Assembly (NCBI GenBank): GCA_030442055.1
Contig: JAUJEB010000004.1
Span: 496,001-560,000, forward strand
Direction of reading: 5' to 3'
Length of the DNA: 64,000 bases
Origin: Agaribacillus aureus
GTDB taxonomy: Bacteria > Bacteroidota > Bacteroidia > Cytophagales > Cyclobacteriaceae
Shown here: positions 1 to 64,000 of the stretch, piece after piece
How positions within the stretch are numbered: the stretch's first letter is position 1
Layout of the letters: every line of letters starts with the position of its first letter
Made by a program: the position numbers and the translations under genes
The notes under the pieces: model-generated
What the model saw: the letters and a program-made list of their open reading frames with translations, nothing else
Databases searched by the model: none
What the model was told of the DNA's origin: nothing

Positions 1-1
1 A

Positions 2-904
2 GGGCCGGAATATTACGGTTGCAGAAATATTGAGATTGCCTATTGTTACATTGAAAATGCCGGACAGGGACTCGATGATATCTCTGATGGGATCAATGCA
101 CCAAATATCCAGTTAAATGCCTATATACATCACAATGAGTTTTACAACAATGTATCGGAAGCCATCGATTTAAGCGCCGGAAAAAATCATAGGGTTGAGT
201 ATAATAAGATTAATGGCAATGGATATATTCACTCAGGAGGTATAAAGACACATGCACTCACCGGAAACCAAATTCATGATACTGAAAATATAACTATTGG
301 CTATAACATCATATACAACTGTATTCAGCATGGCATAGCCATTCAAGACGCAAGAAATGTCAAGGTTTTTAATAATACCGTATATCACAACCACAAGGAC
401 AGTAAAGTGGCACTGCTCCTTGGGACAGCTAACGAGGCCCAATATAAATCTGAAAATTGGGTGAGCGGTAACAAGATCACCAATAATATATTCGTTGGCA
501 ATACACACAACCCAAAACAAACTGTGATTCGATTCACTGGCGATAGAATGGGTAGCCCAAGCACCATCTGGAATGATACCGCCAATTTTAAGATCCAAAA
601 TAATATTATATACGGAGGAGAGGATAAGCCTGCACTTTTGGTGCGTATTCGCAAGAAGTCATTTATTGATTTTTTTAATGTTCCTGTAGAAGGGGCCCAG
701 ACCATTGAGGATTTTTTCAAACTGCACAACAATAACATAGCTGTAAATCCAGATTTTCAGGATCCTGATAAGGGAGATTTTAGCCTTTCGCCAAATTCAC
801 CAGCTATCAATAAAGGTATTGCCCATGACACCAAAACTGATGTCATGGGCAATCCGGTGGTGAGCAAACCAGACCTGGGAGCGCTGGAAAGTAATATTCA
901 ATAG
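2..904 (+). CDS. right-handed parallel beta-helix protein, 5' end outside window
   Basis: The reading frame is open from the first bases of the window, so the start lies upstream; 300 residues are visible. It is Asn/Ile-rich with short repeating strands (segments such as NNIIYG, NNTVYHN, NKINGNGYIH) typical of parallel beta-helix proteins that act on or bind polysaccharide. The last 38 residues (SPAINKG, a DVMGNP segment, PDLGALES) resemble the choice-of-anchor Q ending found on secreted beta-helix proteins. It converges on the glycosyltransferase gene that follows, so it borders the polysaccharide cluster and may be a lyase or a surface protein. No catalytic residues can be assigned and the substrate is unknown. 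Confidence 0.75.
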   Translation, partial: GPEYYGCRNIEIAYCYIENAGQGLDDISDGINAPNIQLNAYIHHNEFYNNVSEAIDLSAGKNHRVEYNKINGNGYIHSGGIKTHALTGNQIHDTENITIGYNIIYNCIQHGIAIQDARNVKVFNNTVYHNHKDSKVALLLGTANEAQYKSENWVSGNKITNNIFVGNTHNPKQTVIRFTGDRMGSPSTIWNDTANFKIQNNIIYGGEDKPALLVRIRKKSFIDFFNVPVEGAQTIEDFFKLHNNNIAVNPDFQDPDKGDFSLSPNSPAINKGIAHDTKTDVMGNPVVSKPDLGALESNIQ

Positions 905-941
905 TGGTGAGGGTCTAGCATTGCCTTTATCATTCTCTCGG

Positions 942-2132
942 TTACAGCTTCTTAAAAAAATCCATCAGCTGATCTCCGTAGTGCAGGTAATTGAAGTGCT
1001 TGTAGCCCAATTCCAATCCGCTTTGTCCCACCACCTTTGCTTTTTCAGGGTGATTTAATACTTCTTCCATTTTTTGGGAGAAATCATCGACGGCAAAATC
1101 AGCAGCTACAAAAGCATTTTTATTATCCTCAAAAAAATTGACAACTTCTCCTACATTGGTAGTGATAATTGGGTTGGCGGAAGCACAGTATTCGCCGATC
1201 TTATGAGGGAATCGGGCGATGTCTCTGGGAACAGGCCGCAATGGGATCAGCAATCCCCGGGCATTTATATAAAGGGTTACCAGCTCCTGGTATGGCAGAT
1301 TCCTGAAAGTTTTGATAAATCTTGATTTTTTATGTTGGGCAACGGCCTCACTGAATAAAGCCAAGGCGTGATCAGGTCCGTTTACTACAAGATAAAGATA
1401 ATGTTCTGCATTGACGTTGATCCTGCCAAAAGCCTCCAGAATAAAATCCATAACTTCCATATTATTCACAGATGAGCAAAACAAAAAATAAGGTTCAACA
1501 GCCTGTCTGTTACCGGGGTCAAACTTTGAAAAATCACAAAGTACAGGGATTTTTATGTATGGTTTTGTTGGACTCTTTTTTTTCAGAACATCAACCAAAA
1601 ACTCACTGATAGGTATAATCCCATCCATTAAATGGACGGCATATTTTTCAAATAAAAAATCATTGATGCCATTTTTGTTACCTTTTTCCTTGGACAACTC
1701 AGAGTTAAATTCGGCATAGTTTAACACGGTTTTAAACCGAAGCAACCTTGAAAGCAAATAATACAAAAAAATAATATTAAATCGCTTGGAGGAAATAATA
1801 GCTATATCCAATTGCTTTTTTATGGCCAGCTTAAACAACAAGGCAATTTCGGCGACGATACCATAAACTTTTAGCAGGTTCCTTTTTAAAAAACCTTCAG
1901 GTCGAAACGGTGTTCCTGTAGTATAAATATATTTAATCTCTTCCTCCGTTCCCGATTTGTAAACTTCAAGTCCCTTATTTCTTTTATGGACACCTTTATT
2001 TGAAATTACTAACACCGATGCCCCGGCGTTTATCAGACTCCGGCTTACCAATTTAACCTTTTCTATTTCGGCAAAACCTATTGGAAAACCAACCGCACCT
2101 AAATAAACGATATGTTTAATATTCTTTTTCAT
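942..2132 (-). CDS. glycosyltransferase, GT-B fold (GT4-like)
   Basis: A 396-residue protein that probably adds a sugar to the lipid-linked repeat unit at the cytoplasmic face. The N-terminal Rossmann half starts with HIVYLGAVGFPIG. The C-terminal half has the nucleotide-sugar-binding pattern PHKIGEYCASANPIITTNVGE, in which the second Glu is the usual donor ligand. I chose the ATG at 2132; a frame extension to 2153 would need a TTG. It is the last gene of the minus-strand exopolysaccharide block, separated from the polymerase gene by about 190 bp. Donor and acceptor sugars cannot be read from the sequence. Confidence 0.8.
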   Translation of the reverse strand: MKKNIKHIVYLGAVGFPIGFAEIEKVKLVSRSLINAGASVLVISNKGVHKRNKGLEVYKSGTEEEIKYIYTTGTPFRPEGFLKRNLLKVYGIVAEIALLFKLAIKKQLDIAIISSKRFNIIFLYYLLSRLLRFKTVLNYAEFNSELSKEKGNKNGINDFLFEKYAVHLMDGIIPISEFLVDVLKKKSPTKPYIKIPVLCDFSKFDPGNRQAVEPYFLFCSSVNNMEVMDFILEAFGRINVNAEHYLYLVVNGPDHALALFSEAVAQHKKSRFIKTFRNLPYQELVTLYINARGLLIPLRPVPRDIARFPHKIGEYCASANPIITTNVGEVVNFFEDNKNAFVAADFAVDDFSQKMEEVLNHPEKAKVVGQSGLELGYKHFNYLHYGDQLMDFFKKL

Positions 2133-2325
2133 CACCGCAAAATTAGCCTTCAACCTTTACACTTGTGAATTGCTGATACAGGTTAATTGAATTAGTATAA
2201 ACTTTATACCTTCTGAAACAGTATGTCTTCAGGTGCCTAAAAATCGATTTCATTTTTTATTCTCTCTTTCGTGGGGAAAAAAAATTCCAAATACCGAAAT
2301 TAACATCTCGCCAATTTAAAACAAC

Positions 2326-3564
2326 TCATTTTATCTTAATTTCCTCGATTGTCGCGGGAATATCATGTTTTTGAATGACAAACAGCTTGTAATACATAGC
2401 CAACGCAAACAGCATTATGTAGTAACCATAATAATCGATAGGAATTAGTACAGCCGTAAAATTGATCAGAATATAATTCAATATAAAGGCGAAAAACATT
2501 GGATTTCCGGTTTTTACAAAAATCTTATAGCTTTTTAACCCAACCTGCAACCAAAACATCAGGAGCAATAGAAGGCCGACGACACCTCCTCTAAAAAGCG
2601 TATCGAATATACCAACATGGATCCCGATATAAAACATCCTGAGATACTCCGGAAAATCCCAGCTACTAACCCCAAACCCAAAAACGGGCTTCCGGGCAAA
2701 GAAGGTTTCAAAAAATATTCGGGTAGATTCGGTTCTTCCCGTATAAGTTTCTGCTGAAATCCGGTTTTTATAGATCGACGACTGCTCTATCTGGTCAAAC
2801 AAGAAGAAATAAATAAAAAACAGAACAATGCCTCCAATGATCATCAGGCTGATCCGGCTTTTGGGATATTTAAAATACATAAAAAACATGAGTGCCACCA
2901 AAAACATGAGCCAGCAATATTTCGCAAACACCACAAAAACCGCAAAAACCAGCATACCGGTTATGATCAGATATTTATTCTGAACCCGGTAGAAGTTTTG
3001 AAACAACATTAAATTTGATAAACAGCCAAGAGCAATGGCCCCCTCATTAGTGCCCAACCCGCGATATAGCGAGTTGTTTCGGTAGACTCCGGGCATCACC
3101 TCATAGTACAAAATTTGATCGATCACTTCCTGGTCACCGCCACTGTAAAAAAGAGGATCTATGGTAAGCTGTACAAAACTGGCAATAGCCGACCCTACCC
3201 CCACAATGGTCATAATAATGGTAAACTTTTTGTAGTCCTCCAGCTTAAAATCCAGGTTATCGATATATAACATTAGCAATATCGGAAATGAAAAATTTAT
3301 CACCTCGGGCAATACTAATGTATCCTGGAGCAAACGATTCACAAACAAGTACATGTAATAGGCAAAAAGCCAGGCAGTCAGCGAAGATACCTTTAATACA
3401 AAGTCATTTTTGATAAACAGGTATATCAAACATAAAACCGTCCCCACCAAAAGTAATCTTTCCCCCTCAAGGCTAAGGGGGCCCGCCTTAAATTCCGGCA
3501 CAAATCCGCCTGCAAAAGGCAGTAATATTAGGAAGGCCCATGCATATTTCTTAGCAAATTTCAT
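2326..3564 (-). CDS. O-antigen polymerase/ligase-like membrane protein (Wzy-type)
   Basis: A 412-residue integral membrane protein with about ten hydrophobic segments and a larger periplasmic loop (about residues 265-310) between late membrane segments, the layout of Wzy polymerases and O-antigen ligases. Such proteins join undecaprenyl-linked repeat units in the periplasm. It lies 7 bp downstream of the GT4 gene and in the same block as a Wzx flippase and a Wzz/BY-kinase, which favours polymerase over ligase. The family has little sequence conservation, so the call rests on topology and context. Confidence 0.72.
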   Translation of the reverse strand: MKFAKKYAWAFLILLPFAGGFVPEFKAGPLSLEGERLLLVGTVLCLIYLFIKNDFVLKVSSLTAWLFAYYMYLFVNRLLQDTLVLPEVINFSFPILLMLYIDNLDFKLEDYKKFTIIMTIVGVGSAIASFVQLTIDPLFYSGGDQEVIDQILYYEVMPGVYRNNSLYRGLGTNEGAIALGCLSNLMLFQNFYRVQNKYLIITGMLVFAVFVVFAKYCWLMFLVALMFFMYFKYPKSRISLMIIGGIVLFFIYFFLFDQIEQSSIYKNRISAETYTGRTESTRIFFETFFARKPVFGFGVSSWDFPEYLRMFYIGIHVGIFDTLFRGGVVGLLLLLMFWLQVGLKSYKIFVKTGNPMFFAFILNYILINFTAVLIPIDYYGYYIMLFALAMYYKLFVIQKHDIPATIEEIKIK

Positions 3565-3571
3565 AAATTAA

Positions 3572-4813
3572 CTAATGCCCTATTATACTTTGATACAGGC
3601 TCAGCTGCTTTTGAGCGATAAGAGCCTCATTGTAGGTATTCAATACTTTTTCCCTGGCATTTTTTGATAACTGATCGCTTTTGGTGACTTCTTTAATCAC
3701 CCAATCTATCCCGTTGGCCAAGTCCTGGTTGTTATTTTCCTCCGCAAGATAGCCACTTTCCTTGTGATCAATCATGTCTTTGTTACCTCCGATATCAAAG
3801 GCAACTACCGGCAACCCACAGGATAACGACTCAATAATTGTCAGGCTCAGGTTTTCCTGCAACGAAGGTACCACCATTACATCTGCCGCACTGTACAACT
3901 CCGTCAGGGAATTGTCATCAGATATTCTCCCCACAAAATTCACCTTAAATCCAAGTGCTTGCAAACCTTTATCCTCGGAGGATCCAAAAACAAGCAATTC
4001 AGTATTATCATTTTTGGGAAGTAGGCGCAACGCTTCCTGCAATTCCATGAAACCTTTTCTTTGATCCCCGGTTGCTTTGAGGGCTCCAAATAAAATCAGT
4101 GTCTTGTCCTGCGGGATATTCCATTTTTTTTTCGCCTCTTCCCTTGACCGGGGCTTAAATGAATCGGTGTCGATAGCATAGGGCAGGATATGTACGGGAA
4201 TATCTTCCAGCAATGAGCTTTCACTGGCGCATTGCCCCATCCACCGGCTTGGTGTTACTATATGGAAATTAGAGAGATTTTTGTAGACCGTCTTTTTTCT
4301 TTTAAAAATCCAGGCGCTTAAATCAGCCTGGGTATCAGAGCTTAAAACAGGACATGCTCCACATTGGTCTTTATATTTTTCACACCCCTGTGTATAATGG
4401 CAACCTCCGGTAAAAACCCACATATCGTGCAATGTCCAAACAATAGGTTTATTTATTTTAGCCAGGGATTCTAATCTTATGAACGCCTTACTAACCCAAT
4501 GCAGATTTACAATATCGGGATCAAAGGTTTCAATATATGACAACAGTTGATCGGGGTGAATCGCCAGCGTATAACTCACATCATTTTTAACCGTATAATT
4601 TTTTCTTTTAAACCGCACATAATAGTCAAATAACTTATCGATGAATTTCCCATAGGGTAACCCGGCGGTTACTACGCTTTCATCTTTTGAGTATTTCTTT
4701 TTTACAAGCAACCTGGACTCTATCCCGATTGAAAGCGAGGCCCGGTGTCCTCTGTAACAGGCTCTTGCCGCACCAGAGACGCCATCTATATTACTGACAA
4801 CCAAAACTTTCAT
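3572..4813 (-). CDS. glycosyltransferase family 4
   Basis: A 413-residue GT-B enzyme. The N-terminal half contains a conserved acceptor-side segment, WTLHDMWVFTGGCHY, followed by a Cys cluster near residues 135-155, known from a GT4 subgroup in colanic-acid-like clusters. The C-terminal half has the retaining-GT4 signature QENLSLTIIESLSCGLPVV with the E-x7-E pattern and GGNKDMI. It sits between the sulfotransferase and polymerase genes and most likely adds one sugar of the repeat unit from the cytoplasm. The sugar specificity is unknown. Confidence 0.88.
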   Translation of the reverse strand: MKVLVVSNIDGVSGAARACYRGHRASLSIGIESRLLVKKKYSKDESVVTAGLPYGKFIDKLFDYYVRFKRKNYTVKNDVSYTLAIHPDQLLSYIETFDPDIVNLHWVSKAFIRLESLAKINKPIVWTLHDMWVFTGGCHYTQGCEKYKDQCGACPVLSSDTQADLSAWIFKRKKTVYKNLSNFHIVTPSRWMGQCASESSLLEDIPVHILPYAIDTDSFKPRSREEAKKKWNIPQDKTLILFGALKATGDQRKGFMELQEALRLLPKNDNTELLVFGSSEDKGLQALGFKVNFVGRISDDNSLTELYSAADVMVVPSLQENLSLTIIESLSCGLPVVAFDIGGNKDMIDHKESGYLAEENNNQDLANGIDWVIKEVTKSDQLSKNAREKVLNTYNEALIAQKQLSLYQSIIGH

Positions 4814-4909
4814 GGGCGCAAAAATTTAGTTTCATCAGTAGGCAATTCTAATGAACTTAATCCAATAATGATTAACATGCTTTTAAGATAATCAAAGTTT
4901 CTAATCATT

Positions 4910-5833
4910 TTATTCTTTTTTGGCTTTTACGGCATTCAACCAAATGGATAAATCCTTATTGATCAGGATTTCCAGTTTCCTGATATCTGCTTCATAGGCC
5001 TTGGCGAGTTCGCGTTTTATCTCGTCCTTTTGAGGCGGCGTTTTTTGTTTTGTATAACCTATTTGAAGCAGCCGGTCTCTTTCTTTTTTATTTGTAAACT
5101 TTACGATATTAAACCTGGATAATATCTTGTTAGACCACCTGAGTAAAAATTGCAAGCCGGGATGAATGATTTTGTACGAAGGGTTGTATACCTTGGAAAC
5201 ATCAGGAGAATAGTTTGGGTCCACTTCCAGAAACTGCAGAATTTCCTTAAGCATTCCAGCCGTGTTTTTTGTGAATTCCTCAAATACACCAACATATACA
5301 TTTTCTCTGCCAAAAGTCTCAAAATAGCGATTTACCTGTTCCGTATACAATCCTGAGTTGAAGTACAGGTAGTTGTAATAATAATTAGGTTCCCAGAATT
5401 TAGACATTTTATGAATGCGCTTTTTCTCTCTTTTCAATGCCTTGCCAAAGGTAGCCGAATACTCATACCCCTCCTGGGCCATCCAGTTGTACATGGAATA
5501 TGCCCTGTTTACCGGATTCCTTAATAAAATGATAATCTTTACATCCAGATTATTATCTTTTTGGAATTGGAAAATTTTACCGGCACAATCGGGGTGGGTT
5601 AAATATGCTGTTGAGGCCTCACCTATTCTTTTATGCTGACTTTGCGCAGCGGCAAAAAGTTGCAGGTAGTCATCTTCCGTGGGAAATCTTCCCGGATGAC
5701 TAAAGTGCCTTGGTTCTTTGTACAACTCATCCTCAGGCATAAAAATTTCAGGATGACCTTTAAGATATTGCCATAGGGAAGATGTTCCCGATTTTGCCGC
5801 GCCAACAATAAAAAAATTTGGTTTATTATTCAT
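4910..5833 (-). CDS. sulfotransferase (PAPS-dependent)
   Basis: A 307-residue enzyme of the sulfotransferase domain family. The PAPS 5'-phosphosulfate loop is at residues 11-24 (GAAKSGTSSLWQYL) and the 3'-phosphate loop at 105-113 (RNPVNRAYS). The family moves sulfate from PAPS to a hydroxyl or amine. Set 11 bp from the flippase gene within an exopolysaccharide block, it probably sulfates a sugar of the repeat unit, giving a sulfated surface polymer as is common in marine Bacteroidota. No PAPS synthesis genes are seen nearby. Confidence 0.88.
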   Translation of the reverse strand: MNNKPNFFIVGAAKSGTSSLWQYLKGHPEIFMPEDELYKEPRHFSHPGRFPTEDDYLQLFAAAQSQHKRIGEASTAYLTHPDCAGKIFQFQKDNNLDVKIIILLRNPVNRAYSMYNWMAQEGYEYSATFGKALKREKKRIHKMSKFWEPNYYYNYLYFNSGLYTEQVNRYFETFGRENVYVGVFEEFTKNTAGMLKEILQFLEVDPNYSPDVSKVYNPSYKIIHPGLQFLLRWSNKILSRFNIVKFTNKKERDRLLQIGYTKQKTPPQKDEIKRELAKAYEADIRKLEILINKDLSIWLNAVKAKKE

Positions 5834-5844
5834 TATCTTAAAAT

Positions 5845-7218
5845 TTACTTATTCCAGATACCTGTCGCAGTACCATTCATTATCTTACGATATTGTATAA
5901 CTCTTAATACTATACTAATTGAAATGGAAACCATGGTCGCCATGATGACCCCGGTAGATCCGAGTCCGAAATTCCGGGCAAACAATATTGACAGTGGGAT
6001 ATTGACTGATATTGAAAACACCGCAGTCATCAGTTGCAATCTTAATTTACTTACCCCATTTATAAAATTCACAAATATCATATTAAACGAATTCATTAGT
6101 CCAAACAAGGCCATTGCCAGGGACAGCGAGAAGGGAACTATAATTTTGTCTCCTACCCAAAATTCATAAAAAGTGTCGGCCATTATCAACATTACAATGA
6201 CCGGCCCAATAAGCAGCAGCCAAAATTTCAAAAGTTTGCTTATTATATTTTTTATCCAATCAAACTCCTTTTTCTCATAGGCTTCCGTAAAGGAGGACCA
6301 AAAAGGGCTCATAACAATAGTAAATACCATCGTAGACATCCCAAAAAATTTATGGGCAATGCTGTAAGGTGTCACCTCAGCCGGGCCAAGCACTTGTGTG
6401 ATAATCATGTTATCGGTGGATAATAGAATAATGGCAGCCATTTGGAGGACAAAAAACTGTAACCCAAAATTCATCAGAGTTCTGGCATACTTAAAATCAA
6501 TGGATTTAAAGCTTGGTTTATAGGCCTTGTATTTTGTTCTGAATAAAATAACGCTGGTCAGGATAAAGACCAATACCGGTGCCGCTGATATGGTCGCACC
6601 TAAAAGTAACAGGGATCCTTCAGACGTATGGGTTAAAATGATGACTATTATGAGGGAGATAAACTGGCTGATGAGGTTCATCAGGTTATTGGCGGCGGGC
6701 CGCTGGTCTGCCAGTAAAATATTCCCAATTAATTTTAAAACAAATCTCAAGCAAAAAAAAGCGAACACAACGTAAGCCAACTGGTTAAGCTCACCCTCCA
6801 GCGCCGGATCGGCATTAAGAATTTCTGCCCAGTTAAGGAACGGATGAATGGCATTATAGATGAGGAACAGGCCCAGCATAATTATAAATATCAGGGCATA
6901 GGTGGTGCTGACGTAGGTCCTGGCCAAGTCGTGCTGATCCCTGGCAAGGGATACCGCAAATTTATTTCTCAACCCATTTCCCAAACCCACATCAAAGAAG
7001 GCGAACCATCCGATAACCGAGCTTAGGGTAAGCCAAATACCGTATTTGGTTTCATTCAGATACTCCAACGTCAACGGTACAAGATACAGCCCTATCAGGA
7101 TATTTAAGCCACGAATTCCCAGCGATGCAACAATATTTTTTTTTGCTTTTTGGCTGCGCTGATGTCCTTTTGTAAAAAATGATGATATTTTTCTAAAGAA
7201 AAATGTTAGATTGTTCAT
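5845..7218 (-). CDS. oligosaccharide flippase (Wzx/MATE-like)
   Basis: A 457-residue protein with about 12-14 predicted membrane helices, the size of Wzx flippases of the MOP superfamily. It starts with a short basic cytoplasmic stretch and a helix around IVASLGIRGLNILIGLYLV, as in polysaccharide biosynthesis proteins. It would move undecaprenyl-linked repeat units across the inner membrane before polymerisation. It lies between the BY-kinase and the sulfotransferase gene. A second flippase at 36275 serves another locus. Confidence 0.87.
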   Translation of the reverse strand: MNNLTFFFRKISSFFTKGHQRSQKAKKNIVASLGIRGLNILIGLYLVPLTLEYLNETKYGIWLTLSSVIGWFAFFDVGLGNGLRNKFAVSLARDQHDLARTYVSTTYALIFIIMLGLFLIYNAIHPFLNWAEILNADPALEGELNQLAYVVFAFFCLRFVLKLIGNILLADQRPAANNLMNLISQFISLIIVIILTHTSEGSLLLLGATISAAPVLVFILTSVILFRTKYKAYKPSFKSIDFKYARTLMNFGLQFFVLQMAAIILLSTDNMIITQVLGPAEVTPYSIAHKFFGMSTMVFTIVMSPFWSSFTEAYEKKEFDWIKNIISKLLKFWLLLIGPVIVMLIMADTFYEFWVGDKIIVPFSLSLAMALFGLMNSFNMIFVNFINGVSKLRLQLMTAVFSISVNIPLSILFARNFGLGSTGVIMATMVSISISIVLRVIQYRKIMNGTATGIWNK

Positions 7219-7296
7219 TGACGTTAAATAGCAGCAGACAAAAGATTATCGTTGAATATGGCGGCAAAACTTTGGTAATTTATATGGAAATAAATC

Positions 7297-9768
7297 TTAC
7301 TCGTTTCCAGCCACCTCCTGAGGTTTTTTATGAGCAGATCCGTTCTGAAGGATAGTATTTTTTTTGCTTATTGGACTTTTTGATTTTTTGTTGGACTTAC
7401 CGTTTGACAGGTAACCGTAACCATAATTTATTTCTTTCAGTTTTACGTCATTCAAAATCATAGTAAGGTTCTTGATCTTCCGGTTTTTGTAGATTTCGTT
7501 GGCTTCTAATATTTGCTTTTTAAGCGTATAATTTTCCCTTACCACGTAAATATTGACATCACTTTTATCCATTAGCTCAAGTCCGTCTGATATAATGCCT
7601 ATGGGCGGTGTATCCAAAATGATGTATTCATATTCGTATCTGAACTCTTTCAACATTTTACCCATCCGCTCACTCAAGATCAGCTCGGTAGGATTTGGCG
7701 GAATGCCACCCGGAACAATCACATCTAAATTCTCATACATGGAGGATTGAACGACTTTTTCCTTGCTTGCAATACCGGCGAGGTAATCGCTTAACCCGAC
7801 ATTTTCCTCTACGCCAAAAATTGTATGATCATTGTACTTTCTCATATCACAATTGACGAGCAGTACTTTTTTCCCGTAGTTAGAGAATATATAGGCCAGG
7901 TTATTGGAGCAAAATGTTTTGCCCTCACCTGACATGGAAGAAGTGACCAACAAAATTTTCCCATGTTGGCTATCGTTCTCAACGAGATATCTCAGATTGG
8001 ATCTGATGGTTCTAAAAGACTCTGTCAGAGGTGATTTTGAATCTTCATTGGCCACAAAAGAACTGCCTTTCTTATTTTTTACCACCAGGCCTGACAATGG
8101 CAGACCCGACAGTTTAAGAAGTTCTTCTTTAGAACTGACTTTGTTGTTGAATATCTCAATTAACAGGATGACTATAGACGGAAAGACCAGGCCACAAATA
8201 ATCCCCATGCTATAATTCAGGCTGGGGCTGGGCTTCACAGGCAAGGTTCCTTTGATAATAGGATCGTCTACAATAACATAATCTTTGCTATTGGAGGCTT
8301 TGGCAATTCCCGCTTCCGCCCTTTTCTGCATTAAAAACAAGTACAGATCCTCACTTAAATCATAATTTCTTTGGATGTTGATCAACTCTCTTTCCGCAGT
8401 TGGCAGGTTTCTCACATAGTATTTTAACCCGCCGATGGAAGAATTTAAAGAATTAATCTTTACCTCATTTTTTTGTTTCAATCCCCTTATGCTTTCCAGG
8501 ATCGTACTTTTCAAGGCCCGTAGCCGGTCCTGGTTCTGCTTGATTAACGGGTTATTCAACTTTTTATCAGGATCAATGACATCTAAGTTAAGCTGAATGG
8601 CGGAGTACTCTTTCGTAGCCTCATTTAAGGTCCCGTCACTGATGCCTAGGGAAGAAGGATTAACCAGTTGACCACCCTGATCTGATAAAATAGATGACTC
8701 CAAATCTTTGAGATAGGTCATTTCAAGATCCAGAATAGATTTTTCTTTTTCCAGCTCACGCATGTCGCTGTACAAAGCGCTGCCATCATCATTAATATCC
8801 GTGGACCTGTTACTTTTTTTGAAGGTTTCAAGCCGCGCCTCAACGATATTCAGTGAGTCACTCATGTACAGGATCTGATTATCGATAAACTGGATCGTCT
8901 TACTGGCCCTTTCATTTTTTTGCGTAAGCTCGTTGCCAATATAATTTTGTATGAGCTGGTTGAGGAAGTCAATCAATTTAGCTGGTGTCGGTCCCTCGAT
9001 GGAAATTGATAAGATGGAGGATTTCTCGCCAACCGGACTGGTCCTCAAAGATCTTCTATATAGCTTTTTCAATCGCTCATAGGGTTGAGCGATAAATAAT
9101 ACTTTTTTCAGTTTTTTCTGACCGGGTTTAGGGGTTAAGATAACTTTAAACTTGAAACCCTTCATATCAACCACTTCACCGACAGCAAATACCTTACCCT
9201 GCAAGAGGGCGTTAAAAGCTTCCACTCTTTTATTCTTTTTAAATAACGACGACTTGGTGTCCACTACCTCGAGGGTGAAAGTAGAATCTTTATTGAGGTT
9301 AATTCTAATAGGAAGGCCGTTATATATCCTGGTGGAACTAGTATCTATCTCTACGGATAAGGGGCTCTTTTTATACAACTCAATGTTGTGAATGTCGCCT
9401 TCTTCAAAATAAGAAATATTAAGTTTTAAATCTCTTAAGGTTTTATCAATAAGGTTGTACGATTTGAATAAAATAGACTCATTCTCAAGATTGGTAGCAT
9501 TTCTACCAAAAAATTCTTCTCCATACAATAAGTCCGACACCGAGTTTGTGACCTCTTTGGGCGCCTTGATCAACAGCGAAGATTCGACAATGTAAATGGG
9601 TGTTGTATAGCGATTTAAACTAATTGCTATTAGTATACCGGCTATTACGGACACGAGTAACCATGGCCAACGTCTCCCGATTTTCACGAATACCTTCTTG
9701 AAATCCAGGTGTTTTTCCAAACCGTCTTCATGATCGGTTTTACTTTGGTTGTAATTATCCGTTTTCAA
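7297..9768 (-). CDS. polysaccharide co-polymerase fused to BY-type tyrosine autokinase (Wzc-like)
   Basis: An 823-residue Wzc-type protein that controls chain length and export. A Wzz domain (about 20-120) follows TM1 (34-50); a periplasmic coiled-coil and GNVR-like region (about 270-510) leads to TM2 (520-540). The cytoplasmic kinase carries Walker A SSMSGEGKT (610-618), Walker A' LLVNCDMR (636-643) and Walker B YIILDTPP (715-722). The tail has only three clustered tyrosines (782, 784, 786), followed by about 37 Lys/Ser-rich residues. The start is TTG: no in-frame ATG precedes it before a stop, and AGGAG lies 8 bases upstream. It is the first gene of the assembly half of the cluster. Confidence 0.92.
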   Translation of the reverse strand: MKTDNYNQSKTDHEDGLEKHLDFKKVFVKIGRRWPWLLVSVIAGILIAISLNRYTTPIYIVESSLLIKAPKEVTNSVSDLLYGEEFFGRNATNLENESILFKSYNLIDKTLRDLKLNISYFEEGDIHNIELYKKSPLSVEIDTSSTRIYNGLPIRINLNKDSTFTLEVVDTKSSLFKKNKRVEAFNALLQGKVFAVGEVVDMKGFKFKVILTPKPGQKKLKKVLFIAQPYERLKKLYRRSLRTSPVGEKSSILSISIEGPTPAKLIDFLNQLIQNYIGNELTQKNERASKTIQFIDNQILYMSDSLNIVEARLETFKKSNRSTDINDDGSALYSDMRELEKEKSILDLEMTYLKDLESSILSDQGGQLVNPSSLGISDGTLNEATKEYSAIQLNLDVIDPDKKLNNPLIKQNQDRLRALKSTILESIRGLKQKNEVKINSLNSSIGGLKYYVRNLPTAERELINIQRNYDLSEDLYLFLMQKRAEAGIAKASNSKDYVIVDDPIIKGTLPVKPSPSLNYSMGIICGLVFPSIVILLIEIFNNKVSSKEELLKLSGLPLSGLVVKNKKGSSFVANEDSKSPLTESFRTIRSNLRYLVENDSQHGKILLVTSSMSGEGKTFCSNNLAYIFSNYGKKVLLVNCDMRKYNDHTIFGVEENVGLSDYLAGIASKEKVVQSSMYENLDVIVPGGIPPNPTELILSERMGKMLKEFRYEYEYIILDTPPIGIISDGLELMDKSDVNIYVVRENYTLKKQILEANEIYKNRKIKNLTMILNDVKLKEINYGYGYLSNGKSNKKSKSPISKKNTILQNGSAHKKPQEVAGNE

Positions 9769-9776
9769 ATTATTTA

Positions 9777-9781
9777 CTCCT
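9777..9781 (-). promoter_or_regulatory. Shine-Dalgarno AGGAG deciding a TTG start
   Basis: On the minus strand AGGAG sits 8 bases before the TTG at 9768. In-frame sequence upstream has no ATG before the stop at 9796-9798. Strong Shine-Dalgarno sites are uncommon in Bacteroidota, so this supports the TTG as the start of the co-polymerase/kinase gene. Confidence 0.6.
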
Positions 9782-9970
9782 ATTGGGAAATTATTCTAAC
9801 TTAAAATTGAAGGTCCACCCACAGACAGGTTAGTTTTTATCAGGACGATAACGTAACTACTACCCGGAATCCTGCTTCCTGATATAAAAGTATGAAATAA
9901 CCCTTAAAATTAATAAATTATTTTAATATTATTTGGAATTATTTCAAGATTTTAATGTCTATGCACTATT

Positions 9971-11005
9971 TTACCCGATATGCTTGTACATCACATTTCC
10001 AATCATCTTAAGCATCCACAAGGGCATTTTACTAAAATACTTCTCTTTACTGCGATGTATTTGGCCGTAACTTGATTTGGTTTTGCTTTCCAGATTAATT
10101 TTATGATAGTCAAGCGTTCCAACCTGGGTGCCCCATCCCTTCTTAAATTGATGAAGACCTGTATTGTGCATGGCCGTACGTCCAAAGCAAAACACCTTCC
10201 AGGTAGACCCGGCGTAAAACTTTATTATTTCATTTATCAGGGCATTGTTTGGCCGGAATTGCTGATAACGATAGTCTTGCGCCAGGTATTTCATCAGTAC
10301 CTGCCCTCTAAAATGAAAAACTATGCCCATGGAAATTACGTCGCCATTCAGTTTTGCCACAAAAATGTTTCCCAGCCCCTTCTCTATGATATGCTCATAA
10401 ATTTTCATATAAAAAGCCAACGGAGCCGGTGGGACACCATTTTTCTTTTTGTTCTTACAGTTTAGCTGATAAAATTTGGTGATAAGTTCCCTGGTATTCT
10501 CCCGCACCACCTGAATATTGTTTTTGACGGATTTTTTAATATTCATGCGGTTCTTTCTGTTAAATGTTTTTAATATCTCTTCATAGGGCGGTTCGAGATT
10601 AATCTGATGTACATAATAGGAATCTGATACCAAATCCTGGGACTTAGGGCAGTTTAATCCTCTGAACTCAACGGATTTCCAACCATTTTTTCTTCCGAAA
10701 TCCATGATATCCGATATGATGGCTTTGGTGTCGAAGCCCTCCTCCAGTAACACCGGGCAGTAGTCTGAAAAAGGCAAGGAAACCCCTCTTTTCCCCGTCA
10801 AAAAACTATCAATGCCGACAATAGGTATTACGCCAACGACCTTTTCTCCGTCAAAGACCCCAAAATAATTTGCCTTGTAGCCATAACATTCTTCCAACAC
10901 CTGGTACCAGTTGACTGTATGAAAAATACTGCCGCCTAATTCTTTGATAATATTATTCCAGTTATCTACCTGTGCAGGATTCAAAATTTTTACTTCGTAT
11001 CTCAT
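9971..11005 (-). CDS. FemAB-like GNAT-fold transferase, copy 1
   Basis: A 344-residue protein of the FemAB-like double-GNAT type. Members relevant here are those found with exosortase-type exopolysaccharide clusters. Visible conserved parts are the N-terminal GYKANYFGVFDGEKVVGVIP, RGVSLPFSDYCP, a central RKNRMNIKKSVKNNI and the C-terminal FRPNNALINEIIKF and FKKGWG segments. It is clearly paralogous to the protein at 18078-19115, sharing RGVSLPF and a YKHI C-terminus. FemAB proteins transfer aminoacyl groups and GNATs acyl groups, so it could attach an activated residue to the glycan; that is inference. It ends the tailoring half, 11 bp from the SGNH gene. Confidence 0.8.
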   Translation of the reverse strand: MRYEVKILNPAQVDNWNNIIKELGGSIFHTVNWYQVLEECYGYKANYFGVFDGEKVVGVIPIVGIDSFLTGKRGVSLPFSDYCPVLLEEGFDTKAIISDIMDFGRKNGWKSVEFRGLNCPKSQDLVSDSYYVHQINLEPPYEEILKTFNRKNRMNIKKSVKNNIQVVRENTRELITKFYQLNCKNKKKNGVPPAPLAFYMKIYEHIIEKGLGNIFVAKLNGDVISMGIVFHFRGQVLMKYLAQDYRYQQFRPNNALINEIIKFYAGSTWKVFCFGRTAMHNTGLHQFKKGWGTQVGTLDYHKINLESKTKSSYGQIHRSKEKYFSKMPLWMLKMIGNVMYKHIG

Positions 11006-11016
11006 TTGTGTGTATT

Positions 11017-12048
11017 CTAAAGGCTACCTTCGAGGTCGGTATTTACCTTATTATAAAAATTGAATAACTCCTTAGCCACCAGGTCATGTCCCTTATCTAC
11101 AAAGTGAACATCGTGTTTGAAATAATCACTAACCTGTAAAAACTGGCTTAAGTCTAAAAAATCTATAGTGCCCTGCTTGCAGACATCTACAACAAAATCG
11201 ATATTTTTTCTGTCGTTTTTAATCAGCTCTTCCCGAAAGGGTATAATTACCACACCAAATTTGGCTCCCGAATCACGTACTTCCTGATTCAGCTGCAGGA
11301 TTAGCTCACGGGTAACCTCATACCGGTATTTTGACGAGCCTTTGGATTCGGTTTTATTATCTGTGGAGATTTTTACATTCATACGCGATTCCAAAAGATT
11401 TTTGATAAAAAATATCGCATGTGAGTGCTCATATAGCCATCTTTTGAAAGTCAGATACCTCACTTTCAACCAGCTGGCGTCATTTTTGGGAAACTTCAGC
11501 TTGCCATCCTTATCCAAATACGCAAAAGATTTTCTTAAATTGTCGGTATAATCATTTCCGGTATAAAATAACAGCCAGACATATTCGGGTTTTACCGCAT
11601 CTTTAAACTTCCGGAATGCCAGCAGTTCCTGAGCGGTAGAATAGCCTTGGGAGCCTAATGCCACTACCTGTATGTCGGGGTTTTCACGCTTTTGAAGGAT
11701 GTTTTCAAATCGCTCGTGAAAGATCAGCTCGTAGTCCATTTCCAGGCTTTCTACGAACGAGTCTCCCAGTAAAACAATTCTTTTTCCACTTGACGATGCC
11801 CCATCGAAATCATCGTCCCTGAATCCAAGGTTATTATAGCGGTAGGAAGACCGTATTTTATCCTTGTTACGTACGTAAACGCCTTCGCCGAAGGGCTTAC
11901 CTGTCCAACCCAGCTCCTTATCATAGGCGGCTAACCTTTTCGTTTCCTGCTCCACAAAGAGTCTGACCATCACCTCTCCTAATATCAATGCAATAGCAAT
12001 GGATATGAAGAACAAAAGCAAGTTTGATTTTACATTTGCAAATTTCAT
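11017..12048 (-). CDS. membrane-anchored SGNH/GDSL-family protein
   Basis: A 343-residue protein with one N-terminal membrane segment (about 8-30) and an outward SGNH domain. Block I is IVLLGDSFVE with Ser97, a later YTGNDYTDN matches the oxyanion-hole Asn block, and the C-terminal HDVHFVDKGHDLVA supplies Asp and His. SGNH enzymes hydrolyse esters or act as O-acetyltransferases; in exopolysaccharide clusters they usually add or remove acyl groups on the polymer in the periplasm. Direction of reaction and substrate are unknown. A 266 bp gap lies upstream, so it may have its own promoter. Confidence 0.78.
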   Translation of the reverse strand: MKFANVKSNLLLFFISIAIALILGEVMVRLFVEQETKRLAAYDKELGWTGKPFGEGVYVRNKDKIRSSYRYNNLGFRDDDFDGASSSGKRIVLLGDSFVESLEMDYELIFHERFENILQKRENPDIQVVALGSQGYSTAQELLAFRKFKDAVKPEYVWLLFYTGNDYTDNLRKSFAYLDKDGKLKFPKNDASWLKVRYLTFKRWLYEHSHAIFFIKNLLESRMNVKISTDNKTESKGSSKYRYEVTRELILQLNQEVRDSGAKFGVVIIPFREELIKNDRKNIDFVVDVCKQGTIDFLDLSQFLQVSDYFKHDVHFVDKGHDLVAKELFNFYNKVNTDLEGSL

Positions 12049-12314
12049 TTGTCAATTATGTCTATTGTGAAATGTTCGACATTGTTAAACTTTGATCCTT
12101 ACGTCACAAATTTATCGGAGGCAGGTATTGCATCGATAACTTGTTTAAGTAAATCAATTAAAAGTTAGTCTTTAACATAATTTTACACCTAAAATTACAT
12201 CAGCATTTACATTGGGTTGGGAGTGAAACGGCAATTTTAGCCGATTAATGCGTGACTTAAAAATTAGATGATCCTAAAAAAGCAAAAATAATACAAAAAA
12301 ATACAATTAAAAAT

Positions 12315-13259
12315 TCAATTATTTATGTTTTTATCACCCGGCTCTACTTCATCCCTCCAAAATCCTGCCACATCTCTTGGTATGGCATTCCAAAATTGAT
12401 CCGAATATTGCTTATTAATATACATTAACAATTCCTCATACATATTAACTGGGAACTCTTCCATACCTACCTTATCACGATCAAATGCCAGATAATCGGG
12501 ATGTACATTCACCAAAACCATACCTCCTTTTGCAACAATCCAATCCACTTTTTTCTTCCAGATATCGATTGTCCTTTCCCTCATTAAAACATATGGCGTA
12601 AAATCCTGCGACACAGTATAGGGCAGCTCCACATATCCTTTTCCATTTTTTGCTACCCAAAAAGGAAAAATAGTTTCTACCCCGTCAGACTGTGGTTCAA
12701 ATGGATCCGTATCAAAGGTAGACAGATCGTATTCAATATGGAGGTCGTGTATCCAATCCAGGTTATGATGCATCGCCGGTGCCCTGAAACCAACCACTTT
12801 CCAATCCCTGATATATTCATTGATCTTTTTTGCCCTTTCCACGAATATTTTTCTGGATTGAAACAATTTTCCGTCATGGTTTAAGCCGTGAACTCCCACC
12901 TCAAACCCATTGGCCTCCAAATTGCTTCTCAGGACCGGAGACACCTGGTATCTTTCCGGAACAAAATTAAAAGACGAAACAAAACCATGTTTTTGCTCCA
13001 ATGCCATCAGTGATTTACAACGATCATGGCCCTTTTGCAATTCAACATCGTGTGTAAGCACCACAGCAAACTTTTTCCCCTCCGGCCAGCCTCTGAAATA
13101 CGGAGGCTTTTCCCCGGCTTTTTCCAATATTGGCCAGGAATCGCGATACTTAGGCAGTTTATATAATATCAGCTTTCTCCTCAACAAAAGCTGTAAGCTC
13201 CTGGGGATCAACGGCTTTAATCCGTAGAAAATGGTATTGATCAATTTGGACTTGTCCAT
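12315..13259 (-). CDS. polysaccharide deacetylase-family protein (NodB fold)
   Basis: A 314-residue protein with NodB-type motifs: VVLTHDVE (motif 1, Asp base and metal Asp), VGVHGLNHDGK (motif 2, metal His residues) and VGFRAPAMHHNLDW (motif 3). The family removes N-acetyl groups from polysaccharides; some members in exopolysaccharide clusters act on the lipid-linked unit. No clear signal peptide is visible, so it may work in the cytoplasm. Downstream of the AAC(3)-fold gene, it could expose an amine that a later transferase acylates; this link is inference. Confidence 0.8.
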   Translation of the reverse strand: MDKSKLINTIFYGLKPLIPRSLQLLLRRKLILYKLPKYRDSWPILEKAGEKPPYFRGWPEGKKFAVVLTHDVELQKGHDRCKSLMALEQKHGFVSSFNFVPERYQVSPVLRSNLEANGFEVGVHGLNHDGKLFQSRKIFVERAKKINEYIRDWKVVGFRAPAMHHNLDWIHDLHIEYDLSTFDTDPFEPQSDGVETIFPFWVAKNGKGYVELPYTVSQDFTPYVLMRERTIDIWKKKVDWIVAKGGMVLVNVHPDYLAFDRDKVGMEEFPVNMYEELLMYINKQYSDQFWNAIPRDVAGFWRDEVEPGDKNINN

Positions 13260-13315
13260 ATATTCAATTTAAAAAATGATCAATTGCACATGCAGCCATT
13301 TCTTTATGCATCCTG

Positions 13316-14230
13316 TTATTTATGATAAGCCGAACGACCGTCTATAGCCGCCGCAATTAGTTTTTCCTGTACTGCTTTTGCCCGGGCGTAAAATAAGTCC
13401 ACTCCTGAATATCTCCATTCAAACAGATCCTGTTTGTTTAATATTTTCCTTACCATCGGATGTAATTTTCGTTGATAACCGGACTTATCCGGGTGTAACA
13501 ACGAATAGGGAATAGCCTCCTCATCACCTGAGATTAAGGATATCGGGATTTGAATGGATTCAAATTTGGTAGGATACCTATCTGTTTCGATTAAAACATC
13601 TTCCACCGAATGTGTTTGGGTCATGCAATGAAAATATCGCACACCCAATCCAAGGATTACAGTATTATCCTGTGACATTTTATCAAACGGACTACCTTTG
13701 CCACATCCTGTCTTGCATAACTCATGTCCGCTTGTCAGGTATTTAGCCTTTGGACCAAGGGCACATACGCGATGAGTTGGATGTTTACTGACGCTGACGC
13801 CAGGATAGTTACGAAAAATTTCCGTGAGCACCCCCATTTGAGATGGCATCTTGTCCACATAAAAATCCGGCCTGTCGGCAAAGTATCGTCTCACATCATA
13901 GTTGTAGGTTCTACCTCCAAAAAAGAAGGCCGGCATCGCCAGCGTTTTTTCCGGGCCGCAAAGGGAAATCAATAACTCCAATAATTCTTTTGGGCTCCCT
14001 TTGTACATAGGCAACATAGTGTTAAAAGAGCTATGCACCATCAAAGTATCAAAATCAGCCGGCAATTTTTTCTCTAATTCTTCCTTAAGATCCTGAGGAG
14101 AAAAGTTGCCATATCGTTTTTCCTTGAACGGGTGCAGCTTCTTTTCAAGATCGTATTTCACCATTTTTAACTTGTTACGAGTTTTTTGGTTAAATACATT
14201 TCTTAGCAGGTAGTAAATTTTTGCTTTCAT
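13316..14230 (-). CDS. AAC(3)/YokD-fold N-acyltransferase
   Basis: A 304-residue protein of the aminoglycoside 3-N-acetyltransferase fold. Motifs are LMVHSSFN, TLAMPAF, SKHPTHRVCALGPKA and TQTHSVED, the last holding the conserved His. In sugar clusters these enzymes acylate amino sugars or nucleotide sugars, not antibiotics. It is 1 bp from the deacetylase-like gene at 14232 and follows a carrier-protein and adenylation pair in the same block. It is therefore one of the candidates for moving the carrier-bound acyl group onto a sugar amine; nothing in the sequence proves the donor. Confidence 0.82.
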   Translation of the reverse strand: MKAKIYYLLRNVFNQKTRNKLKMVKYDLEKKLHPFKEKRYGNFSPQDLKEELEKKLPADFDTLMVHSSFNTMLPMYKGSPKELLELLISLCGPEKTLAMPAFFFGGRTYNYDVRRYFADRPDFYVDKMPSQMGVLTEIFRNYPGVSVSKHPTHRVCALGPKAKYLTSGHELCKTGCGKGSPFDKMSQDNTVILGLGVRYFHCMTQTHSVEDVLIETDRYPTKFESIQIPISLISGDEEAIPYSLLHPDKSGYQRKLHPMVRKILNKQDLFEWRYSGVDLFYARAKAVQEKLIAAAIDGRSAYHK

Positions 14231-14231
14231 C

Positions 14232-15326
14232 TCAACTGGTTACCTCCTCTTTAAACGATTGCAGATCAAAGTCCCCAAATTTGGCAAAACAATATTTATC
14301 CGGATTGGAGGCAATAAAATCCAGAAAAGGCGCTAAACTCTTCTCGTTGATTTTTGTGAATATTTTGGAATGTCCAATCAGTACCACCGGAAGTTTTTTC
14401 TCCAGATGGCCATATTGCCTGTCGATTCGTTTCAGCCCCCTGATCAATTGAGTCCCCGTGCATTGGTTAAAATCAAATTTCCAGGCGTGCTTATCGGTAA
14501 AAAATGACATTAGCTTCGAAAATTTTGAGGCGTTGTTTTGCGCCGCCGGCTCTTGCTCCTCCATATCCGGCTCATCGTATTTCGCGTGCTTGTGCTGACT
14601 TGCCTGGAATACCCTGAACACCCTGTTAGGCGTTAAAAATGCCCATACATTTTTCAATTCAGTATAAATCGGGATTTCGACCAGCTCGCCGTCAGGATCT
14701 TTTTTGCAAACATCCAGGACATCAACGGGCCAGGGCAATAAATCGCTGTGAGAATGGGTATAATCAAACTTGACCCTGTCGTTGCGTTTTCCATACTTGA
14801 AAACTGAGGTATCAATATTGATGCCTTCTTCTATCAATGCTTTTACAATGTTTTGGGACGGACTCATTGACCAGTTTGCGGCTCTGAAAGCATGGCAACG
14901 GTAGGTACTATCCACTGCTGTCAGCAATGACTCCAGGTAAGCCTTGCAGGTTTGAATCATTTCCTTCACCCGCTGATAAGGCAAGTCGGCCAAACTGTAT
15001 TCATCCCAGTGCTGCTGCCACCGCCCATCTACCAGCTTCGATTTAAAGTAGGATGAATGTATGTGAAGCTGAACGTCATGACCTGTCGCAATAGCTCTTT
15101 TAAGCTGCTCCTCGATCTTGAGATAATCAAAGGTATCTTTCCCCGTAGCTTCAAAGTGCTCCTTGAACTTTAATATTTCGGCCACATCTGCCATAATCGT
15201 TAATTTGGCACCGTATCGATCAAATTGTTCCAACATTCGATCGGTTGGTGCCACCATCAACTGGTAAGGCGACCCCTCGCCATTGCCGTGTATTTCGTAA
15301 TCCAAGGTAAATAGGTTTCCAAGCAT
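14232..15326 (-). CDS. polysaccharide deacetylase-like protein (WalW-like)
   Basis: A 364-residue protein that starts directly with the fold's first strand (LFTLDYEIHGNG). Residues near 95 (HDVQLHIHSSYF) hold a His pair like motif 2, and CHAFRAANWSMSP is like motif 3. It matches the description of WalW-type proteins found in exopolysaccharide clusters and has no signal peptide. The typical metal Asp of motif 1 appears as LDYE, so deacetylase activity is not certain. It sits 22 bp after the DUF354 gene and touches the AAC(3)-fold gene, consistent with one transcript. Confidence 0.72.
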   Translation of the reverse strand: MLGNLFTLDYEIHGNGEGSPYQLMVAPTDRMLEQFDRYGAKLTIMADVAEILKFKEHFEATGKDTFDYLKIEEQLKRAIATGHDVQLHIHSSYFKSKLVDGRWQQHWDEYSLADLPYQRVKEMIQTCKAYLESLLTAVDSTYRCHAFRAANWSMSPSQNIVKALIEEGINIDTSVFKYGKRNDRVKFDYTHSHSDLLPWPVDVLDVCKKDPDGELVEIPIYTELKNVWAFLTPNRVFRVFQASQHKHAKYDEPDMEEQEPAAQNNASKFSKLMSFFTDKHAWKFDFNQCTGTQLIRGLKRIDRQYGHLEKKLPVVLIGHSKIFTKINEKSLAPFLDFIASNPDKYCFAKFGDFDLQSFKEEVTS

Positions 15327-15348
15327 CTTTCTAAAATTATTATAACAT

Positions 15349-16395
15349 TTATGCTTCTACCAGCTTTATTACTTCCTTGACAATCTTTTGCAAGGCCGGG
15401 CTTTGCTCCTTCAAAGCGGCAGCGGACCTTTCGCGCTTCTTTAATATTACCTTATTTTCAATATCTTCTTCCGATCTGATTAGAGAAAGGCGTCCGGATT
15501 CCTCCAGGTAACGATCAACGGCTCCTATTTTTCCGCCGAAAATGCTGTACGAGGGCACTCCCAGCGCGGCTGACTCCCTAATCATGGTTCCACCTCCACT
15601 GATCACCAGGTCGGAATACCAGACCAGGTTTAACCCATTCAACACTTTATCGGGAATGACAATACGTCCGTTTTCGATGTATTCTTTATATTTTTCCTTA
15701 ATGCCTGATTCCTGATCTTTGGTTCTGGGCAGAATAACCATTTTGGTATTTTCATTTGCCAACACGCGTTCCATTGTTTTTTCAAATAATTGATCGCTCA
15801 GATCGGTATGATAATGGGCGGCGGTGGCCGGAGGTCTCACCGAAACTACGATGTGATCTTCGTTGATATTTAAGTAAGACAATATAGACGGATCAGGCCG
15901 TAAATTCTGTATGTAAACATCTTCTTTGATACCCGGGAATCTGGCTACTTTTTTAAAATATTTGTTGGTAAAAGATTCAGGCATTACCTCCGGAACAATC
16001 CCAAGTGTCGGAAGTAGCAACGGAAATTCGGCCGAATGTTCATAATCGGTAGCAACTGCAGATTTCATTCCTATTAAACTGGCAAACAAGAATTGCGATC
16101 TCGATCCGTGTGACAAGGCCAGATCAGGCCTTTCCTTAACAAAAACAGGTAACATCTGCAATGCCCTGAACAGCACGCCAAAAGTTTTGAGAATTTTATT
16201 TTTCCCGAAGTGCTTGCCCAGGGGTTTATAGTCAAATTGAAAATAATCAGCCAAACCAATTGCCTGAGCATAGTCTCTGACAGTAATTAAAACTTCATAA
16301 TCCTTCTTCCTTAACTCGTTAATAATCGGATTAAAAAAAGGAATATGCGGTGAATTGTCGAGGTCTATCCAGATTTTTTTGTTTTTTCTTGCCAT
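15349..16395 (-). CDS. DUF354 protein, GT-B-like fold
   Basis: A 348-residue protein with the hallmark start IWIDLDNSPHIPFFNPII and the segments PDLALSHGSRSQ and YEHSAEFPLLLP. The C-terminal half has SDLVISGGGTMIRESAALG, like the donor site of UDP-GlcNAc 2-epimerase/MurG folds. DUF354 proteins occur in exopolysaccharide and archaeal glycan clusters; they are presumed glycosyltransferases or epimerases, but no activity is established to my knowledge. It lies between the adenylation enzyme and the WalW-like gene, inside the tailoring run. Confidence 0.82.
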   Translation of the reverse strand: MARKNKKIWIDLDNSPHIPFFNPIINELRKKDYEVLITVRDYAQAIGLADYFQFDYKPLGKHFGKNKILKTFGVLFRALQMLPVFVKERPDLALSHGSRSQFLFASLIGMKSAVATDYEHSAEFPLLLPTLGIVPEVMPESFTNKYFKKVARFPGIKEDVYIQNLRPDPSILSYLNINEDHIVVSVRPPATAAHYHTDLSDQLFEKTMERVLANENTKMVILPRTKDQESGIKEKYKEYIENGRIVIPDKVLNGLNLVWYSDLVISGGGTMIRESAALGVPSYSIFGGKIGAVDRYLEESGRLSLIRSEEDIENKVILKKRERSAAALKEQSPALQKIVKEVIKLVEA

Positions 16396-16420
16396 AAAAA
16401 GAATTTTTATACAGACAATG

Positions 16421-18007
16421 TTATTGGACGGATTCTTTTACCAAAGTCGGTTTATCAATTTTGCCGGTGGAAGTTTTTGGCAAGCTTTGCCTGAACTCGA
16501 TTATTTCAGGCACCATGTATTTTGGGATTTTTTCAGCACAAAACACCCGGACATCACCTGCTTCCAGTGATTGCCCTTCCTTTAGGGTGATGACAGCCTT
16601 TATCCTGTTGCTGATTAAATCATCGGGAATGGCAATTACTGCCGCCTCACTTATCATGGGATGTGTATAAAGCGCTGCCTCAATTTCTCCAATCTCAATT
16701 CTATATCCGCGGCTTTTTATCATATGATCCACGCGCCCCACATAAATGTAATCATCGTCTTCATTCAACGTAACCAGATCTCCTGTTTTATATATTTTTT
16801 CCTGAAAGTTTGGCTGAAAAGTATTTGGAACAAAAACCTTGCTGGTCCTGTCGGGATCACCCCAATAACCCTGTGCTACGCAGGTGCCCCTACCCATCAG
16901 TTCACCTTCTTCACCTGGCCTGGTAACAATTTTTCCCTCTTTGGTAACGGCAAAAACATCTGAATTTTCACAACACTTTCCAATGGGGATTGGCTGGCTC
17001 TGGCCTTCGGGAATTGCCCTGGTACGATAATAAGTAATGACGTTTGTTTCCGTTGGACCATACAGGTTAATATATTCCTTGCCAGGCACTAAATTCATTA
17101 ATTCCCTCAGATATTTTACAGGGAATACTTCTCCGGCAAATATGATCATGCGCATATTTGAAAAATCCCGCTGATCCAATTGGCCATGCATCACCATCAT
17201 CGATAAAATAGAGGGCACTGAATACCAGACAGAAATACGATGATCCTGTATCCATTTTGACAGCCTGGATGGAAATATGGACAAGGTTTCCGGCACCGGG
17301 CATAAAGTGCCGCCGACTTTAATACAGCAAAAAATATCCAGGATGGACAGATCAAAATGCAGTGGTGCGTGGTTTGAAAATATATCTTCGCCATTTACCT
17401 TTAAATATGCTACAACCCAGTTAATAAAGGTCAATGCATTCAGATGCGAGATCATGACGCCCTTGGGATTGCCTGTAGAACCGGAGGTATACAGTATATA
17501 GGCAAGGTCTGTTGAGATACTTTTGATCGTCGGCGATCCGGCGTTTCCATCTGCCAAAACCTGTTCCCATAACACTAATTTTCTGTCAATATCGGGCGAA
17601 ATCTCATTCCTGCTATCTGTGACTACTACCATTTCCACAACAGGTGCCACAGCCAGGACCTCCGGAAGTTTATTGGCTTTTTCAGAAGAGGTGAGCAGAC
17701 ATTTTATCTGGCAATTCTCAATAATATAGGAAATTCTGGCACTTGGTGCCTGCGGGTCGAGAGGTACGTAGACGGCGTTGGCTTTGAGTATGGAAAATAT
17801 CGAAATAATAGATTCTGCCGATTTATTCAGATAAATACCTACCCTGTCGCCGGGCTCAACACCATTATCAACCAAAAAGTTAGCCAGCCTATTGGTCTTA
17901 TCCTCGAGCTCGCCATAGGTGACCTTGTCGTTCCCAAATACCACGGCGTCTTTGGCAGGATGGCTTTTAGCGCTATCGATCAATAATTGCTGAAGTACGT
18001 AACTCAT
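16421..18007 (-). CDS. stand-alone amino-acid adenylation enzyme (predicted L-prolyl-ACP ligase type)
   Basis: A 528-residue AMP-forming ligase. Core motifs are YTSGSTGNPKG (173-183), the A4 core FDLSILDIF (218-226), YGPTE (316-320), YKTGD (406-410), GRVDHMIKSRGYRIE (424-438) and the A10 Lys516 in STGKID. Aligned on GrsA-A, the pocket reads D219, L220, L223, Y262, I289, A291, L315, V323, I324, K516. Asp219 indicates an alpha-amino acid substrate rather than a fatty acid. The code is close to the one I remember for the prolyl ligases PltF and RedM. There is no fused carrier or condensation domain; the partner is presumably the carrier protein at 19165, two genes upstream. Family call certain, substrate inferred. 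Confidence 0.88.
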   Translation of the reverse strand: MSYVLQQLLIDSAKSHPAKDAVVFGNDKVTYGELEDKTNRLANFLVDNGVEPGDRVGIYLNKSAESIISIFSILKANAVYVPLDPQAPSARISYIIENCQIKCLLTSSEKANKLPEVLAVAPVVEMVVVTDSRNEISPDIDRKLVLWEQVLADGNAGSPTIKSISTDLAYILYTSGSTGNPKGVMISHLNALTFINWVVAYLKVNGEDIFSNHAPLHFDLSILDIFCCIKVGGTLCPVPETLSIFPSRLSKWIQDHRISVWYSVPSILSMMVMHGQLDQRDFSNMRMIIFAGEVFPVKYLRELMNLVPGKEYINLYGPTETNVITYYRTRAIPEGQSQPIPIGKCCENSDVFAVTKEGKIVTRPGEEGELMGRGTCVAQGYWGDPDRTSKVFVPNTFQPNFQEKIYKTGDLVTLNEDDDYIYVGRVDHMIKSRGYRIEIGEIEAALYTHPMISEAAVIAIPDDLISNRIKAVITLKEGQSLEAGDVRVFCAEKIPKYMVPEIIEFRQSLPKTSTGKIDKPTLVKESVQ

Positions 18008-18077
18008 TGTAGAAAATAAAATTTTTTACTAACCTTAATATTAACCCACAAAGCCCTCCTGACTATTTTAACCGGCT

Positions 18078-19115
18078 TCAGGCAATATGCTTATATGCCA
18101 GATTACCGGCAAGTTTTAATAATGGATTGGGCATATTTCTGAAGATTGAATTGTGAAAGCCCTCCACCTGATCATGACTTTCGACATATTGATTTTCTTT
18201 AATACTATATTTGTAATAGCCTACCTCTCTCTCCTCCGCCCCCCAGGCCAATTTAAACCTGCGTAGCCCGTCGTTGTTCGTGGTGGTTTTGCCAAGACTC
18301 ATATTTTTTAATCCTTTTTCATAGGCGCTGTCCATAGCTTGCCAAAACATGGCGTAGTTATGCCTTTTTTTCTTATAATTGAAATCGGAGGCGCCATATT
18401 TGTAAATAATATGATCTCCAAAATGCAGAAAGACACCGCTGGCAACCACCTCGCCTTCAAAGCAGGCATTTACGACGAAACCCAGGTCTTTTTGAATAAT
18501 TAGCTCATGCAGTTTCCGGAAGAAATTTAAGGGCTGGGGGGGTAATCCATGCCGTTTCCTGGTTAGGCAATTAAGATTATAAAAGGCCTCTATTGCTTCC
18601 AGGCTTTGAGAAGTTTCACTTGTGATGCCTTCTCTAACCGACCTGTTAATGTTTCTTCTGGTAGCTCCCTGTAATTTCTTAAGCCATTCTTCTGACTTTG
18701 CGGCAACAACCGGCAGGCGGTGCTCATAAAAAACCGAAGAAGGCGTGGTATCATCACCAAAAAATCTATCCCCTCCCCTGACCTCGATATATTTCCAGCG
18801 GTTTTTTTTGGCATGTGTTCTGACGGCTTCTAAAAGCGACTCGAAAACCTTTTCATCGCGAACCAAAGGCTCACAGGTATCTGTAAAAGGTAGTGACACG
18901 CCACGTCTGCCGGTAATAAAACTATCAACCTCCAGAACAGGCAGAACCCCAACGAATTTGTTACCTTCCGTTAAAGTAAAATACAGCGGCTTGTACCCAT
19001 AAGCTTCACACAAAACCTGCGCCCAGTTTGAGGAATAGAAAATCGAATACCCTTCAAATTCAAGCATTCGCTCATTCCAATCCGGAATCGCTCTTGGGTC
19101 AACAATTTCAACCAT
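18078..19115 (-). CDS. FemAB-like GNAT-fold transferase, copy 2
   Basis: A 345-residue paralogue of the protein at 9971-11005. Shared segments include GYKPLYF, RRGVSLPFTDTCE, a KLQGATRRNINRSVREG loop where copy 1 has RKNRMNIKKS, KKRHNYAMFWQ and a C-terminal AYKHIA. The gene lies between the carrier-protein gene and the adenylation gene, so it belongs to the same transcript and is the transferase nearest to the carrier. A role in passing the carrier-bound aminoacyl-derived group to a glycan amine or hydroxyl is plausible, since FemAB relatives transfer aminoacyl groups, but this is inference. Confidence 0.8.
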   Translation of the reverse strand: MVEIVDPRAIPDWNERMLEFEGYSIFYSSNWAQVLCEAYGYKPLYFTLTEGNKFVGVLPVLEVDSFITGRRGVSLPFTDTCEPLVRDEKVFESLLEAVRTHAKKNRWKYIEVRGGDRFFGDDTTPSSVFYEHRLPVVAAKSEEWLKKLQGATRRNINRSVREGITSETSQSLEAIEAFYNLNCLTRKRHGLPPQPLNFFRKLHELIIQKDLGFVVNACFEGEVVASGVFLHFGDHIIYKYGASDFNYKKKRHNYAMFWQAMDSAYEKGLKNMSLGKTTTNNDGLRRFKLAWGAEEREVGYYKYSIKENQYVESHDQVEGFHNSIFRNMPNPLLKLAGNLAYKHIA

Positions 19116-19164
19116 ACCAATACTGTTTTATCGAATAGATCAGATTTTTCCAGAAATGCCCCGC

Positions 19165-19419
19165 CTAGGCAATTTTTTTCTCAACCAATGATGTAATGGC
19201 ATCGATCGATGAGAAATTTTCGGGTACCAGTTCCATATCATCTATTTGTACAGACATATTGTCTTCTAAAAATCCAATCAGTTTCATAATTCCCAAAGAA
19301 TCGATAACGCCCGACTCGATGAGTTGATCACTGTCGGAAAGCGCTTGATGGTCCTTGTTATTTACCAGTTCGGTCTTAATATAATTTCTAATTGATTCTT
19401 TAATTTCCATGTTCTCCAT
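19165..19419 (-). CDS. acyl/peptidyl carrier protein
   Basis: An 84-residue stand-alone carrier protein. The phosphopantetheine site is Ser41 in GVIDSLGIMKL. Helix I (KESIRNYIKTEL) is longer and more basic than in fatty-acid ACPs, resembling small carrier proteins that work with free adenylation enzymes such as the prolyl carriers of pyrrole biosynthesis. It lies between a dehydrogenase and the FemAB/adenylation genes, as a carrier holding a substrate while it is oxidised would. An Sfp-type phosphopantetheinyl transferase is needed but is not in the window. A second possible ATG 9 bases downstream (19410) would shorten it by three residues. Confidence 0.9.
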   Translation of the reverse strand: MENMEIKESIRNYIKTELVNNKDHQALSDSDQLIESGVIDSLGIMKLIGFLEDNMSVQIDDMELVPENFSSIDAITSLVEKKIA

Positions 19420-19556
19420 CTAAAATATTGTGCTAAAAATCCTGAAACCTTTTCCGTTAATAATTAAATTACTTATTGAAATAATCTAATTTTCGGCAAA
19501 TTAGTTCTATTATCTGATAATATCAAACTAAATTAAACAATTTGTAACTGTAATAA

Positions 19557-20717
19557 TTAAATGGGAAGACCTTCAAATTTTGCGATGGTATTCCTAAGCG
19601 TTTCCGAGGTTCCCGACCATATGTTAAAAGAGAGGCTATCTCTTAAATCCTGATTGATAAAAGACTCCAATAAATATCCTCTTACCCCAAATATTTGCAT
19701 GGCATCCATTTCAAATTGAATGAAATTATCGCTGACAAAAAGTTTAGCGATCGCCGCATCCTGGGCACAGGCATGCATTGATTTACCACTGGCCAATTTG
19801 GAAGCAAGATCATAAATCACCTGGCGGCTCAGCCTTTGTCTCATTACCATATTGGCAATTTTGGAAGAAATCTGCTGATAGGAGCCGATGGGTTTATCAA
19901 ATTGATTTCTTGTCTTGACTCGTTCAATGCATTCCTTCAGGCCTCTGTTCATAGGACCAAGCGCACTGGAAATCAACACTGCCCGCTCCCAGCCAGTGGA
20001 TTCTGTTAAAACCCTCAATCCAAGACCTTTTCTTCCGATGATATTCGATTTAGGCACTAATACATTGTCAAAGACCAGCTCGCCCATTCTTACCGTCCTT
20101 AATCCGATTTTTTCAAATTCGCGACCATGAGAGGCTCCTTCCGTATTCATGTCTACTAAAAAGGCAGTAAGGCTAAACGGGCTCCTGTCCGGTGAGGTTT
20201 TGGCAAAGACAATGGCTAAATCGGCATAAGGTGCATTGGTTATATAACATTTTTTACCATTGATCCGATAGCTATCCCCTTCTTCAGTGGCGGTGGTTTC
20301 CATCGAATAGGCATCACTTCCGGAAGTTTCTTCCGTAAAACCATAGGCGCCAAGCCTGTTGCCACTGATCATTTCCGGCAAAAAAGTTTCCTGCATTTCT
20401 CGGCTAGCAAATTGGCTGATTGTCAATTGGATGCCGCAGAGTTGGTTGCCAAGCGCATAGACAAATCCGCCATCCCGGCAGGCCTCGCCAAACCCTTCAA
20501 TGGCAGCTACCACATGTGTCACCGGCACCTCGTTCCCTCCAAAGTCGGTGGGCATCATCATTTTTAAAAGGCCAATTTCTGCCGCTTTTTTCCAGCGCTC
20601 CAGCGAAAAATCGCCGGTTTTATCTCTTTCAGCAAAATTTCCTGAGAAGTGATCAATGGCTAGTTGGTAATACTCTTCCTTAATTTTATCAATTTCGGGG
20701 TCTTCCCAAGGTTGCAT
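19557..20717 (-). CDS. acyl-CoA dehydrogenase-fold flavoprotein, isovaleryl/prolyl-carrier type
   Basis: A 386-residue FAD enzyme with the acyl-CoA dehydrogenase fold: GFTEETSGSDAY (126-137) is the flavin/substrate loop and FEKIGLRTVRMGEL precedes the beta domain. The usual catalytic Glu of IYEGT is replaced by Ser368 (NIWSGT). Glu244 in GWERAVLISSALG stands where isovaleryl-CoA dehydrogenase keeps its base. As I recall, the prolyl-carrier dehydrogenases of pyrrole formation use this same position. Beside a carrier protein it is therefore predicted to oxidise a carrier-bound substrate. It is 14 bp from the next dehydrogenase gene. Confidence 0.88.
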   Translation of the reverse strand: MQPWEDPEIDKIKEEYYQLAIDHFSGNFAERDKTGDFSLERWKKAAEIGLLKMMMPTDFGGNEVPVTHVVAAIEGFGEACRDGGFVYALGNQLCGIQLTISQFASREMQETFLPEMISGNRLGAYGFTEETSGSDAYSMETTATEEGDSYRINGKKCYITNAPYADLAIVFAKTSPDRSPFSLTAFLVDMNTEGASHGREFEKIGLRTVRMGELVFDNVLVPKSNIIGRKGLGLRVLTESTGWERAVLISSALGPMNRGLKECIERVKTRNQFDKPIGSYQQISSKIANMVMRQRLSRQVIYDLASKLASGKSMHACAQDAAIAKLFVSDNFIQFEMDAMQIFGVRGYLLESFINQDLRDSLSFNIWSGTSETLRNTIAKFEGLPI

Positions 20718-20731
20718 AAGATTGATTTATA

Positions 20732-21967
20732 TTACCAATAAGTTTCTGAGGGTTTGCTAAGATCTGCCCCAAAAGCGGCCTTTCCCAAATAAGAAAGGCA
20801 ATCATCGCTGGTAGCAGGCATCAGGCCGGCGCATCGGGAGTCGCGGTAATATCTTTCGAGCGGAAGTCTTTTTGCCAGGCTGCTGGCACCGCACATCCGG
20901 ATGGCCTGGGAAGACAACCATGGTCCTAATTCACTCACCAAATACTTAGCGTGGTGAATCGCATTGTTGGCTTCCTGAGATCCTAATTTTTCTTTGACCA
21001 GTCTGGCCGCATTATAAGTAATCCCCCGCGCTGATTCCAAGGCGGAATATAATTCGCCCATTCTATACTGAATAGTGGGATCTTCGCTCATCGATGTATC
21101 TGTTCCGGGTATTTTTTTCTTCTTCAGGAATTCTACCAGAAATTGGAAAGTCGCGACGCTAATCCCAAGGTAAACACCGATGTAACCGCCAACTAACCAG
21201 TGAGGTTCACGGGCAATTTTATATAAGGCCATGCCTTCACTACCTAAAAACAATGCCTCTTTAGGTACAATACAGTTTTCGAAATACACAGGGTTGGTGG
21301 CCGTAGCACGCATTCCCAGCACATCCCAAATCTCTTCTATTCTGGTACCGGGATTTTCTTTTTCAACAACCAAATAGGATATAGCGGGTACTTCACTCGT
21401 ACTCTCGGCAGACTTGGCAGCAACTACATAATAATCGGCATAGCCAGCCATGGATACAAAAGATTTAACACCGTTGATAGCAAAGCCTTCGTCTACACGT
21501 TGGTAGGTTGTCTTGAGCTTACTAAAATGTGCGCCAATGCCCGGTTCAGAAGACGCTGAGGCAAATACCTTTTTCTGATTGATCGACTGATCGTAAACCC
21601 AGTCTCTGAATTCTTTCATCACCTTACCCCTGCTACCGCCAATTCCTTCCAGCTTAAGTTCCGCAATACTACCTACTGCAATGTTATGCATATTAAAAGT
21701 AAGGGCAGTTGACGAGCATCCCATGGCCAATTGTTCCAGCGCCTTTGTATAGGTGAGAAAATCCGCCCCAAAACCGCCAAATTCCTTAGGTATCATAATA
21801 CCCAGCAATCCTGCTTCCTTCAGATCTTCAAAATTTTCTACGGGAAAACTTCCCTCTTTGTCGTATTTTGGCGCTCTTTTGGCAAATACCTCTTTTAGTT
21901 GACGGCATTTTTCGATGATTTCTTCTTTTTCTTCGATGCTGGGTTCAGCGATACCTATATCTATCAT
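20732..21967 (-). CDS. acyl-CoA dehydrogenase-fold flavoprotein, divergent
   Basis: A 411-residue member of the fold and probably the first gene of the tailoring run. The N-terminal helical domain has GIMIPKEFGGFGADF; the middle domain has ASASSEPGIGAHFS and WDVLGMRATATNPVYF. The helix-G Glu of the isovaleryl type is absent (REPHWLVGGYIGVYLG), and at the C-terminus the IYEGT site reads LMPATSDDCLSYLGKAAFG. With both usual base positions lost it may act as an oxygenase or oxidase like group D flavin enzymes, or use another base. It pairs with the 386-residue dehydrogenase 14 bp downstream. Substrate unknown. Confidence 0.8.
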   Translation of the reverse strand: MIDIGIAEPSIEEKEEIIEKCRQLKEVFAKRAPKYDKEGSFPVENFEDLKEAGLLGIMIPKEFGGFGADFLTYTKALEQLAMGCSSTALTFNMHNIAVGSIAELKLEGIGGSRGKVMKEFRDWVYDQSINQKKVFASASSEPGIGAHFSKLKTTYQRVDEGFAINGVKSFVSMAGYADYYVVAAKSAESTSEVPAISYLVVEKENPGTRIEEIWDVLGMRATATNPVYFENCIVPKEALFLGSEGMALYKIAREPHWLVGGYIGVYLGISVATFQFLVEFLKKKKIPGTDTSMSEDPTIQYRMGELYSALESARGITYNAARLVKEKLGSQEANNAIHHAKYLVSELGPWLSSQAIRMCGASSLAKRLPLERYYRDSRCAGLMPATSDDCLSYLGKAAFGADLSKPSETYW

Positions 21968-22302
21968 TTTCTGGAACTTTTATTAGAATCTTATAAATAA
22001 ATATAAAAATAGAACAAATTGTAACCGCTATTTCGTTATATTTTTTACGGTATTTTATGATTAAAATCAGTTTTTCAAAAAAGAGAATTGTTTATGATGA
22101 TGATAAGTTACAAACTTATTCGAGGCCCTGCAATCTTTTAATAGTACAAATAAATAAAATTTTATTAATAAAGGGAATTAAATTAATTAAAATTTTACTT
22201 TGAAAATTACAATTTTTAAGAAAAGGATGCTGTAAGTGGAAAGTTAATATTCTGACTATAAGTCGATTAGTTCATAGTCTGAGGAGAAATAAGATCTGTT
22301 GA
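21968..22302. other. intergenic, AT-rich, nothing recognised
   Basis: Very AT-rich sequence upstream of the dehydrogenase gene at 21967. It should hold the promoter for the tailoring operon, but no element matches the Bacteroidota -7 consensus TAnnTTTG exactly on the minus strand. The nearest thing seen is TACAATTTG (reverse strand, around 22017-22025), with one base too many in the spacer. Confidence 0.4.
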
Positions 22303-22461
22303 CTAGGTAATCTTATTAAATACTGTAAGGTCGATTTGCTTGTCCTCCGCCTCTTTCTGATCTTCGTAACTTTGTTCAATATAAGTTACTATTATTCGAA
22401 GTATTAAAATCAAATTCATCAGCAAAAAAACAGACCCGACAAAAATCAAAAAAAGCATCAT
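22303..22461 (-). CDS. small single-pass membrane protein, hypothetical
   Basis: A 52-codon reading frame starting MMLFLIFVGSV and ending TVFNKIT before TAG. The first 27 residues form one strong membrane helix; the remainder (EQSYEDQKEAEDKQID) is hydrophilic and acidic, a layout often seen in genuine small membrane proteins. It is the only convincing frame in a 1.2 kb gap. No homologue is recognised, the upstream region has no clear Shine-Dalgarno site, and the frame is short, so it may be chance. Confidence 0.45.
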   Translation of the reverse strand: MMLFLIFVGSVFLLMNLILILRIIVTYIEQSYEDQKEAEDKQIDLTVFNKIT

Positions 22462-23132
22462 ATGGTGTATCTTTTATAATGTAACAACCAAAAACAACAA
22501 TTATTGTTTTAAGTTTTACTAAAGTTTACGATAAATCATCAAGCTAAAAAATCAAAATATTACAAGCCTCTTCAGTTGTAAGAAATAAGGCGGATTAGCA
22601 ACATAATCTAAAAAAAGCAATTGCTTAATCTTGCAAGACTCCCAGAACCCTCTTAGAATACTATAAATATGAAACAAAAAAATTATAATAATACAATTTT
22701 TTAAGCTTTATGTTTTAGTTGTGTTTAAATATAATAAAATTTCCAGTTCCAAAAAAAAATCTTGTTAATGAAAGAAATCTACCTTTTTCCGAAATATTGA
22801 AGACAAAAGATTTCATTTATTCTCTAGGAGCCAATAAGTTACTTATAAATACAATCTTTAAGGAATTCAAATTTGGACAGCATGCACCACATTTCTGTTA
22901 ATACATTAAATTATTCCGGAAAAATAATCGGTCGGCTGACCGTCAATATGCATCATCTGTATTTTAATAAGTGGCCGGAGGAAAGGTCACCCTATCCGCG
23001 AAGGCTTTCTCTTTATTGCGCTACCTGGGATCATGGTAAGGTTTTAACTTTAAATTTGCAGAGTATGGACAGCCGTCAATAATGGCCTGATCAGCGTTTA
23101 AGGAAAAATCATAAGGTCTAGTCAAAGTCGCG
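22462..23132. other. gene-poor stretch with an unrecognised open frame
   Basis: The left 400 bases are strongly AT-rich without a supported gene. From about 22873 the base composition becomes more balanced and a plus-strand frame of 69 codons runs to 23082 (starts MDSMHHISVNTLN). I recognise no family, and it may be the remnant of a lost or inserted gene. No inverted repeats or target duplications typical of an insertion sequence were found. Confidence 0.35.
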
Positions 23133-23173
23133 GGAAAAACAAAAGGCCTGATATACCGCAATATAACAGGCCT
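23133..23173 (-). terminator. Rho-independent terminator
   Basis: AGGCCTG (23144-23150) pairs with CAGGCCT (23167-23173). Read on the minus strand, the hairpin is followed by TTTTGTTTTT. It lies about 30 bp past the stop of the DUF2167 gene and fits as its terminator. Confidence 0.75.
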
Positions 23174-23202
23174 ATTCCGACTATATTTAATTTAATCAGG
23201 TA

Positions 23203-24144
23203 CTAAGCTACATCTCGCTGTTCCCTCTTATCTCCTAAAAATACTCGTTTTAAGAAGGCACCAATGGCTACCAGGCCAATAGCAATAATTTTCCAGCCCT
23301 TCAATAAAAACAAGCCAATTACTTTGAAAAACCCTGCCTTCGCTGCTACCTTACCTGCAATCAGGGCACCAACACCGTAGGCAGCTACTTTATCGATGTC
23401 CGGATTAAAGTCGGCGTAGCGATTTCCTTCCTTAAAATCCACCAGGGCCATCACATCGTCCATACTTTCGTGAATCTCCGACAGCTGATCCATTGTCGAA
23501 ACGGCATTTAATACCAGTATTCCCTTTCTTCCCAAAATCCGCACATTGTAATTCAAGGTATTCTGATCTACATCTTCATCAAATTTGAGATCCAGGGCCC
23601 AGTAAAGTTTGTGTTGTTCGCTGTCATAGTGGGGGGGCTCTGCCCATCCCATCAGTTCGTAAGAACCATAACCCTGCCTCATTCTTTCTTTATTGGCTTC
23701 CTTAATATCTGCCTGCATATCAGATAGTAACTCTTCGAAATCAATTTCCTTGGCATCGTCATCGTCAACATATCCTTCTTCCTGATAGGTAATGATCACG
23801 CCCCATCCGTCAAAACCATATGGATTCACAGAATCAGGTAAAATCATTCCAAGTGTTTCCCTGGGGGGGTTACCCCAGGCCTCTACCAAAATTTTGTCTG
23901 TTTCTTTTGGATCGAGGTATTTAAAATTTTGAGGTATTTGAAGCATGGCAAGATCATCGCCAATGCCAATGTCTCCTTTTTGGTATTGTAACAGATTATT
24001 GAGTGAATCTGCTTCCGCCAAAAAATCTAAAAAATCAGCTACGGCGGTAGAATCGTATGCTGTGGACTCTTCTTGTGGTTCGGGATCCCCAGCCAGTGCA
24101 ATGAATGTCGTAAACATTAACATTGCCGTTAAAATTTTCTTCAT
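23203..24144 (-). CDS. DUF2167 membrane protein
   Basis: A 313-residue protein with a signal peptide (1-18) and an acidic linker. The DUF2167 core (about 60-300) shows LQIPQNFKYL, VEAWGNPP, GWGVIITYQEEGYVDD and YELMGWAEPPHYD. Two hydrophobic stretches near residues 255-300 and a basic tail (KRVFLGDKREQR) place the C-terminus in the membrane. Homologues are widespread and stress-linked in some species; biochemical function is not known. It is a single gene with its own terminator. Confidence 0.88.
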   Translation of the reverse strand: MKKILTAMLMFTTFIALAGDPEPQEESTAYDSTAVADFLDFLAEADSLNNLLQYQKGDIGIGDDLAMLQIPQNFKYLDPKETDKILVEAWGNPPRETLGMILPDSVNPYGFDGWGVIITYQEEGYVDDDDAKEIDFEELLSDMQADIKEANKERMRQGYGSYELMGWAEPPHYDSEQHKLYWALDLKFDEDVDQNTLNYNVRILGRKGILVLNAVSTMDQLSEIHESMDDVMALVDFKEGNRYADFNPDIDKVAAYGVGALIAGKVAAKAGFFKVIGLFLLKGWKIIAIGLVAIGAFLKRVFLGDKREQRDVA

Positions 24145-24376
24145 AAAGTTCCAGTTTATAATCGATTAATGCTTTTTATTATCCAGCCAGTCTAATCCAA
24201 TCTGTGAAAGGAAATCTATTTAGCTGGCTGAATTTTACAATGAAAAAATGGCTATCAATTAACCATATTACTCTAATGGATACTTTTAACAGAAGTTTTG
24301 TAACCTTTGCTGTCTAATACCGGGAAGCTTAAAGCGCTGCAATATCTTACAGGCAGACGATAAGGGAAAGGATTTA

Positions 24377-25102
24377 TTAGCTGAAATAAGACCCGAGTAG
24401 TTCACCCACAAAATAGGCTAGGAAAGCAGCTAGACCACCTAACAATACAGTTTCTGCGACCGATATCAGATAATTAGCCCTAGTGACGAAACCCTTTAGA
24501 TAACCAATCACTGCCATGGCAAATCCAGTGGCTATGCAGGAAATAGGAAACAGCAATTGCGCATCGATCTCTATCCAGATAGCCATTAGATAGGAGCTTA
24601 AGGGAATTAATCCTACCAAAACGAAGGCAATAAATGTAGCCAAAGCCGTATTAATGGGCTTCCTTGTATCCTTTATCATCTCGAGTTCCTCTTTCATCAT
24701 CGTATCCACCCACACCTTTTTATTAGAGATGATTACCTCAACCACCTGGTCAAGCAATTTCCCTTCAAACCCTTTGGCCCTGAAAATATCCTCAATTTCC
24801 TGGACTTCCGATGCTCTTTTATGCTCAATTTCCCAATATTCAATCGCCTTGTGTTTTTCAAAATTGGCTTGTTCTGCTTTACTTGAAAAAAAATTGCCCA
24901 CCGACATGGAAAATCCATCTGCCAACAAATTGGCGAAGCCAAATATTAATACCCAGGAAAGATCGGCCCCAGCCCCGGCGGCGCCGGCAACAACCGCAAA
25001 TGTTGTAATGGCCCCGTCAATTCCTCCGTACACAAATTCTCCAATATACTCTGACTTAAAAAACAAAACGCTTCCTCCGTCATGCAAATTAGCCTCATTC
25101 AT
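24377..25102 (-). CDS. VIT1/CCC1-family metal transporter
   Basis: A 241-residue protein of the vacuolar iron transporter family. The first membrane helix is [20 protein letters not shown] and the second [20 protein letters not shown], both with the family's conserved small and polar residues. A cytoplasmic Glu-rich helical segment (about 75-130) matches the metal-binding domain between helices 2 and 3, and three more helices follow. The family exports Fe2+ or Mn2+ from the cytoplasm. The gene stands 18 bp downstream of menC, so the two may share a transcript. Confidence 0.88.
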
Positions 25103-25120
25103 AATTTTAATTTTTAGTAA

Positions 25121-26194
25121 TTAAAGACAACCCCATTGTTGTTCAAGGTTATAAAAAATTTGTCCGCGCCTGACCTCCAGGGGTGACTCAATATTGTTAG
25201 TATATAGCTGACCGGTTCCCAAACCCTGAGGTAACTGAACCGGATATTGCGCAGTAAACTGACATATAGCGTTTAAGCCGATGTTGGACTCCAAAGCTGA
25301 AGTTATCCACCAGCCTATTCCCAACAGCGCTGCTACTTCTATCCACTCCATCGTACTCAAAAATCCACCCAGCAAGGTAGGTTTAAGAATTATATATTGC
25401 GGCCGGATCGCTTCCAGTAAATTCAATTTATCCTTCCTGCCGCTAATACCGATTAACTCCTCATCAAGCGCGATGGGCAAAATCTGTTGTTGACACAAAT
25501 CACCCATGGCCATTAGTTGGCCGGCCTGTATCGGCTGCTCAATAGAATGTATATCCAAAGCAGCGAGCCGCCTTAATTTATCCGGAGCCTCTGCTGCAGT
25601 AAAAGCACCATTGGCGTCAACTCTCAATGTAATTTGCTCTTTGGTATATCTGGACCTTATAAAGGAAAGAATGGCCAGCTCCTTCTCAAAATCTATGGCT
25701 CCTATTTTCATTTTAATACAATTAAACCCTGCATCCAGCTTTGCCTGGACCTGGTCCATCATAAACTTTTCGTCTCCCATCCATATCAGACCATTGATAG
25801 GAATAGGCGCCTGGGCATGGCTAAAGTTGTTGTTAAAAAGGATCCTTTTACCGCCATTCAGGAGGTCCAGCAAGGCTGTTTCGAAAGCAAATCTCAGGGA
25901 AGGCAATTCCGGCGGAACGGTTGTTGCGACCAGTTCATAAATCTCTTTGGCCTGGGTGGGCACCGGTATATTGATAAAATGAAGACCAAACTCCTGGATG
26001 AGCGCTGCAAGATCATCGCGGTCGTCAATACTCAACAATTTTAGCGGGCTCGCTTCCCCTATCCCCTGAATTCCCTGTTGCTTGTCAGTAAGGAATACAT
26101 AATAACTGTCTCTGGAAGTTAAACTTCCGCGGGAGGTGCCGGCTTTAAATTTAAAATTGAGGGTGTGCTTCTTTTGGTGGAAATGCAAAGTCAT
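25121..26194 (-). CDS. menC: o-succinylbenzoate synthase (enolase superfamily)
   Basis: A 357-residue member of the muconate-lactonising subgroup. Catalytic and metal residues are visible: Lys161/Lys163 in CIKMKIG, Asp193 in RVDANGAF, Glu219 in SIEQPI, Asp244 in IALDEE and Lys271 in IILKPT. MenC dehydrates SHCHC to o-succinylbenzoate in menaquinone synthesis, the respiratory quinone of Bacteroidota. The N-terminal capping domain fits MenC better than dipeptide epimerases, but the two are hard to separate by eye and no other men gene is adjacent. Confidence 0.75.
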   Translation of the reverse strand: MTLHFHQKKHTLNFKFKAGTSRGSLTSRDSYYVFLTDKQQGIQGIGEASPLKLLSIDDRDDLAALIQEFGLHFINIPVPTQAKEIYELVATTVPPELPSLRFAFETALLDLLNGGKRILFNNNFSHAQAPIPINGLIWMGDEKFMMDQVQAKLDAGFNCIKMKIGAIDFEKELAILSFIRSRYTKEQITLRVDANGAFTAAEAPDKLRRLAALDIHSIEQPIQAGQLMAMGDLCQQQILPIALDEELIGISGRKDKLNLLEAIRPQYIILKPTLLGGFLSTMEWIEVAALLGIGWWITSALESNIGLNAICQFTAQYPVQLPQGLGTGQLYTNNIESPLEVRRGQIFYNLEQQWGCL

Positions 26195-26269
26195 GCATCT
26201 AATTTAAAGTTAGAAATCGAGACATCTAAAATTTTGGGATTATTTTATGAATTCTTTTCAATCAATTTA

Positions 26270-26300
26270 TTGAAGCAACTGGGCAATATTATTACTTTCG
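26270..26300 (+). promoter_or_regulatory. possible Bacteroidota-type promoter of ppa
   Basis: TTG at 26270-26272 and TACTTTCG at 26293-26300 are separated by 20 bases. The Bacteroidota consensus is TTTG, 19-21 bases, TAnnTTTG; there is one mismatch in the -7 part. The pyrophosphatase start lies 28 bases downstream. Confidence 0.4.
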
Positions 26301-26327
26301 CCTAAAAATAAATTTATCAGAAGAATC

Positions 26328-26840
26328 ATGTCAGATAGCGCAAAATTTACATTGGATGTTGTTGTTGAAATTCCCAAGGGGAGCCGCAATAAATACGAGT
26401 ACGATTATGAGAAAAAAATGATCCGTTACGATCGAATGATATTTTCATCGATGCATTACCCCAGCGATTACGGTTTTTTTCCTGAAACCCTGGCCCTGGA
26501 CGGCGACGCGCTGGACGCCCTGGTGCTGGTGACAGAACCTACCTTTCCGGGATGTCTGATCGAGGTAAGTCCTATTGGCTTATTTAGAATGGCTGATGAA
26601 AAAGGCCCTGACGCCAAAATTTTATGTGTGCCGGTACATGATCCGCAATGGAATAAAATAGTAAGCCTGGAACAGGTAAACCCACATTTGATCAATGAAA
26701 TTGAGCACTTTTTTCAGGTGTACAAAGATCTGGAAAATAAAAAAGTAGGTATAGAAGGCTGGGAGCCAAAGGAAGAAGCTATTGCGGTGATCGCCAAGGC
26801 GCAACAAAGGTTTGCCGAAACTAAAAATCAAAACCCGTGA
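26328..26840 (+). CDS. ppa: inorganic pyrophosphatase, family I
   Basis: A 170-residue soluble pyrophosphatase. The active-site signature is DGDALDALVLV within a PSDYGFFPETLALDGDALD stretch, whose three Asp residues bind Mg2+. It also has EIPKGSRNKYEYD at the N-terminus, which carries the family's Glu/Lys substrate contacts. The length is typical. It removes the pyrophosphate made in nucleotide-sugar and nucleic-acid synthesis. It is divergent from menC and followed 48 bp later by queA. Confidence 0.95.
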   Translation: MSDSAKFTLDVVVEIPKGSRNKYEYDYEKKMIRYDRMIFSSMHYPSDYGFFPETLALDGDALDALVLVTEPTFPGCLIEVSPIGLFRMADEKGPDAKILCVPVHDPQWNKIVSLEQVNPHLINEIEHFFQVYKDLENKKVGIEGWEPKEEAIAVIAKAQQRFAETKNQNP

Positions 26841-26888
26841 TACCCCAATAGTTTACCTTTCACACGTTTTCTGGCCTATCCTGTCATC

Positions 26889-28106
26889 ATGATTAAGCTG
26901 CCGCAAATAGATTTAAAGGATTTTTTCTATACGCTTCCGGAGGAAAAAATTGCCCAATACCCTTTGGAAAAACGTGAAGAGTCCAAATTATTGGTCTATC
27001 GAAAAGGAAAGATCCAACATAGTATTTTCAAAGACATCCAACATCATTTACCCGCCAATAGCCTTCTTTTTTTTAATGATACCCGCGTCATTCCGGCCCG
27101 GTTGTTTTTTCAAAAAAGTACGGGTGCGGTCATTGAAGTTTTTTTACTTCAGCCCGAGGCACCTGCTAAAGATATCAACCAGGCCATGCAAACAAAATCG
27201 GGCTGTTCGTGGCATTGCATGGTTGGCAATCTGAAACGGTGGAAGGAGGAGCAAACGCTTTCTCAAACGGTAAATTATGAAGGCCGGACCGTGCAGTTGC
27301 AGGCAAGTATTGAAAACAGGGAAAAGAAGATTATTAATTTCTCCTGGGATCATCCTGACATGCATTTTGTGGATGTGATCGAGGCCTTTGGCAAAATACC
27401 CCTGCCCCCTTACATCCGCCGGCAGGCAGATGAAAGTGACCTCCCCAGGTATCAAACCGTTTATTCGGACCATGCCGGAGCGGTGGCGGCCCCAACTGCC
27501 GGACTACACTTCACCGGGGACCTGATCAATCAATTGGGAGAAAATGGACACCTGCTTGATTATCTTACGCTTCATGTAGGTGCCGGAACATTTCAACCGA
27601 TTAAAGAAAAAAATGTGTTGGATCATCCGATGCACCAGGAGCAGATTGGTGTTTCTCTTGAAAATATCAAAAATTTATATGACCATGACGAGCGGGTTAT
27701 CGCCGTGGGTACCACAAGCATGCGCACCTTGGAAAGTATTTATTGGTTTGGGGTAAAGCTGCTAAAGGAAAAAGACCGGAAATTTCATATCAGCAAGCTG
27801 ATGGCTTATGAGGAAAATGAAAATGACCTGCCCTCAAAAAAGGAGGCTTTGCAGGCTATCATCAGCCATATGAATGAGGCCAAAACCGAGACGGTCTACG
27901 GGGAAACCGAAATCATGATTTTCCCGGGTTATCAATTTAAAATTTGTAATGGATTAATCACTAACTATCACATGCCCGGCTCAACGCTGATGTTGCTGGT
28001 AGCGGCTTTTATAGGGCAAGACTGGCGAAAGGTTTATCAGGAAGCATTGGAAAAAGACTATCGTTTTTTAAGCTATGGAGATAGCTCTTTATTGCTGACC
28101 ATTTAA
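26889..28106 (+). CDS. queA: S-adenosylmethionine:tRNA ribosyltransferase-isomerase
   Basis: A 405-residue QueA. Recognised segments are LPEEKIAQYPLEKREESKLL, FFNDTRVIPARL, APTAGLHFT, DYLTLHVGAGTFQP and the C-terminal ITNYHMPGSTLMLLVAAF. The enzyme makes epoxyqueuosine in tRNA from preQ1-modified tRNA and SAM. It is longer than the Escherichia coli protein by about 50 residues, partly through an insert around residues 85-125 with Lys/Gln-rich sequence. No other queuosine gene is adjacent. Confidence 0.95.
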   Translation: MIKLPQIDLKDFFYTLPEEKIAQYPLEKREESKLLVYRKGKIQHSIFKDIQHHLPANSLLFFNDTRVIPARLFFQKSTGAVIEVFLLQPEAPAKDINQAMQTKSGCSWHCMVGNLKRWKEEQTLSQTVNYEGRTVQLQASIENREKKIINFSWDHPDMHFVDVIEAFGKIPLPPYIRRQADESDLPRYQTVYSDHAGAVAAPTAGLHFTGDLINQLGENGHLLDYLTLHVGAGTFQPIKEKNVLDHPMHQEQIGVSLENIKNLYDHDERVIAVGTTSMRTLESIYWFGVKLLKEKDRKFHISKLMAYEENENDLPSKKEALQAIISHMNEAKTETVYGETEIMIFPGYQFKICNGLITNYHMPGSTLMLLVAAFIGQDWRKVYQEALEKDYRFLSYGDSSLLLTI

Positions 28107-28150
28107 TAAATTGTAAATTATTTATATTTACATGAGTTCCGGTTTAGATT

Positions 28151-29104
28151 ATGAAAAAAATCACTGAAATATTTGAGTATTTGAAAGAACTTTTAGGACC
28201 GGTGATCCGCGTGTTTACCACCGAACTTTTTCCTATAGGAAAAACTTCCATTACTCTTTTTTCGATGATCACGCTGATATTTTCAGTTATCATTGTGATA
28301 TTCCTGGCCAACCGGTTTCGGAATTTTTTAGTTAATCGAATACTGAAAAGATCAAAAAAAATAGATCCGGGCCTCGCCCAGTCTATTGGCACCATGACCA
28401 AATATGTAATTTTGGTCATCGGCTTCTTAATCATCATTCAAACTGCCGGTATTAATCTTAGCACTTTGGGAATTGTTTTCGGCGCTCTTGGTGTCGGAAT
28501 CGGATTTGGCCTGCAAAATATAACTAACAATTTTATATCCGGGTTAATTATAATTTTCGAAAGGCCTATTAAAGTGGGTGACCGCATTCAGGTAGGAGAA
28601 TTGGACGGGGATGTTGTGGATATTGCCGCCAGAGCAACTACGGTTTTAACCAATGACAACATTTCGGTCATTGTGCCTAACTCCCACTTCATAGACAACC
28701 AGGTTATTAATTGGAGCCACAATGACAGGAAAGTACGATTTAAATTCCCGGTAGGTGTTTCCTACCAAGAAGATCCGAGGTTTGTGCGAAGGTTGTTAAT
28801 GGAGGTAGCCGAGGAAAATAATGGCGTGTTAAGCAAACCAGCGCCAGATGTATTATTTGATTCTTTTGGCGACAGTGCCCTGGTATTTTACCTGGTGGTC
28901 TGGACCACCAGTTATACCGAACGCCCCCTGATATTAAAAAGTCAATTGTACTATGCTATCCTTAAAAAATTCAGAGATAACAAGATAGAAATACCCTTCC
29001 CTCAAAGAGATTTACATTTAAAATCAGGATTTGATTGGGCGAGGAATATGTACGATGCCGAAACCGGGGCTGGCCCTTCCGACTTTACCGCTGAGAACAA
29101 ATAA
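28151..29104 (+). CDS. small-conductance mechanosensitive channel (MscS family)
   Basis: A 317-residue channel with three membrane helices. The pore helix TM3 is the Gly/Ala-rich LGIVFGALGVGIGFGLQN, followed by FISGLIIIFERPIKVGDRI and the MscS beta domain (VGELDGDVVDIAARATTV, VIVPNSHFIDNQVINW). It opens under membrane tension during osmotic downshock and sits in the inner membrane. It lies 44 bp after queA and 157 bp before a YfhO gene and stands as its own unit. Confidence 0.92.
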   Translation: MKKITEIFEYLKELLGPVIRVFTTELFPIGKTSITLFSMITLIFSVIIVIFLANRFRNFLVNRILKRSKKIDPGLAQSIGTMTKYVILVIGFLIIIQTAGINLSTLGIVFGALGVGIGFGLQNITNNFISGLIIIFERPIKVGDRIQVGELDGDVVDIAARATTVLTNDNISVIVPNSHFIDNQVINWSHNDRKVRFKFPVGVSYQEDPRFVRRLLMEVAEENNGVLSKPAPDVLFDSFGDSALVFYLVVWTTSYTERPLILKSQLYYAILKKFRDNKIEIPFPQRDLHLKSGFDWARNMYDAETGAGPSDFTAENK

Positions 29105-29261
29105 TGGTACCCGTGGTAAATCACATTTTAAATTTTTAAGTTGAAAAATGATTCGATAGTTTAGAGGAACAATTATTAAGTAATCAGCCAGGCTCCAGAC
29201 TTGCCCGGAAGCTTGTTAGACAATTAGTCTTTGGTCCAATGCCTTGCGAAAAAATATTTTT

Positions 29262-31727
29262 ATGAAAAAAATAAATGTAGATTTTAAGTCCGACATCCTT
29301 CCGCATTTGTTAGCCATTGTCTTTTTTCTGATTATTACACTTATCTTTTTTAGCCCACTTCTTCTCGAAGAGAAAACACTTACCCAACCGGACATTCTGC
29401 AATGGGAAGGCGGTGCTAAAGAATTACTGGATTACCGTGCTGAAACCGGGGAAGAGGGGCTTTGGACTAATTCCATGTTTGGCGGTATGCCAGGTTATTT
29501 GGTCAACACAAAATTTAGTGGCAATTTAATTGTTCATGTTGAAAGCCTGTTCACACTTTTCTTACCAAGTCCTGCCAGAATTATCTTTTCTGCATTTTTA
29601 TCATTTTACATCCTGTTGATCGCTTTTGGCGTAAGGCCGCTGCTGGCTGTTGGTGGCGCCATTATTTTCGGCCTGACCTCATACAATATTATCGGACTTA
29701 CCGCAGGGCATAATTACAGGATAGCCGCCATTTCTTATATGCCCCTGGTAATCGCTGGCGTCCATCTGGCATTTCAGAAAAAATATTGGTGGGGCTTTAT
29801 TTTAACCGGATTGGGGCTCGCCCTGCATTTGAACGTAAATCACGTCCAGATCACCTACTATTTGTTATTGATGGTTTTGTTATATGGCTTGATCCATTTG
29901 ATATTTGCCATCAAAGAAAAACAGTTAAATACATTTGCGAAAACAGTGGGATTACTATCGGTTGCAGCCATACTCGGAGTTGGTTGCAACCTGGGAAAAA
30001 TGTGGACTATTGCCGAATACAGCCAATACTCCATAAGAGGTAAAAGCGAACTAACCAAAGGCAATGACTCCAATCAAAGCCAGCAGGGATTGGCAAAAGA
30101 TTATGCCTTTCAATACAGTAATGGCATCATGGAACCTTTTGTGCTGTTTGTACCGGATTTTATGGGAGGCTCTTCCGTACAGGAACTGGGCAAAGATTCA
30201 AATCTTGGCAGGGCGCTGAAGTCCAACGGCGTACCGCCGGCGCAGGTATCGCAGCAATTAAAAGCAGTACCCACCTATTGGGGAAATCAACCTGGCACTA
30301 AACCTTATTACGTAGGCGCCATTGCCGTTTTTCTATTTGTGATTGGGATTTTTGTGGTTGATAAGCCCTTAAAAATTTGGTTGATAATTTGTGTACTGCT
30401 CGGGATAGTACTCAGTTGGGGAGATAGTTTTTCCTCCTTCAACTATTTTATCTTTGATTATCTGCCGGGTTACAATAAATTGCGCTCCGTTACTTTTACC
30501 ATTATCATTACCATTTTCAGCCTGACCCTGCTTGGTTTTATTGGTCTGGAAAAACTCTTAAAAAGCGGGCTGAATCAGAAAACCCAGCGATACCTGCTTT
30601 TAAGCCTGGGGATTACCGGGGGTATTACGTTGCTAATGGTTTTTTACTCATGGATAGGAGGTTTTCGCGGCGCCATAGATGCACGGGAGCCCTACAGTAG
30701 TTACCCGATCTGGTTTCTTGACGCCTTAAGACAAGACAGGGCTTCACTGTTGCGGAATGATGCTTTGAGATCACTCTTTTTCATTATTGGCAGTGTCTCT
30801 TTGATTTATTTTTACTTTAAAAAGAAGCTGTCTGAAATCGCTTTTTCCGCGTTGTTCATCCTCTTGATCACTTTGGATACCGGGCTGGTCAGCAGCCGTT
30901 TTATAGGTAGTGAGAATTTTAATAAAAATCCGAAGAGGGCATTTTTTCACGAGAGCGAAGCCGATAAATTGATCCGAAGAGACAAAACATTAAGCTATCG
31001 GGTCTTTGATCTTACCGATCCATTTAACAATGCCCAAACTTCTTATTTCCACAAATCACTTGGCGGCTATCATGGGGCAAAAATAAGACGGTACCAGGAT
31101 CTAATTGAAAAATGTATAAGCGAGGAAATAAATGCCTGGATTGGAGAAGTACAGAAAGGGGGTACCGATATGGAAAACTACGGCGTTTTAAACATGCTCA
31201 ATACCAAATACTTTAAAGCGGGAAATACAGCCAACGCCGTCATTCAAAATCCCGACAATAATGGTAATGCCTGGCTGGTGTCGGAAGTCAGGAAAGTTAA
31301 CAACCCCGATGAAGAAATCGATGCGCTTAAAGAAATCGACACCAAAAAAGTAGCGGTAATAGATATAAGCCAAAATGAATTACCCACCGCCACAATGAAT
31401 GGGACCGGCACTGTACAACTGGAAGAATACCAACCAAATTACCTTAAATACAAGGCTGATTTATCAGGCGATGGTCTAGCCGTATTTTCAGAAATATTTT
31501 ACCCGGCAGGCTGGGAGGCAACTATTGACGGCGAACCCGTGGATATTCTGCGGGCCAACTATGTGTTGAGGGCTTTACCAATCAAATCAGGCAACCACGT
31601 GATAGAGTTTTTCTTTAAGCCAAATTCATATTATACCGGCAACAAAGTCATGCTGGTTTCAAACCTTATATTAATCATTGTCATACTGGCCGGCATCGGT
31701 ATTTCCCTACGAAGAGAATTGATGTAA
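29262..31727 (+). CDS. YfhO-family membrane protein
   Basis: An 821-residue membrane protein with about 12-13 helices in the first 560 residues and a soluble C-terminal domain before a final helix (about 793-815). Segments such as GGMPGYLVNTKF, YHGAKIRRYQDL and EIFYPAGWEATIDGEPV are typical of YfhO proteins. In Gram-positives these take part in glycosylation of lipoteichoic acid; in Bacteroidota the role is unproven but probably transfer of sugars from lipid carriers outside the inner membrane. I took the ATG at 29262; a TTG 18 bases upstream is less likely. The next gene starts 1 bp after the stop. Confidence 0.88.
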   Translation: MKKINVDFKSDILPHLLAIVFFLIITLIFFSPLLLEEKTLTQPDILQWEGGAKELLDYRAETGEEGLWTNSMFGGMPGYLVNTKFSGNLIVHVESLFTLFLPSPARIIFSAFLSFYILLIAFGVRPLLAVGGAIIFGLTSYNIIGLTAGHNYRIAAISYMPLVIAGVHLAFQKKYWWGFILTGLGLALHLNVNHVQITYYLLLMVLLYGLIHLIFAIKEKQLNTFAKTVGLLSVAAILGVGCNLGKMWTIAEYSQYSIRGKSELTKGNDSNQSQQGLAKDYAFQYSNGIMEPFVLFVPDFMGGSSVQELGKDSNLGRALKSNGVPPAQVSQQLKAVPTYWGNQPGTKPYYVGAIAVFLFVIGIFVVDKPLKIWLIICVLLGIVLSWGDSFSSFNYFIFDYLPGYNKLRSVTFTIIITIFSLTLLGFIGLEKLLKSGLNQKTQRYLLLSLGITGGITLLMVFYSWIGGFRGAIDAREPYSSYPIWFLDALRQDRASLLRNDALRSLFFIIGSVSLIYFYFKKKLSEIAFSALFILLITLDTGLVSSRFIGSENFNKNPKRAFFHESEADKLIRRDKTLSYRVFDLTDPFNNAQTSYFHKSLGGYHGAKIRRYQDLIEKCISEEINAWIGEVQKGGTDMENYGVLNMLNTKYFKAGNTANAVIQNPDNNGNAWLVSEVRKVNNPDEEIDALKEIDTKKVAVIDISQNELPTATMNGTGTVQLEEYQPNYLKYKADLSGDGLAVFSEIFYPAGWEATIDGEPVDILRANYVLRALPIKSGNHVIEFFFKPNSYYTGNKVMLVSNLILIIVILAGIGISLRRELM

Positions 31728-31728
31728 T

Positions 31729-32479
31729 ATGTCTGCTGTTGGTGTAATCATTCAGGCAAGAACCGGATCCACCCGATTGAAAAATAAGATCCTGATTCCT
31801 TTTTATCAGGACCAGGGCATCCTGGAGATATTAATTGATAAAATACTTCATGGGCTCACCGGCACACCTATTGTTCTGGCCACATCCACCGGCGAAGAAA
31901 ACGATATCCTGGCTGATTTGGCGGCGAGAAAGGGTATCAATTGTTTCAGAGGAGACGAAGCCAACGTGCTAAAGCGTTTTATTGAAGCCTCCCGTCACTA
32001 TAAGATTACCGGCGCCGTCAGGATATGTGCCGATAATCCTTTTCTGGATGCTCACTATCTCAGCCAACTAGTGAATTATGCTGAAGCCCATGAGGAATTT
32101 GATTATATTTCCTTCCAACTATCAGATGGCAGGCCGACCATCAGGTCCCATCACGGATTCTTTGCAGAATTCGTCCAACTATCGGCACTCCGGAAAGTAC
32201 AAACAGTCACAACCGAACCAAGCTACCTGGAACACGTAACCAATTATATCTATGAAAATCCGGCTGATTTCAATATCAAATGGTTACCTGCACCGTCGGT
32301 TGTTTCCAACCGGCTGGATATCAGGTTGACGATTGATACTGAAGATGATTTTAAGTCAGCGCAGGAAATTTTAAAATTGCTGGGGAAAGCGCCCTTGCAA
32401 ATATCTCTTAACGAAATTATTGATGTCGTAGACCGTCATCCGATGCTCATAACAAAAATGGAGGGCCAGATTAAAGCCA

Positions 32480-32490
<11 letters not shown>
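31729..32490 (+). CDS. SpsF-like cytidylyltransferase
   Basis: A 253-residue nucleotidyltransferase starting GVIIQARTGSTRLKNKIL, the SpsF/CMP-sugar synthetase nucleotide loop. ADNPFLDAHYL carries the metal-binding acidic residues. It overlaps the NeuB-like synthase gene by 11 bp and is followed by a KdsC-like phosphatase, so it probably activates the acid sugar made by these as a CMP derivative. The classical NeuA sequence is not present. The sugar is unknown. Confidence 0.85.
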
Positions 32491-34044
<1,554 letters not shown>

Positions 34045-34059
34045 TGATCGGGATGAGGC

Positions 34060-35895
34060 TTATCCCAAAATGGCCTCCTCAATGCGATGGCAGACATTTC
34101 CATCAATTTTGTGGGCATTGGCGTGAATATATTGTTGGTATCTATCCGAATTGACTTCAATTTCTCCATCCAGGATTTTTCGAATACACCGGGCTAACGT
34201 ATGATCGTCGCTCACCTGTATACCAACGCCATCGCGCACATAATGCATCACATCCTGTTTTAGATGGTCGAGAATAATTAAAGGCTTATGAAAATATATG
34301 GCCTCATTTCCTACGGTCGAAAAGCAGGTTATCACCATATCGCTACTATTCAACAACAGATATAAGTCCACTTCTTTTAATATCACGTAGTTCTCGCAAC
34401 CTGTTTCGCTGGCAATGTTCTCAAAATAGGTAAAATCTCCTTCAATCGGATGTGGTTTGACTACCAGCGTAGCCTCAGGAAACTGTTTGGCTGCCAGCAT
34501 CACATCCTTCGTAGCCCGATATCTTAATTTAGGATCTCTTTGAGGCTGAGAGGCAAATAATATAATTTTTTGGGTGTTGATCTTATCCCCGAAAATACGT
34601 TGCTTGTCCTGCGCGATATCGCGAAGGCCCGGAATAATATCAGTCCGGATCTGCCCTGTAATACTTAGCGTTTTTTCCGGGTAGTGGCCGGATTCTGATA
34701 AAAATTGCCGCCACCTTTCACCCCAAACCAAGGTCAGGTCAGGGAAAGGATTGGTGATTGACTCCGCTTTGGAATAAACATAACCCGGATGCAAAACATG
34801 CATACTTCCGTGTTGAATGCCAACGGTCTTGATCCCATTTGCCCTGGCAGCTTCCAGTATAAGCTTATTGTTTGGGCTGTATTCGTCAATGCAGCTAACC
34901 GAACGTGGGCGGGCGTGGCTGAAATACCGACTGTAAGCCAAAAACTTAAAATAAAAAAATAGTGATGACTTATTTAATTGCTGATATCTCCATACGATCA
35001 GTTTTTGATAATCCGACAGCGGCATGTCAGACAAAGCAGATTCCAGCAGCAACCTGATTTCCTTTCTGGCTTGCAATAACCGCCGCCATATCTTGGGTCT
35101 TATCAGGGCCTTAAACAGTATTTCTTCTTCGAATATCCGGCCTGCAGATGAAGGTTTCTTAAATAAAAATTTGTTAAAACGATCTCCGGCGCGACTTGGT
35201 TTGGGTACATTGATATTGTCGATGAATAGAAATTGATCACTGCTTAAACGCTCAAACAAATATCCGAGATAAGTATTCATACATTTCGTTCCTTGCAAAC
35301 CCATATCCAGCACTTCGCGATGATTATCTCTCGTATCAACTATTAAATTTTTACCAGCAGTGTTCGGATGTTTCCCAAACAAACCCCACAACAGGCGTTT
35401 TATGGAAACTCTTAGCACCGTTGCTACAAATTTGAGAGGCACGCTGCGGGTTGGTCCGGCGGTGGCGTGGGTTATATTAACATGACGTTGCGCCGCGAAA
35501 AAGTGCCTGATGTAAATATTGTCTGTATAGATTTGGACCTGTTCGAAGGTATGTATTACCTTTTTAATTCGTTCGATGTCATAGGCCACGTTCCGGATTT
35601 CGAAGTAGACTCTGAATTTATGATAAAACCAAGGATGGAAATGTCCAATTTTCAGGTAATCGCAGAAGATTTGGTTGTCTATTTGAACGGCACTTAGCGC
35701 AAGCATCTCCTGTAACACCTGATGATTGATATCTTTTTTTTCTTCGGCTGAAAGGCTCAGCAATTGCTGATCCTCAACGCCGGAAAGCCGGTAGGCATCG
35801 CTGCCGAAAAAAATGGTATTATCGTCACCAGTCTTGCGGCTTACTTCGCTATACTCCTGCTCACTTAGTTTTCTGAAGATGAATATTGCCTGCAT
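34060..35895 (-). CDS. putative GT-B transferase with a large unknown N-terminal region
   Basis: A 611-residue cytoplasmic-looking protein convergent with the NeuB-like module. The C-terminal third (about 340-610) resembles CDP-glycerol transferases and sialyl-type GT-B enzymes: GIKTVGIQHGSMHVLHPGY, TLVWGERW, LVVKPHPIEGDF, MVITCFSTVGNEAIYF and KPLIILDH. Residues 1-330 match nothing I recognise. Beside a module that makes a CMP-activated acid sugar, it is a fair candidate for the transferase using that sugar, but this is inference from position and fold. Confidence 0.65.
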   Translation of the reverse strand: MQAIFIFRKLSEQEYSEVSRKTGDDNTIFFGSDAYRLSGVEDQQLLSLSAEEKKDINHQVLQEMLALSAVQIDNQIFCDYLKIGHFHPWFYHKFRVYFEIRNVAYDIERIKKVIHTFEQVQIYTDNIYIRHFFAAQRHVNITHATAGPTRSVPLKFVATVLRVSIKRLLWGLFGKHPNTAGKNLIVDTRDNHREVLDMGLQGTKCMNTYLGYLFERLSSDQFLFIDNINVPKPSRAGDRFNKFLFKKPSSAGRIFEEEILFKALIRPKIWRRLLQARKEIRLLLESALSDMPLSDYQKLIVWRYQQLNKSSLFFYFKFLAYSRYFSHARPRSVSCIDEYSPNNKLILEAARANGIKTVGIQHGSMHVLHPGYVYSKAESITNPFPDLTLVWGERWRQFLSESGHYPEKTLSITGQIRTDIIPGLRDIAQDKQRIFGDKINTQKIILFASQPQRDPKLRYRATKDVMLAAKQFPEATLVVKPHPIEGDFTYFENIASETGCENYVILKEVDLYLLLNSSDMVITCFSTVGNEAIYFHKPLIILDHLKQDVMHYVRDGVGIQVSDDHTLARCIRKILDGEIEVNSDRYQQYIHANAHKIDGNVCHRIEEAILG

Positions 35896-36274
35896 AAAAA
35901 AGTATCAAAACATAAAAGGATTGAAATAAACCTCAGTCACATTCTGTGGTCTTAATCTATAAAGGAAAAGCATAAGGGACAAATTAAACTATTTAAAGCA
36001 AAAAAATGAAGACCCTGGCAAATACAGTCAACAGTTTTTTTGAAAGTTTCGATTAACCGAATTCGATACCACACATCCCGGAGTCTTTGATACATGCCCT
36101 TAAAAATCCTCTATAACCATTTGTACATCACTTTTTTAAGTTAAAGTTTCACGATAGAAAGTTTCGACCTAACACTTGTTTCAATTAGCTATGTTATTTT
36201 ATTTAATCATCTATATTTGAATCGACAAGATTTTAGTCCGGACTTATCAAACAGGTGAAGCAATTACATTTTGA
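35896..36274. other. divergent intergenic region with AAAGTTTC repeats
   Basis: Between oppositely oriented genes and so probably holding two promoters. GAAAGTTTCGA occurs exactly at 36042-36052 and 36157-36167, and the core AAAGTTTC occurs again at 36143-36150. No terminator or RNA gene is seen. Confidence 0.5.
36212..36219 (+). promoter_or_regulatory. possible -7 promoter element (TATATTTG)
   Basis: Exact match to the Bacteroidota -7 consensus TAnnTTTG, 55 bases before the flippase start. No clear TTTG at the -33 position was found, so it stands on one element only. Confidence 0.35.
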
Positions 36275-37762
36275 ATGGGAGTAGTAATCAGACAAAGTTT
36301 TATCTCCTCTGCCCTTACCTTTGCAGGTGCCGTAGTTGGTTTTTTTAATGTTCTTTGGCTATATCCCAAATTCTTTAATAACCTGGAAGAAATAGGTTTA
36401 TTCAGAGTTATCACCGACACCGCGATTTTGTTAGTGCCATTTGCCCAAATGGGTTTATCTACGACTCTGGTTAAGTTTTTTCCTCATTTCAAAAATAATC
36501 CAGAAAAAGTAAGGACTGTTTTAAATACTTTTCTTCTAGGCGGCATTATTAGCTTCTTGTTTTTTTATTTGCTCTTCACCTTATTCCAGGAGCCATTTCA
36601 AAGATATATCGGCAATAATTCACCGGAGGTAATTCCCTATTTAAAAATTGTTTTAGCCCTGATTTTTATTTTGACAATAACCGGAATCCTTGAAGCCTAT
36701 TCCAGGTCATTGCTAAAAATTATTGTACCCAACTTTTTGAAAGAGGTGCTGCTCAGATTGCTTTTGAGCCTGATTGTTAGCTTGTATTTTTATGAATACC
36801 TGGATATGGACGGACTATTGATCGGCCTCGTGGTGGTCCATGCTGCGGTATTGATTATTCTGTTTATTTATTTGGCCTTTCTGAAACAGCTGTCATTAAG
36901 TTTCGACTTTAAAATTTTCAATAAAGGTCTGGTAAAAAATCTCGCCCAGTTTTCATTATTTGCCATCCTCAGTAGTGGAAGTGGGCTTATTGTGATGAAA
37001 ATTGACAGCATTATGGTAGCTGCCTTGTTGGGCCTTGATCAAAATGCTATTTATACACTGGCTTTTTTTATGGCCACAGTGATAGAAATGCCACGCAGGG
37101 CGGTAAGTCAGATTATGTCACCTTTGGTTTCCACAAATTTCAAACAGGAAAAAATTCACGAAGTGGGAAGTCTCTATCGCAAGTCTTCCATAAACCTCCT
37201 GATTATTGGTCTTTTAATATTTATTGGCATTATATCCAACCTGGACAGTCTGTACTATCTGATTCCCAAATGGCAGGAATTTGCGCCCGGTAAGACCGTA
37301 GTAATTATTATTGGCATTGCAAAAATCATTGATATGATCACCGGTATCAACAGTGAAATCATTATCATGTCAAAGTATTATAAATTCAATATTTTGGCTA
37401 TCACCCTGCTGGCGATTTTCATCATTACCACTAATAACTATCTGATTCCTGCCTATGGGCTGGTCGGCGCTGCCATGGCTTCCCTGGTATCGCTGTTTAT
37501 TTTCAATCTTAGCAAACTCCTTTTTATTAAGATCAAATTTGGCATACAGCCATTTACGGCAAATACGATAAAAGTATTAATCCTGGGAGCAGGTGTATAT
37601 TTTCTGGCTCAAGCTATTCCACGAAATTCCAACCCAATCGCTGATATTTGCATCAGGTCCGCAGCGATTACTTTAGTCTATGGATTTGCTATTTTGAAAC
37701 TGAATATTTCCGCAGAGGTTAATAAACTCTATAAACAAATATTCAGCAAAATAAACTTTTAA
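36275..37762 (+). CDS. oligosaccharide flippase, second copy (MOP superfamily)
   Basis: A 495-residue protein with about 14 membrane helices; the start (QSFISSALTFAGAVVGFFNVLWLYP) and later IMVAALLGLDQNAIYTLAFFM are typical of Bacteroidota polysaccharide flippases. It differs clearly from the flippase at 5845. It is convergent with the aminotransferase gene, the two stops overlapping by 4 bp. It probably exports the lipid-linked glycan that carries the acid or amino sugars made by the neighbouring genes. Confidence 0.88.
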   Translation: MGVVIRQSFISSALTFAGAVVGFFNVLWLYPKFFNNLEEIGLFRVITDTAILLVPFAQMGLSTTLVKFFPHFKNNPEKVRTVLNTFLLGGIISFLFFYLLFTLFQEPFQRYIGNNSPEVIPYLKIVLALIFILTITGILEAYSRSLLKIIVPNFLKEVLLRLLLSLIVSLYFYEYLDMDGLLIGLVVVHAAVLIILFIYLAFLKQLSLSFDFKIFNKGLVKNLAQFSLFAILSSGSGLIVMKIDSIMVAALLGLDQNAIYTLAFFMATVIEMPRRAVSQIMSPLVSTNFKQEKIHEVGSLYRKSSINLLIIGLLIFIGIISNLDSLYYLIPKWQEFAPGKTVVIIIGIAKIIDMITGINSEIIIMSKYYKFNILAITLLAIFIITTNNYLIPAYGLVGAAMASLVSLFIFNLSKLLFIKIKFGIQPFTANTIKVLILGAGVYFLAQAIPRNSNPIADICIRSAAITLVYGFAILKLNISAEVNKLYKQIFSKINF

Positions 37763-38862
37763 GATACGGCTACCCCTATCAACGCCTCACAAACGTAGTC
37801 GGTTTGTTCTTTGGTCAATTCAGGAAACATCGGCAGGGAGAGAATCTTATCCTTTTGCCCATATGAAACCGGGAAGTCTCCGCTTTGGTGACCAAATTTT
37901 TCATAGGCTTTCAGGTAAGGAAGCGGTGTCGGATAATGAATGCCGCAGGCAATTCCTTTTTCATTTAGTAAGCTCATAATTTGCTCCCGGTTTTCAACCT
38001 GGATCACATACAAGTGAAAAACATGGCGGGAATAATCCGGAATTACCGGAATTACCAGTCCGGAATTAGCCAGTCTTTCATTGTAATATCTGGCATTGGC
38101 ATTCCTTGCTTCGGTCCACTGCTCAATGTAATTGAGTTTTACCTTTAACACCGCCGCCTGAATGCCGTCCAACCTGCTATTTCTACCTTCGATAAGGTGG
38201 TTGTGCTTTCCTTTTTGCCCGTGATCACATATGATCCTCATGGTTTCAGCAATGCCATCGTCATTGGTAATCATACCTCCTGCATCGCCATAGGCGCCCA
38301 GGTTTTTTCCAGGGTAAAAACTAAATGAAGCTGCCTGGCCAAAAGTGCCAATTTTTTTACCTTTATACGTCGCGCCGTGGGCCTGGGCACAATCTTCCAT
38401 CACCATCAGGCCATGCTTGTTGGCCACCGCCATAACCTCGTCCATTTCAGCAGGCAGACCATACAGGTGTACCGGGATAATGGCCTTGGTCTTTGGTGTA
38501 ACTTTTCTCTCAATATCTTCCGGATCAATCGTGTACAGTTCAGGCAATACATCAGCAAAAACAGGTACCGCGCCTATCGCACTAACAGATTCTGCTGTCG
38601 AAATCCAGGTACAGGCAGGTACTATTACTTCATCGCCCGGAGCAATACCCATGGCTTTTAAGGCTATTTCAATCGCATCAGTACCATTCGCGCAGCCAAC
38701 AGCATGTGTCGTGCCGGCATATTGGGCGAAAGCATCTTCAAAACTCTTAACGGTTTGTCCACCGACAAATGCTGTGTTACCGACTACTTCCAGAATGGCA
38801 CGATCAACTTCCTCCTTGATGGAATGGTATTGCGATTTTAAATCTACGAAAGGTATCTTCAT
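37759..38862 (-). CDS. DegT/DnrJ/EryC1 sugar aminotransferase
   Basis: A 367-residue PLP enzyme. The lysine forming the internal aldimine is Lys186 in SFYPGKNLGAYGD; EDCAQAHGA (156-164) holds the Asp that contacts the pyridine nitrogen. The family aminates keto-sugar nucleotides. Its start overlaps the stop of the hexapeptide acyltransferase by 4 bases (ATGA), so the two are translationally coupled; together they would make and acylate an amino sugar, as QdtB/QdtC or WlbE/WlbB pairs do. Exact sugar not determinable. Confidence 0.92.
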   Translation of the reverse strand: MKIPFVDLKSQYHSIKEEVDRAILEVVGNTAFVGGQTVKSFEDAFAQYAGTTHAVGCANGTDAIEIALKAMGIAPGDEVIVPACTWISTAESVSAIGAVPVFADVLPELYTIDPEDIERKVTPKTKAIIPVHLYGLPAEMDEVMAVANKHGLMVMEDCAQAHGATYKGKKIGTFGQAASFSFYPGKNLGAYGDAGGMITNDDGIAETMRIICDHGQKGKHNHLIEGRNSRLDGIQAAVLKVKLNYIEQWTEARNANARYYNERLANSGLVIPVIPDYSRHVFHLYVIQVENREQIMSLLNEKGIACGIHYPTPLPYLKAYEKFGHQSGDFPVSYGQKDKILSLPMFPELTKEQTDYVCEALIGVAVS

Positions 38863-39350
38863 AAGTCTTTTAATTTTTTAGCGGGATTACCTGCATATAC
38901 CCCTGATTCTATTATATTTTGAGTTACTACAGCGCCGGCTCCAATCACGACATTGTCTGCAATGTCTACAGGTAGAATGGTGGCGTTTGATCCGATTGAT
39001 ACGTTATTGCCAATATTGGTTTGCTTCCATAGCGCCTGATCGCCACCAGCCGGTCCACCGCTCGAAAAAGTGTCATTGATAAACATCACGCCATGACCAA
39101 TAAAACAATCATCACCAATGGTCACCAATTCGCATATGAAGGTGTGTGATTGTATTCTGGTGCGATGACCAATTTTTACCTTTTTCTGGATTTCAACAAA
39201 GGGACCGATAAAAACCTCATCACCAATCTGGCAACCATAAAGGTTAACGGGCTGAACTACAGTTACCCCAACTCCAAATTCCACTCCTGTAATTCCTATA
39301 GACAGGATCTTGTCAGGATTTGAATTTTTGTTATGATCTTCTGGAATCAA
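38859..39350 (-). CDS. hexapeptide-repeat sugar N-acyltransferase
   Basis: A 163-residue left-handed beta-helix acyltransferase. Hexapeptide rungs run from VQPVNLYGCQIGDEVFIG to DNVVIGAGAVVTQNII; FICELVTIGDDCFIGHGVMF holds the conserved loop and the C-terminus is YAGNPAKKLKDL. It resembles WlbB/QdtC-type enzymes that acetylate an amino sugar nucleotide. The start must be a non-ATG codon: TTG at 39350 is used here, and the frame upstream is open to about 39393 without an ATG. Its sister at 61438 shares the same plan. Confidence 0.85.
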   Translation of the reverse strand: MIPEDHNKNSNPDKILSIGITGVEFGVGVTVVQPVNLYGCQIGDEVFIGPFVEIQKKVKIGHRTRIQSHTFICELVTIGDDCFIGHGVMFINDTFSSGGPAGGDQALWKQTNIGNNVSIGSNATILPVDIADNVVIGAGAVVTQNIIESGVYAGNPAKKLKDL

Positions 39351-39359
39351 GGGGCTGAA

Positions 39360-39394
39360 ATAGTTATATTTTTTAGTGTAATAGTTATATTTTC
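39360..39394. repeat. short direct repeat in a 5' region
   Basis: ATAGTTATATTTT occurs at 39360-39372 and again at 39381-39393, a 21-base step, i.e. two helical turns apart. It lies just upstream of the acyltransferase/aminotransferase pair and could be a regulator site or only AT-rich slippage. Confidence 0.4.
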
Positions 39395-39442
39395 AACAAA
39401 AGTAAATATTTTTTGAAAGACTTGTAACAATAATCAAAGAAA

Positions 39443-40747
39443 TTATTTCTCCTTATCCAAAATTTTGGCCAGCTCACCGGTTAGCATTTTCCTGGAGTAC
39501 TTGTCTATGCCGGTATTTTCCATCACTACCCTGCCGGATTTATAATTTTCATAGCAATGTAGCAGGGTTTCTTTTAACTTCAGCTTATCTCCGAAATTGA
39601 TGTTTTCGCCAGCTTTGGTTTGCTGTAAAATCTCTTCGGCATCACTTTCCGGAGGGCCTATTAGCAATATTTTTCTTCGGGCTATGAGGTACTCGTACAA
39701 CTTACCCGGGATAATCCACTTCGCATTGTCAGATTTATTTAAAATCACCAGCAGTACCGCCGACCTTCGGATCTCCTCAAAAACCTGCTCGTGAGCTATG
39801 TACGATTTATAATTTAATACTTTTTTTAGAACCGGATCATTCTCAAGCCTGGTTAAGATACTTTCACTGACAATACCGGCCAGGTTAAACTCAATCTCAT
39901 CGGCCAAATGCGGGTTTTCCAATATTAACTCTGACAATCCCTCCCATAAAAAGCCAGGATCTCTCAGCTCATTCAATAACCCCACATAACTTATCCGAAA
40001 TTTATCTACAGCATTGGGTTGGCTGAAGTCCAGGTTTATCTGGTCCACATCCACGCCATTCGTAATGACCTTGGTATTTTTTGCCCCGAGGGCTGTCAAA
40101 TCTCTTGCCAACCGGTTACTCACGGTGAGCACTACATCAGCGTGTGTGAGCACCTTTTTTTCAAGCCTGCGGTGAAAAGACCTCGATAAACTGCTGACTT
40201 TTAGCTTATTCAATAAATCCCAGTTTGACCACGGATCCCGAAAGTCGGCGATCCATCTAATGTTACATTTTTTTTTCAACCCTAACCCTATCAGGTGCAT
40301 GCTGTGAGGAGGGCCTGTGGTGATTACAGTATGGTAATTATGATTTTTAACCATCTCCTCCAAAAATCTAACTGAGGGTTTCACCCAAAATACCCTGGGG
40401 TCCGGGATGAACAAATTTCCCCGTAGCCAGATAAATAATTTATCTTTCCAGGAGGGTGCTTTTTTCTCCAGTACTAATCCCTGTTGCAGATTTTTTTTAT
40501 TTCGACCCCTGGTGATTTTATTGAATATCGAAAACGGTTCCCAAATGGGAAATCTAATAGTGTCAATATTATCGGGGATCTCTTTTGCGAGGCTGTTATC
40601 CTGCAGGTCAAAGGCTGCATTTTCAGGCGTAAAAATAACCGGCTCCCAATTGTAGCCAGGCAAATATTTTGAAAACTTCAGCCATCTTTGTACACCTACC
40701 CCGGCATGTGGAGGCCAGTAATAAGTAATAATCAGTACTTTATTCAT
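39443..40747 (-). CDS. glycosyltransferase, GT-B fold (GT4-like)
   Basis: A 434-residue enzyme starting LIITYYWPPHAGVGVQRWLK, a start common in GT4-like transferases with an N-terminal acceptor domain. The C-terminal half has SAVLLVILNKSDNAKWIIP and GKLYEYLIARRKILLIGP, the donor-site region with a conserved Glu. Probably adds a sugar to the glycan built by the aminotransferase/acyltransferase pair downstream. It is a single gene between that pair and pfkA, with a 200 bp gap on the pfkA side. Confidence 0.85.
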   Translation of the reverse strand: MNKVLIITYYWPPHAGVGVQRWLKFSKYLPGYNWEPVIFTPENAAFDLQDNSLAKEIPDNIDTIRFPIWEPFSIFNKITRGRNKKNLQQGLVLEKKAPSWKDKLFIWLRGNLFIPDPRVFWVKPSVRFLEEMVKNHNYHTVITTGPPHSMHLIGLGLKKKCNIRWIADFRDPWSNWDLLNKLKVSSLSRSFHRRLEKKVLTHADVVLTVSNRLARDLTALGAKNTKVITNGVDVDQINLDFSQPNAVDKFRISYVGLLNELRDPGFLWEGLSELILENPHLADEIEFNLAGIVSESILTRLENDPVLKKVLNYKSYIAHEQVFEEIRRSAVLLVILNKSDNAKWIIPGKLYEYLIARRKILLIGPPESDAEEILQQTKAGENINFGDKLKLKETLLHCYENYKSGRVVMENTGIDKYSRKMLTGELAKILDKEK

Positions 40748-40951
40748 TTTAGCGCTAAATAATTACCAATTATAGCGCTGCAATCTAGCTAAAAAATTTT
40801 ATGATAAGTAAATTTTATTTATAATTGGGCCATCAAATTTTAACGCTTAAACCCAAAAAAAAAGTTATTTCGAATTTGAGGTCAAAAACCAAAAAAAAGA
40901 CCAAATAAACATTATAAATTCCATTTTATCCTTTAAAAGTTAGATATACAG

Positions 40952-41935
40952 ATGAAAAGAGTTGGAGTATTTACATCAGGGGGTGATGCCCCCGGCATGA
41001 ACGCTTGCATTCGTGCCGTAGTCAGGGGGGCCATCTACCATGGGGCTGAAATTTATGGAATTCGCTATGGTTACAACGGAATGATCAAAGGTGACATATT
41101 TGAAATGAATTCACATTCCGTAAGCAATATTATTCAAAAGGGTGGCACTATCCTGAAGTCGGCCCGAAGTACCAAATTCATGACCAAAGAGGGCAGAAAG
41201 AAAGCCTATGATCAGTTACAAAAATTTGGTATTGAAGGACTGGTCTGTATTGGCGGAGACGGTTCGTTTACCGGAGCCAAGATTTTTTTCGAAGAACACG
41301 GTGTTCCGATCGTAGGCGCTCCGGGAACGATAGACAATGATATTTACGGCACTGACTTTACCATCGGCTTTGATACCGCCGTTAACACCGCCATTGAAGC
41401 CATTGATAAAATCAGGGACACAGCCGACTCGCACGACCGGATATTTTTTATCGAGGTCATGGGGCGTGACTCCGGGTATATCGCCATCCGGTCCGGGATA
41501 TGTGGCGGTGCCGAATTGGTGATGGTTCCGGAATTGTCTACCTCCGTTGAAGATGTGATCAGCGCGCTTGAAAATGAAAAACGACGATCTAAAACTTCCT
41601 CCATCATCATCGTCGCCGAAGGCGGTGAAGCCGGGAGTGCCATAGAAATCGCCGGCAAAGTCAAAAACAAACTAAAGGAGGCTGATATCAGAGTGACTAC
41701 CCTGGGCCATGTTCAAAGAGGTGGAGCACCATCTGCCAAAGACCGTATCCTGGCCAGCAGGATGGGCCTAAGCGCCATTGAAGGCTTGCTGAACAGCAGA
41801 AAAAATGTAATGGCCGGCGTGATGAAGGATGAGCTGGTCTATACGCCTATTGAACATGCCATTACCATCAAAAAATCATTAAGCCGGGATTTATTGAGAA
41901 TGGTCGATATATTTAACAACAGGTACAAAAGATAA
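40952..41935 (+). CDS. pfkA: ATP-dependent 6-phosphofructokinase
   Basis: A 327-residue PfkA, the usual bacterial length. GGDAPGMN (10-17) binds ATP, GGDGSFTGA (101-109) keeps Gly104 as in ATP-dependent enzymes, and PGTIDND (124-130) carries catalytic Asp128. MGRDSGYIA and the C-terminal GHVQRGGAPSA complete the substrate site. It commits fructose 6-phosphate to glycolysis. It is followed 9 bp later by a LemA-like gene. Confidence 0.95.
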   Translation: MKRVGVFTSGGDAPGMNACIRAVVRGAIYHGAEIYGIRYGYNGMIKGDIFEMNSHSVSNIIQKGGTILKSARSTKFMTKEGRKKAYDQLQKFGIEGLVCIGGDGSFTGAKIFFEEHGVPIVGAPGTIDNDIYGTDFTIGFDTAVNTAIEAIDKIRDTADSHDRIFFIEVMGRDSGYIAIRSGICGGAELVMVPELSTSVEDVISALENEKRRSKTSSIIIVAEGGEAGSAIEIAGKVKNKLKEADIRVTTLGHVQRGGAPSAKDRILASRMGLSAIEGLLNSRKNVMAGVMKDELVYTPIEHAITIKKSLSRDLLRMVDIFNNRYKR

Positions 41936-41944
41936 CTTTAGCCA

Positions 41945-42436
41945 ATGGGCTTTATACCAATTATATTTTTCACTCTGGCATTCATTTTTCTGTGGGGTAT
42001 TGTAAATTACAACAGCCTCAGGAAAACCAGGGATGAAATTTTGCAATTGCGGGCGACCATCATTAAGCTATTAAAAGAACGAAAAGCGCTCGCAGCCGGA
42101 TTGTTATCGGAATTAAATGACGGAGATGAAACCGAAGACCATGTGGCCATGATCTCCAGGGTCGCCAATAGCCCATCAACAGACGCGGAGAATATTGATC
42201 ATATCCTTCGCCATGAAGCCAATCGAACGCATCTTGCCAATGAATTCAATGCTTTATCTGAGATGATACGCAATTCGCCAAGACAGGAAGGGGTGATTTC
42301 ATCCCTGATCGAGCTTACCCGGCAGTTAAGGGAACTTCGACCAAGGATCATGGACTTGTTCCAAAGTTATCAAAACATGATTAGCAAGCTACCTTCCGGC
42401 TTCATTGCAAGCTTATTTGGATTTAAGCCTTTGTAG
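41945..42436 (+). CDS. LemA-like membrane-anchored protein
   Basis: A 163-residue protein with one N-terminal membrane helix (3-20). NYNSLRKTRDEILQL with LLKERKALAAGLL resembles the start of LemA proteins, and the C-terminus (MISKLPSGFIASLFGFKPL) strongly resembles their conserved ending. It is shorter than a typical LemA (about 190) and the central helices are poorly conserved. LemA function is unknown beyond helical, membrane-anchored surface topology. Set 9 bp after pfkA, it is probably cotranscribed with it. Confidence 0.65.
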   Translation: MGFIPIIFFTLAFIFLWGIVNYNSLRKTRDEILQLRATIIKLLKERKALAAGLLSELNDGDETEDHVAMISRVANSPSTDAENIDHILRHEANRTHLANEFNALSEMIRNSPRQEGVISSLIELTRQLRELRPRIMDLFQSYQNMISKLPSGFIASLFGFKPL

Positions 42437-42461
42437 CGTATCACCTTCAGCTTACTAGCAA

Positions 42462-43385
42462 TCAGGAACTGGCTGTCGCCCGCATTTTGGAGGAGAGGTA
42501 TGCGGCCACCTTGTCTGGTTCTCCAGGCGAAAACCATTTAATGTCAGGGTCACGGGTAAACCATGTTAATTGCCTTTTGGCATATCTGCGAGAGTTTCTT
42601 TTTAGCAGGCGAATGGCTTCCGCCTTATCATATTTACCATCCATATAATCAAATATCTCTTTATAGCCGACGGTTTGAAGCGCATTTCCCTCTTTGAAAG
42701 GATAGAGTTCCTTGGCCTCTTCAAACAAACCGTCGGAAATCATTTGATCCATCCTGGTATTGATCCTGTCATAAAGTAACTCGCGGCTCAAATTGAGTCC
42801 GATTTTAATGGTTTGGAAGTTTCTGTCCTGTTTCCTCCCCTTTAAAAACCCGGAATACGGTTTCCCTGTACCGAGGCATACCTCCAACGCGCGAATTACC
42901 CTTTGAGGGTTGTTCAAATCTACTTTTTGGAAGTATTCGGGATCGTGTTCTTTGAGCTTTTCTACCAATATGTCAAGGCCTTTTTCCTGCAACAGGCTAT
43001 TCAGCCTGATTCGAATTCCAGGATCTACTCCGGGAATGTTATCGATTCCCTCACAGACAGCCTTAATGTATAAGCCGGAACCTCCGGTCAGAATGAGCAC
43101 ATCATTTTTCAAAAAGTAACGTGTTACCAGATCAATGGCTTCTTTTTCAAAATCAGCAATATTGTAAGTATCGTGGATGGAAAGGTTATTGATAAAGTAA
43201 TGTTTCACTTCTCGCAGCTCCGAAGCCCCGGGTTTCGCAGTGCCAATATTCATTTCCCTGAAGAACTGCCGGGAATCCGCCGAAACAATAGCGGTCTTAT
43301 ATCGTTTGGCCAGGGCAATACTAAAATCGGTTTTTCCTACGGCGGTAGGTCCGACAATGACCAATAACGTTTTTTTAATAGCCAT
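42462..43385 (-). CDS. miaA: tRNA dimethylallyltransferase
   Basis: A 307-residue MiaA: Walker A GPTAVGKTDFS, SADSRQFF (tRNA/DMAPP site), GGSGLYIKAV, and KRNSRRYAKRQLTWF near the C-terminus. It prenylates A37 of tRNAs that read UNN codons. I used the ATG at 43385, directly before KKTLLVIVG; the longer frame to 43460 would add 25 residues not typical for MiaA. It is convergent with the LemA-like gene and divergent from the hybrid kinase gene. Confidence 0.93.
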   Translation of the reverse strand: MAIKKTLLVIVGPTAVGKTDFSIALAKRYKTAIVSADSRQFFREMNIGTAKPGASELREVKHYFINNLSIHDTYNIADFEKEAIDLVTRYFLKNDVLILTGGSGLYIKAVCEGIDNIPGVDPGIRIRLNSLLQEKGLDILVEKLKEHDPEYFQKVDLNNPQRVIRALEVCLGTGKPYSGFLKGRKQDRNFQTIKIGLNLSRELLYDRINTRMDQMISDGLFEEAKELYPFKEGNALQTVGYKEIFDYMDGKYDKAEAIRLLKRNSRRYAKRQLTWFTRDPDIKWFSPGEPDKVAAYLSSKMRATASS

Positions 43386-43521
43386 AATTCTCTCAAAATT
43401 AATAATTGCAAAACACAAACCAGTTGTTAATCTGGATAAAATTGAGAAGGATTTGTACATTTAGCATGTTATATAAATAAGCTAATTTTTATTAATACCC
43501 CGGAATTAGGGTATTTTTACA

Positions 43522-43529
43522 TAAATTTG
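43522..43529 (+). promoter_or_regulatory. possible -7 promoter element (TAAATTTG)
   Basis: Exact match to TAnnTTTG, 24 bases before the hybrid-kinase ATG. No good -33 element is seen. Confidence 0.35.
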
Positions 43530-43552
43530 ATAGGGTATCCATTAAATCCGCC

Positions 43553-46500
43553 ATGAATTATCAATCTAAAAGCAAGGATTTTTTAATAGACGAGATTCAG
43601 CGGCTTAAAAAAGAAGTTGACAAAGCTGAAAAAAAATTTGATAAGATTTTTCAGTCAGCCAATGATGGCGTCATGATCCTTGAGGACATGAAAGTTATTG
43701 ACTTCAACAAAAAGAGTACCCGAATTTTCAAGAGAAACAAAGCGGAATTAATCAACCGGAACATTTTTGATTTCTCCCCGATTGTCCAGCCCGATGGGGT
43801 CCGCTCCGACCAAAAGAGTAAAATATTTATGGAATCTGCCCAGCGAGGAGAGCGGCAGATCTTCGAGTGGCAGTTTGTCAGGGATGACAACGATATTTTT
43901 TATACAAGAACCGTTCTGGACCAGATGATCCTTGGCGACAGACTGTACCTGATAGCGCAGATAAAGGATTTAAGCCGCAAAAAGGTAACTTCCAAAAGTC
44001 TGAAAGAGGGAGAATCCAAATTTAAAACGCTGGCAGACAACGCTCCGGTACTATTGAGGATGACCACGCCGAATAATTACTTCTATTATTTTAGTAGGCA
44101 ATGGCTGGATTTTACTGGCAAAACAGAAAAAGAGCAACAAAATAATGGCTGGATAGACGGTATTTACAGTAAGGAGGTCGATCAAATCCTTTCACAGATT
44201 GACCTCGCTTTCAAAAGAAGGCAAAAGTACCAGGTAACCTATCGGCTCAGGCGTTCAGACGGCGCCTATCGCTGGGTACAGGATACCGGGATCCCCCATT
44301 TCGATGACGAAGGAAAATTTGCCGGTTACATCTCTGCGACCGTGGATATTTCCGACAGAAAAAAACTGGAAGAGGAAGAGAGCCGAAAACTGGCCCTGGC
44401 AGAATCGGAAAAAAGATTGCATTCCTCCCTGAAAAAGGCGAATATCCTGGCTATTACAGTTAATAACAATGGCGATATCACTTTTTGTAACGATGCGCTA
44501 ACAAAGCTTATCGGTAAACCAAAGCCAAAAGTTGTCAACAAAAACCTGTTTGACATCCTGGTACCCGCTGAAAAAAGTTTAGGGGAAAAACCCGATTTTA
44601 GAAATATCGTTGCCAGCGGAGGATTCTCCAACAACCTGGAAACATTTATCAAAACCAAATCCGGCGAGTTGGTGGAAGTACGGTTTAACTCCATGATCCT
44701 TAATAATGAAAAAGGCCAGATCTCGGGAATGACAATTATTGGGGAAGATATCTCTGAAAAAGCCAAAGTAAAAAAGGCCCTCGATAAAACAAATGCACAG
44801 CTAAAAGAACTGTTTGATAATTCAAATGACCTGATCCAGGTTTTTGATCAATCCGGAAATTTCTTATTGGTAAACCTGGCCTGGAAGGAAAAATTAGGTT
44901 ATACTGACGAGGAAATCCAGCACATAAAATTTATAGACATCATTCACCCCATTTACAAATCCACCACCCTGGAAAATCTTCGGCTAATCGCAAATGGGGA
45001 GGATATTGAAAAAATAGAGACAGTTTTCATATCAAAAGACCGGCGTAGCATATTTCTATCCGGAAGTGTTAACGGCAGTAAAATCGGCAAAGAGGAAATA
45101 GAATACCGCGGTATATTTCATGATATCACTGAAAGAGTCAGAGCGGAAAAGGCACAAAATCTTTACTATAGCATTGCCAACTTAACCACTCAAAGTCAGG
45201 ATCTGAATGAGCTATTCCATAATATCCATACGGAGTTGGCCAAGGTTATTTCTGTTAATAATTTTTATATATCCCTCTATCAGGCAGGCGACTCCATCGT
45301 TAATTTCCCCTATTTCGTTGACGAATATTATAAAGGCAATCCCAGCACCATCAAACGACCTGTGGGCAAAGGCATCACTGAATATGCCATCAATTACAAC
45401 AAACCCTTATTTCTTCATGAAAAAGACATAAAGACCCTGATCAATGAAAAGGTAATTGTCTGGGAGGGAAAAATTCCCAAAATCTGGTTGGGCGTGCCAC
45501 TGCGCCTGGAAAACCAGAGCATTGGATTAATAGCTATTCAGGCCTATGATGAAAGGGTAAAATATGATTTCAAGGATCTGGATCTGCTTGATTTTATATC
45601 CGGGCAAATTGCGATAGCCATTGACCGAAAACAGGCCGAACTGGCATTGTTGAGGAGCGAGAAAAAATTCAGGGATATATTTGAATCTTTCCAGGATATC
45701 TATTTCCGGTGCAAGGTAAACGGCGAAATCACCAATGTCAGTCCTTCGGTATATGAGTTAGTCGGCTATGGCGAGAGCGAGGTGCTGGGAATGAACATTA
45801 CCGACTATTATCTATACAATACAAAAACCAAGGACCTGGTAAGGCAATTGGTAAAACGAAAAAGCGTGCGCAACTTTGAGGCCTCGGTAATTACCAAAAA
45901 GGGGAACATTTTACAATGCATTTGTAATGTGAGGCTGGTGTATAACGAACAAAATCACCCAGTAGAAATCGAGGGGGTGGCCAGAGACATTACCAAGCTC
46001 AAAAAAGCAAACCTGGAATTGCTACATGCCAAAGAAATTGCCGAGCGATCTTTAAAGGTAAAAGAAACCTTTTTAGCCAACATGAGCCATGAAATAAGAA
46101 CGCCGATGAATGGGGTAATCGGCATGATAGACCTGTTGGCCAGTACGGAATTGGCGAATGAACAAAAAGAGTATGTCCACATCATAAAAAAGTCGTCGGA
46201 AACACTTTTAAATATCCTCAACAGTATCCTCGATCTTTCCAAGATCGAGGCCGGTAAAATGAAATTAAAAACCAATACTGTTTACCTGAAGGATACCCTG
46301 GAAAAATTGTACGCCCTCTTTTCCCAGCAGGCTTTGGCTAAAAATATAAATTTGTTCTATCACATCGACGAAAGAATTCCTACGTACCTGAAACTGGATG
46401 AAATCAGGTTATTGCAGGTGTTCTCCAATTTAATTTCCAATGCCATCAAGTTTACCAAAGGCGGAGGAGCGATCAATGTGGACCTGAAATTATCAAAGAA

Positions 46501-47629
46501 AGAAGGAAGGTCAATTTTTATAAAAGCAGAGATCAGAGACTCCGGGATTGGAATTTCAAAAGAAAACATTGACAAGCTATTCAGCAATTTCAGCCAGCTG
46601 GACAATTCCTCCACTAAATCCTACGGCGGCACGGGACTTGGTCTGGCCATTTCCAAGGAATTAACCAAATTAATGGGTGGAGAAATCGGTGTCTATTCCA
46701 GTCCAGGCTTTGGCAGTACTTTCTGGTTTTCCTTTAAGGCGCAAAAAAGCAGCAAAAATGCCTATGAACAAGATAGTAAAAAGAAAGTTGACCCGATCTT
46801 AAACAGGGCGTTTGAAAAAATAACCCCTAAGATCCTGGTAGTAGATGACAACCAGATTAATCGTCAGGTAGCGAGTCAGATCCTTCGAAAGGCCGGTTGC
46901 AAAGTAGATACCGCCAATAGCGGGCCCGACGCCATAGATCTCATTAAGCGCAAGTCTTATGAAGTAGTATTTATGGACATTCAAATGCCCGAGATGGATG
47001 GGATAACCGCCACCAAGGAAATTAAAAAATTAGCCCTCAAAGATCCACCGCCAATCATTGCCATGACCGCCTACTCCATGAAGGAAGACAGGGATCGGTT
47101 TTTAAAGGAAGGGCTCGATGATTATATTCCAAAACCGTTAAAAGCTCATATCCTGATCGACAAAGTAAAGGAAATTGTGAGCGATGGCAAGGTGGAAGAA
47201 AACAAGGCGTTTAATAAGACCGGAGGGGAAGGATCAACGGCTACGAAAAAAAGTGGCAACACCATTATCGATGAAGAAGTGATGGCACAACTGATCAAAT
47301 ATGGTGGAGAAGAAACACTATATAAAATCTACGAAGATTTTGAAAAAGAGGCACTTCAGCAGTTTGAAGATCTTACGAAAGCCTTAAAAAACAAAAACTA
47401 TACGGAGATTTTGAGTATATTGCATACCATTAAGGGAAATGCCGGGACCCTGGGAATTTCCAAAATGCATGAATCAGCGGCTAAAATTGAAAGCCATTTT
47501 AAGACCCAGCAATATGTAAATGCCAAAGAGCAAATCAGGGGTTTAAAAGAAAAGTTTTCGATCTATAGAGTAAATTATAAAAATATACTAAAGAATTTAA
47601 CGCAATGTCAGGAACAAGGAAAGTATTAG
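43553..47629 (+). CDS. hybrid sensor histidine kinase, multi-PAS/GAF with receiver and Hpt
   Basis: A 1358-residue soluble kinase without membrane helices. In order: PAS (about 25-140), PAS/PAC (150-275), PAS (290-400), PAS (410-525), GAF (545-690), PAS (700-820), HisKA with His846 in MSHEIRTPMNG, HATPase with GGTGLGL (1025-1031), receiver with phospho-acceptor Asp1142 (VFMDIQMPEMDG), and an Hpt domain with His1291 (LHTIKGNAGTLG). All phosphorelay residues are present. The chain ends in Hpt without an output domain, so a separate receiver must follow; the CheY-like gene that overlaps its end by 25 bp is the obvious partner. The sensed signal is unknown. Confidence 0.93.
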   Translation: MNYQSKSKDFLIDEIQRLKKEVDKAEKKFDKIFQSANDGVMILEDMKVIDFNKKSTRIFKRNKAELINRNIFDFSPIVQPDGVRSDQKSKIFMESAQRGERQIFEWQFVRDDNDIFYTRTVLDQMILGDRLYLIAQIKDLSRKKVTSKSLKEGESKFKTLADNAPVLLRMTTPNNYFYYFSRQWLDFTGKTEKEQQNNGWIDGIYSKEVDQILSQIDLAFKRRQKYQVTYRLRRSDGAYRWVQDTGIPHFDDEGKFAGYISATVDISDRKKLEEEESRKLALAESEKRLHSSLKKANILAITVNNNGDITFCNDALTKLIGKPKPKVVNKNLFDILVPAEKSLGEKPDFRNIVASGGFSNNLETFIKTKSGELVEVRFNSMILNNEKGQISGMTIIGEDISEKAKVKKALDKTNAQLKELFDNSNDLIQVFDQSGNFLLVNLAWKEKLGYTDEEIQHIKFIDIIHPIYKSTTLENLRLIANGEDIEKIETVFISKDRRSIFLSGSVNGSKIGKEEIEYRGIFHDITERVRAEKAQNLYYSIANLTTQSQDLNELFHNIHTELAKVISVNNFYISLYQAGDSIVNFPYFVDEYYKGNPSTIKRPVGKGITEYAINYNKPLFLHEKDIKTLINEKVIVWEGKIPKIWLGVPLRLENQSIGLIAIQAYDERVKYDFKDLDLLDFISGQIAIAIDRKQAELALLRSEKKFRDIFESFQDIYFRCKVNGEITNVSPSVYELVGYGESEVLGMNITDYYLYNTKTKDLVRQLVKRKSVRNFEASVITKKGNILQCICNVRLVYNEQNHPVEIEGVARDITKLKKANLELLHAKEIAERSLKVKETFLANMSHEIRTPMNGVIGMIDLLASTELANEQKEYVHIIKKSSETLLNILNSILDLSKIEAGKMKLKTNTVYLKDTLEKLYALFSQQALAKNINLFYHIDERIPTYLKLDEIRLLQVFSNLISNAIKFTKGGGAINVDLKLSKKEGRSIFIKAEIRDSGIGISKENIDKLFSNFSQLDNSSTKSYGGTGLGLAISKELTKLMGGEIGVYSSPGFGSTFWFSFKAQKSSKNAYEQDSKKKVDPILNRAFEKITPKILVVDDNQINRQVASQILRKAGCKVDTANSGPDAIDLIKRKSYEVVFMDIQMPEMDGITATKEIKKLALKDPPPIIAMTAYSMKEDRDRFLKEGLDDYIPKPLKAHILIDKVKEIVSDGKVEENKAFNKTGGEGSTATKKSGNTIIDEEVMAQLIKYGGEETLYKIYEDFEKEALQQFEDLTKALKNKNYTEILSILHTIKGNAGTLGISKMHESAAKIESHFKTQQYVNAKEQIRGLKEKFSIYRVNYKNILKNLTQCQEQGKY

Positions 47630-47991
47630 TAGCTGAAGACAGTTCAGTTATTCAAAACCTTACCAAGAAAATATTACAATTTCAAAATTTTGAAATATCG
47701 GCCGTAAAAAACGGCCAACAGGTTTTGGACAAAATTTCGAAAGAAGACTTTGACGTCATCTTGATGGACATCAATATGCCGGTAATGGACGGCATGGCTT
47801 GTGCCAGGGAAATTCGAAGCCTATCCAATCCGGATAAATCTCAAACACCGATCATTGCCATTTCAGGAAATGCCAAGAACTATACCATGGATGATTTCAA
47901 AGGCGCCGGTTTTAACGATTATTTACCTAAACCACTCGACTTTGATAAGCTAGTAGAAACCGTAAAAAGGTATTCAGAGCATGAATCTTAA
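47605..47991 (+). CDS. CheY-like single-domain response regulator
   Basis: A 128-residue receiver domain with no output domain. EDSS (11-14) supplies the acidic pair region, Asp55 in ILMDINMP is the phospho-acceptor, the conserved Thr is replaced by Ser in AISG, and the Lys is in YLPKPL. Its start lies inside the last 25 bases of the hybrid kinase gene in another frame, which suggests coupled translation. It probably takes the phosphate from the kinase's Hpt domain. Confidence 0.9.
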   Translation: MSGTRKVLVAEDSSVIQNLTKKILQFQNFEISAVKNGQQVLDKISKEDFDVILMDINMPVMDGMACAREIRSLSNPDKSQTPIIAISGNAKNYTMDDFKGAGFNDYLPKPLDFDKLVETVKRYSEHES

Positions 47992-48256
47992 ATTCACCAA
48001 TCACTTTTTGCATAAACTGGAGGATATCTTTGCCGAATCCGATTATATACTAAGGTATGAAAAAGGGCGTTTCAAGGCCGGGTACTGCATCTTAAACCAC
48101 CAAAAACTGGCTGTGGTCAACAAATATTTTACTACGGAAGGAAAAATTAATTGCCTGTTGGAAATTTTGAAGTCCGTTGAGATCGATGCTTCAAACCTTA
48201 GTGATAAAAACAAAAAGCTATTTCTTGAACTTTCACAAACTGAGCTCGAAATTTGA
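47981..48256 (+). CDS. conserved-looking hypothetical, 91 residues
   Basis: A small soluble protein; start ATG overlaps the receiver gene stop by 11 bases. It has a basic/aromatic core (YEKGRFKAGYCILNHQKLAV) and predicted alpha/beta content (LLEILKSVEIDASNL). No domain name is recognised. Its coupling on both sides (the next gene starts at a TTG overlapping its stop) argues that it is expressed. It may work with the phosphorelay, or be a housekeeping partner of the hydrolase that follows. Confidence 0.7.
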   Translation: MNLKFTNHFLHKLEDIFAESDYILRYEKGRFKAGYCILNHQKLAVVNKYFTTEGKINCLLEILKSVEIDASNLSDKNKKLFLELSQTELEI

Positions 48257-49014
48257 TTGTAACTTTTTTAGGTACTGGTACCTCGCAGGGGATTCCCGTT
48301 ATTGGCTGTCACTGCGAAGTTTGCAGCTCCCTTGACTACCGAGATAAAAGGCTAAGAACTTCTATACACATTCAGGTTGAGGATAAGAGTATCATTGTTG
48401 ACAGCGGTCCCGATTTTCGCCAACAGGTGCTGAGGGAAAGAATTGAAAGACTGGATGCCCTGCTCTTTACACACCAACACAAAGATCACACAGCCGGTAT
48501 GGATGACGTTCGCTCCTTCAACTTTAAACAAAAAATGGATATGCCTGTGTACGGCACGCAGGCCGTCATAGAGCAGTTAAAGCAGGAATTTTCTTATGTT
48601 TTTCAACCGGTAAAATACCCGGGAATACCCAGGATCCAGGTAAATGAGATAGATCTTCGTCCCTTTAAAATCGGCAATGTTGAGATACAACCTATTGAAG
48701 TAATGCATTATAAGCTTCCTGTATTAGGTTTCCGCATCGGTGATTTTACCTACATTACGGATGCCAACTACATCAGCCGGGAACAAATCGATAAGATAAA
48801 AGGAACGAAGGTATTGGTTCTTAACGCCCTGCAAATTGATCAGCATATTTCTCATTTTAACCTGGCGGAGGCGTTGGAAATGGTGGAGATCATAGGTCCT
48901 GAAATGGCCTATTTTACACATATCAGTCATAAATTAGGCAACCACAAAAAAGTCTCGCAATCTCTCCCCGATAACGTACAACTGGCCTGGGATGGACTAA
49001 AGATCAGCATTTAA
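48253..49014 (+). CDS. metallo-beta-lactamase-fold hydrolase (PhnP-like)
   Basis: A 253-residue metallohydrolase. FLGTGTSQGIP at the N-terminus, a Cys pair in GCHCEVC, DSGPDFRQQVL, and the zinc motif THQHKDHTAGMDD are those of PhnP-type phosphodiesterases; the later His is in YFTHISHKLGNH. The start is TTG at 48253, overlapping the previous stop. PhnP hydrolyses cyclic ribosyl phosphates, but the Bacteroidota relatives have no proven substrate. No phosphonate genes are nearby. Confidence 0.88.
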   Translation: MIVTFLGTGTSQGIPVIGCHCEVCSSLDYRDKRLRTSIHIQVEDKSIIVDSGPDFRQQVLRERIERLDALLFTHQHKDHTAGMDDVRSFNFKQKMDMPVYGTQAVIEQLKQEFSYVFQPVKYPGIPRIQVNEIDLRPFKIGNVEIQPIEVMHYKLPVLGFRIGDFTYITDANYISREQIDKIKGTKVLVLNALQIDQHISHFNLAEALEMVEIIGPEMAYFTHISHKLGNHKKVSQSLPDNVQLAWDGLKISI

Positions 49015-49016
49015 CC

Positions 49017-50570
49017 ATGCAAAACAATTATTATTTTCTTCGACAATTAACCCGTGAGCTAGGTGAATTGTTAACCGCCTGCCAACTAAGTGCCTGCTTT
49101 AGCCAGCAAAAGGATGAACTGGTGATGGGTTTCAGTAAACCCGGATTTGAGTACTACCTCAAGGCAACCCTGCAAGCTGATTTTTGCTGCCTCTCCTTCC
49201 AGCGCGAATTCCATCGCACAAAAAAAAACAGTGTCAATATTTTTCCTTTAGCCCTTGGAAAAAAAATCAATCGTATTTATCAGGCCACAAACGAAAGATC
49301 ATTCGTCATGCACCTGGAAGAGGGATATTGCCTCCTGTTTAAGATGCACGGCAATCGGTCAAACATCATACTGTTTAAGGACAACCAAATAATAGCCCTA
49401 TTCAAGAACAATCTTAAAAAGGACATGAACCTCAGCCTGGATAATATTGACCGGGCGCTTGATCAGGGCAGGGAGCGCTTTGAAGAGTTGCAGGGAAATT
49501 ATCCACTAATGTTCCCGACATTTGGTAAAGTAATCAAAAGCTACCTGCAACAGCAACAGTACGAATCTCAGGACATAAAAATGCAATGGGAAATGATACA
49601 AGCCCTGTTGGGTGAACTCTCATCCCCTACCTACTTTATCGTCGATTACCAGGGAAGGATCGTGTTTTCATTGGTGAAAATTGGACGGATCATACAAAGC
49701 TTTCAAAACCCTGTTGAAGCCGTGACCCAATTTTATTATGAATATGTAAAAAACCACCGGCTTCATCACGAAAGATCAGCGATACTGAAGACATTGGAAA
49801 ACAGAAAAAGAAAAACCGAAAACTACATCCAAAAAACACAGTCCAAGCTAAATCAGATCGAAGGCAGCAGGAAAAATGAAGAAATTGCCAATATCATTAT
49901 GGCTAATCTACATCAAATCACCCCGCATGCTACAAAAATAACTTTATACGATTTTTACCATAACCGGGAAATAGATGTTAAACTAAAAAAAGATCTTTCC
50001 CCTCAAAAAAATGCCGAGAATTATTACAGGAAGGCCAAGAATCAAAAACTTGAGGTCAATGCATTAAATGCCAATCTGCAAAAAAGAAAACACCATTTAA
50101 ATGAATTGTCCGATCAGATTGACACCATCAAAGGCGCCGAAAACCTAAAAGCATTGAGACAAATCATCAACAAGGAGGTGGCTACAGGAGAGGAACAGGA
50201 GCAACGAAAAGCATTACCCTATAAAAAATTCACATTTCTGGGATATGATATATTCGTTGGTAAAAGTGCCGCTAGCAATGACATCCTTACCCAAAAAATT
50301 GCAAAAAAAGATGACCTGTGGCTACATGCCAGAGACGTGAGCGGTTCCCATGTTGTGATCAAAAACAGGCCTGGCAAACCTTTCCCCAAAGAGCTGATTG
50401 AAAAAGCTGCAGCGCTGGCGGCCTTTTATTCCAAAAGAAAAAATGATAGTTTATGCCCTGTAATTTATACCTCAAAAAAGTACGTTAGAAAACCCAAATC
50501 AGCGCCACCGGGAATGGTAAAAGTGGAAAAGGAGAAAGTTATACTTGTTGAACCCGAAAATTTCGGCTGA
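49017..50570 (+). CDS. NFACT-family RqcH-like protein
   Basis: A 517-residue protein with the NFACT-N region (1-~200), a coiled-coil middle (about 255-400, rich in Lys/Asn/Gln) and the NFACT-R (DUF814) end with FLGYDIFVGKSAASNDIL, DDLWLHARDVSGSHVVIK and YTSKKYVRKPKSAPPGMV. Rqc2/RqcH proteins bind peptidyl-tRNA on stalled 50S subunits and direct C-terminal tailing. It lies 2 bp after the PhnP-like gene, so it ends the run begun by the hybrid kinase. Confidence 0.87.
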   Translation: MQNNYYFLRQLTRELGELLTACQLSACFSQQKDELVMGFSKPGFEYYLKATLQADFCCLSFQREFHRTKKNSVNIFPLALGKKINRIYQATNERSFVMHLEEGYCLLFKMHGNRSNIILFKDNQIIALFKNNLKKDMNLSLDNIDRALDQGRERFEELQGNYPLMFPTFGKVIKSYLQQQQYESQDIKMQWEMIQALLGELSSPTYFIVDYQGRIVFSLVKIGRIIQSFQNPVEAVTQFYYEYVKNHRLHHERSAILKTLENRKRKTENYIQKTQSKLNQIEGSRKNEEIANIIMANLHQITPHATKITLYDFYHNREIDVKLKKDLSPQKNAENYYRKAKNQKLEVNALNANLQKRKHHLNELSDQIDTIKGAENLKALRQIINKEVATGEEQEQRKALPYKKFTFLGYDIFVGKSAASNDILTQKIAKKDDLWLHARDVSGSHVVIKNRPGKPFPKELIEKAAALAAFYSKRKNDSLCPVIYTSKKYVRKPKSAPPGMVKVEKEKVILVEPENFG

Positions 50571-50861
50571 ATCAGCGCCTCAGAAAAAGTGACAAATTCA
50601 ACTTTTTTCAGAAATTAATATCTATTTGTTAACTTTATTAATGAGACATGACATTGGTTGATCCTCAAGGGATTAAAAAAAATAATGCATATTTCATTTA
50701 TGTAAAACAAATTAAGTATTTTGCCAATTCGTTAATATCAAATTGTTTTTAAAACAATTCGATACACTGCCGAATCATTTTATTCCGAATATTTCAAATA
50801 CTATGATTCTACCGGTTACTTTTCAAGTTTAAATAGTATTAAAGTTAAAGCATTGCTTTTT
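50571..50861. other. intergenic, AT-rich; presumed promoter region of the sigma gene
   Basis: AT-rich with no RNA gene or hairpin terminator found. It separates the kinase-to-NFACT run from the sigma-factor gene, and probably carries that gene's promoter, though no consensus pair is clear. Confidence 0.4.
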
Positions 50862-51401
50862 ATGAAGGACAGGGAGATTCTTGATAAGATCGCCAAAGGA
50901 GATGAAAGTGCTTTGAAATACCTTTATAAAAAGTATTATCGCATGATGACAAAGCTTGTCATCTCAAATAATGGTTCGGAGGATGAAGCCAAAGACATTT
51001 ATCAAGACGCTTTAATTGTATTTTGGCAAAAAGTAATTGGGGGACAACTTATCCTCACTTCCAGAATCAGCACCTATTTGTATAGTATTTGTCTAAATCT
51101 TTGGAGAAAAGAATTAGACAGAAAAAACAGACTATCTCATGAGGAAAAAGACGAGGCACAATACCTGGATAATGACAGAGAAGAGCGAGAAAAAATTATC
51201 CATGAATGCATCAACGAACTCGGAGATACCTGCAAACGAATTTTGACTTATTATTATTTTGAGAAGATGTCAATGCAAGAAATAGCCGAAAAGCTTGAAT
51301 TTGCAAATACTGACACTGCCAAAACTAAAAAATATAAATGTAAGAAACGTTTAGACCAATTGGTCAAGCAAAAATATTCAGCAAGTGATTTTTTAGATTA
51401 G
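50862..51401 (+). CDS. RNA polymerase sigma-70-family factor (ECF-like)
   Basis: A 179-residue sigma factor with region 2 at about residues 20-95 (ALKYLYKKYYRMM, AKDIYQDALIVFW, typical of the core-binding and -10 helices) and region 4 at about 115-175 (CKRILTYYYFEKMSMQEIAEKL, a helix-turn-helix). No region 1 or 3. I chose the ATG at 50862; the frame also opens with TTG at 50853. The next gene starts 1 bp after the stop and codes for a single-pass membrane protein that may be its anti-sigma or effector. Confidence 0.85.
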   Translation: MKDREILDKIAKGDESALKYLYKKYYRMMTKLVISNNGSEDEAKDIYQDALIVFWQKVIGGQLILTSRISTYLYSICLNLWRKELDRKNRLSHEEKDEAQYLDNDREEREKIIHECINELGDTCKRILTYYYFEKMSMQEIAEKLEFANTDTAKTKKYKCKKRLDQLVKQKYSASDFLD

Positions 51402-51402
51402 C

Positions 51403-52335
51403 ATGAGTACTAATAAAAATTATTTCGACTTAATTGATTCCTACCTGAATGGCAAGATGACCAGTCACGAAGCCATTGAATTTGAAAATCAATTACAAAA
51501 AGATCCACTGCTTGAAAGTAAATTTCAGCTGCAGAAGGATATTGTTGATTCTATCAGAAATTTCAGGAAAGCCGAACTTAAAGCCACACTTAACGCAGTG
51601 GAAGTTGGCGTAGGTGGCTCATTCACAATCTTAAAGGTTGCCGCCGGTTTAGGCGTGATGGCGCTGCTGGGAATAGGTATTTATTATTTTACGGGCAATA
51701 CGGAAAACAGTGATCTCCCCGAAATCAGTAACAATGAGATCAGTGAAAATAATCAAGGGACCGTTGAAAAAGAAAATACACCAATAGCAGATACCAAACA
51801 TGAAAAGGATATTGCTATTAAAGGAGCTGACAAGCAAATAACAAACGTGACAGAGAAGAAAGAAAAGTCTGAGCCTGTCGCTGCGGAAACTAAAGCTACC
51901 GAAAACAAAGATATAAACGACAAGTCTTCTAATATTCAGGAAGTTAAAAAACCGGTACAACCAGAAATCAAACTCCCCGAGGTGGTAGAAGATTTCGACA
52001 AGGAAGAAGGACAAATTTCTGAGAACATTAAGGTCCCCGAGAACAAACTAAATCAGGTAACGGAAACCTATTTGCCCAAGACAGAGGTAGTAGAGATGGA
52101 TCATCGCAAATATGCCTTCCACTATCAATTTTATAATAACAAGCTTTACCTGTACGGGAAGTTCGATAATAAATACGAAATTTTGGAATTAAATACTCCG
52201 ACGGGTATCTCTATTTACATGTTCTATAAAGAAAACTTCTACGAACTGGAACAGAATCAGGAAAAAATAACACCTTTGAGTGCCATTGAAGATGGTACGT
52301 TAATAAGGGATCTGAAAACTATTCGAGATAATTAA
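51403..52335 (+). CDS. single-pass membrane protein, putative anti-sigma factor or sigma partner
   Basis: A 310-residue protein with a short cytoplasmic helical part (1-70; YLNGKMTSHEAIEFENQLQK resembles the first helix of zinc-less anti-sigma domains), one membrane helix (about 74-96), a Lys/Glu/Asn-rich spacer (100-230) and a C-terminal region (about 231-310) with an aromatic strand pattern (YAFHYQFYNNKLYLYGKF). Adjacent to the sigma factor gene, it is likely its regulator or a shared stress-response gene. No anti-sigma signature is complete; the periplasmic part is unrecognised. Confidence 0.6.
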   Translation: MSTNKNYFDLIDSYLNGKMTSHEAIEFENQLQKDPLLESKFQLQKDIVDSIRNFRKAELKATLNAVEVGVGGSFTILKVAAGLGVMALLGIGIYYFTGNTENSDLPEISNNEISENNQGTVEKENTPIADTKHEKDIAIKGADKQITNVTEKKEKSEPVAAETKATENKDINDKSSNIQEVKKPVQPEIKLPEVVEDFDKEEGQISENIKVPENKLNQVTETYLPKTEVVEMDHRKYAFHYQFYNNKLYLYGKFDNKYEILELNTPTGISIYMFYKENFYELEQNQEKITPLSAIEDGTLIRDLKTIRDN

Positions 52336-52359
52336 ACAGTCACAATATATCCACCCAGG

Positions 52360-52394
52360 AAGGCCGTCTTAAAAAAGACGGCCTTTTTGTTTTT
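52360..52394 (+). terminator. Rho-independent terminator
   Basis: AAGGCCGTCTT (52360-52370) and AAGACGGCCTT (52375-52385) form an 11-bp perfect stem with a 4-base loop, followed by a T-rich tract (TTTTTGTTTTT). It lies 25 bp after the sigma-partner gene and ends that transcript. Confidence 0.9.
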
Positions 52395-52666
52395 AAATCC
52401 ACGGTGAAATCAATTAACCATTCACTTTAAATGCAACCGGACAAAACCACACCGCCGGCACCTGTATAGATGATCACCGGGTGATGAGGTCAAAAAGTAG
52501 GACCATACAATGATACTATGGTATCAAAAGCCGGTAGTTATCTATGTAAAACCCGAAGTAAGAAATCGTAGATGGGTGTAATTATTTTTCGAATTTATTG
52601 AACTTTAGGTATTCAGGAACATTCAGGTTTTAAATTTATTACTAAATTTGAAGAATCGATTTAGTC
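52395..52666. other. intergenic with two small palindromes
   Basis: ATCACC-G-GGTGAT at 52473-52485 and TGATAC-TATG-GTATCA at 52511-52526 lie 120-190 bases before ftsX. Either may be a regulator site; no RNA gene or known riboswitch is seen. Confidence 0.4.
52643..52650 (+). promoter_or_regulatory. possible -7 promoter element (TAAATTTG)
   Basis: Exact match to TAnnTTTG, 17 bases before the ftsX ATG, so transcripts would have a short leader. The -33 element is not clear. Confidence 0.35.
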
Positions 52667-53566
52667 ATGTCCAAGTCAACAATAAAACCGCGAAAAAAAA
52701 AGAGATTGGGGAGTTACCCCTTTATCAGCGTAATATTTAGCATTTCGCTAACACTATTTGTAATCGGTCTATTCGGATGGCTTTTACTTCACACCAATAA
52801 ACTAACCGAATACTTTCAACAAAACATTGAGGTACAAGTATATCTGGACAGGCAGATCACGGAAAATGAACGAATAATTATAAACAAAACCCTTTCATCC
52901 AAAGAATATGTTCTGCATACCGATGAATCCCCGCAGATTACTTTAGTCACAAAAGAAGAGGCCGCCAAAAAGCTAATTGGCGAAACCGGCGAAGATTTTC
53001 TGGCCATTCTAGAAGATAACCCCCTAAGAGATGCCTATGTTTTGAGGATCTCCCCGGAATTTCAGGGCGAGGAAAATATGGAGCAGCTAAAGCAGGATAT
53101 CGAGGCGATTCCGGGAGTTTTTGAAGTGAGCTATGTCAAGAGTGTCATTAATGCGGTCAATGAAAACGTAGCCAAAATCAGCTTATTCCTGGTTATTTTT
53201 GCCATATTATTATTAATCATCTCGGCCATACTGATCAACAACACAATTAAGCTGGCGCTTTTTTCACAGAGATTTTTGATTAGAAGTATGCAGCTGGTGG
53301 GCGCCAAAAGGGGTTTCATCAGAAAACCTTTTCTTTCACGAGCAATATTACATGGTCTACTTTCAGGCGTTTTAGCAAGCGGACTATTATTTTTATTTAT
53401 TAATTATGCCAATAATAAGGTTGAGGAGTTAAAAATATTACAAATTCAAGAAAAAATTGTTATATTGTACGCTGTTTTAATCTTGTTCGGCGCAGTTGTT
53501 GGTTATTTTAGCACGTTAATGGCCATCAATAAATATTTGAAACTATCTCTAGACGAACTTTATTAA
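52667..53566 (+). CDS. ftsX: cell division protein FtsX
   Basis: A 299-residue membrane protein with the FtsX plan: TM1 (about 20-43), a periplasmic domain (about 45-165) that binds cell-wall hydrolase activators, and TM2-TM4 in the FtsX permease domain (KLALFSQRFLIRSMQLVGAKRGFIRKPFLSR). The LVGA segment is the conserved permease motif. It partners the FtsE ATPase, not in the window. First of a five-gene division, envelope and tRNA run. Confidence 0.9.
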   Translation: MSKSTIKPRKKKRLGSYPFISVIFSISLTLFVIGLFGWLLLHTNKLTEYFQQNIEVQVYLDRQITENERIIINKTLSSKEYVLHTDESPQITLVTKEEAAKKLIGETGEDFLAILEDNPLRDAYVLRISPEFQGEENMEQLKQDIEAIPGVFEVSYVKSVINAVNENVAKISLFLVIFAILLLIISAILINNTIKLALFSQRFLIRSMQLVGAKRGFIRKPFLSRAILHGLLSGVLASGLLFLFINYANNKVEELKILQIQEKIVILYAVLILFGAVVGYFSTLMAINKYLKLSLDELY

Positions 53567-53572
53567 GATAAG

Positions 53573-53788
53573 ATGGATAATAACAAAAAATTGGCTTTCG
53601 GCAAAAAGAACTACAGACTTATGCTTTTAGGAATAGTCGTATTGATCCTCGGTTTTACTTTAATGACCATGGATAAGGAGCAATATGGGTTTGGTTTGCT
53701 AGGTCTTACCGTAGGGCCGGTCGTGGTTATGGCAGGATTTATTATCCAATTTTTTGCCATTTTCGCAAAATCAAAAGAAACTAAATGA
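53573..53788 (+). CDS. DUF3098 membrane protein
   Basis: A 71-residue protein with two membrane helices (about 15-31 and 42-64) joined by a short acidic turn (MDKEQYGFG). DUF3098 is a short Bacteroidota family usually coded between ftsX and uppP, as here. It overlaps the uppP start by 4 bases (ATGA). Function unknown; conserved position suggests an envelope role. Confidence 0.87.
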   Translation: MDNNKKLAFGKKNYRLMLLGIVVLILGFTLMTMDKEQYGFGLLGLTVGPVVVMAGFIIQFFAIFAKSKETK

Positions 53789-54570
53789 ACATAATTCAGG
53801 CGATCATTCTTGGTATAGTCCAGGGGTTAACAGAATTTTTGCCTATTAGTAGTAGTGGTCACATTGAGTTAGGGAAGGCCCTTTTGGGTATAGAAGCTAG
53901 AAAAGATCTCACTTTTACGGTAGTTGTCCACGGTGGTACGGTTTTAAGTACCATTGTAGTTTTCCGTAAAGATATTTTTGAAATTTTTGAAGATCTGCGG
54001 GAGCGTCAATGGAATGAATCCACCCAGTACTTAGCGAAAATCTTCATTTCTATGATACCGGTAGTTATTATCGGACTACTCTTTCAGGAAGAAATAGAAA
54101 GCTTCTTCTTTGGAAATATATTCCTGGTAGGAAATATGTTATTGGTTACCGGCGGGATGTTAATATTTACCTATTTCTCCAGGGATCACGACCAGGAAAT
54201 TACCTTTAAAAATGCTTTCATTGTGGGGCTGGCACAAGCTTTTGCATTGCTCCCCGGAATTTCCCGGTCAGGGTCAACCATTGCTACCGCGCTTTTGCTA
54301 AGGGTAAAAAAAGATGTTGCTACCAAATTTTCTTTCCTGATGGTATTGATCCCCATTATTGGCGCCAATTTAAAGGATATACTTTTCGGTAATCTTACGA
54401 ATGAAGGAATTGGCTTTTTTCCATTACTGGTGGGATTTCTTGCCGCCTTTTTTGCCGGCCTGCTGGCCTGTAGCTGGATGGTCAATATTGTAAAAAAAGG
54501 CAAATTGATTTATTTTGCCATTTATTGTTTTATAGTTGGCATGACAGCTATCTACGTAAGCCTGCAATGA
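53785..54570 (+). CDS. uppP: undecaprenyl-diphosphatase
   Basis: A 261-residue UppP/BacA: EFLPISSSGHIELG (18-30) carries the catalytic Ser/His region and LLPGISRSGSTIATALLL the second conserved box with Arg and Ser. About eight membrane helices. It recycles undecaprenyl diphosphate to the monophosphate carrier used for peptidoglycan and the exopolysaccharides of this window. Its stop overlaps the truB start (ATGA). Confidence 0.95.
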   Translation: MNIIQAIILGIVQGLTEFLPISSSGHIELGKALLGIEARKDLTFTVVVHGGTVLSTIVVFRKDIFEIFEDLRERQWNESTQYLAKIFISMIPVVIIGLLFQEEIESFFFGNIFLVGNMLLVTGGMLIFTYFSRDHDQEITFKNAFIVGLAQAFALLPGISRSGSTIATALLLRVKKDVATKFSFLMVLIPIIGANLKDILFGNLTNEGIGFFPLLVGFLAAFFAGLLACSWMVNIVKKGKLIYFAIYCFIVGMTAIYVSLQ

Positions 54571-55250
54571 GCAAAACTACTTTCGATTTTAATGAAGGAG
54601 AAGTATTACTAATCGATAAGCCGTATCAGTGGACTTCATTTGATGTGGTTAAAAAACTTAAGTTTGCCCTTAAAATTAAAAAAATAGGACACGCAGGGAC
54701 CCTGGATCCACTGGCTACAGGACTGCTCATCATGTGTACCGGAAAGCTTACCAAAAAGATTGACGGTTTTCAGCAGCAAGAAAAGGAGTATGAAGGTGTA
54801 TTGGTGTTGGGCAAAACCACACCCTCGATAGATCTTGAAACCTCATTTGATAGTGAAACCGATATCTCCCATCTCACCGAAACGGATGTGATAGAAGCTA
54901 CCGAAAAGTTTAAAGGAGAAATCAGCCAAATTCCTCCTCAGCATTCTGCCATTAAAGTTGGCGGTGAAAGGGTTTATAAAAAAGCAAGAAAGGGTATCCC
55001 CGTACAGATCAAAGCGAGAAATGTAGAAATAAAGGCGTTTGTCATCACAAAAATCCAATTTCCCGAAGTTCATTTTAAAATAATTTGCTCCAAGGGTACC
55101 TACATTAGAAGCTTGGTCAGAGACCTTGGAAATGAGCTGAATACCGGGGCCTATCTCAAAGCATTAACCAGAACAAGAATTGGCGATTATAGTTTAAATA
55201 ATGCGTTTCAACTAAACGACCTCATTGAGAATTTTAGTAAAAAACAATGA
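54567..55250 (+). CDS. truB: tRNA pseudouridine(55) synthase
   Basis: A 227-residue TruB with the catalytic Asp47 in GHAGTLDPLATGLL, KPYQWTSFDVV at the N-terminus, and CSKGTYIRSLVRDLG. It makes pseudouridine 55 in the T-loop of tRNA. The start is the ATG at 54567, overlapping the uppP stop; the longer frame to 54525 lies inside uppP. It is somewhat shorter than the Escherichia coli enzyme, lacking a long C-terminal PUA-like extension. Confidence 0.94.
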   Translation: MSKTTFDFNEGEVLLIDKPYQWTSFDVVKKLKFALKIKKIGHAGTLDPLATGLLIMCTGKLTKKIDGFQQQEKEYEGVLVLGKTTPSIDLETSFDSETDISHLTETDVIEATEKFKGEISQIPPQHSAIKVGGERVYKKARKGIPVQIKARNVEIKAFVITKIQFPEVHFKIICSKGTYIRSLVRDLGNELNTGAYLKALTRTRIGDYSLNNAFQLNDLIENFSKKQ

Positions 55251-55370
55251 GTGGCCATAAGCAAATAATTTTTAAAAACTAAAAGTTAATAAACCGATCG
55301 CGTTAAAGATCAGAAATAATATTTATCATTGCAGAGCTCATCTCGCTGGACAAAATAAAATGGCATTTTG

Positions 55371-56303
55371 ATGAATATTTATAGTGGCGTTGACGATTTT
55401 CCTGACTTGAAGTACCCAGTGGTTACCAGCGGTACTTTTGATGGCGTTCATATAGGACATCAAAAAATTCTTTCCAGAATTAAAGAAATTGCTGGCAATG
55501 CCAATGGGGAAACGGTGTTGATCACTTTTTGGCCACATCCGAGAATCGTCTTGTCATCAGGTAAAAATCACCAGATAAAACTACTATCCTCCTTTGATGA
55601 AAAAGCCGCTCTGTTGGAAAGATTCGGCATTGATCACCTGGTAAAAATACCTTTTACGCCTGAATTCTCCGAGTTGTCCTCCGCTGAATTTGTGGAAAAA
55701 TATCTGGTAAAGCGCATTAAAACCAAAAAGCTGGTAATTGGCTATAACCACCGGTTTGGGAAAAACAGGGAGGGTAGTTTCGATTACCTGGCGAAAAATG
55801 CCAAATTTTATGGCTTTGAGGTAGAGGAGATTTCAAAGCAGGATCTGGATCACGTGGCCATCAGCTCTACCACTATAAGAAACGCTTTGGCACAAGGCGA
55901 TATCAGTCATGCAAACTTGTATTTAGGAAGACCATATGACCTTACGGGTCAGGTAATCAAAGGTAACCAACTAGGCCGCGAAATCGGATTCCCAACCGCT
56001 AATCTGCAAATTCACGATCCTTTAAAGCTAATTCCGGCCGACGGTGCTTATGCCGTTTATGTTGAGCACCAGGGCATCAAAAATCAGGGTATGATGAACA
56101 TAGGCTTTCGCCCTACAGTAGATGGAAAAAAGAGGGCCATTGAAGTCCATATCTTTAATTTTGATCAGGAAATATATCAACAAACCCTGAAAATCCAGCT
56201 AATTGCTCAACTCCGGGAAGAAAAGAAATTTAATAATATGGAAGAACTCCAAATACAGTTATCGAAAGACAAAGACAAGGCATTACAAATTCTAAGCACC
56301 TAG
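55371..56303 (+). CDS. ribF: bifunctional riboflavin kinase/FAD synthetase
   Basis: A 310-residue RibF. The N-terminal FAD synthetase has SGTFDGVHIGHQKIL (HxGH-type site) and ISSTTIRNAL; the C-terminal riboflavin kinase domain has GREIGFPTANL and PADGAYAVYV with the Thr-Ala-Asn ATP site. It makes FMN and FAD, needed by the flavin enzymes of the window. ATG at 55371 is used; TTG at 55368 would add one residue. It is 120 bp after truB; no FMN riboswitch fold is seen in that gap. Confidence 0.94.
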   Translation: MNIYSGVDDFPDLKYPVVTSGTFDGVHIGHQKILSRIKEIAGNANGETVLITFWPHPRIVLSSGKNHQIKLLSSFDEKAALLERFGIDHLVKIPFTPEFSELSSAEFVEKYLVKRIKTKKLVIGYNHRFGKNREGSFDYLAKNAKFYGFEVEEISKQDLDHVAISSTTIRNALAQGDISHANLYLGRPYDLTGQVIKGNQLGREIGFPTANLQIHDPLKLIPADGAYAVYVEHQGIKNQGMMNIGFRPTVDGKKRAIEVHIFNFDQEIYQQTLKIQLIAQLREEKKFNNMEELQIQLSKDKDKALQILST

Positions 56304-56397
56304 GTTCCACTGTTGTCTAAGCACGGCCTTCCACATAATTTTTAATTTCCACGGCGAATTATTACTTCTTCTAACCGGTTATTGATAATTTCACACC

Positions 56398-56730
56398 ATG
56401 AAAAGTTCAGAAATAAAATTTACCATCGAATTGGATGATAACAGAGTTCCCGAAAAGATTACCTGGGACGCAACAGAAAAAAGTGGAAACGACCTGGCCG
56501 AGACCAACGCCATCAATATTTCACTTTGGGATCAAGAAAATAAAAACACTTTAAGGATCGATCTATGGACTAAAGAAATGACCGTATTTGAGATGAAAAG
56601 ATTTTATATCGACTCGTTGGGCGGACTGGCACAAAACATTTTAAAGGCTACCGGTGATGAGTTTATGGCAACCGAAATGAATGATTTATGTGAAAAACTC
56701 GTTGCCTACCTGGAAAAAAATCCGGAGTAA
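56398..56730 (+). CDS. gldC: gliding motility protein GldC
   Basis: A 110-residue soluble protein matching GldC in full length: SEIKFTIELDDNRVPEKI at the N-terminus, NTLRIDLWTKEMTVFEMKRF in the middle, and ATEMNDLCEKL near the end. GldC supports the Bacteroidota gliding motor and type IX secretion but is not essential in all species. No other gld gene is adjacent, as is common. Its presence points to the Bacteroidota. Confidence 0.92.
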   Translation: MKSSEIKFTIELDDNRVPEKITWDATEKSGNDLAETNAINISLWDQENKNTLRIDLWTKEMTVFEMKRFYIDSLGGLAQNILKATGDEFMATEMNDLCEKLVAYLEKNPE

Positions 56731-56992
56731 TTACATCTTTATTCTCATAATTTCTTGCAAAAAACGGATTAATTTTTTTACAAAATATATCAATTAATAG
56801 ATCAAAAAATATATTATTTTAAAAATAATACCCAAATTTTAGCAATAATGAAAATTATGCTTTAAATCGTGGCCTTTGGCTTTCCAAAATATTGTATGCA
56901 TACCTACTATTTTTAAATTAATATTTGTATGTTTAGAATCATTATCTCATAGATATTAACATCAACAGCTAAAATTCTAAACGTGCAGAAAC

Positions 56993-59740
56993 ATGAAGAA
57001 AGTTATTACCTTATCAGTACTATCAATGATAGGGCTATTCCCCATTTTTGGTAACCAAAGCTTCGGACAGACGACCACTATTTCAGGAAAAGTTTATGAC
57101 TCCCAGACCAATGACCCGCTCGTGGGCGTTAATATTTTAGTTAAAGGAACAGTTTTGGGAACCATTTCCAATGCCAGTGGCAGTTTCAATCTTAACGTAA
57201 GCCAGGCGCCGCCTTTAACCATACAAATATCTATAGTAGGTTACATCTCACAAGAGCTTGAAATTACTGATAGCCAGATGGAAGGGTTGGAAATAGGCAT
57301 GGAAGAGCAGACCATTCTAGGCCAGGAAATTGTCGTATCCGCCTCCAGAGTAGAAGAAAGTATCCTTGAATCGCCGGTATCGGTAGAGAGGCTGGATATC
57401 AGAGCCATCAGAGAATCAGCTTCCCCAAGTTTTTATGATCAAATAAAAACGCTGAAAGGAATCGATGTCAGTACGCAGAGTATGACCTTTACTTCCATCA
57501 ACCCACGGGGTTTTGGTGCGAATGGAAACACAAGAACTGTTCAGCTAATAGATGGCATCGATAACCAGGCCCCGGGTCTCAACTTCCCGGTAGGCAATAT
57601 TGTTGGTATTAACGATCTGGATCTGGAAAGTGTCGAAATTTTGCCCGGCGCGGCCTCGGCACTTTATGGACCAAATGCCATACAGGGAATCATATTAATG
57701 AACAGCAAAAGCCCCTTTGAATACCAGGGCCTTAGCGTAAGTGCCAAGGTCGGGCTAAACCACGTCGATGAGGAAGATGATGACATGTCTATTTACAACG
57801 ACTATTCCCTAAGATATGCCAAAGCATTTAACAACAAATTTGCCTTTAAAATCACCGGGAGTTTTCTGAGAGCCAGTGACTGGAGAGGCGTGGATTATAG
57901 AGATCAGAGTGATATTGTTGAGCGAAGCCCTGAAAATATTGACCCTAACAACCGATCGTCCAGAACCTATGATGGTGTAAATGTCTACGGCGATCCGTTA
58001 CTCAATGTCGGCATACTGGGGCAAGGTTCGGCCGCCGCCGCACTGTTGCCCACCAATGCTTCCGGCAATTTTACACCGACAGGATATACAGAATCTGAAT
58101 TTGTAGATAACACGACCGAAAGTATTAAGCTTGGTACAGCGTTACACTATCGTATCAATGATCAAATCGAGGCATTTGGACAATTTAATTACGGGCGGGG
58201 TAGCACCGTATACACCGCCAATGACCGGTTTGTTTTAGACGACTTTGTGATCTGGACTGCCAAACTTGAGCTTAGGGGAAGCAACTTCTTTTTACGTGGC
58301 TACACCACACAGGAAAATTCCGGCGACACTTTCGCCGCCAATACGCTCGCTTCACTTATTAATGTACAAACCACCATTCCGACTTATGTGGGAGCGTTTG
58401 GTGCAGCCCGGCTGGGAGGCGCCAGCGTTGACGCCGCCCATGACGCAGCAAGAATTGCCAGCGACGGCTTAAGAGCTCAGAACCTGGCAAATGGAAGGTA
58501 TCAGCAATTATACGATTCCTTAAGAGCCGTCCCAATATCACGGGGAGGGGCGAAATTCCTGGATAGAACCGACCTGTTTCACTACGAAGGCATGTACAAT
58601 TTTTCCAATGAAATAGACTTTGCGGAAATAATCGTTGGTGCTAATTATAGAAAATACGCTTTAGAGTCGGAAGGTACTTTGTTTGCTTTACAAGACAACG
58701 GCGACGAATTTGATATCAATGAGTGGGGAGCCTACGCGCAGATCATTAAAAGACTTTTGGATGAAAGGCTGGACGTGACCGCCTCCATCCGCTACGACAA
58801 AAATGAGTTCTTCGACGGTCAGTTCTCCCCTAGAATATCCGGTGTATATAGCGCAGGGGAAAATCGTAATCACAATATCCGGGGATCCTTTCAACGGGGC
58901 TTTAGAATACCCACCACACAGGATCAGTTTATTGATTTGGATGTGGTTACCCGGAGATTGGTTGGTAGCAACCGTAGCCTGGTAGACAGGTTTCAGTTTG
59001 AAACCAATCCGGTTTATCTGACCTCCAGCGTTGCCACCGCCCAGCAATCCGGAAATACCGGTGACCTGGAACTGGTAACTTTTGAAGATTTTAAGACTGA
59101 GAAAGTAAATACCTTCGAGGTGGGTTATAAAGGTTTGATCCAAAATAAATTGTTAATCGATGCCTATTATTATTTCAGTACCTTCAAGGACTTTATCACG
59201 GAAATCGACTTTACCCAGGCACCGGCAGGGTCCAGCCAGGGCGACATCGTCAATGGCTCCGTCGCCTTGCAGCGATACGGATTTGATGTCAACTATGATG
59301 GTGATGTACAATCCCAGGGCTGGGCATTAGGCGCCGAGTATTCCTTGCCAAAGGGGTATGTCGTCGGCGGTAATATAGCCTACAATGAGTTAATCGATCA
59401 GGAAGAGTTGCTGGCGCAGGGATTAAATACGTTTTTTAACACTCCCGAATACCGCTACAACATCAAGCTGTCGAACCGGAAAGTGACTGATAAACTGGGT
59501 TTCAACCTGGTGTACAGGTGGCAGGATGCCTTCATATGGGAATCATCATTTGGGGAAGGTGTTGTCCCCGCCTTTGGAACCGTGGATGCCCAGGTAAGTT
59601 ACAGGGTGCCCAGCATTAAATCAGTCATCAAATTGGGCGGTTCAAACATCTTTAACGAAAGATACACCACCTCATTTGGTAATCCGAGAATTGGAGGGCT
59701 GTACTATATATCACTTACCTTTGATGAATTTTTCAATTAA
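56993..59740 (+). CDS. TonB-dependent receptor with CarboxypepD-reg domain
   Basis: A 915-residue outer-membrane receptor: signal peptide (1-25), carboxypeptidase-regulatory-like domain (about 28-115, KVYDSQTNDPLVGVNILVKG), plug (about 120-245, QTMLGQEIVVSASR-type TonB-box neighbourhood and PGAASALYGPNAIQGI), then the beta barrel, ending in an aromatic residue followed by FFN. It is of the outer-membrane receptor type that imports one ligand, not a SusC (no adjacent SusD). It is followed 18 bp later by an SGNH lipoprotein gene, its likely partner. Substrate unknown. Confidence 0.9.
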   Translation: MKKVITLSVLSMIGLFPIFGNQSFGQTTTISGKVYDSQTNDPLVGVNILVKGTVLGTISNASGSFNLNVSQAPPLTIQISIVGYISQELEITDSQMEGLEIGMEEQTILGQEIVVSASRVEESILESPVSVERLDIRAIRESASPSFYDQIKTLKGIDVSTQSMTFTSINPRGFGANGNTRTVQLIDGIDNQAPGLNFPVGNIVGINDLDLESVEILPGAASALYGPNAIQGIILMNSKSPFEYQGLSVSAKVGLNHVDEEDDDMSIYNDYSLRYAKAFNNKFAFKITGSFLRASDWRGVDYRDQSDIVERSPENIDPNNRSSRTYDGVNVYGDPLLNVGILGQGSAAAALLPTNASGNFTPTGYTESEFVDNTTESIKLGTALHYRINDQIEAFGQFNYGRGSTVYTANDRFVLDDFVIWTAKLELRGSNFFLRGYTTQENSGDTFAANTLASLINVQTTIPTYVGAFGAARLGGASVDAAHDAARIASDGLRAQNLANGRYQQLYDSLRAVPISRGGAKFLDRTDLFHYEGMYNFSNEIDFAEIIVGANYRKYALESEGTLFALQDNGDEFDINEWGAYAQIIKRLLDERLDVTASIRYDKNEFFDGQFSPRISGVYSAGENRNHNIRGSFQRGFRIPTTQDQFIDLDVVTRRLVGSNRSLVDRFQFETNPVYLTSSVATAQQSGNTGDLELVTFEDFKTEKVNTFEVGYKGLIQNKLLIDAYYYFSTFKDFITEIDFTQAPAGSSQGDIVNGSVALQRYGFDVNYDGDVQSQGWALGAEYSLPKGYVVGGNIAYNELIDQEELLAQGLNTFFNTPEYRYNIKLSNRKVTDKLGFNLVYRWQDAFIWESSFGEGVVPAFGTVDAQVSYRVPSIKSVIKLGGSNIFNERYTTSFGNPRIGGLYYISLTFDEFFN

Positions 59741-59758
59741 TAAAATTGCTGAATTAAA

Positions 59759-61357
59759 ATGAAACAGACATATAATCTACTATTTGGTTTGCTGGCCTTC
59801 ATACTTGTTTTTACGGCCTGCGATACGGAGGATGACCTGGTCGATCAAAGAAAAACAGACAATCCCCTCATTACGCCACCGGATCCGACCGGCACGCCCG
59901 GTTCAGCTGATTTTAGTAAATACATCGCCATTGGAAATTCTATCACCGCCGGCTATATGGATGGCGCCTTATATGATGATGGGCAGGCCAATTCCTTTCC
60001 AAACCTGCTTGCTGCGCAATTCCGGATTTCCGGTATCGGTGGAGGAGATTTTAATCAGCCGGCTATTAATTCCTTATTGGGATTCAATACCATAGTAGAG
60101 AATCCCATTCCAGGAACAGAAACATATTTCGGAAGGTTTGAGTTGGATTTGGACATACCGGGACCGGTGCCAGTAGTTGTAACCCAAGATGAGCTACTCG
60201 CTTTTTTGACGCCTTACTCTGGTCCTTCCATAAATAATTTTGGCGCGCCAGGAATATTATTAGGCCAGTTGTTAACACCCGCAGCAGGCGGTCCCAATGA
60301 TGAGGCTAACCCACTTTACAATCCTTACTATTTCCGGTTTGCCTCCAATCCCGGCGGATCAACGATCATTGCCGACGCCATTGCTGCCCAGCCTTCATTT
60401 TTTACGCTGTGGATTGGCAATAATGATTTATTAGGCTATGCCTTGTCAGGAGCGACTAACGAGCTCATTTTCACAGACGACGGAGATTTCGACACGCAAT
60501 ATAACGCCGCCCTGGGATCTTTACTGACCAATACTACAGCTAAAGGGGTCATCGTCAATATTCCCCCCATACTGGCTTTGCCCGTTTTCAGAGCGGTACC
60601 CTATAACCCTGTTCCTTTGGATGAGGCTACGGCTACTACCTTGAACACTGCCTTTGGAGGTTTCAACGCCGCATTGGATGGATTAACCGGCATCGGACAA
60701 ATAACAGCGGACGAGGCCAACAAGAGAAAAGTCTCCTATGCGGCAGGCACCAACCCGCTTTTGATATTTGATGAAGACCTGGAAGACCTTGGTGACAAGT
60801 TTGATCTTCTTGTCGGGGGTGGTGCCATTACCTCAGAGCAAAGGGCAGCCCTGGAACCATTCGTTCAGGCCAGACCTACCACCGCTGCTGATTTGGTGTT
60901 GCTAAGTGCCTCCGTCGCAATAGGGGAAGATTTGAACCCAGACGCTCCGGGTACCGCCTTAAATGGCATCAGTGTGCCTTTTGGTGATGAATACATTTTA
61001 ACCCCGGAAGAACAAGCAGCCATTAATGAAAGGGCCGTGGCCTTCAACACCACTATTGGAACGGCTGCTGCCACCAACAGTGACCGGATAGCGCTTTATG
61101 ATACTAATTCACCCACCGGTGTATTTTTCGATCTTTTTGGATTAAGTGATGGCGTCATCGGTGCAGAAATTGAGGGATTTAACTACCAGCCCGATTTTTC
61201 GCCTAATGGCTTATTTTCGACCGATGCCGTGCACCCCAATCCCAAGGGACAAGCCATATTGGCCAATGAAATTATCGGGGTGATTAATGCCGCATTTGGC
61301 GCCGAAATTCCCAAAGTTGATATTGTTCCGTTCAGAACTGTATTGGTAGCGCAATAA
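59759..61357 (+). CDS. SGNH-fold lipoprotein, receptor partner
   Basis: A 532-residue lipoprotein: signal peptide with lipobox ending at Cys21 (FTACDTEDD). The SGNH domain starts at about residue 55 with IAIGNSITAGY, where the usual GDS is GNS (Gly59-Asn60-Ser61). WIGNNDLLG is the third block and DAVHPNPKGQ gives Asp489/His492. Ser, Asn, Asp and His are all present; the changed Asp60 is structural. Many homologues are esterases or lipases. Coded directly after a TonB-dependent receptor and ended by a strong terminator, it probably handles an esterified ligand at the cell surface. Confidence 0.83.
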   Translation: MKQTYNLLFGLLAFILVFTACDTEDDLVDQRKTDNPLITPPDPTGTPGSADFSKYIAIGNSITAGYMDGALYDDGQANSFPNLLAAQFRISGIGGGDFNQPAINSLLGFNTIVENPIPGTETYFGRFELDLDIPGPVPVVVTQDELLAFLTPYSGPSINNFGAPGILLGQLLTPAAGGPNDEANPLYNPYYFRFASNPGGSTIIADAIAAQPSFFTLWIGNNDLLGYALSGATNELIFTDDGDFDTQYNAALGSLLTNTTAKGVIVNIPPILALPVFRAVPYNPVPLDEATATTLNTAFGGFNAALDGLTGIGQITADEANKRKVSYAAGTNPLLIFDEDLEDLGDKFDLLVGGGAITSEQRAALEPFVQARPTTAADLVLLSASVAIGEDLNPDAPGTALNGISVPFGDEYILTPEEQAAINERAVAFNTTIGTAAATNSDRIALYDTNSPTGVFFDLFGLSDGVIGAEIEGFNYQPDFSPNGLFSTDAVHPNPKGQAILANEIIGVINAAFGAEIPKVDIVPFRTVLVAQ

Positions 61358-61382
61358 CAATATTTTAACACCATAAGTCCAA

Positions 61383-61415
61383 AAAAACCATTCCGCTTGG
61401 AATGGTTTTTTTGTC
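61383..61415 (+). terminator. bidirectional Rho-independent terminator
   Basis: AAAAACCATTCC (61383-61394) pairs with GGAATGGTTTTT (61399-61410) around a GCTT loop. A-tract on the left and T-tract on the right let it work for the lipoprotein transcript and, reversed, for the minus-strand acyltransferase ending at 61438. Confidence 0.9.
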
Positions 61416-61437
61416 TTTTGAAAAGTCTTTTATTGCT

Positions 61438-61908
61438 TTAAACCGTTCGCATGAATTTAGCCGGCACTCCAGCCACCACGGCATTGTCGGGGACGTCTTT
61501 GGTGACTACCGCTCCACAGCCTATAATGGCATTTTTGCCGATGGTTACGCCGCACAGAATCGTAACACTAGAGCCAATTGAAGCACCTTCTTTGACCAGT
61601 GTCGGTTCACAAACCCAGTCTTCCTCTGTTTGCATACTGCCATCAGGGTTTGTTGACCGGGGGTATTTATCATTGGTAAAGGTCACATTATGACCGATGA
61701 ACACCCTGTCCTCAACCGTAACACCTTCGCAAATAAAAGTGTGGGATGATACCTTGCAGTCTTTTCCAATCCTCGCTCCTTTTTGGATCTCCACAAAGGT
61801 TCCTATCTTGGTGCGATCGTCTATTTCGCAGCCATACAGATTGACAAAAGAATATATACGGACATCTTCACCCAGCTTAACATCATCCGAAATCAAACAA
61901 TACTGCAT
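61438..61908 (-). CDS. hexapeptide-repeat sugar acyltransferase (WlbB/WbpD-like)
   Basis: A 156-residue left-handed beta-helix enzyme: SDDVKLGEDVRIYSFVNLYG, KIGTFVEIQKGARIGKDCKV, FICEGVTVEDRVFIGHNVTFTND and VVTKDVPDNAVVAGVPAKFM. It has the layout of WbpD/WlbB, which N-acetylate the 3-amino group of a UDP-2-acetamido-3-amino-glucuronate; the Gfo/Idh oxidoreductase 11 bp upstream would fit WbpB/WlbA. Aminotransferase and remaining genes may lie beyond the window edge. Related to the acyltransferase at 38859. Confidence 0.88.
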   Translation of the reverse strand: MQYCLISDDVKLGEDVRIYSFVNLYGCEIDDRTKIGTFVEIQKGARIGKDCKVSSHTFICEGVTVEDRVFIGHNVTFTNDKYPRSTNPDGSMQTEEDWVCEPTLVKEGASIGSSVTILCGVTIGKNAIIGCGAVVTKDVPDNAVVAGVPAKFMRTV

Positions 61909-61919
61909 ATTTTCACAAT

Positions 61920-62930
61920 TTAAAGTTTTACCTCTTTCCCGCCATTTCTAAGCGAAATGTCAGAGGCTTCCAGTATTTTAACTACTTGCAGTCCCTCCAG
62001 GCCGCCATTAATTGGTTTTGTTTTATTTTGAATGCAATCTACCAGGTGTGCTGCTTCAAGTTTCAGGGCCTCCGTCATTTCCACAACCGGCACTAGGATA
62101 TCTCCCGAATGATACTTTACCTGTAACTTGTAAAATTCGCTTTTTTCCTGCACCTCTTCCACCCGCTTATTATAGATTTTTATTTTCTCATCAGCCTCAA
62201 GATCATCCCAAACCAACATCTTTTTATCTCCTGCTACCAGGGTTTTACGCACTTTAACCGGAGAGAGCCAGTTGGCATGAAAATGACCAATAAAATTGTT
62301 TTCACATTTCACCGTAAGATAGGCTACATCCTCAAATCCCTTACCTATATGATCGGCCCCTACCGCATTAACGGAAACGGGCTTGATATCCTTATTGAGG
62401 AAATTCATTATAGACAGATCGTGGGGTGCCAGATCCCATATAACATTAGCATCATATTGAAATAAACCGAGATTTACCCGCACCGAATCGTAATAGTATA
62501 AACTACCCAGCTCTCCGCTTTCCACCAGTTCCTTCATCTTCCTCACGGCTCCCGTAAATAAAAAGGTGTGATCTACCATTATCAGTAAACCTTTTTTCTC
62601 CGCAATTTCTATTAATTCCTCTGCTTCAGCCACTGTCGCCGTAAACGGTTTTTCAACAAAAATATGCTTTCCGTTTAGCAACGCCTGCTTGGCCAGCTTA
62701 AAGTGCGTGGATGTGGAAGTAATAATGGCTACCAATTCGATATCGGGATCATTCAGAATACTTTCAGCTTCCGTTTCAGCCTTGATATCGGGATAGTTGG
62801 CACTTAATAATTTTAGTCGGTCCTCAGCTATATCAGAGACTTTTACAACATTTAAGTTTTCATTTGAAACAAAATTCCTAACAATATTTGGCCCCCAATA
62901 ACCGTAGCCAATTACACCAGTATTTATCAT
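61920..62930 (-). CDS. Gfo/Idh/MocA-family oxidoreductase (WlbA/WbpB-like)
   Basis: A 336-residue NAD(P)-dependent oxidoreductase. The dinucleotide loop is GYGYWG (8-13), EKP at 93-95 is the conserved active-site Lys-Pro pair, and WDLAPHDLSIM carries the His. In surface-sugar clusters beside a hexapeptide acyltransferase, relatives oxidise the 3-position of a UDP-amino-glucuronate before amination. Other Gfo/Idh enzymes act on inositol or glucose, so the substrate is context-based. It is cotranscribed with the acyltransferase. Confidence 0.88.
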   Translation of the reverse strand: MINTGVIGYGYWGPNIVRNFVSNENLNVVKVSDIAEDRLKLLSANYPDIKAETEAESILNDPDIELVAIITSTSTHFKLAKQALLNGKHIFVEKPFTATVAEAEELIEIAEKKGLLIMVDHTFLFTGAVRKMKELVESGELGSLYYYDSVRVNLGLFQYDANVIWDLAPHDLSIMNFLNKDIKPVSVNAVGADHIGKGFEDVAYLTVKCENNFIGHFHANWLSPVKVRKTLVAGDKKMLVWDDLEADEKIKIYNKRVEEVQEKSEFYKLQVKYHSGDILVPVVEMTEALKLEAAHLVDCIQNKTKPINGGLEGLQVVKILEASDISLRNGGKEVKL

Positions 62931-62988
62931 TCTGAGTATATATTTAAATTAAATAATTGAAAGATGAAATTAAATAAACAGAGGAGTA

Positions 62989-64000
62989 TCACCCGCCACC
63001 TTTTCCAAAAATTACTACAGGTATGGTATTTAGTAATATTTCGAAGTCAAGTTTGATTGACCGATGTTCTATGTAATATAAATCCAAAACAATTTGATCA
63101 TTAAAAAGCACTTCATCCCGTCCTTTTATCTGCCATAAGCCGGTCATTCCTGGTATAACGCTGAATCGTTTCTTTTGCCAATCTGCCATGTGCTTGTATT
63201 CATATGGTAGGTTTGGCCTGGGACCTACCAAACTCATCTCTCCTTTAAGTACATTAATCAGCTGGGGGAATTCATCTATGGAAAGTTTTCTTAAGACCTT
63301 ACCTATGGTAGTGATACGCGGATCGTTTTTGAGTTTAGTTGTTGCCTCGTTCTCCAGAATCATTTTAATCACCTTATCCTGGTGTATCTGATTACTTGAC
63401 GAGGTTCTCATAGAGCGGAATTTGTACATCTTAAATTCCTCTCCGTTTAATCCTACTGAGGTAGCTTTATAAAAAATTGGACCGGGAGATGATAACTTAA
63501 TCAAAGTGGCTATAAATATCCATACCGGCATAAAAGCAATGATGATTATACTTGCCACTACCAGGTCAAAAAATCTCTTAAACATGTGATAGAAATACAG
63601 TTTCCTGGGAGGGTGGAACCGGAAGGAAGAGACCATTCCTATCTGTTCGATTTCAATTTTTTCATTGACAATATTGTAGAAATCTGACGCGATATGGATC
63701 GTCCTGTTAGTACTCTTACACCTGTTAATAATATCATGTAACCGTTCAACACTTTGATAATTGGCCGTAACCAGTATATCGCAGATCTGAAGTCTGGACA
63801 CAATATGCTTTAAGTCATCCAGGTTACCCAAAACCGGAAGCTTTCCCAGCATGTTGTTTTCGTCTTCATAATATTCTTCTTCACCATCGTCGACAAAACC
63901 TACCAGACTAAAATTGCTGTTCTTGATCGTGGATAAATACTTGGCTCTTTGCATGCTCTCCTTGCCGACACCCACAATAAGCATATTGCGGTTAATTCTT
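62989..64000 (-). CDS. priming sugar-phosphate transferase (polyprenyl glycosylphosphotransferase), 5' end outside window
   Basis: Visible: at least 331 residues, with the frame still open at the window edge (in-frame codons read R-I-N-R-N before the first Met at 63984), so the true start may be outside. The N-terminal Rossmann region (MLIVGVGKESMQRA, KLPVLGNLDDL) is the CoA-binding-like domain; a membrane helix (about 135-160, FFDLVVASIIIIAFMPVW) precedes the catalytic domain with FRSMR, DPRITTIGKVLRKLSIDE and LVGPRPNLPYE. It transfers a sugar 1-phosphate to undecaprenyl phosphate to start the repeat unit. The first gene seen of a locus that continues to the right. Confidence 0.88.
   Translation of the reverse strand, partial: RINRNMLIVGVGKESMQRAKYLSTIKNSNFSLVGFVDDGEEEYYEDENNMLGKLPVLGNLDDLKHIVSRLQICDILVTANYQSVERLHDIINRCKSTNRTIHIASDFYNIVNEKIEIEQIGMVSSFRFHPPRKLYFYHMFKRFFDLVVASIIIIAFMPVWIFIATLIKLSSPGPIFYKATSVGLNGEEFKMYKFRSMRTSSSNQIHQDKVIKMILENEATTKLKNDPRITTIGKVLRKLSIDEFPQLINVLKGEMSLVGPRPNLPYEYKHMADWQKKRFSVIPGMTGLWQIKGRDEVLFNDQIVLDLYYIEHRSIKLDFEILLNTIPVVIFGKGGG

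Follow-up and report, generated by a model that had tools for sequence, protein, structure and literature searches.

A candidate carrier-bound proline-oxidising gene set within an exopolysaccharide operon of Agaribacillus aureus

Small antibiotics and metallophores are the known setting of thiotemplated proline oxidation; a gene set resembling such systems lies in a polysaccharide locus of Agaribacillus aureus. The window, a stretch of 64,000 nucleotides from contig JAUJEB010000004.1, carries on its minus strand, from 21967 down to 16421, genes for two proteins of the acyl-CoA dehydrogenase (ACAD) fold (ACAD2 and ACAD1), a carrier, a FemAB-like protein and an adenylation enzyme (Table 1). The five genes are read towards the Wzc-, Wzx- and Wzy-type genes, and the intergenic gaps from ACAD2 through the gene at 12315 measure 1-137 bases. 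A preliminary description had placed adenylation, carrier, ACAD, FemAB-like and AAC(3)-like genes here, next to Wzx/Wzy/Wzc-type genes; all of them are open reading frames with Pfam support, and Wzc-like, Wzx-like, Wzy_C-type, sulfotransferase and two glycosyltransferase genes were found beside them. Its inventory of 16421-21967 was right about the adenylation-carrier-ACAD trio and the FemAB-like gene but overlooked the second ACAD-fold gene, at 20732-21967. The window showed no large adenylation gene of the NRPS type. We put at about even the chance that this is an exopolysaccharide operon housing its own set of enzymes for the oxidation of carrier-bound proline, which would supply an oxidised, perhaps N-hydroxylated, prolyl group for the polymer.

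Table 1. Genes of the candidate proline-oxidising set and of the adjoining polysaccharide region (positions in the window).
Feature	Position	Strand	Family support
ACAD2, ACAD-fold flavoprotein, putative flavin-dependent monooxygenase on carrier-bound prolyl group	20732..21967	-	
ACAD1, carrier-bound prolyl dehydrogenase-like, predicted catalytic Glu E244	19557..20717	-	Pfam ACAD domains
Carrier protein, 84 aa, attachment site GVIDS41L	19165..19419	-	PF00550
FemAB-like (GNAT-fold) transferase, between carrier and adenylation genes; candidate acyl transfer enzyme	18078..19115	-	PF02388, PF13480
Stand-alone adenylation enzyme, PltF-like, pocket letters DLLSIALVIK	16421..18007	-	PF00501/PF13193
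DUF354 protein	15349..16395	-	Pfam
Conserved 364-aa protein, no recognised fold	14232..15326	-	
AAC(3)-like acyltransferase, alternative transfer candidate	13316..14230	-	Antibiotic_NAT PF02522
Polysaccharide-deacetylase-like protein	12315..13259	-	Sub-cut-off matches
SGNH/AlgX-like protein	11017..12048	-	Sub-cut-off Pfam matches
Second FemAB-like protein	9971..11005	-	
Wzc-like chain-length/kinase protein	7297..9768	-	
Wzx-like flippase	5845..7218	-	
Sulfotransferase	4910..5833	-	
Group 1 glycosyltransferase	3572..4813	-	
Wzy_C-type polymerase/ligase	2326..3564	-	
Group 1 glycosyltransferase	942..2153	-	

Sequence comparison supports placing the adenylation enzyme, the carrier and ACAD1 among proteins of the PltF/PltL/PltE-like and PigI/PigG/PigA-like kind, and the kinship to PltF/PltL/PltE proposed earlier is borne out by the residues of the pocket, the top solved relatives and the presence of the catalytic Glu. 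The carrier scores 22.1 bits against PF00550 (cut-off 20.8) and matches PltL and PigG among solved relatives, with the attachment Ser in GVIDSL. The helix-G Glu previously noticed in the ACAD-fold enzyme is E244 of ACAD1, in W-E-R; the printed alignment of 6af6 has A at the place of the helix-G Glu of 5zw0. In a single-sequence search the top match of ACAD1 was the prolyl-ACP dehydrogenase 4irn (239 bits), and 6cxt_B (214), which we take to be Bmp3-type, ranked above the isovaleryl-CoA dehydrogenase 4o5m (208), itself above 5zw0 (204.5 bits). In a profile search 4irn (508), 5zw0 (418) and 6cxt_B (412) all stood above 4o5m (359). Against the equivalog models for RedW and PigA, ACAD1 stays under the cut-off (288 vs 650 and 304 vs 500 bits) and is therefore not filed as either. 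Ring oxidation by ACAD1 is, on these comparisons, quite probable.

ACAD2 lacks the catalytic Glu at both known places, having L258 in helix G and P384 in the C-terminal position. Its closest matches by sequence and fold are ordinary short-chain acyl-CoA dehydrogenases, and the N-oxygenase chain 3m9v, presumably KijD3, scores 126 bits vs 167 for the top match. Foldseek was not decisive as a discriminator between oxygenase and dehydrogenase: short-chain dehydrogenases came first, 5z8t ('Flavin-containing monooxygenase') stood at rank 24, and the alignment behind the model consisted mostly of ACAD1-type rows. ACAD-fold two-component monooxygenases are an established group with N-hydroxylating members, according to PMC6165268. 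The best plasmid relatives of ACAD2 belong to cassettes of Streptomyces that also code for an adenylation enzyme, a carrier, a RedW-type ACAD and a flavin reductase. One such gene (38% match over 90%; REPHW motif) follows the hydrolase, adenylation and carrier genes and is flanked by the RedW-type ACAD and the flavin reductase. Among the 14 REPHW-type loci of a Streptomyces survey, a PltE-type ACAD adjoins in 11, a clear adenylation gene is also present in 10, and nine have a flavin reductase. The residue at the Glu position is Leu in the window and in the Woeseiaceae locus L026, and Met in Streptomyces L127; in the survey rows it is Met in 13 of 14 and Thr in L189. No PF01613 flavin reductase was found in the cluster, and two are coded elsewhere in the genome. 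A search of 24 Lentzea genomes at E up to 1e-50 found no REPHW-type ACAD2, the 10 matches being of another type, a result that counts against orthology of ACAD2 to ChmG; PMC10849742 describes a ChmG homologue from a Lentzea, a species that may not be among those 24.

Oxygenation by ACAD2 is slightly favoured. Its pairing with ACAD1 and with the Streptomyces cassette makes it more likely to share its acyl-carrier substrate with ACAD1 than to act on a sugar. Of 196 family genomes, the 7 that have ACAD2 are also the 7 that have the adenylation enzyme; they are kin from four genera and so not seven independent cases. Since the Glu-less enzyme accompanies the adenylation enzyme in this way, the product may be N-oxygenated or hydroxylated rather than plain pyrrole-2-carboxyl. 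A plain pyrrole-2-carboxyl tag, with ACAD2 used elsewhere (ring-carbon hydroxylation, amino-sugar oxidation or a second two-electron step), would suit an adenylation pocket and an ACAD1 that both fit proline-to-pyrrole sets, as well as the resemblance of ACAD2 to short-chain dehydrogenases. We nevertheless consider it rather unlikely, given the absence of both Glu bases, the adjoining ACAD1-type gene in 11 of the 14 Streptomyces loci, and the pairing of ACAD2 with ACAD1 in L149 and L150, two stretches that lie apart from polysaccharide genes and in which neither an adenylation nor a carrier gene turned up.

The acid that enters the pathway is indicated by the adenylation enzyme. Its pocket core is closest to PltF (61 of 118 identical), with PigI second, and the search scores are 132 bits for PltF, 84 for PigI and 74 for the best DltA. 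When the whole enzyme is searched, PltF (340 bits) leads the chains that match in a single stretch, while multi-domain NRPS chains outrank it by summing several stretches. When the pocket positions are placed by what we take to be GrsA numbering, they read DLLSIALVIK, and eight of the nine visible in the printed alignments are common to PltF and/or PigI. These features support proline as the presumed substrate, and a proline-type acid is likely. An acid other than proline (e.g., pipecolate, D-alanine or another small amino acid), from which the ACADs would form an acyl group bearing a double bond or a hydroxyl, is suggested by position 331, Ile in the window enzyme vs Cys in PltF and PigI, and by related Geobacteraceae loci, whose clearly different pockets (DLFSHS[IV]SSK and DMFSLAMSSK) make it seem that the subtype varies its substrate; against the eight shared pocket positions and the far weaker DltA core match, this reading is unlikely.

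Where the acyl group ends up is a matter of genomic context. The set clusters with exopolysaccharide genes beyond chance, as seen in the short gaps, the kept order and the co-occurrence. The order of twelve genes is identical in the window and two relatives (L116 and L117), a further relative (L119) again has polysaccharide neighbours, and L026 has adenylation, carrier, ACAD2 and ACAD1 genes beside glycosyltransferase, heparinase-like, sulfotransferase and Wzy_C genes. In other genomes, too, ACAD1-type genes are found in polysaccharide loci: among 80 ACAD1-type loci, 9 have at least two polysaccharide-type genes, 30 have a large NRPS-type gene without a polysaccharide pair and 41 have neither. 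The exopolysaccharide context does not form a single clade, as the label requires 8 changes on the ACAD1 tree, where 0 of 500 shuffles gave so low a value, and 10 on the adenylation tree, where 31 of 500 did; the label is built from few seed proteins and a threshold of at least two polysaccharide-type genes, and scores L118, L122 and L123 as 'other'. The gene order suggests that an oxidised-proline group ends on the polysaccharide, and we regard this destination of the acyl group as fairly probable. That the product is a free small molecule and the set sits in the operon by chance or through shared regulation only, as might be argued from genome G410, where the ACAD pair (L149) and an adenylation-carrier pair (L121) lie away from recognised polysaccharide genes, and from L127, with a DegT and a Gfo/Idh gene and no glycosyltransferase, Wzx or Wzy gene within 15 kb, is quite improbable given its embedding and synteny in the window, L116 and L117, the transferase gene inside it, and the polysaccharide neighbours that recur in L119 and L026.

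The candidate transferase could be a FemAB-like or an AAC(3)-like enzyme, judging by family membership. The FemAB-like gene inside the set was not found in the stretch of L119. As a specific partner the AAC(3)-like gene is weakened: distant matches (48 and 50 bits), paired with a relative of the 364-aa protein, occur in the polysaccharide loci L152 and L153, which lack the set and are 2 of the 6 distant matches inspected. That protein directly adjoins the AAC(3)-like gene in the window, L116, L117, L119 and L120, and is one gene away in L152 and L153. The suggestion of deacetylase-fold genes fared unevenly: the gene at 12315-13259 has sub-cut-off matches only (PF01522, E 0.0063; TIGR03006, E 8.5e-7), while the 364-aa protein has no Pfam match at E up to 0.1 and no NCBIfam match at E up to 1e-5. 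A deacetylase fold for it was dropped as a reading, since its profile matched nothing in a deacetylase set and the model built from its sequence alone was too poor to use (mean pLDDT 40).

From the genes, their order, their family closeness, the catalytic residues kept or lost and the co-occurrence, we infer a pathway in its substrate, each reaction, the order of steps, the transferase and the attachment. L-proline, or a close cyclic amino acid, would be loaded on the 84-aa carrier by the adenylation enzyme, and the prolyl group would be oxygenated by ACAD2, most likely at N, with reduced flavin from a reductase coded elsewhere. Ring dehydrogenation by ACAD1 through Glu244 would give a pyrrole-type acyl-carrier (N-hydroxypyrrole-2-carboxyl or partly oxidised), whose acyl group would pass to an amino sugar of the repeat unit via the FemAB-like or AAC(3)-like transferase; Wzx/Wzy/Wzc would then export the decorated unit. 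The boldest version, an exopolysaccharide with hydroxamate-like, metal-binding N-hydroxypyrrole-2-carboxyl groups formed on their own carrier protein by a prolyl N-oxygenase together with a prolyl dehydrogenase and then attached by the FemAB- or AAC(3)-like enzyme, is speculative and leans towards unlikely; if true, it would be a metal-chelating coat polymer made with antibiotic-pathway chemistry. Within the titles and abstract openings searched, a coverage with most subscription journals outside it, no exopolysaccharide with such a proline-derived group was found described. If the general proposal is true, polysaccharide decoration by thiotemplated proline oxidation would join two fields of study and point to a polymer substituent of a new kind, which might bind metal or be redox-active; FemAB-like transferases of exopolysaccharide loci would also gain a role open to direct test.

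Among known polysaccharide systems, XrtA/PEP-CTERM exopolysaccharide loci are alike in clustering related ligase (TIGR03098), FemAB (TIGR03019) and deacetylase (TIGR03006) families, but all score below cut-off in the window (351 vs 592, 131 and 122 vs 260, and 28 vs 276 bits, respectively), and an exosortase link was dropped with 0 PF09721 matches in the genome. DltA-DltC D-alanylation likewise decorates a polymer with an adenylation enzyme and a carrier; a DltA-like reading fails on the pocket match (74 vs 132 bits for PltF), both DltA models are below cut-off (TIGR01734, 299 vs 560 bits; a second model, 307 vs 476), and to our knowledge ACADs have no place in that route.

The PltF-PltL-PltE, PigI-PigG-PigA and RedM-RedO-RedW sets share with the window a stand-alone adenylation enzyme with a near-identical pocket, a small carrier and an ACAD with the helix-G Glu; unlike these pyrrole-forming sets, the window adds a second ACAD-fold enzyme and polysaccharide surroundings. 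The Streptomyces cassette of hydrolase, adenylation enzyme, carrier, RedW-type ACAD, ACAD2, flavin reductase and PanD (NZ_CP109577.1, NZ_CP108874.1) shares the ACAD2 partners of the window but has a flavin reductase beside ACAD2 and no glycosyltransferase, Wzx or Wzy annotated in the stretches shown. In terms of the published chalkophomycin cluster (PMC10849742), this cassette holds the functional parts of chmF/J/I/H/G, all of which except the hydrolase are in the window. The chalkophomycin cluster itself was sought in genome G724, where the flanks read as an NRPS-type locus. In the chalkophomycin route ChmG, which is without the Glu, N-oxygenates prolyl-ChmI on the way to an N-hydroxypyrrole, and ChmF-J resemble the window in an adenylation enzyme, a carrier, one ACAD with the Glu and one without (PMC10849742). 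The Chm N-oxygenase has Met at the Glu position where ACAD2 has Leu (PMC10849742), and, unlike the Chm route, the window is a polysaccharide locus.

Judged from sequence, the exopolysaccharide operon of the window contains a real, conserved set of adenylation, carrier and ACAD genes of the proline-oxidising type. The set is of a known kind, in a variant form that includes an oxygenase-like partner. The preliminary description had placed such a set in an exopolysaccharide cluster, and it is indeed present there on the minus strand of this 9.39 Mb genome (36 contigs), with the order of the twelve genes from ACAD2 to Wzc kept in two relatives (L116, L117). That description recognized the trio and overlooked ACAD2, the second ACAD-fold enzyme. 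Intergenic gaps are 1-137 bases from ACAD2 through the gene at 12315, and up to 266 and 202 bases further downstream.

Genes of the window set, and of a second trio (locus L011) in the same genome
Feature	Positions	Strand	Order of transcription
Window: ACAD2	20732-21967	minus	first
Window: ACAD1	19557-20717	minus	second
Window: carrier, 84 aa	19165-19419	minus	third
Window: FemAB-like protein (FemAB1)	18078-19115	minus	fourth
Window: stand-alone adenylation enzyme	16421-18007	minus	fifth
Window: DUF354 protein		minus	sixth, directly after adenylation gene
Window: 364-aa protein		minus	seventh
Window: AAC(3)-like acyltransferase		minus	eighth
Window: deacetylase-like protein		minus	ninth
Window: SGNH-like protein		minus	tenth
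Window: second FemAB-like protein		minus	eleventh
Window: Wzc	7297-9768	minus	twelfth
Window: Wzx, sulfotransferase, glycosyltransferase, Wzy_C-type, glycosyltransferase		minus	after Wzc, in this order
L011: ACAD	10464-11612
L011: adenylation	8855-10429
L011: carrier	8607-8846

The pocket core of the adenylation enzyme matches PltF best (phmmer, 132 bits), followed by PigI (84) and DltA enzymes (74). With positions placed by GrsA numbering, its ten pocket letters are DLLSIALVIK; the printed alignments give DLLSLALVC for PltF and DLFSIAWVC for PigI, and of the nine positions that can be compared in them, all but 331 (Ile) agree with at least one of the two. PltL and PigG are among the solved relatives of the carrier. 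As a single sequence, ACAD1 matches, in descending order, prolyl-ACP dehydrogenase 4irn (presumably AnaB), 6cxt_B (which we take to be Bmp3-type), isovaleryl-CoA dehydrogenase 4o5m and prolyl-carrier dehydrogenase 5zw0, and a seven-row profile puts the three carrier-proline enzymes (4irn, 6cxt_B, 5zw0) on top. The helix-G Glu previously reported is kept (E244). Because identity to the solved relatives is about one third (120/377, 123/370, 113/345) and no NCBIfam equivalog cut-off was reached, ACAD1 counts as a relative and as neither RedW nor PigA.

In ACAD2, Leu258 aligns with the catalytic Glu of ACAD1, and Pro384 occupies the Glu position of short-chain dehydrogenases. Its nearest plasmid matches are Streptomyces genes flanked on one side by a RedW-type ACAD and on the other by a flavin reductase, with hydrolase, adenylation and carrier genes upstream. 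Among 295 sampled Streptomyces genomes, 15 have ACAD2 profile matches (E up to 1e-75). Fourteen Streptomyces loci (L159, L177-L189) bear the REPHW motif: a PltE-type ACAD lies beside ACAD2 in 11 (L159, L177-L186), ten of these also having a clear adenylation gene (the sole match in L185 is 34 bits), and a flavin reductase is present in nine (L159, L177-L184). L187 and L188 each have an adenylation gene with ACAD2, and L189 has ACAD2 by itself; no cassette partners were seen at four more distant, REPHW-less matches (L160-L162, L190). The recurrent Streptomyces cassette comprises adenylation, carrier, ACAD, ACAD2 and flavin-reductase genes (L127 11078-17083; relatives L159, L177-L184), in most copies with an alpha/beta hydrolase gene. 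Next to it downstream, L127 and L128 have a PanD-like gene, as do four of the nine survey loci (L159, L177-L179).

Seven of 196 genomes of the family, from four genera, have the adenylation enzyme (E up to 1e-120), and ACAD2 (E up to 1e-60) is found in exactly these seven. Locus L119 keeps the order ACAD2-ACAD1-carrier-adenylation-364aa-AAC(3) without FemAB and DUF354. L118 has ATP-grasp-type, PS_Dcarbxylase-type and one unassigned gene between carrier and adenylation genes, and its sole FemAB-like match is a weak 81-aa piece (25 bits) where the contig stops; L120 and L122 are likewise truncated by contig ends. In relative G553, ACAD2 is broken across two reading frames (L118 1565-2466), by sequencing error or decay. 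In the wider phylum sample of 395 genomes, own genome included, seven have ACAD1-like proteins (E up to 1e-60) and one has ACAD2. The pairs ACAD2-ACAD1 in L149 (8793-11247) and L150 (6398-8835), with ACAD2 57-58% identical, stand where no adenylation, carrier or polysaccharide gene was found in either stretch; G410 has an adenylation-carrier pair at a separate place (L121).

Among the best 80 of 543 confirmed ACAD1-profile loci, nine have at least two polysaccharide-type genes, 30 have a large NRPS-type gene without such a pair, and 41 have neither. In Woeseiaceae locus L026 the four-gene set lies beside polysaccharide genes, with ACAD1 on the opposite strand; in Geobacter L102, FemAB, deacetylase, carrier, ACAD and adenylation genes stand together with sugar genes, and ACAD2 had no match. 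On Microvirga plasmid NZ_CP069356.1 (L126), a carrier-adenylation-ACAD1 trio is near glycosyltransferase, sugar-transferase and Wzc-type matches, some weak, and is likely a further polysaccharide context.

In trees built by a quick method, the window ACAD1 joins L116-L119 and L026 at support 100, and the adenylation enzyme lies in a 16-row set with no NRPS-context rows (support 95); 26 of 27 NRPS-context rows fall in a different set. The trio of L011 (C23:655000-673000) lies next to an NRPS gene; its adenylation pocket, DIMLLGVQCK, is unlike that of the window, and its ACAD has Asp for the helix-G Glu. This second ACAD1-like protein of the own genome falls together with a Cytophagales MAG, which suggests that the genome belongs to the Bacteroidota. 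Asp at the helix-G Glu position occurs in 14 of 92 ACAD1-type rows, all 14 labelled NRPS-context. Carrier, ACAD1 and adenylation genes of Geobacteraceae (L102 7757-16341, L034, L041, L055) come with the pocket DLFSHS[IV]SSK, perhaps for a different acyl group of a polysaccharide; in L102, a polysaccharide locus, the carrier and ACAD genes are separated by one of the arginase family (PF00491).

FemAB1 and the AAC(3)-like protein are candidate carrier-using transferases. In the window, L116 and L117 the former lies within the set, and it is absent from the L119 set; the latter is kept in L119 and L120 as well, and a distant relative of it occurs at two loci without the set.

Against likeness to the chalkophomycin route, the best fold and sequence matches of ACAD2 are short-chain dehydrogenases. 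Also counting against it, ChmG has Met at the Glu position where ACAD2 has Leu, and no REPHW-type protein was found among 24 Lentzea genomes, whose ten matches are all of the other type. According to the chalkophomycin paper (PMC10849742), ChmJ loads proline onto ChmI, the Glu-less ChmG N-oxygenates the ChmI-bound proline, and the Glu-bearing ChmH forms N-hydroxypyrrole. Counterparts of all four parts, as described there, are present in the window, and by analogy we infer that its set may work like ChmG/H/I/J.
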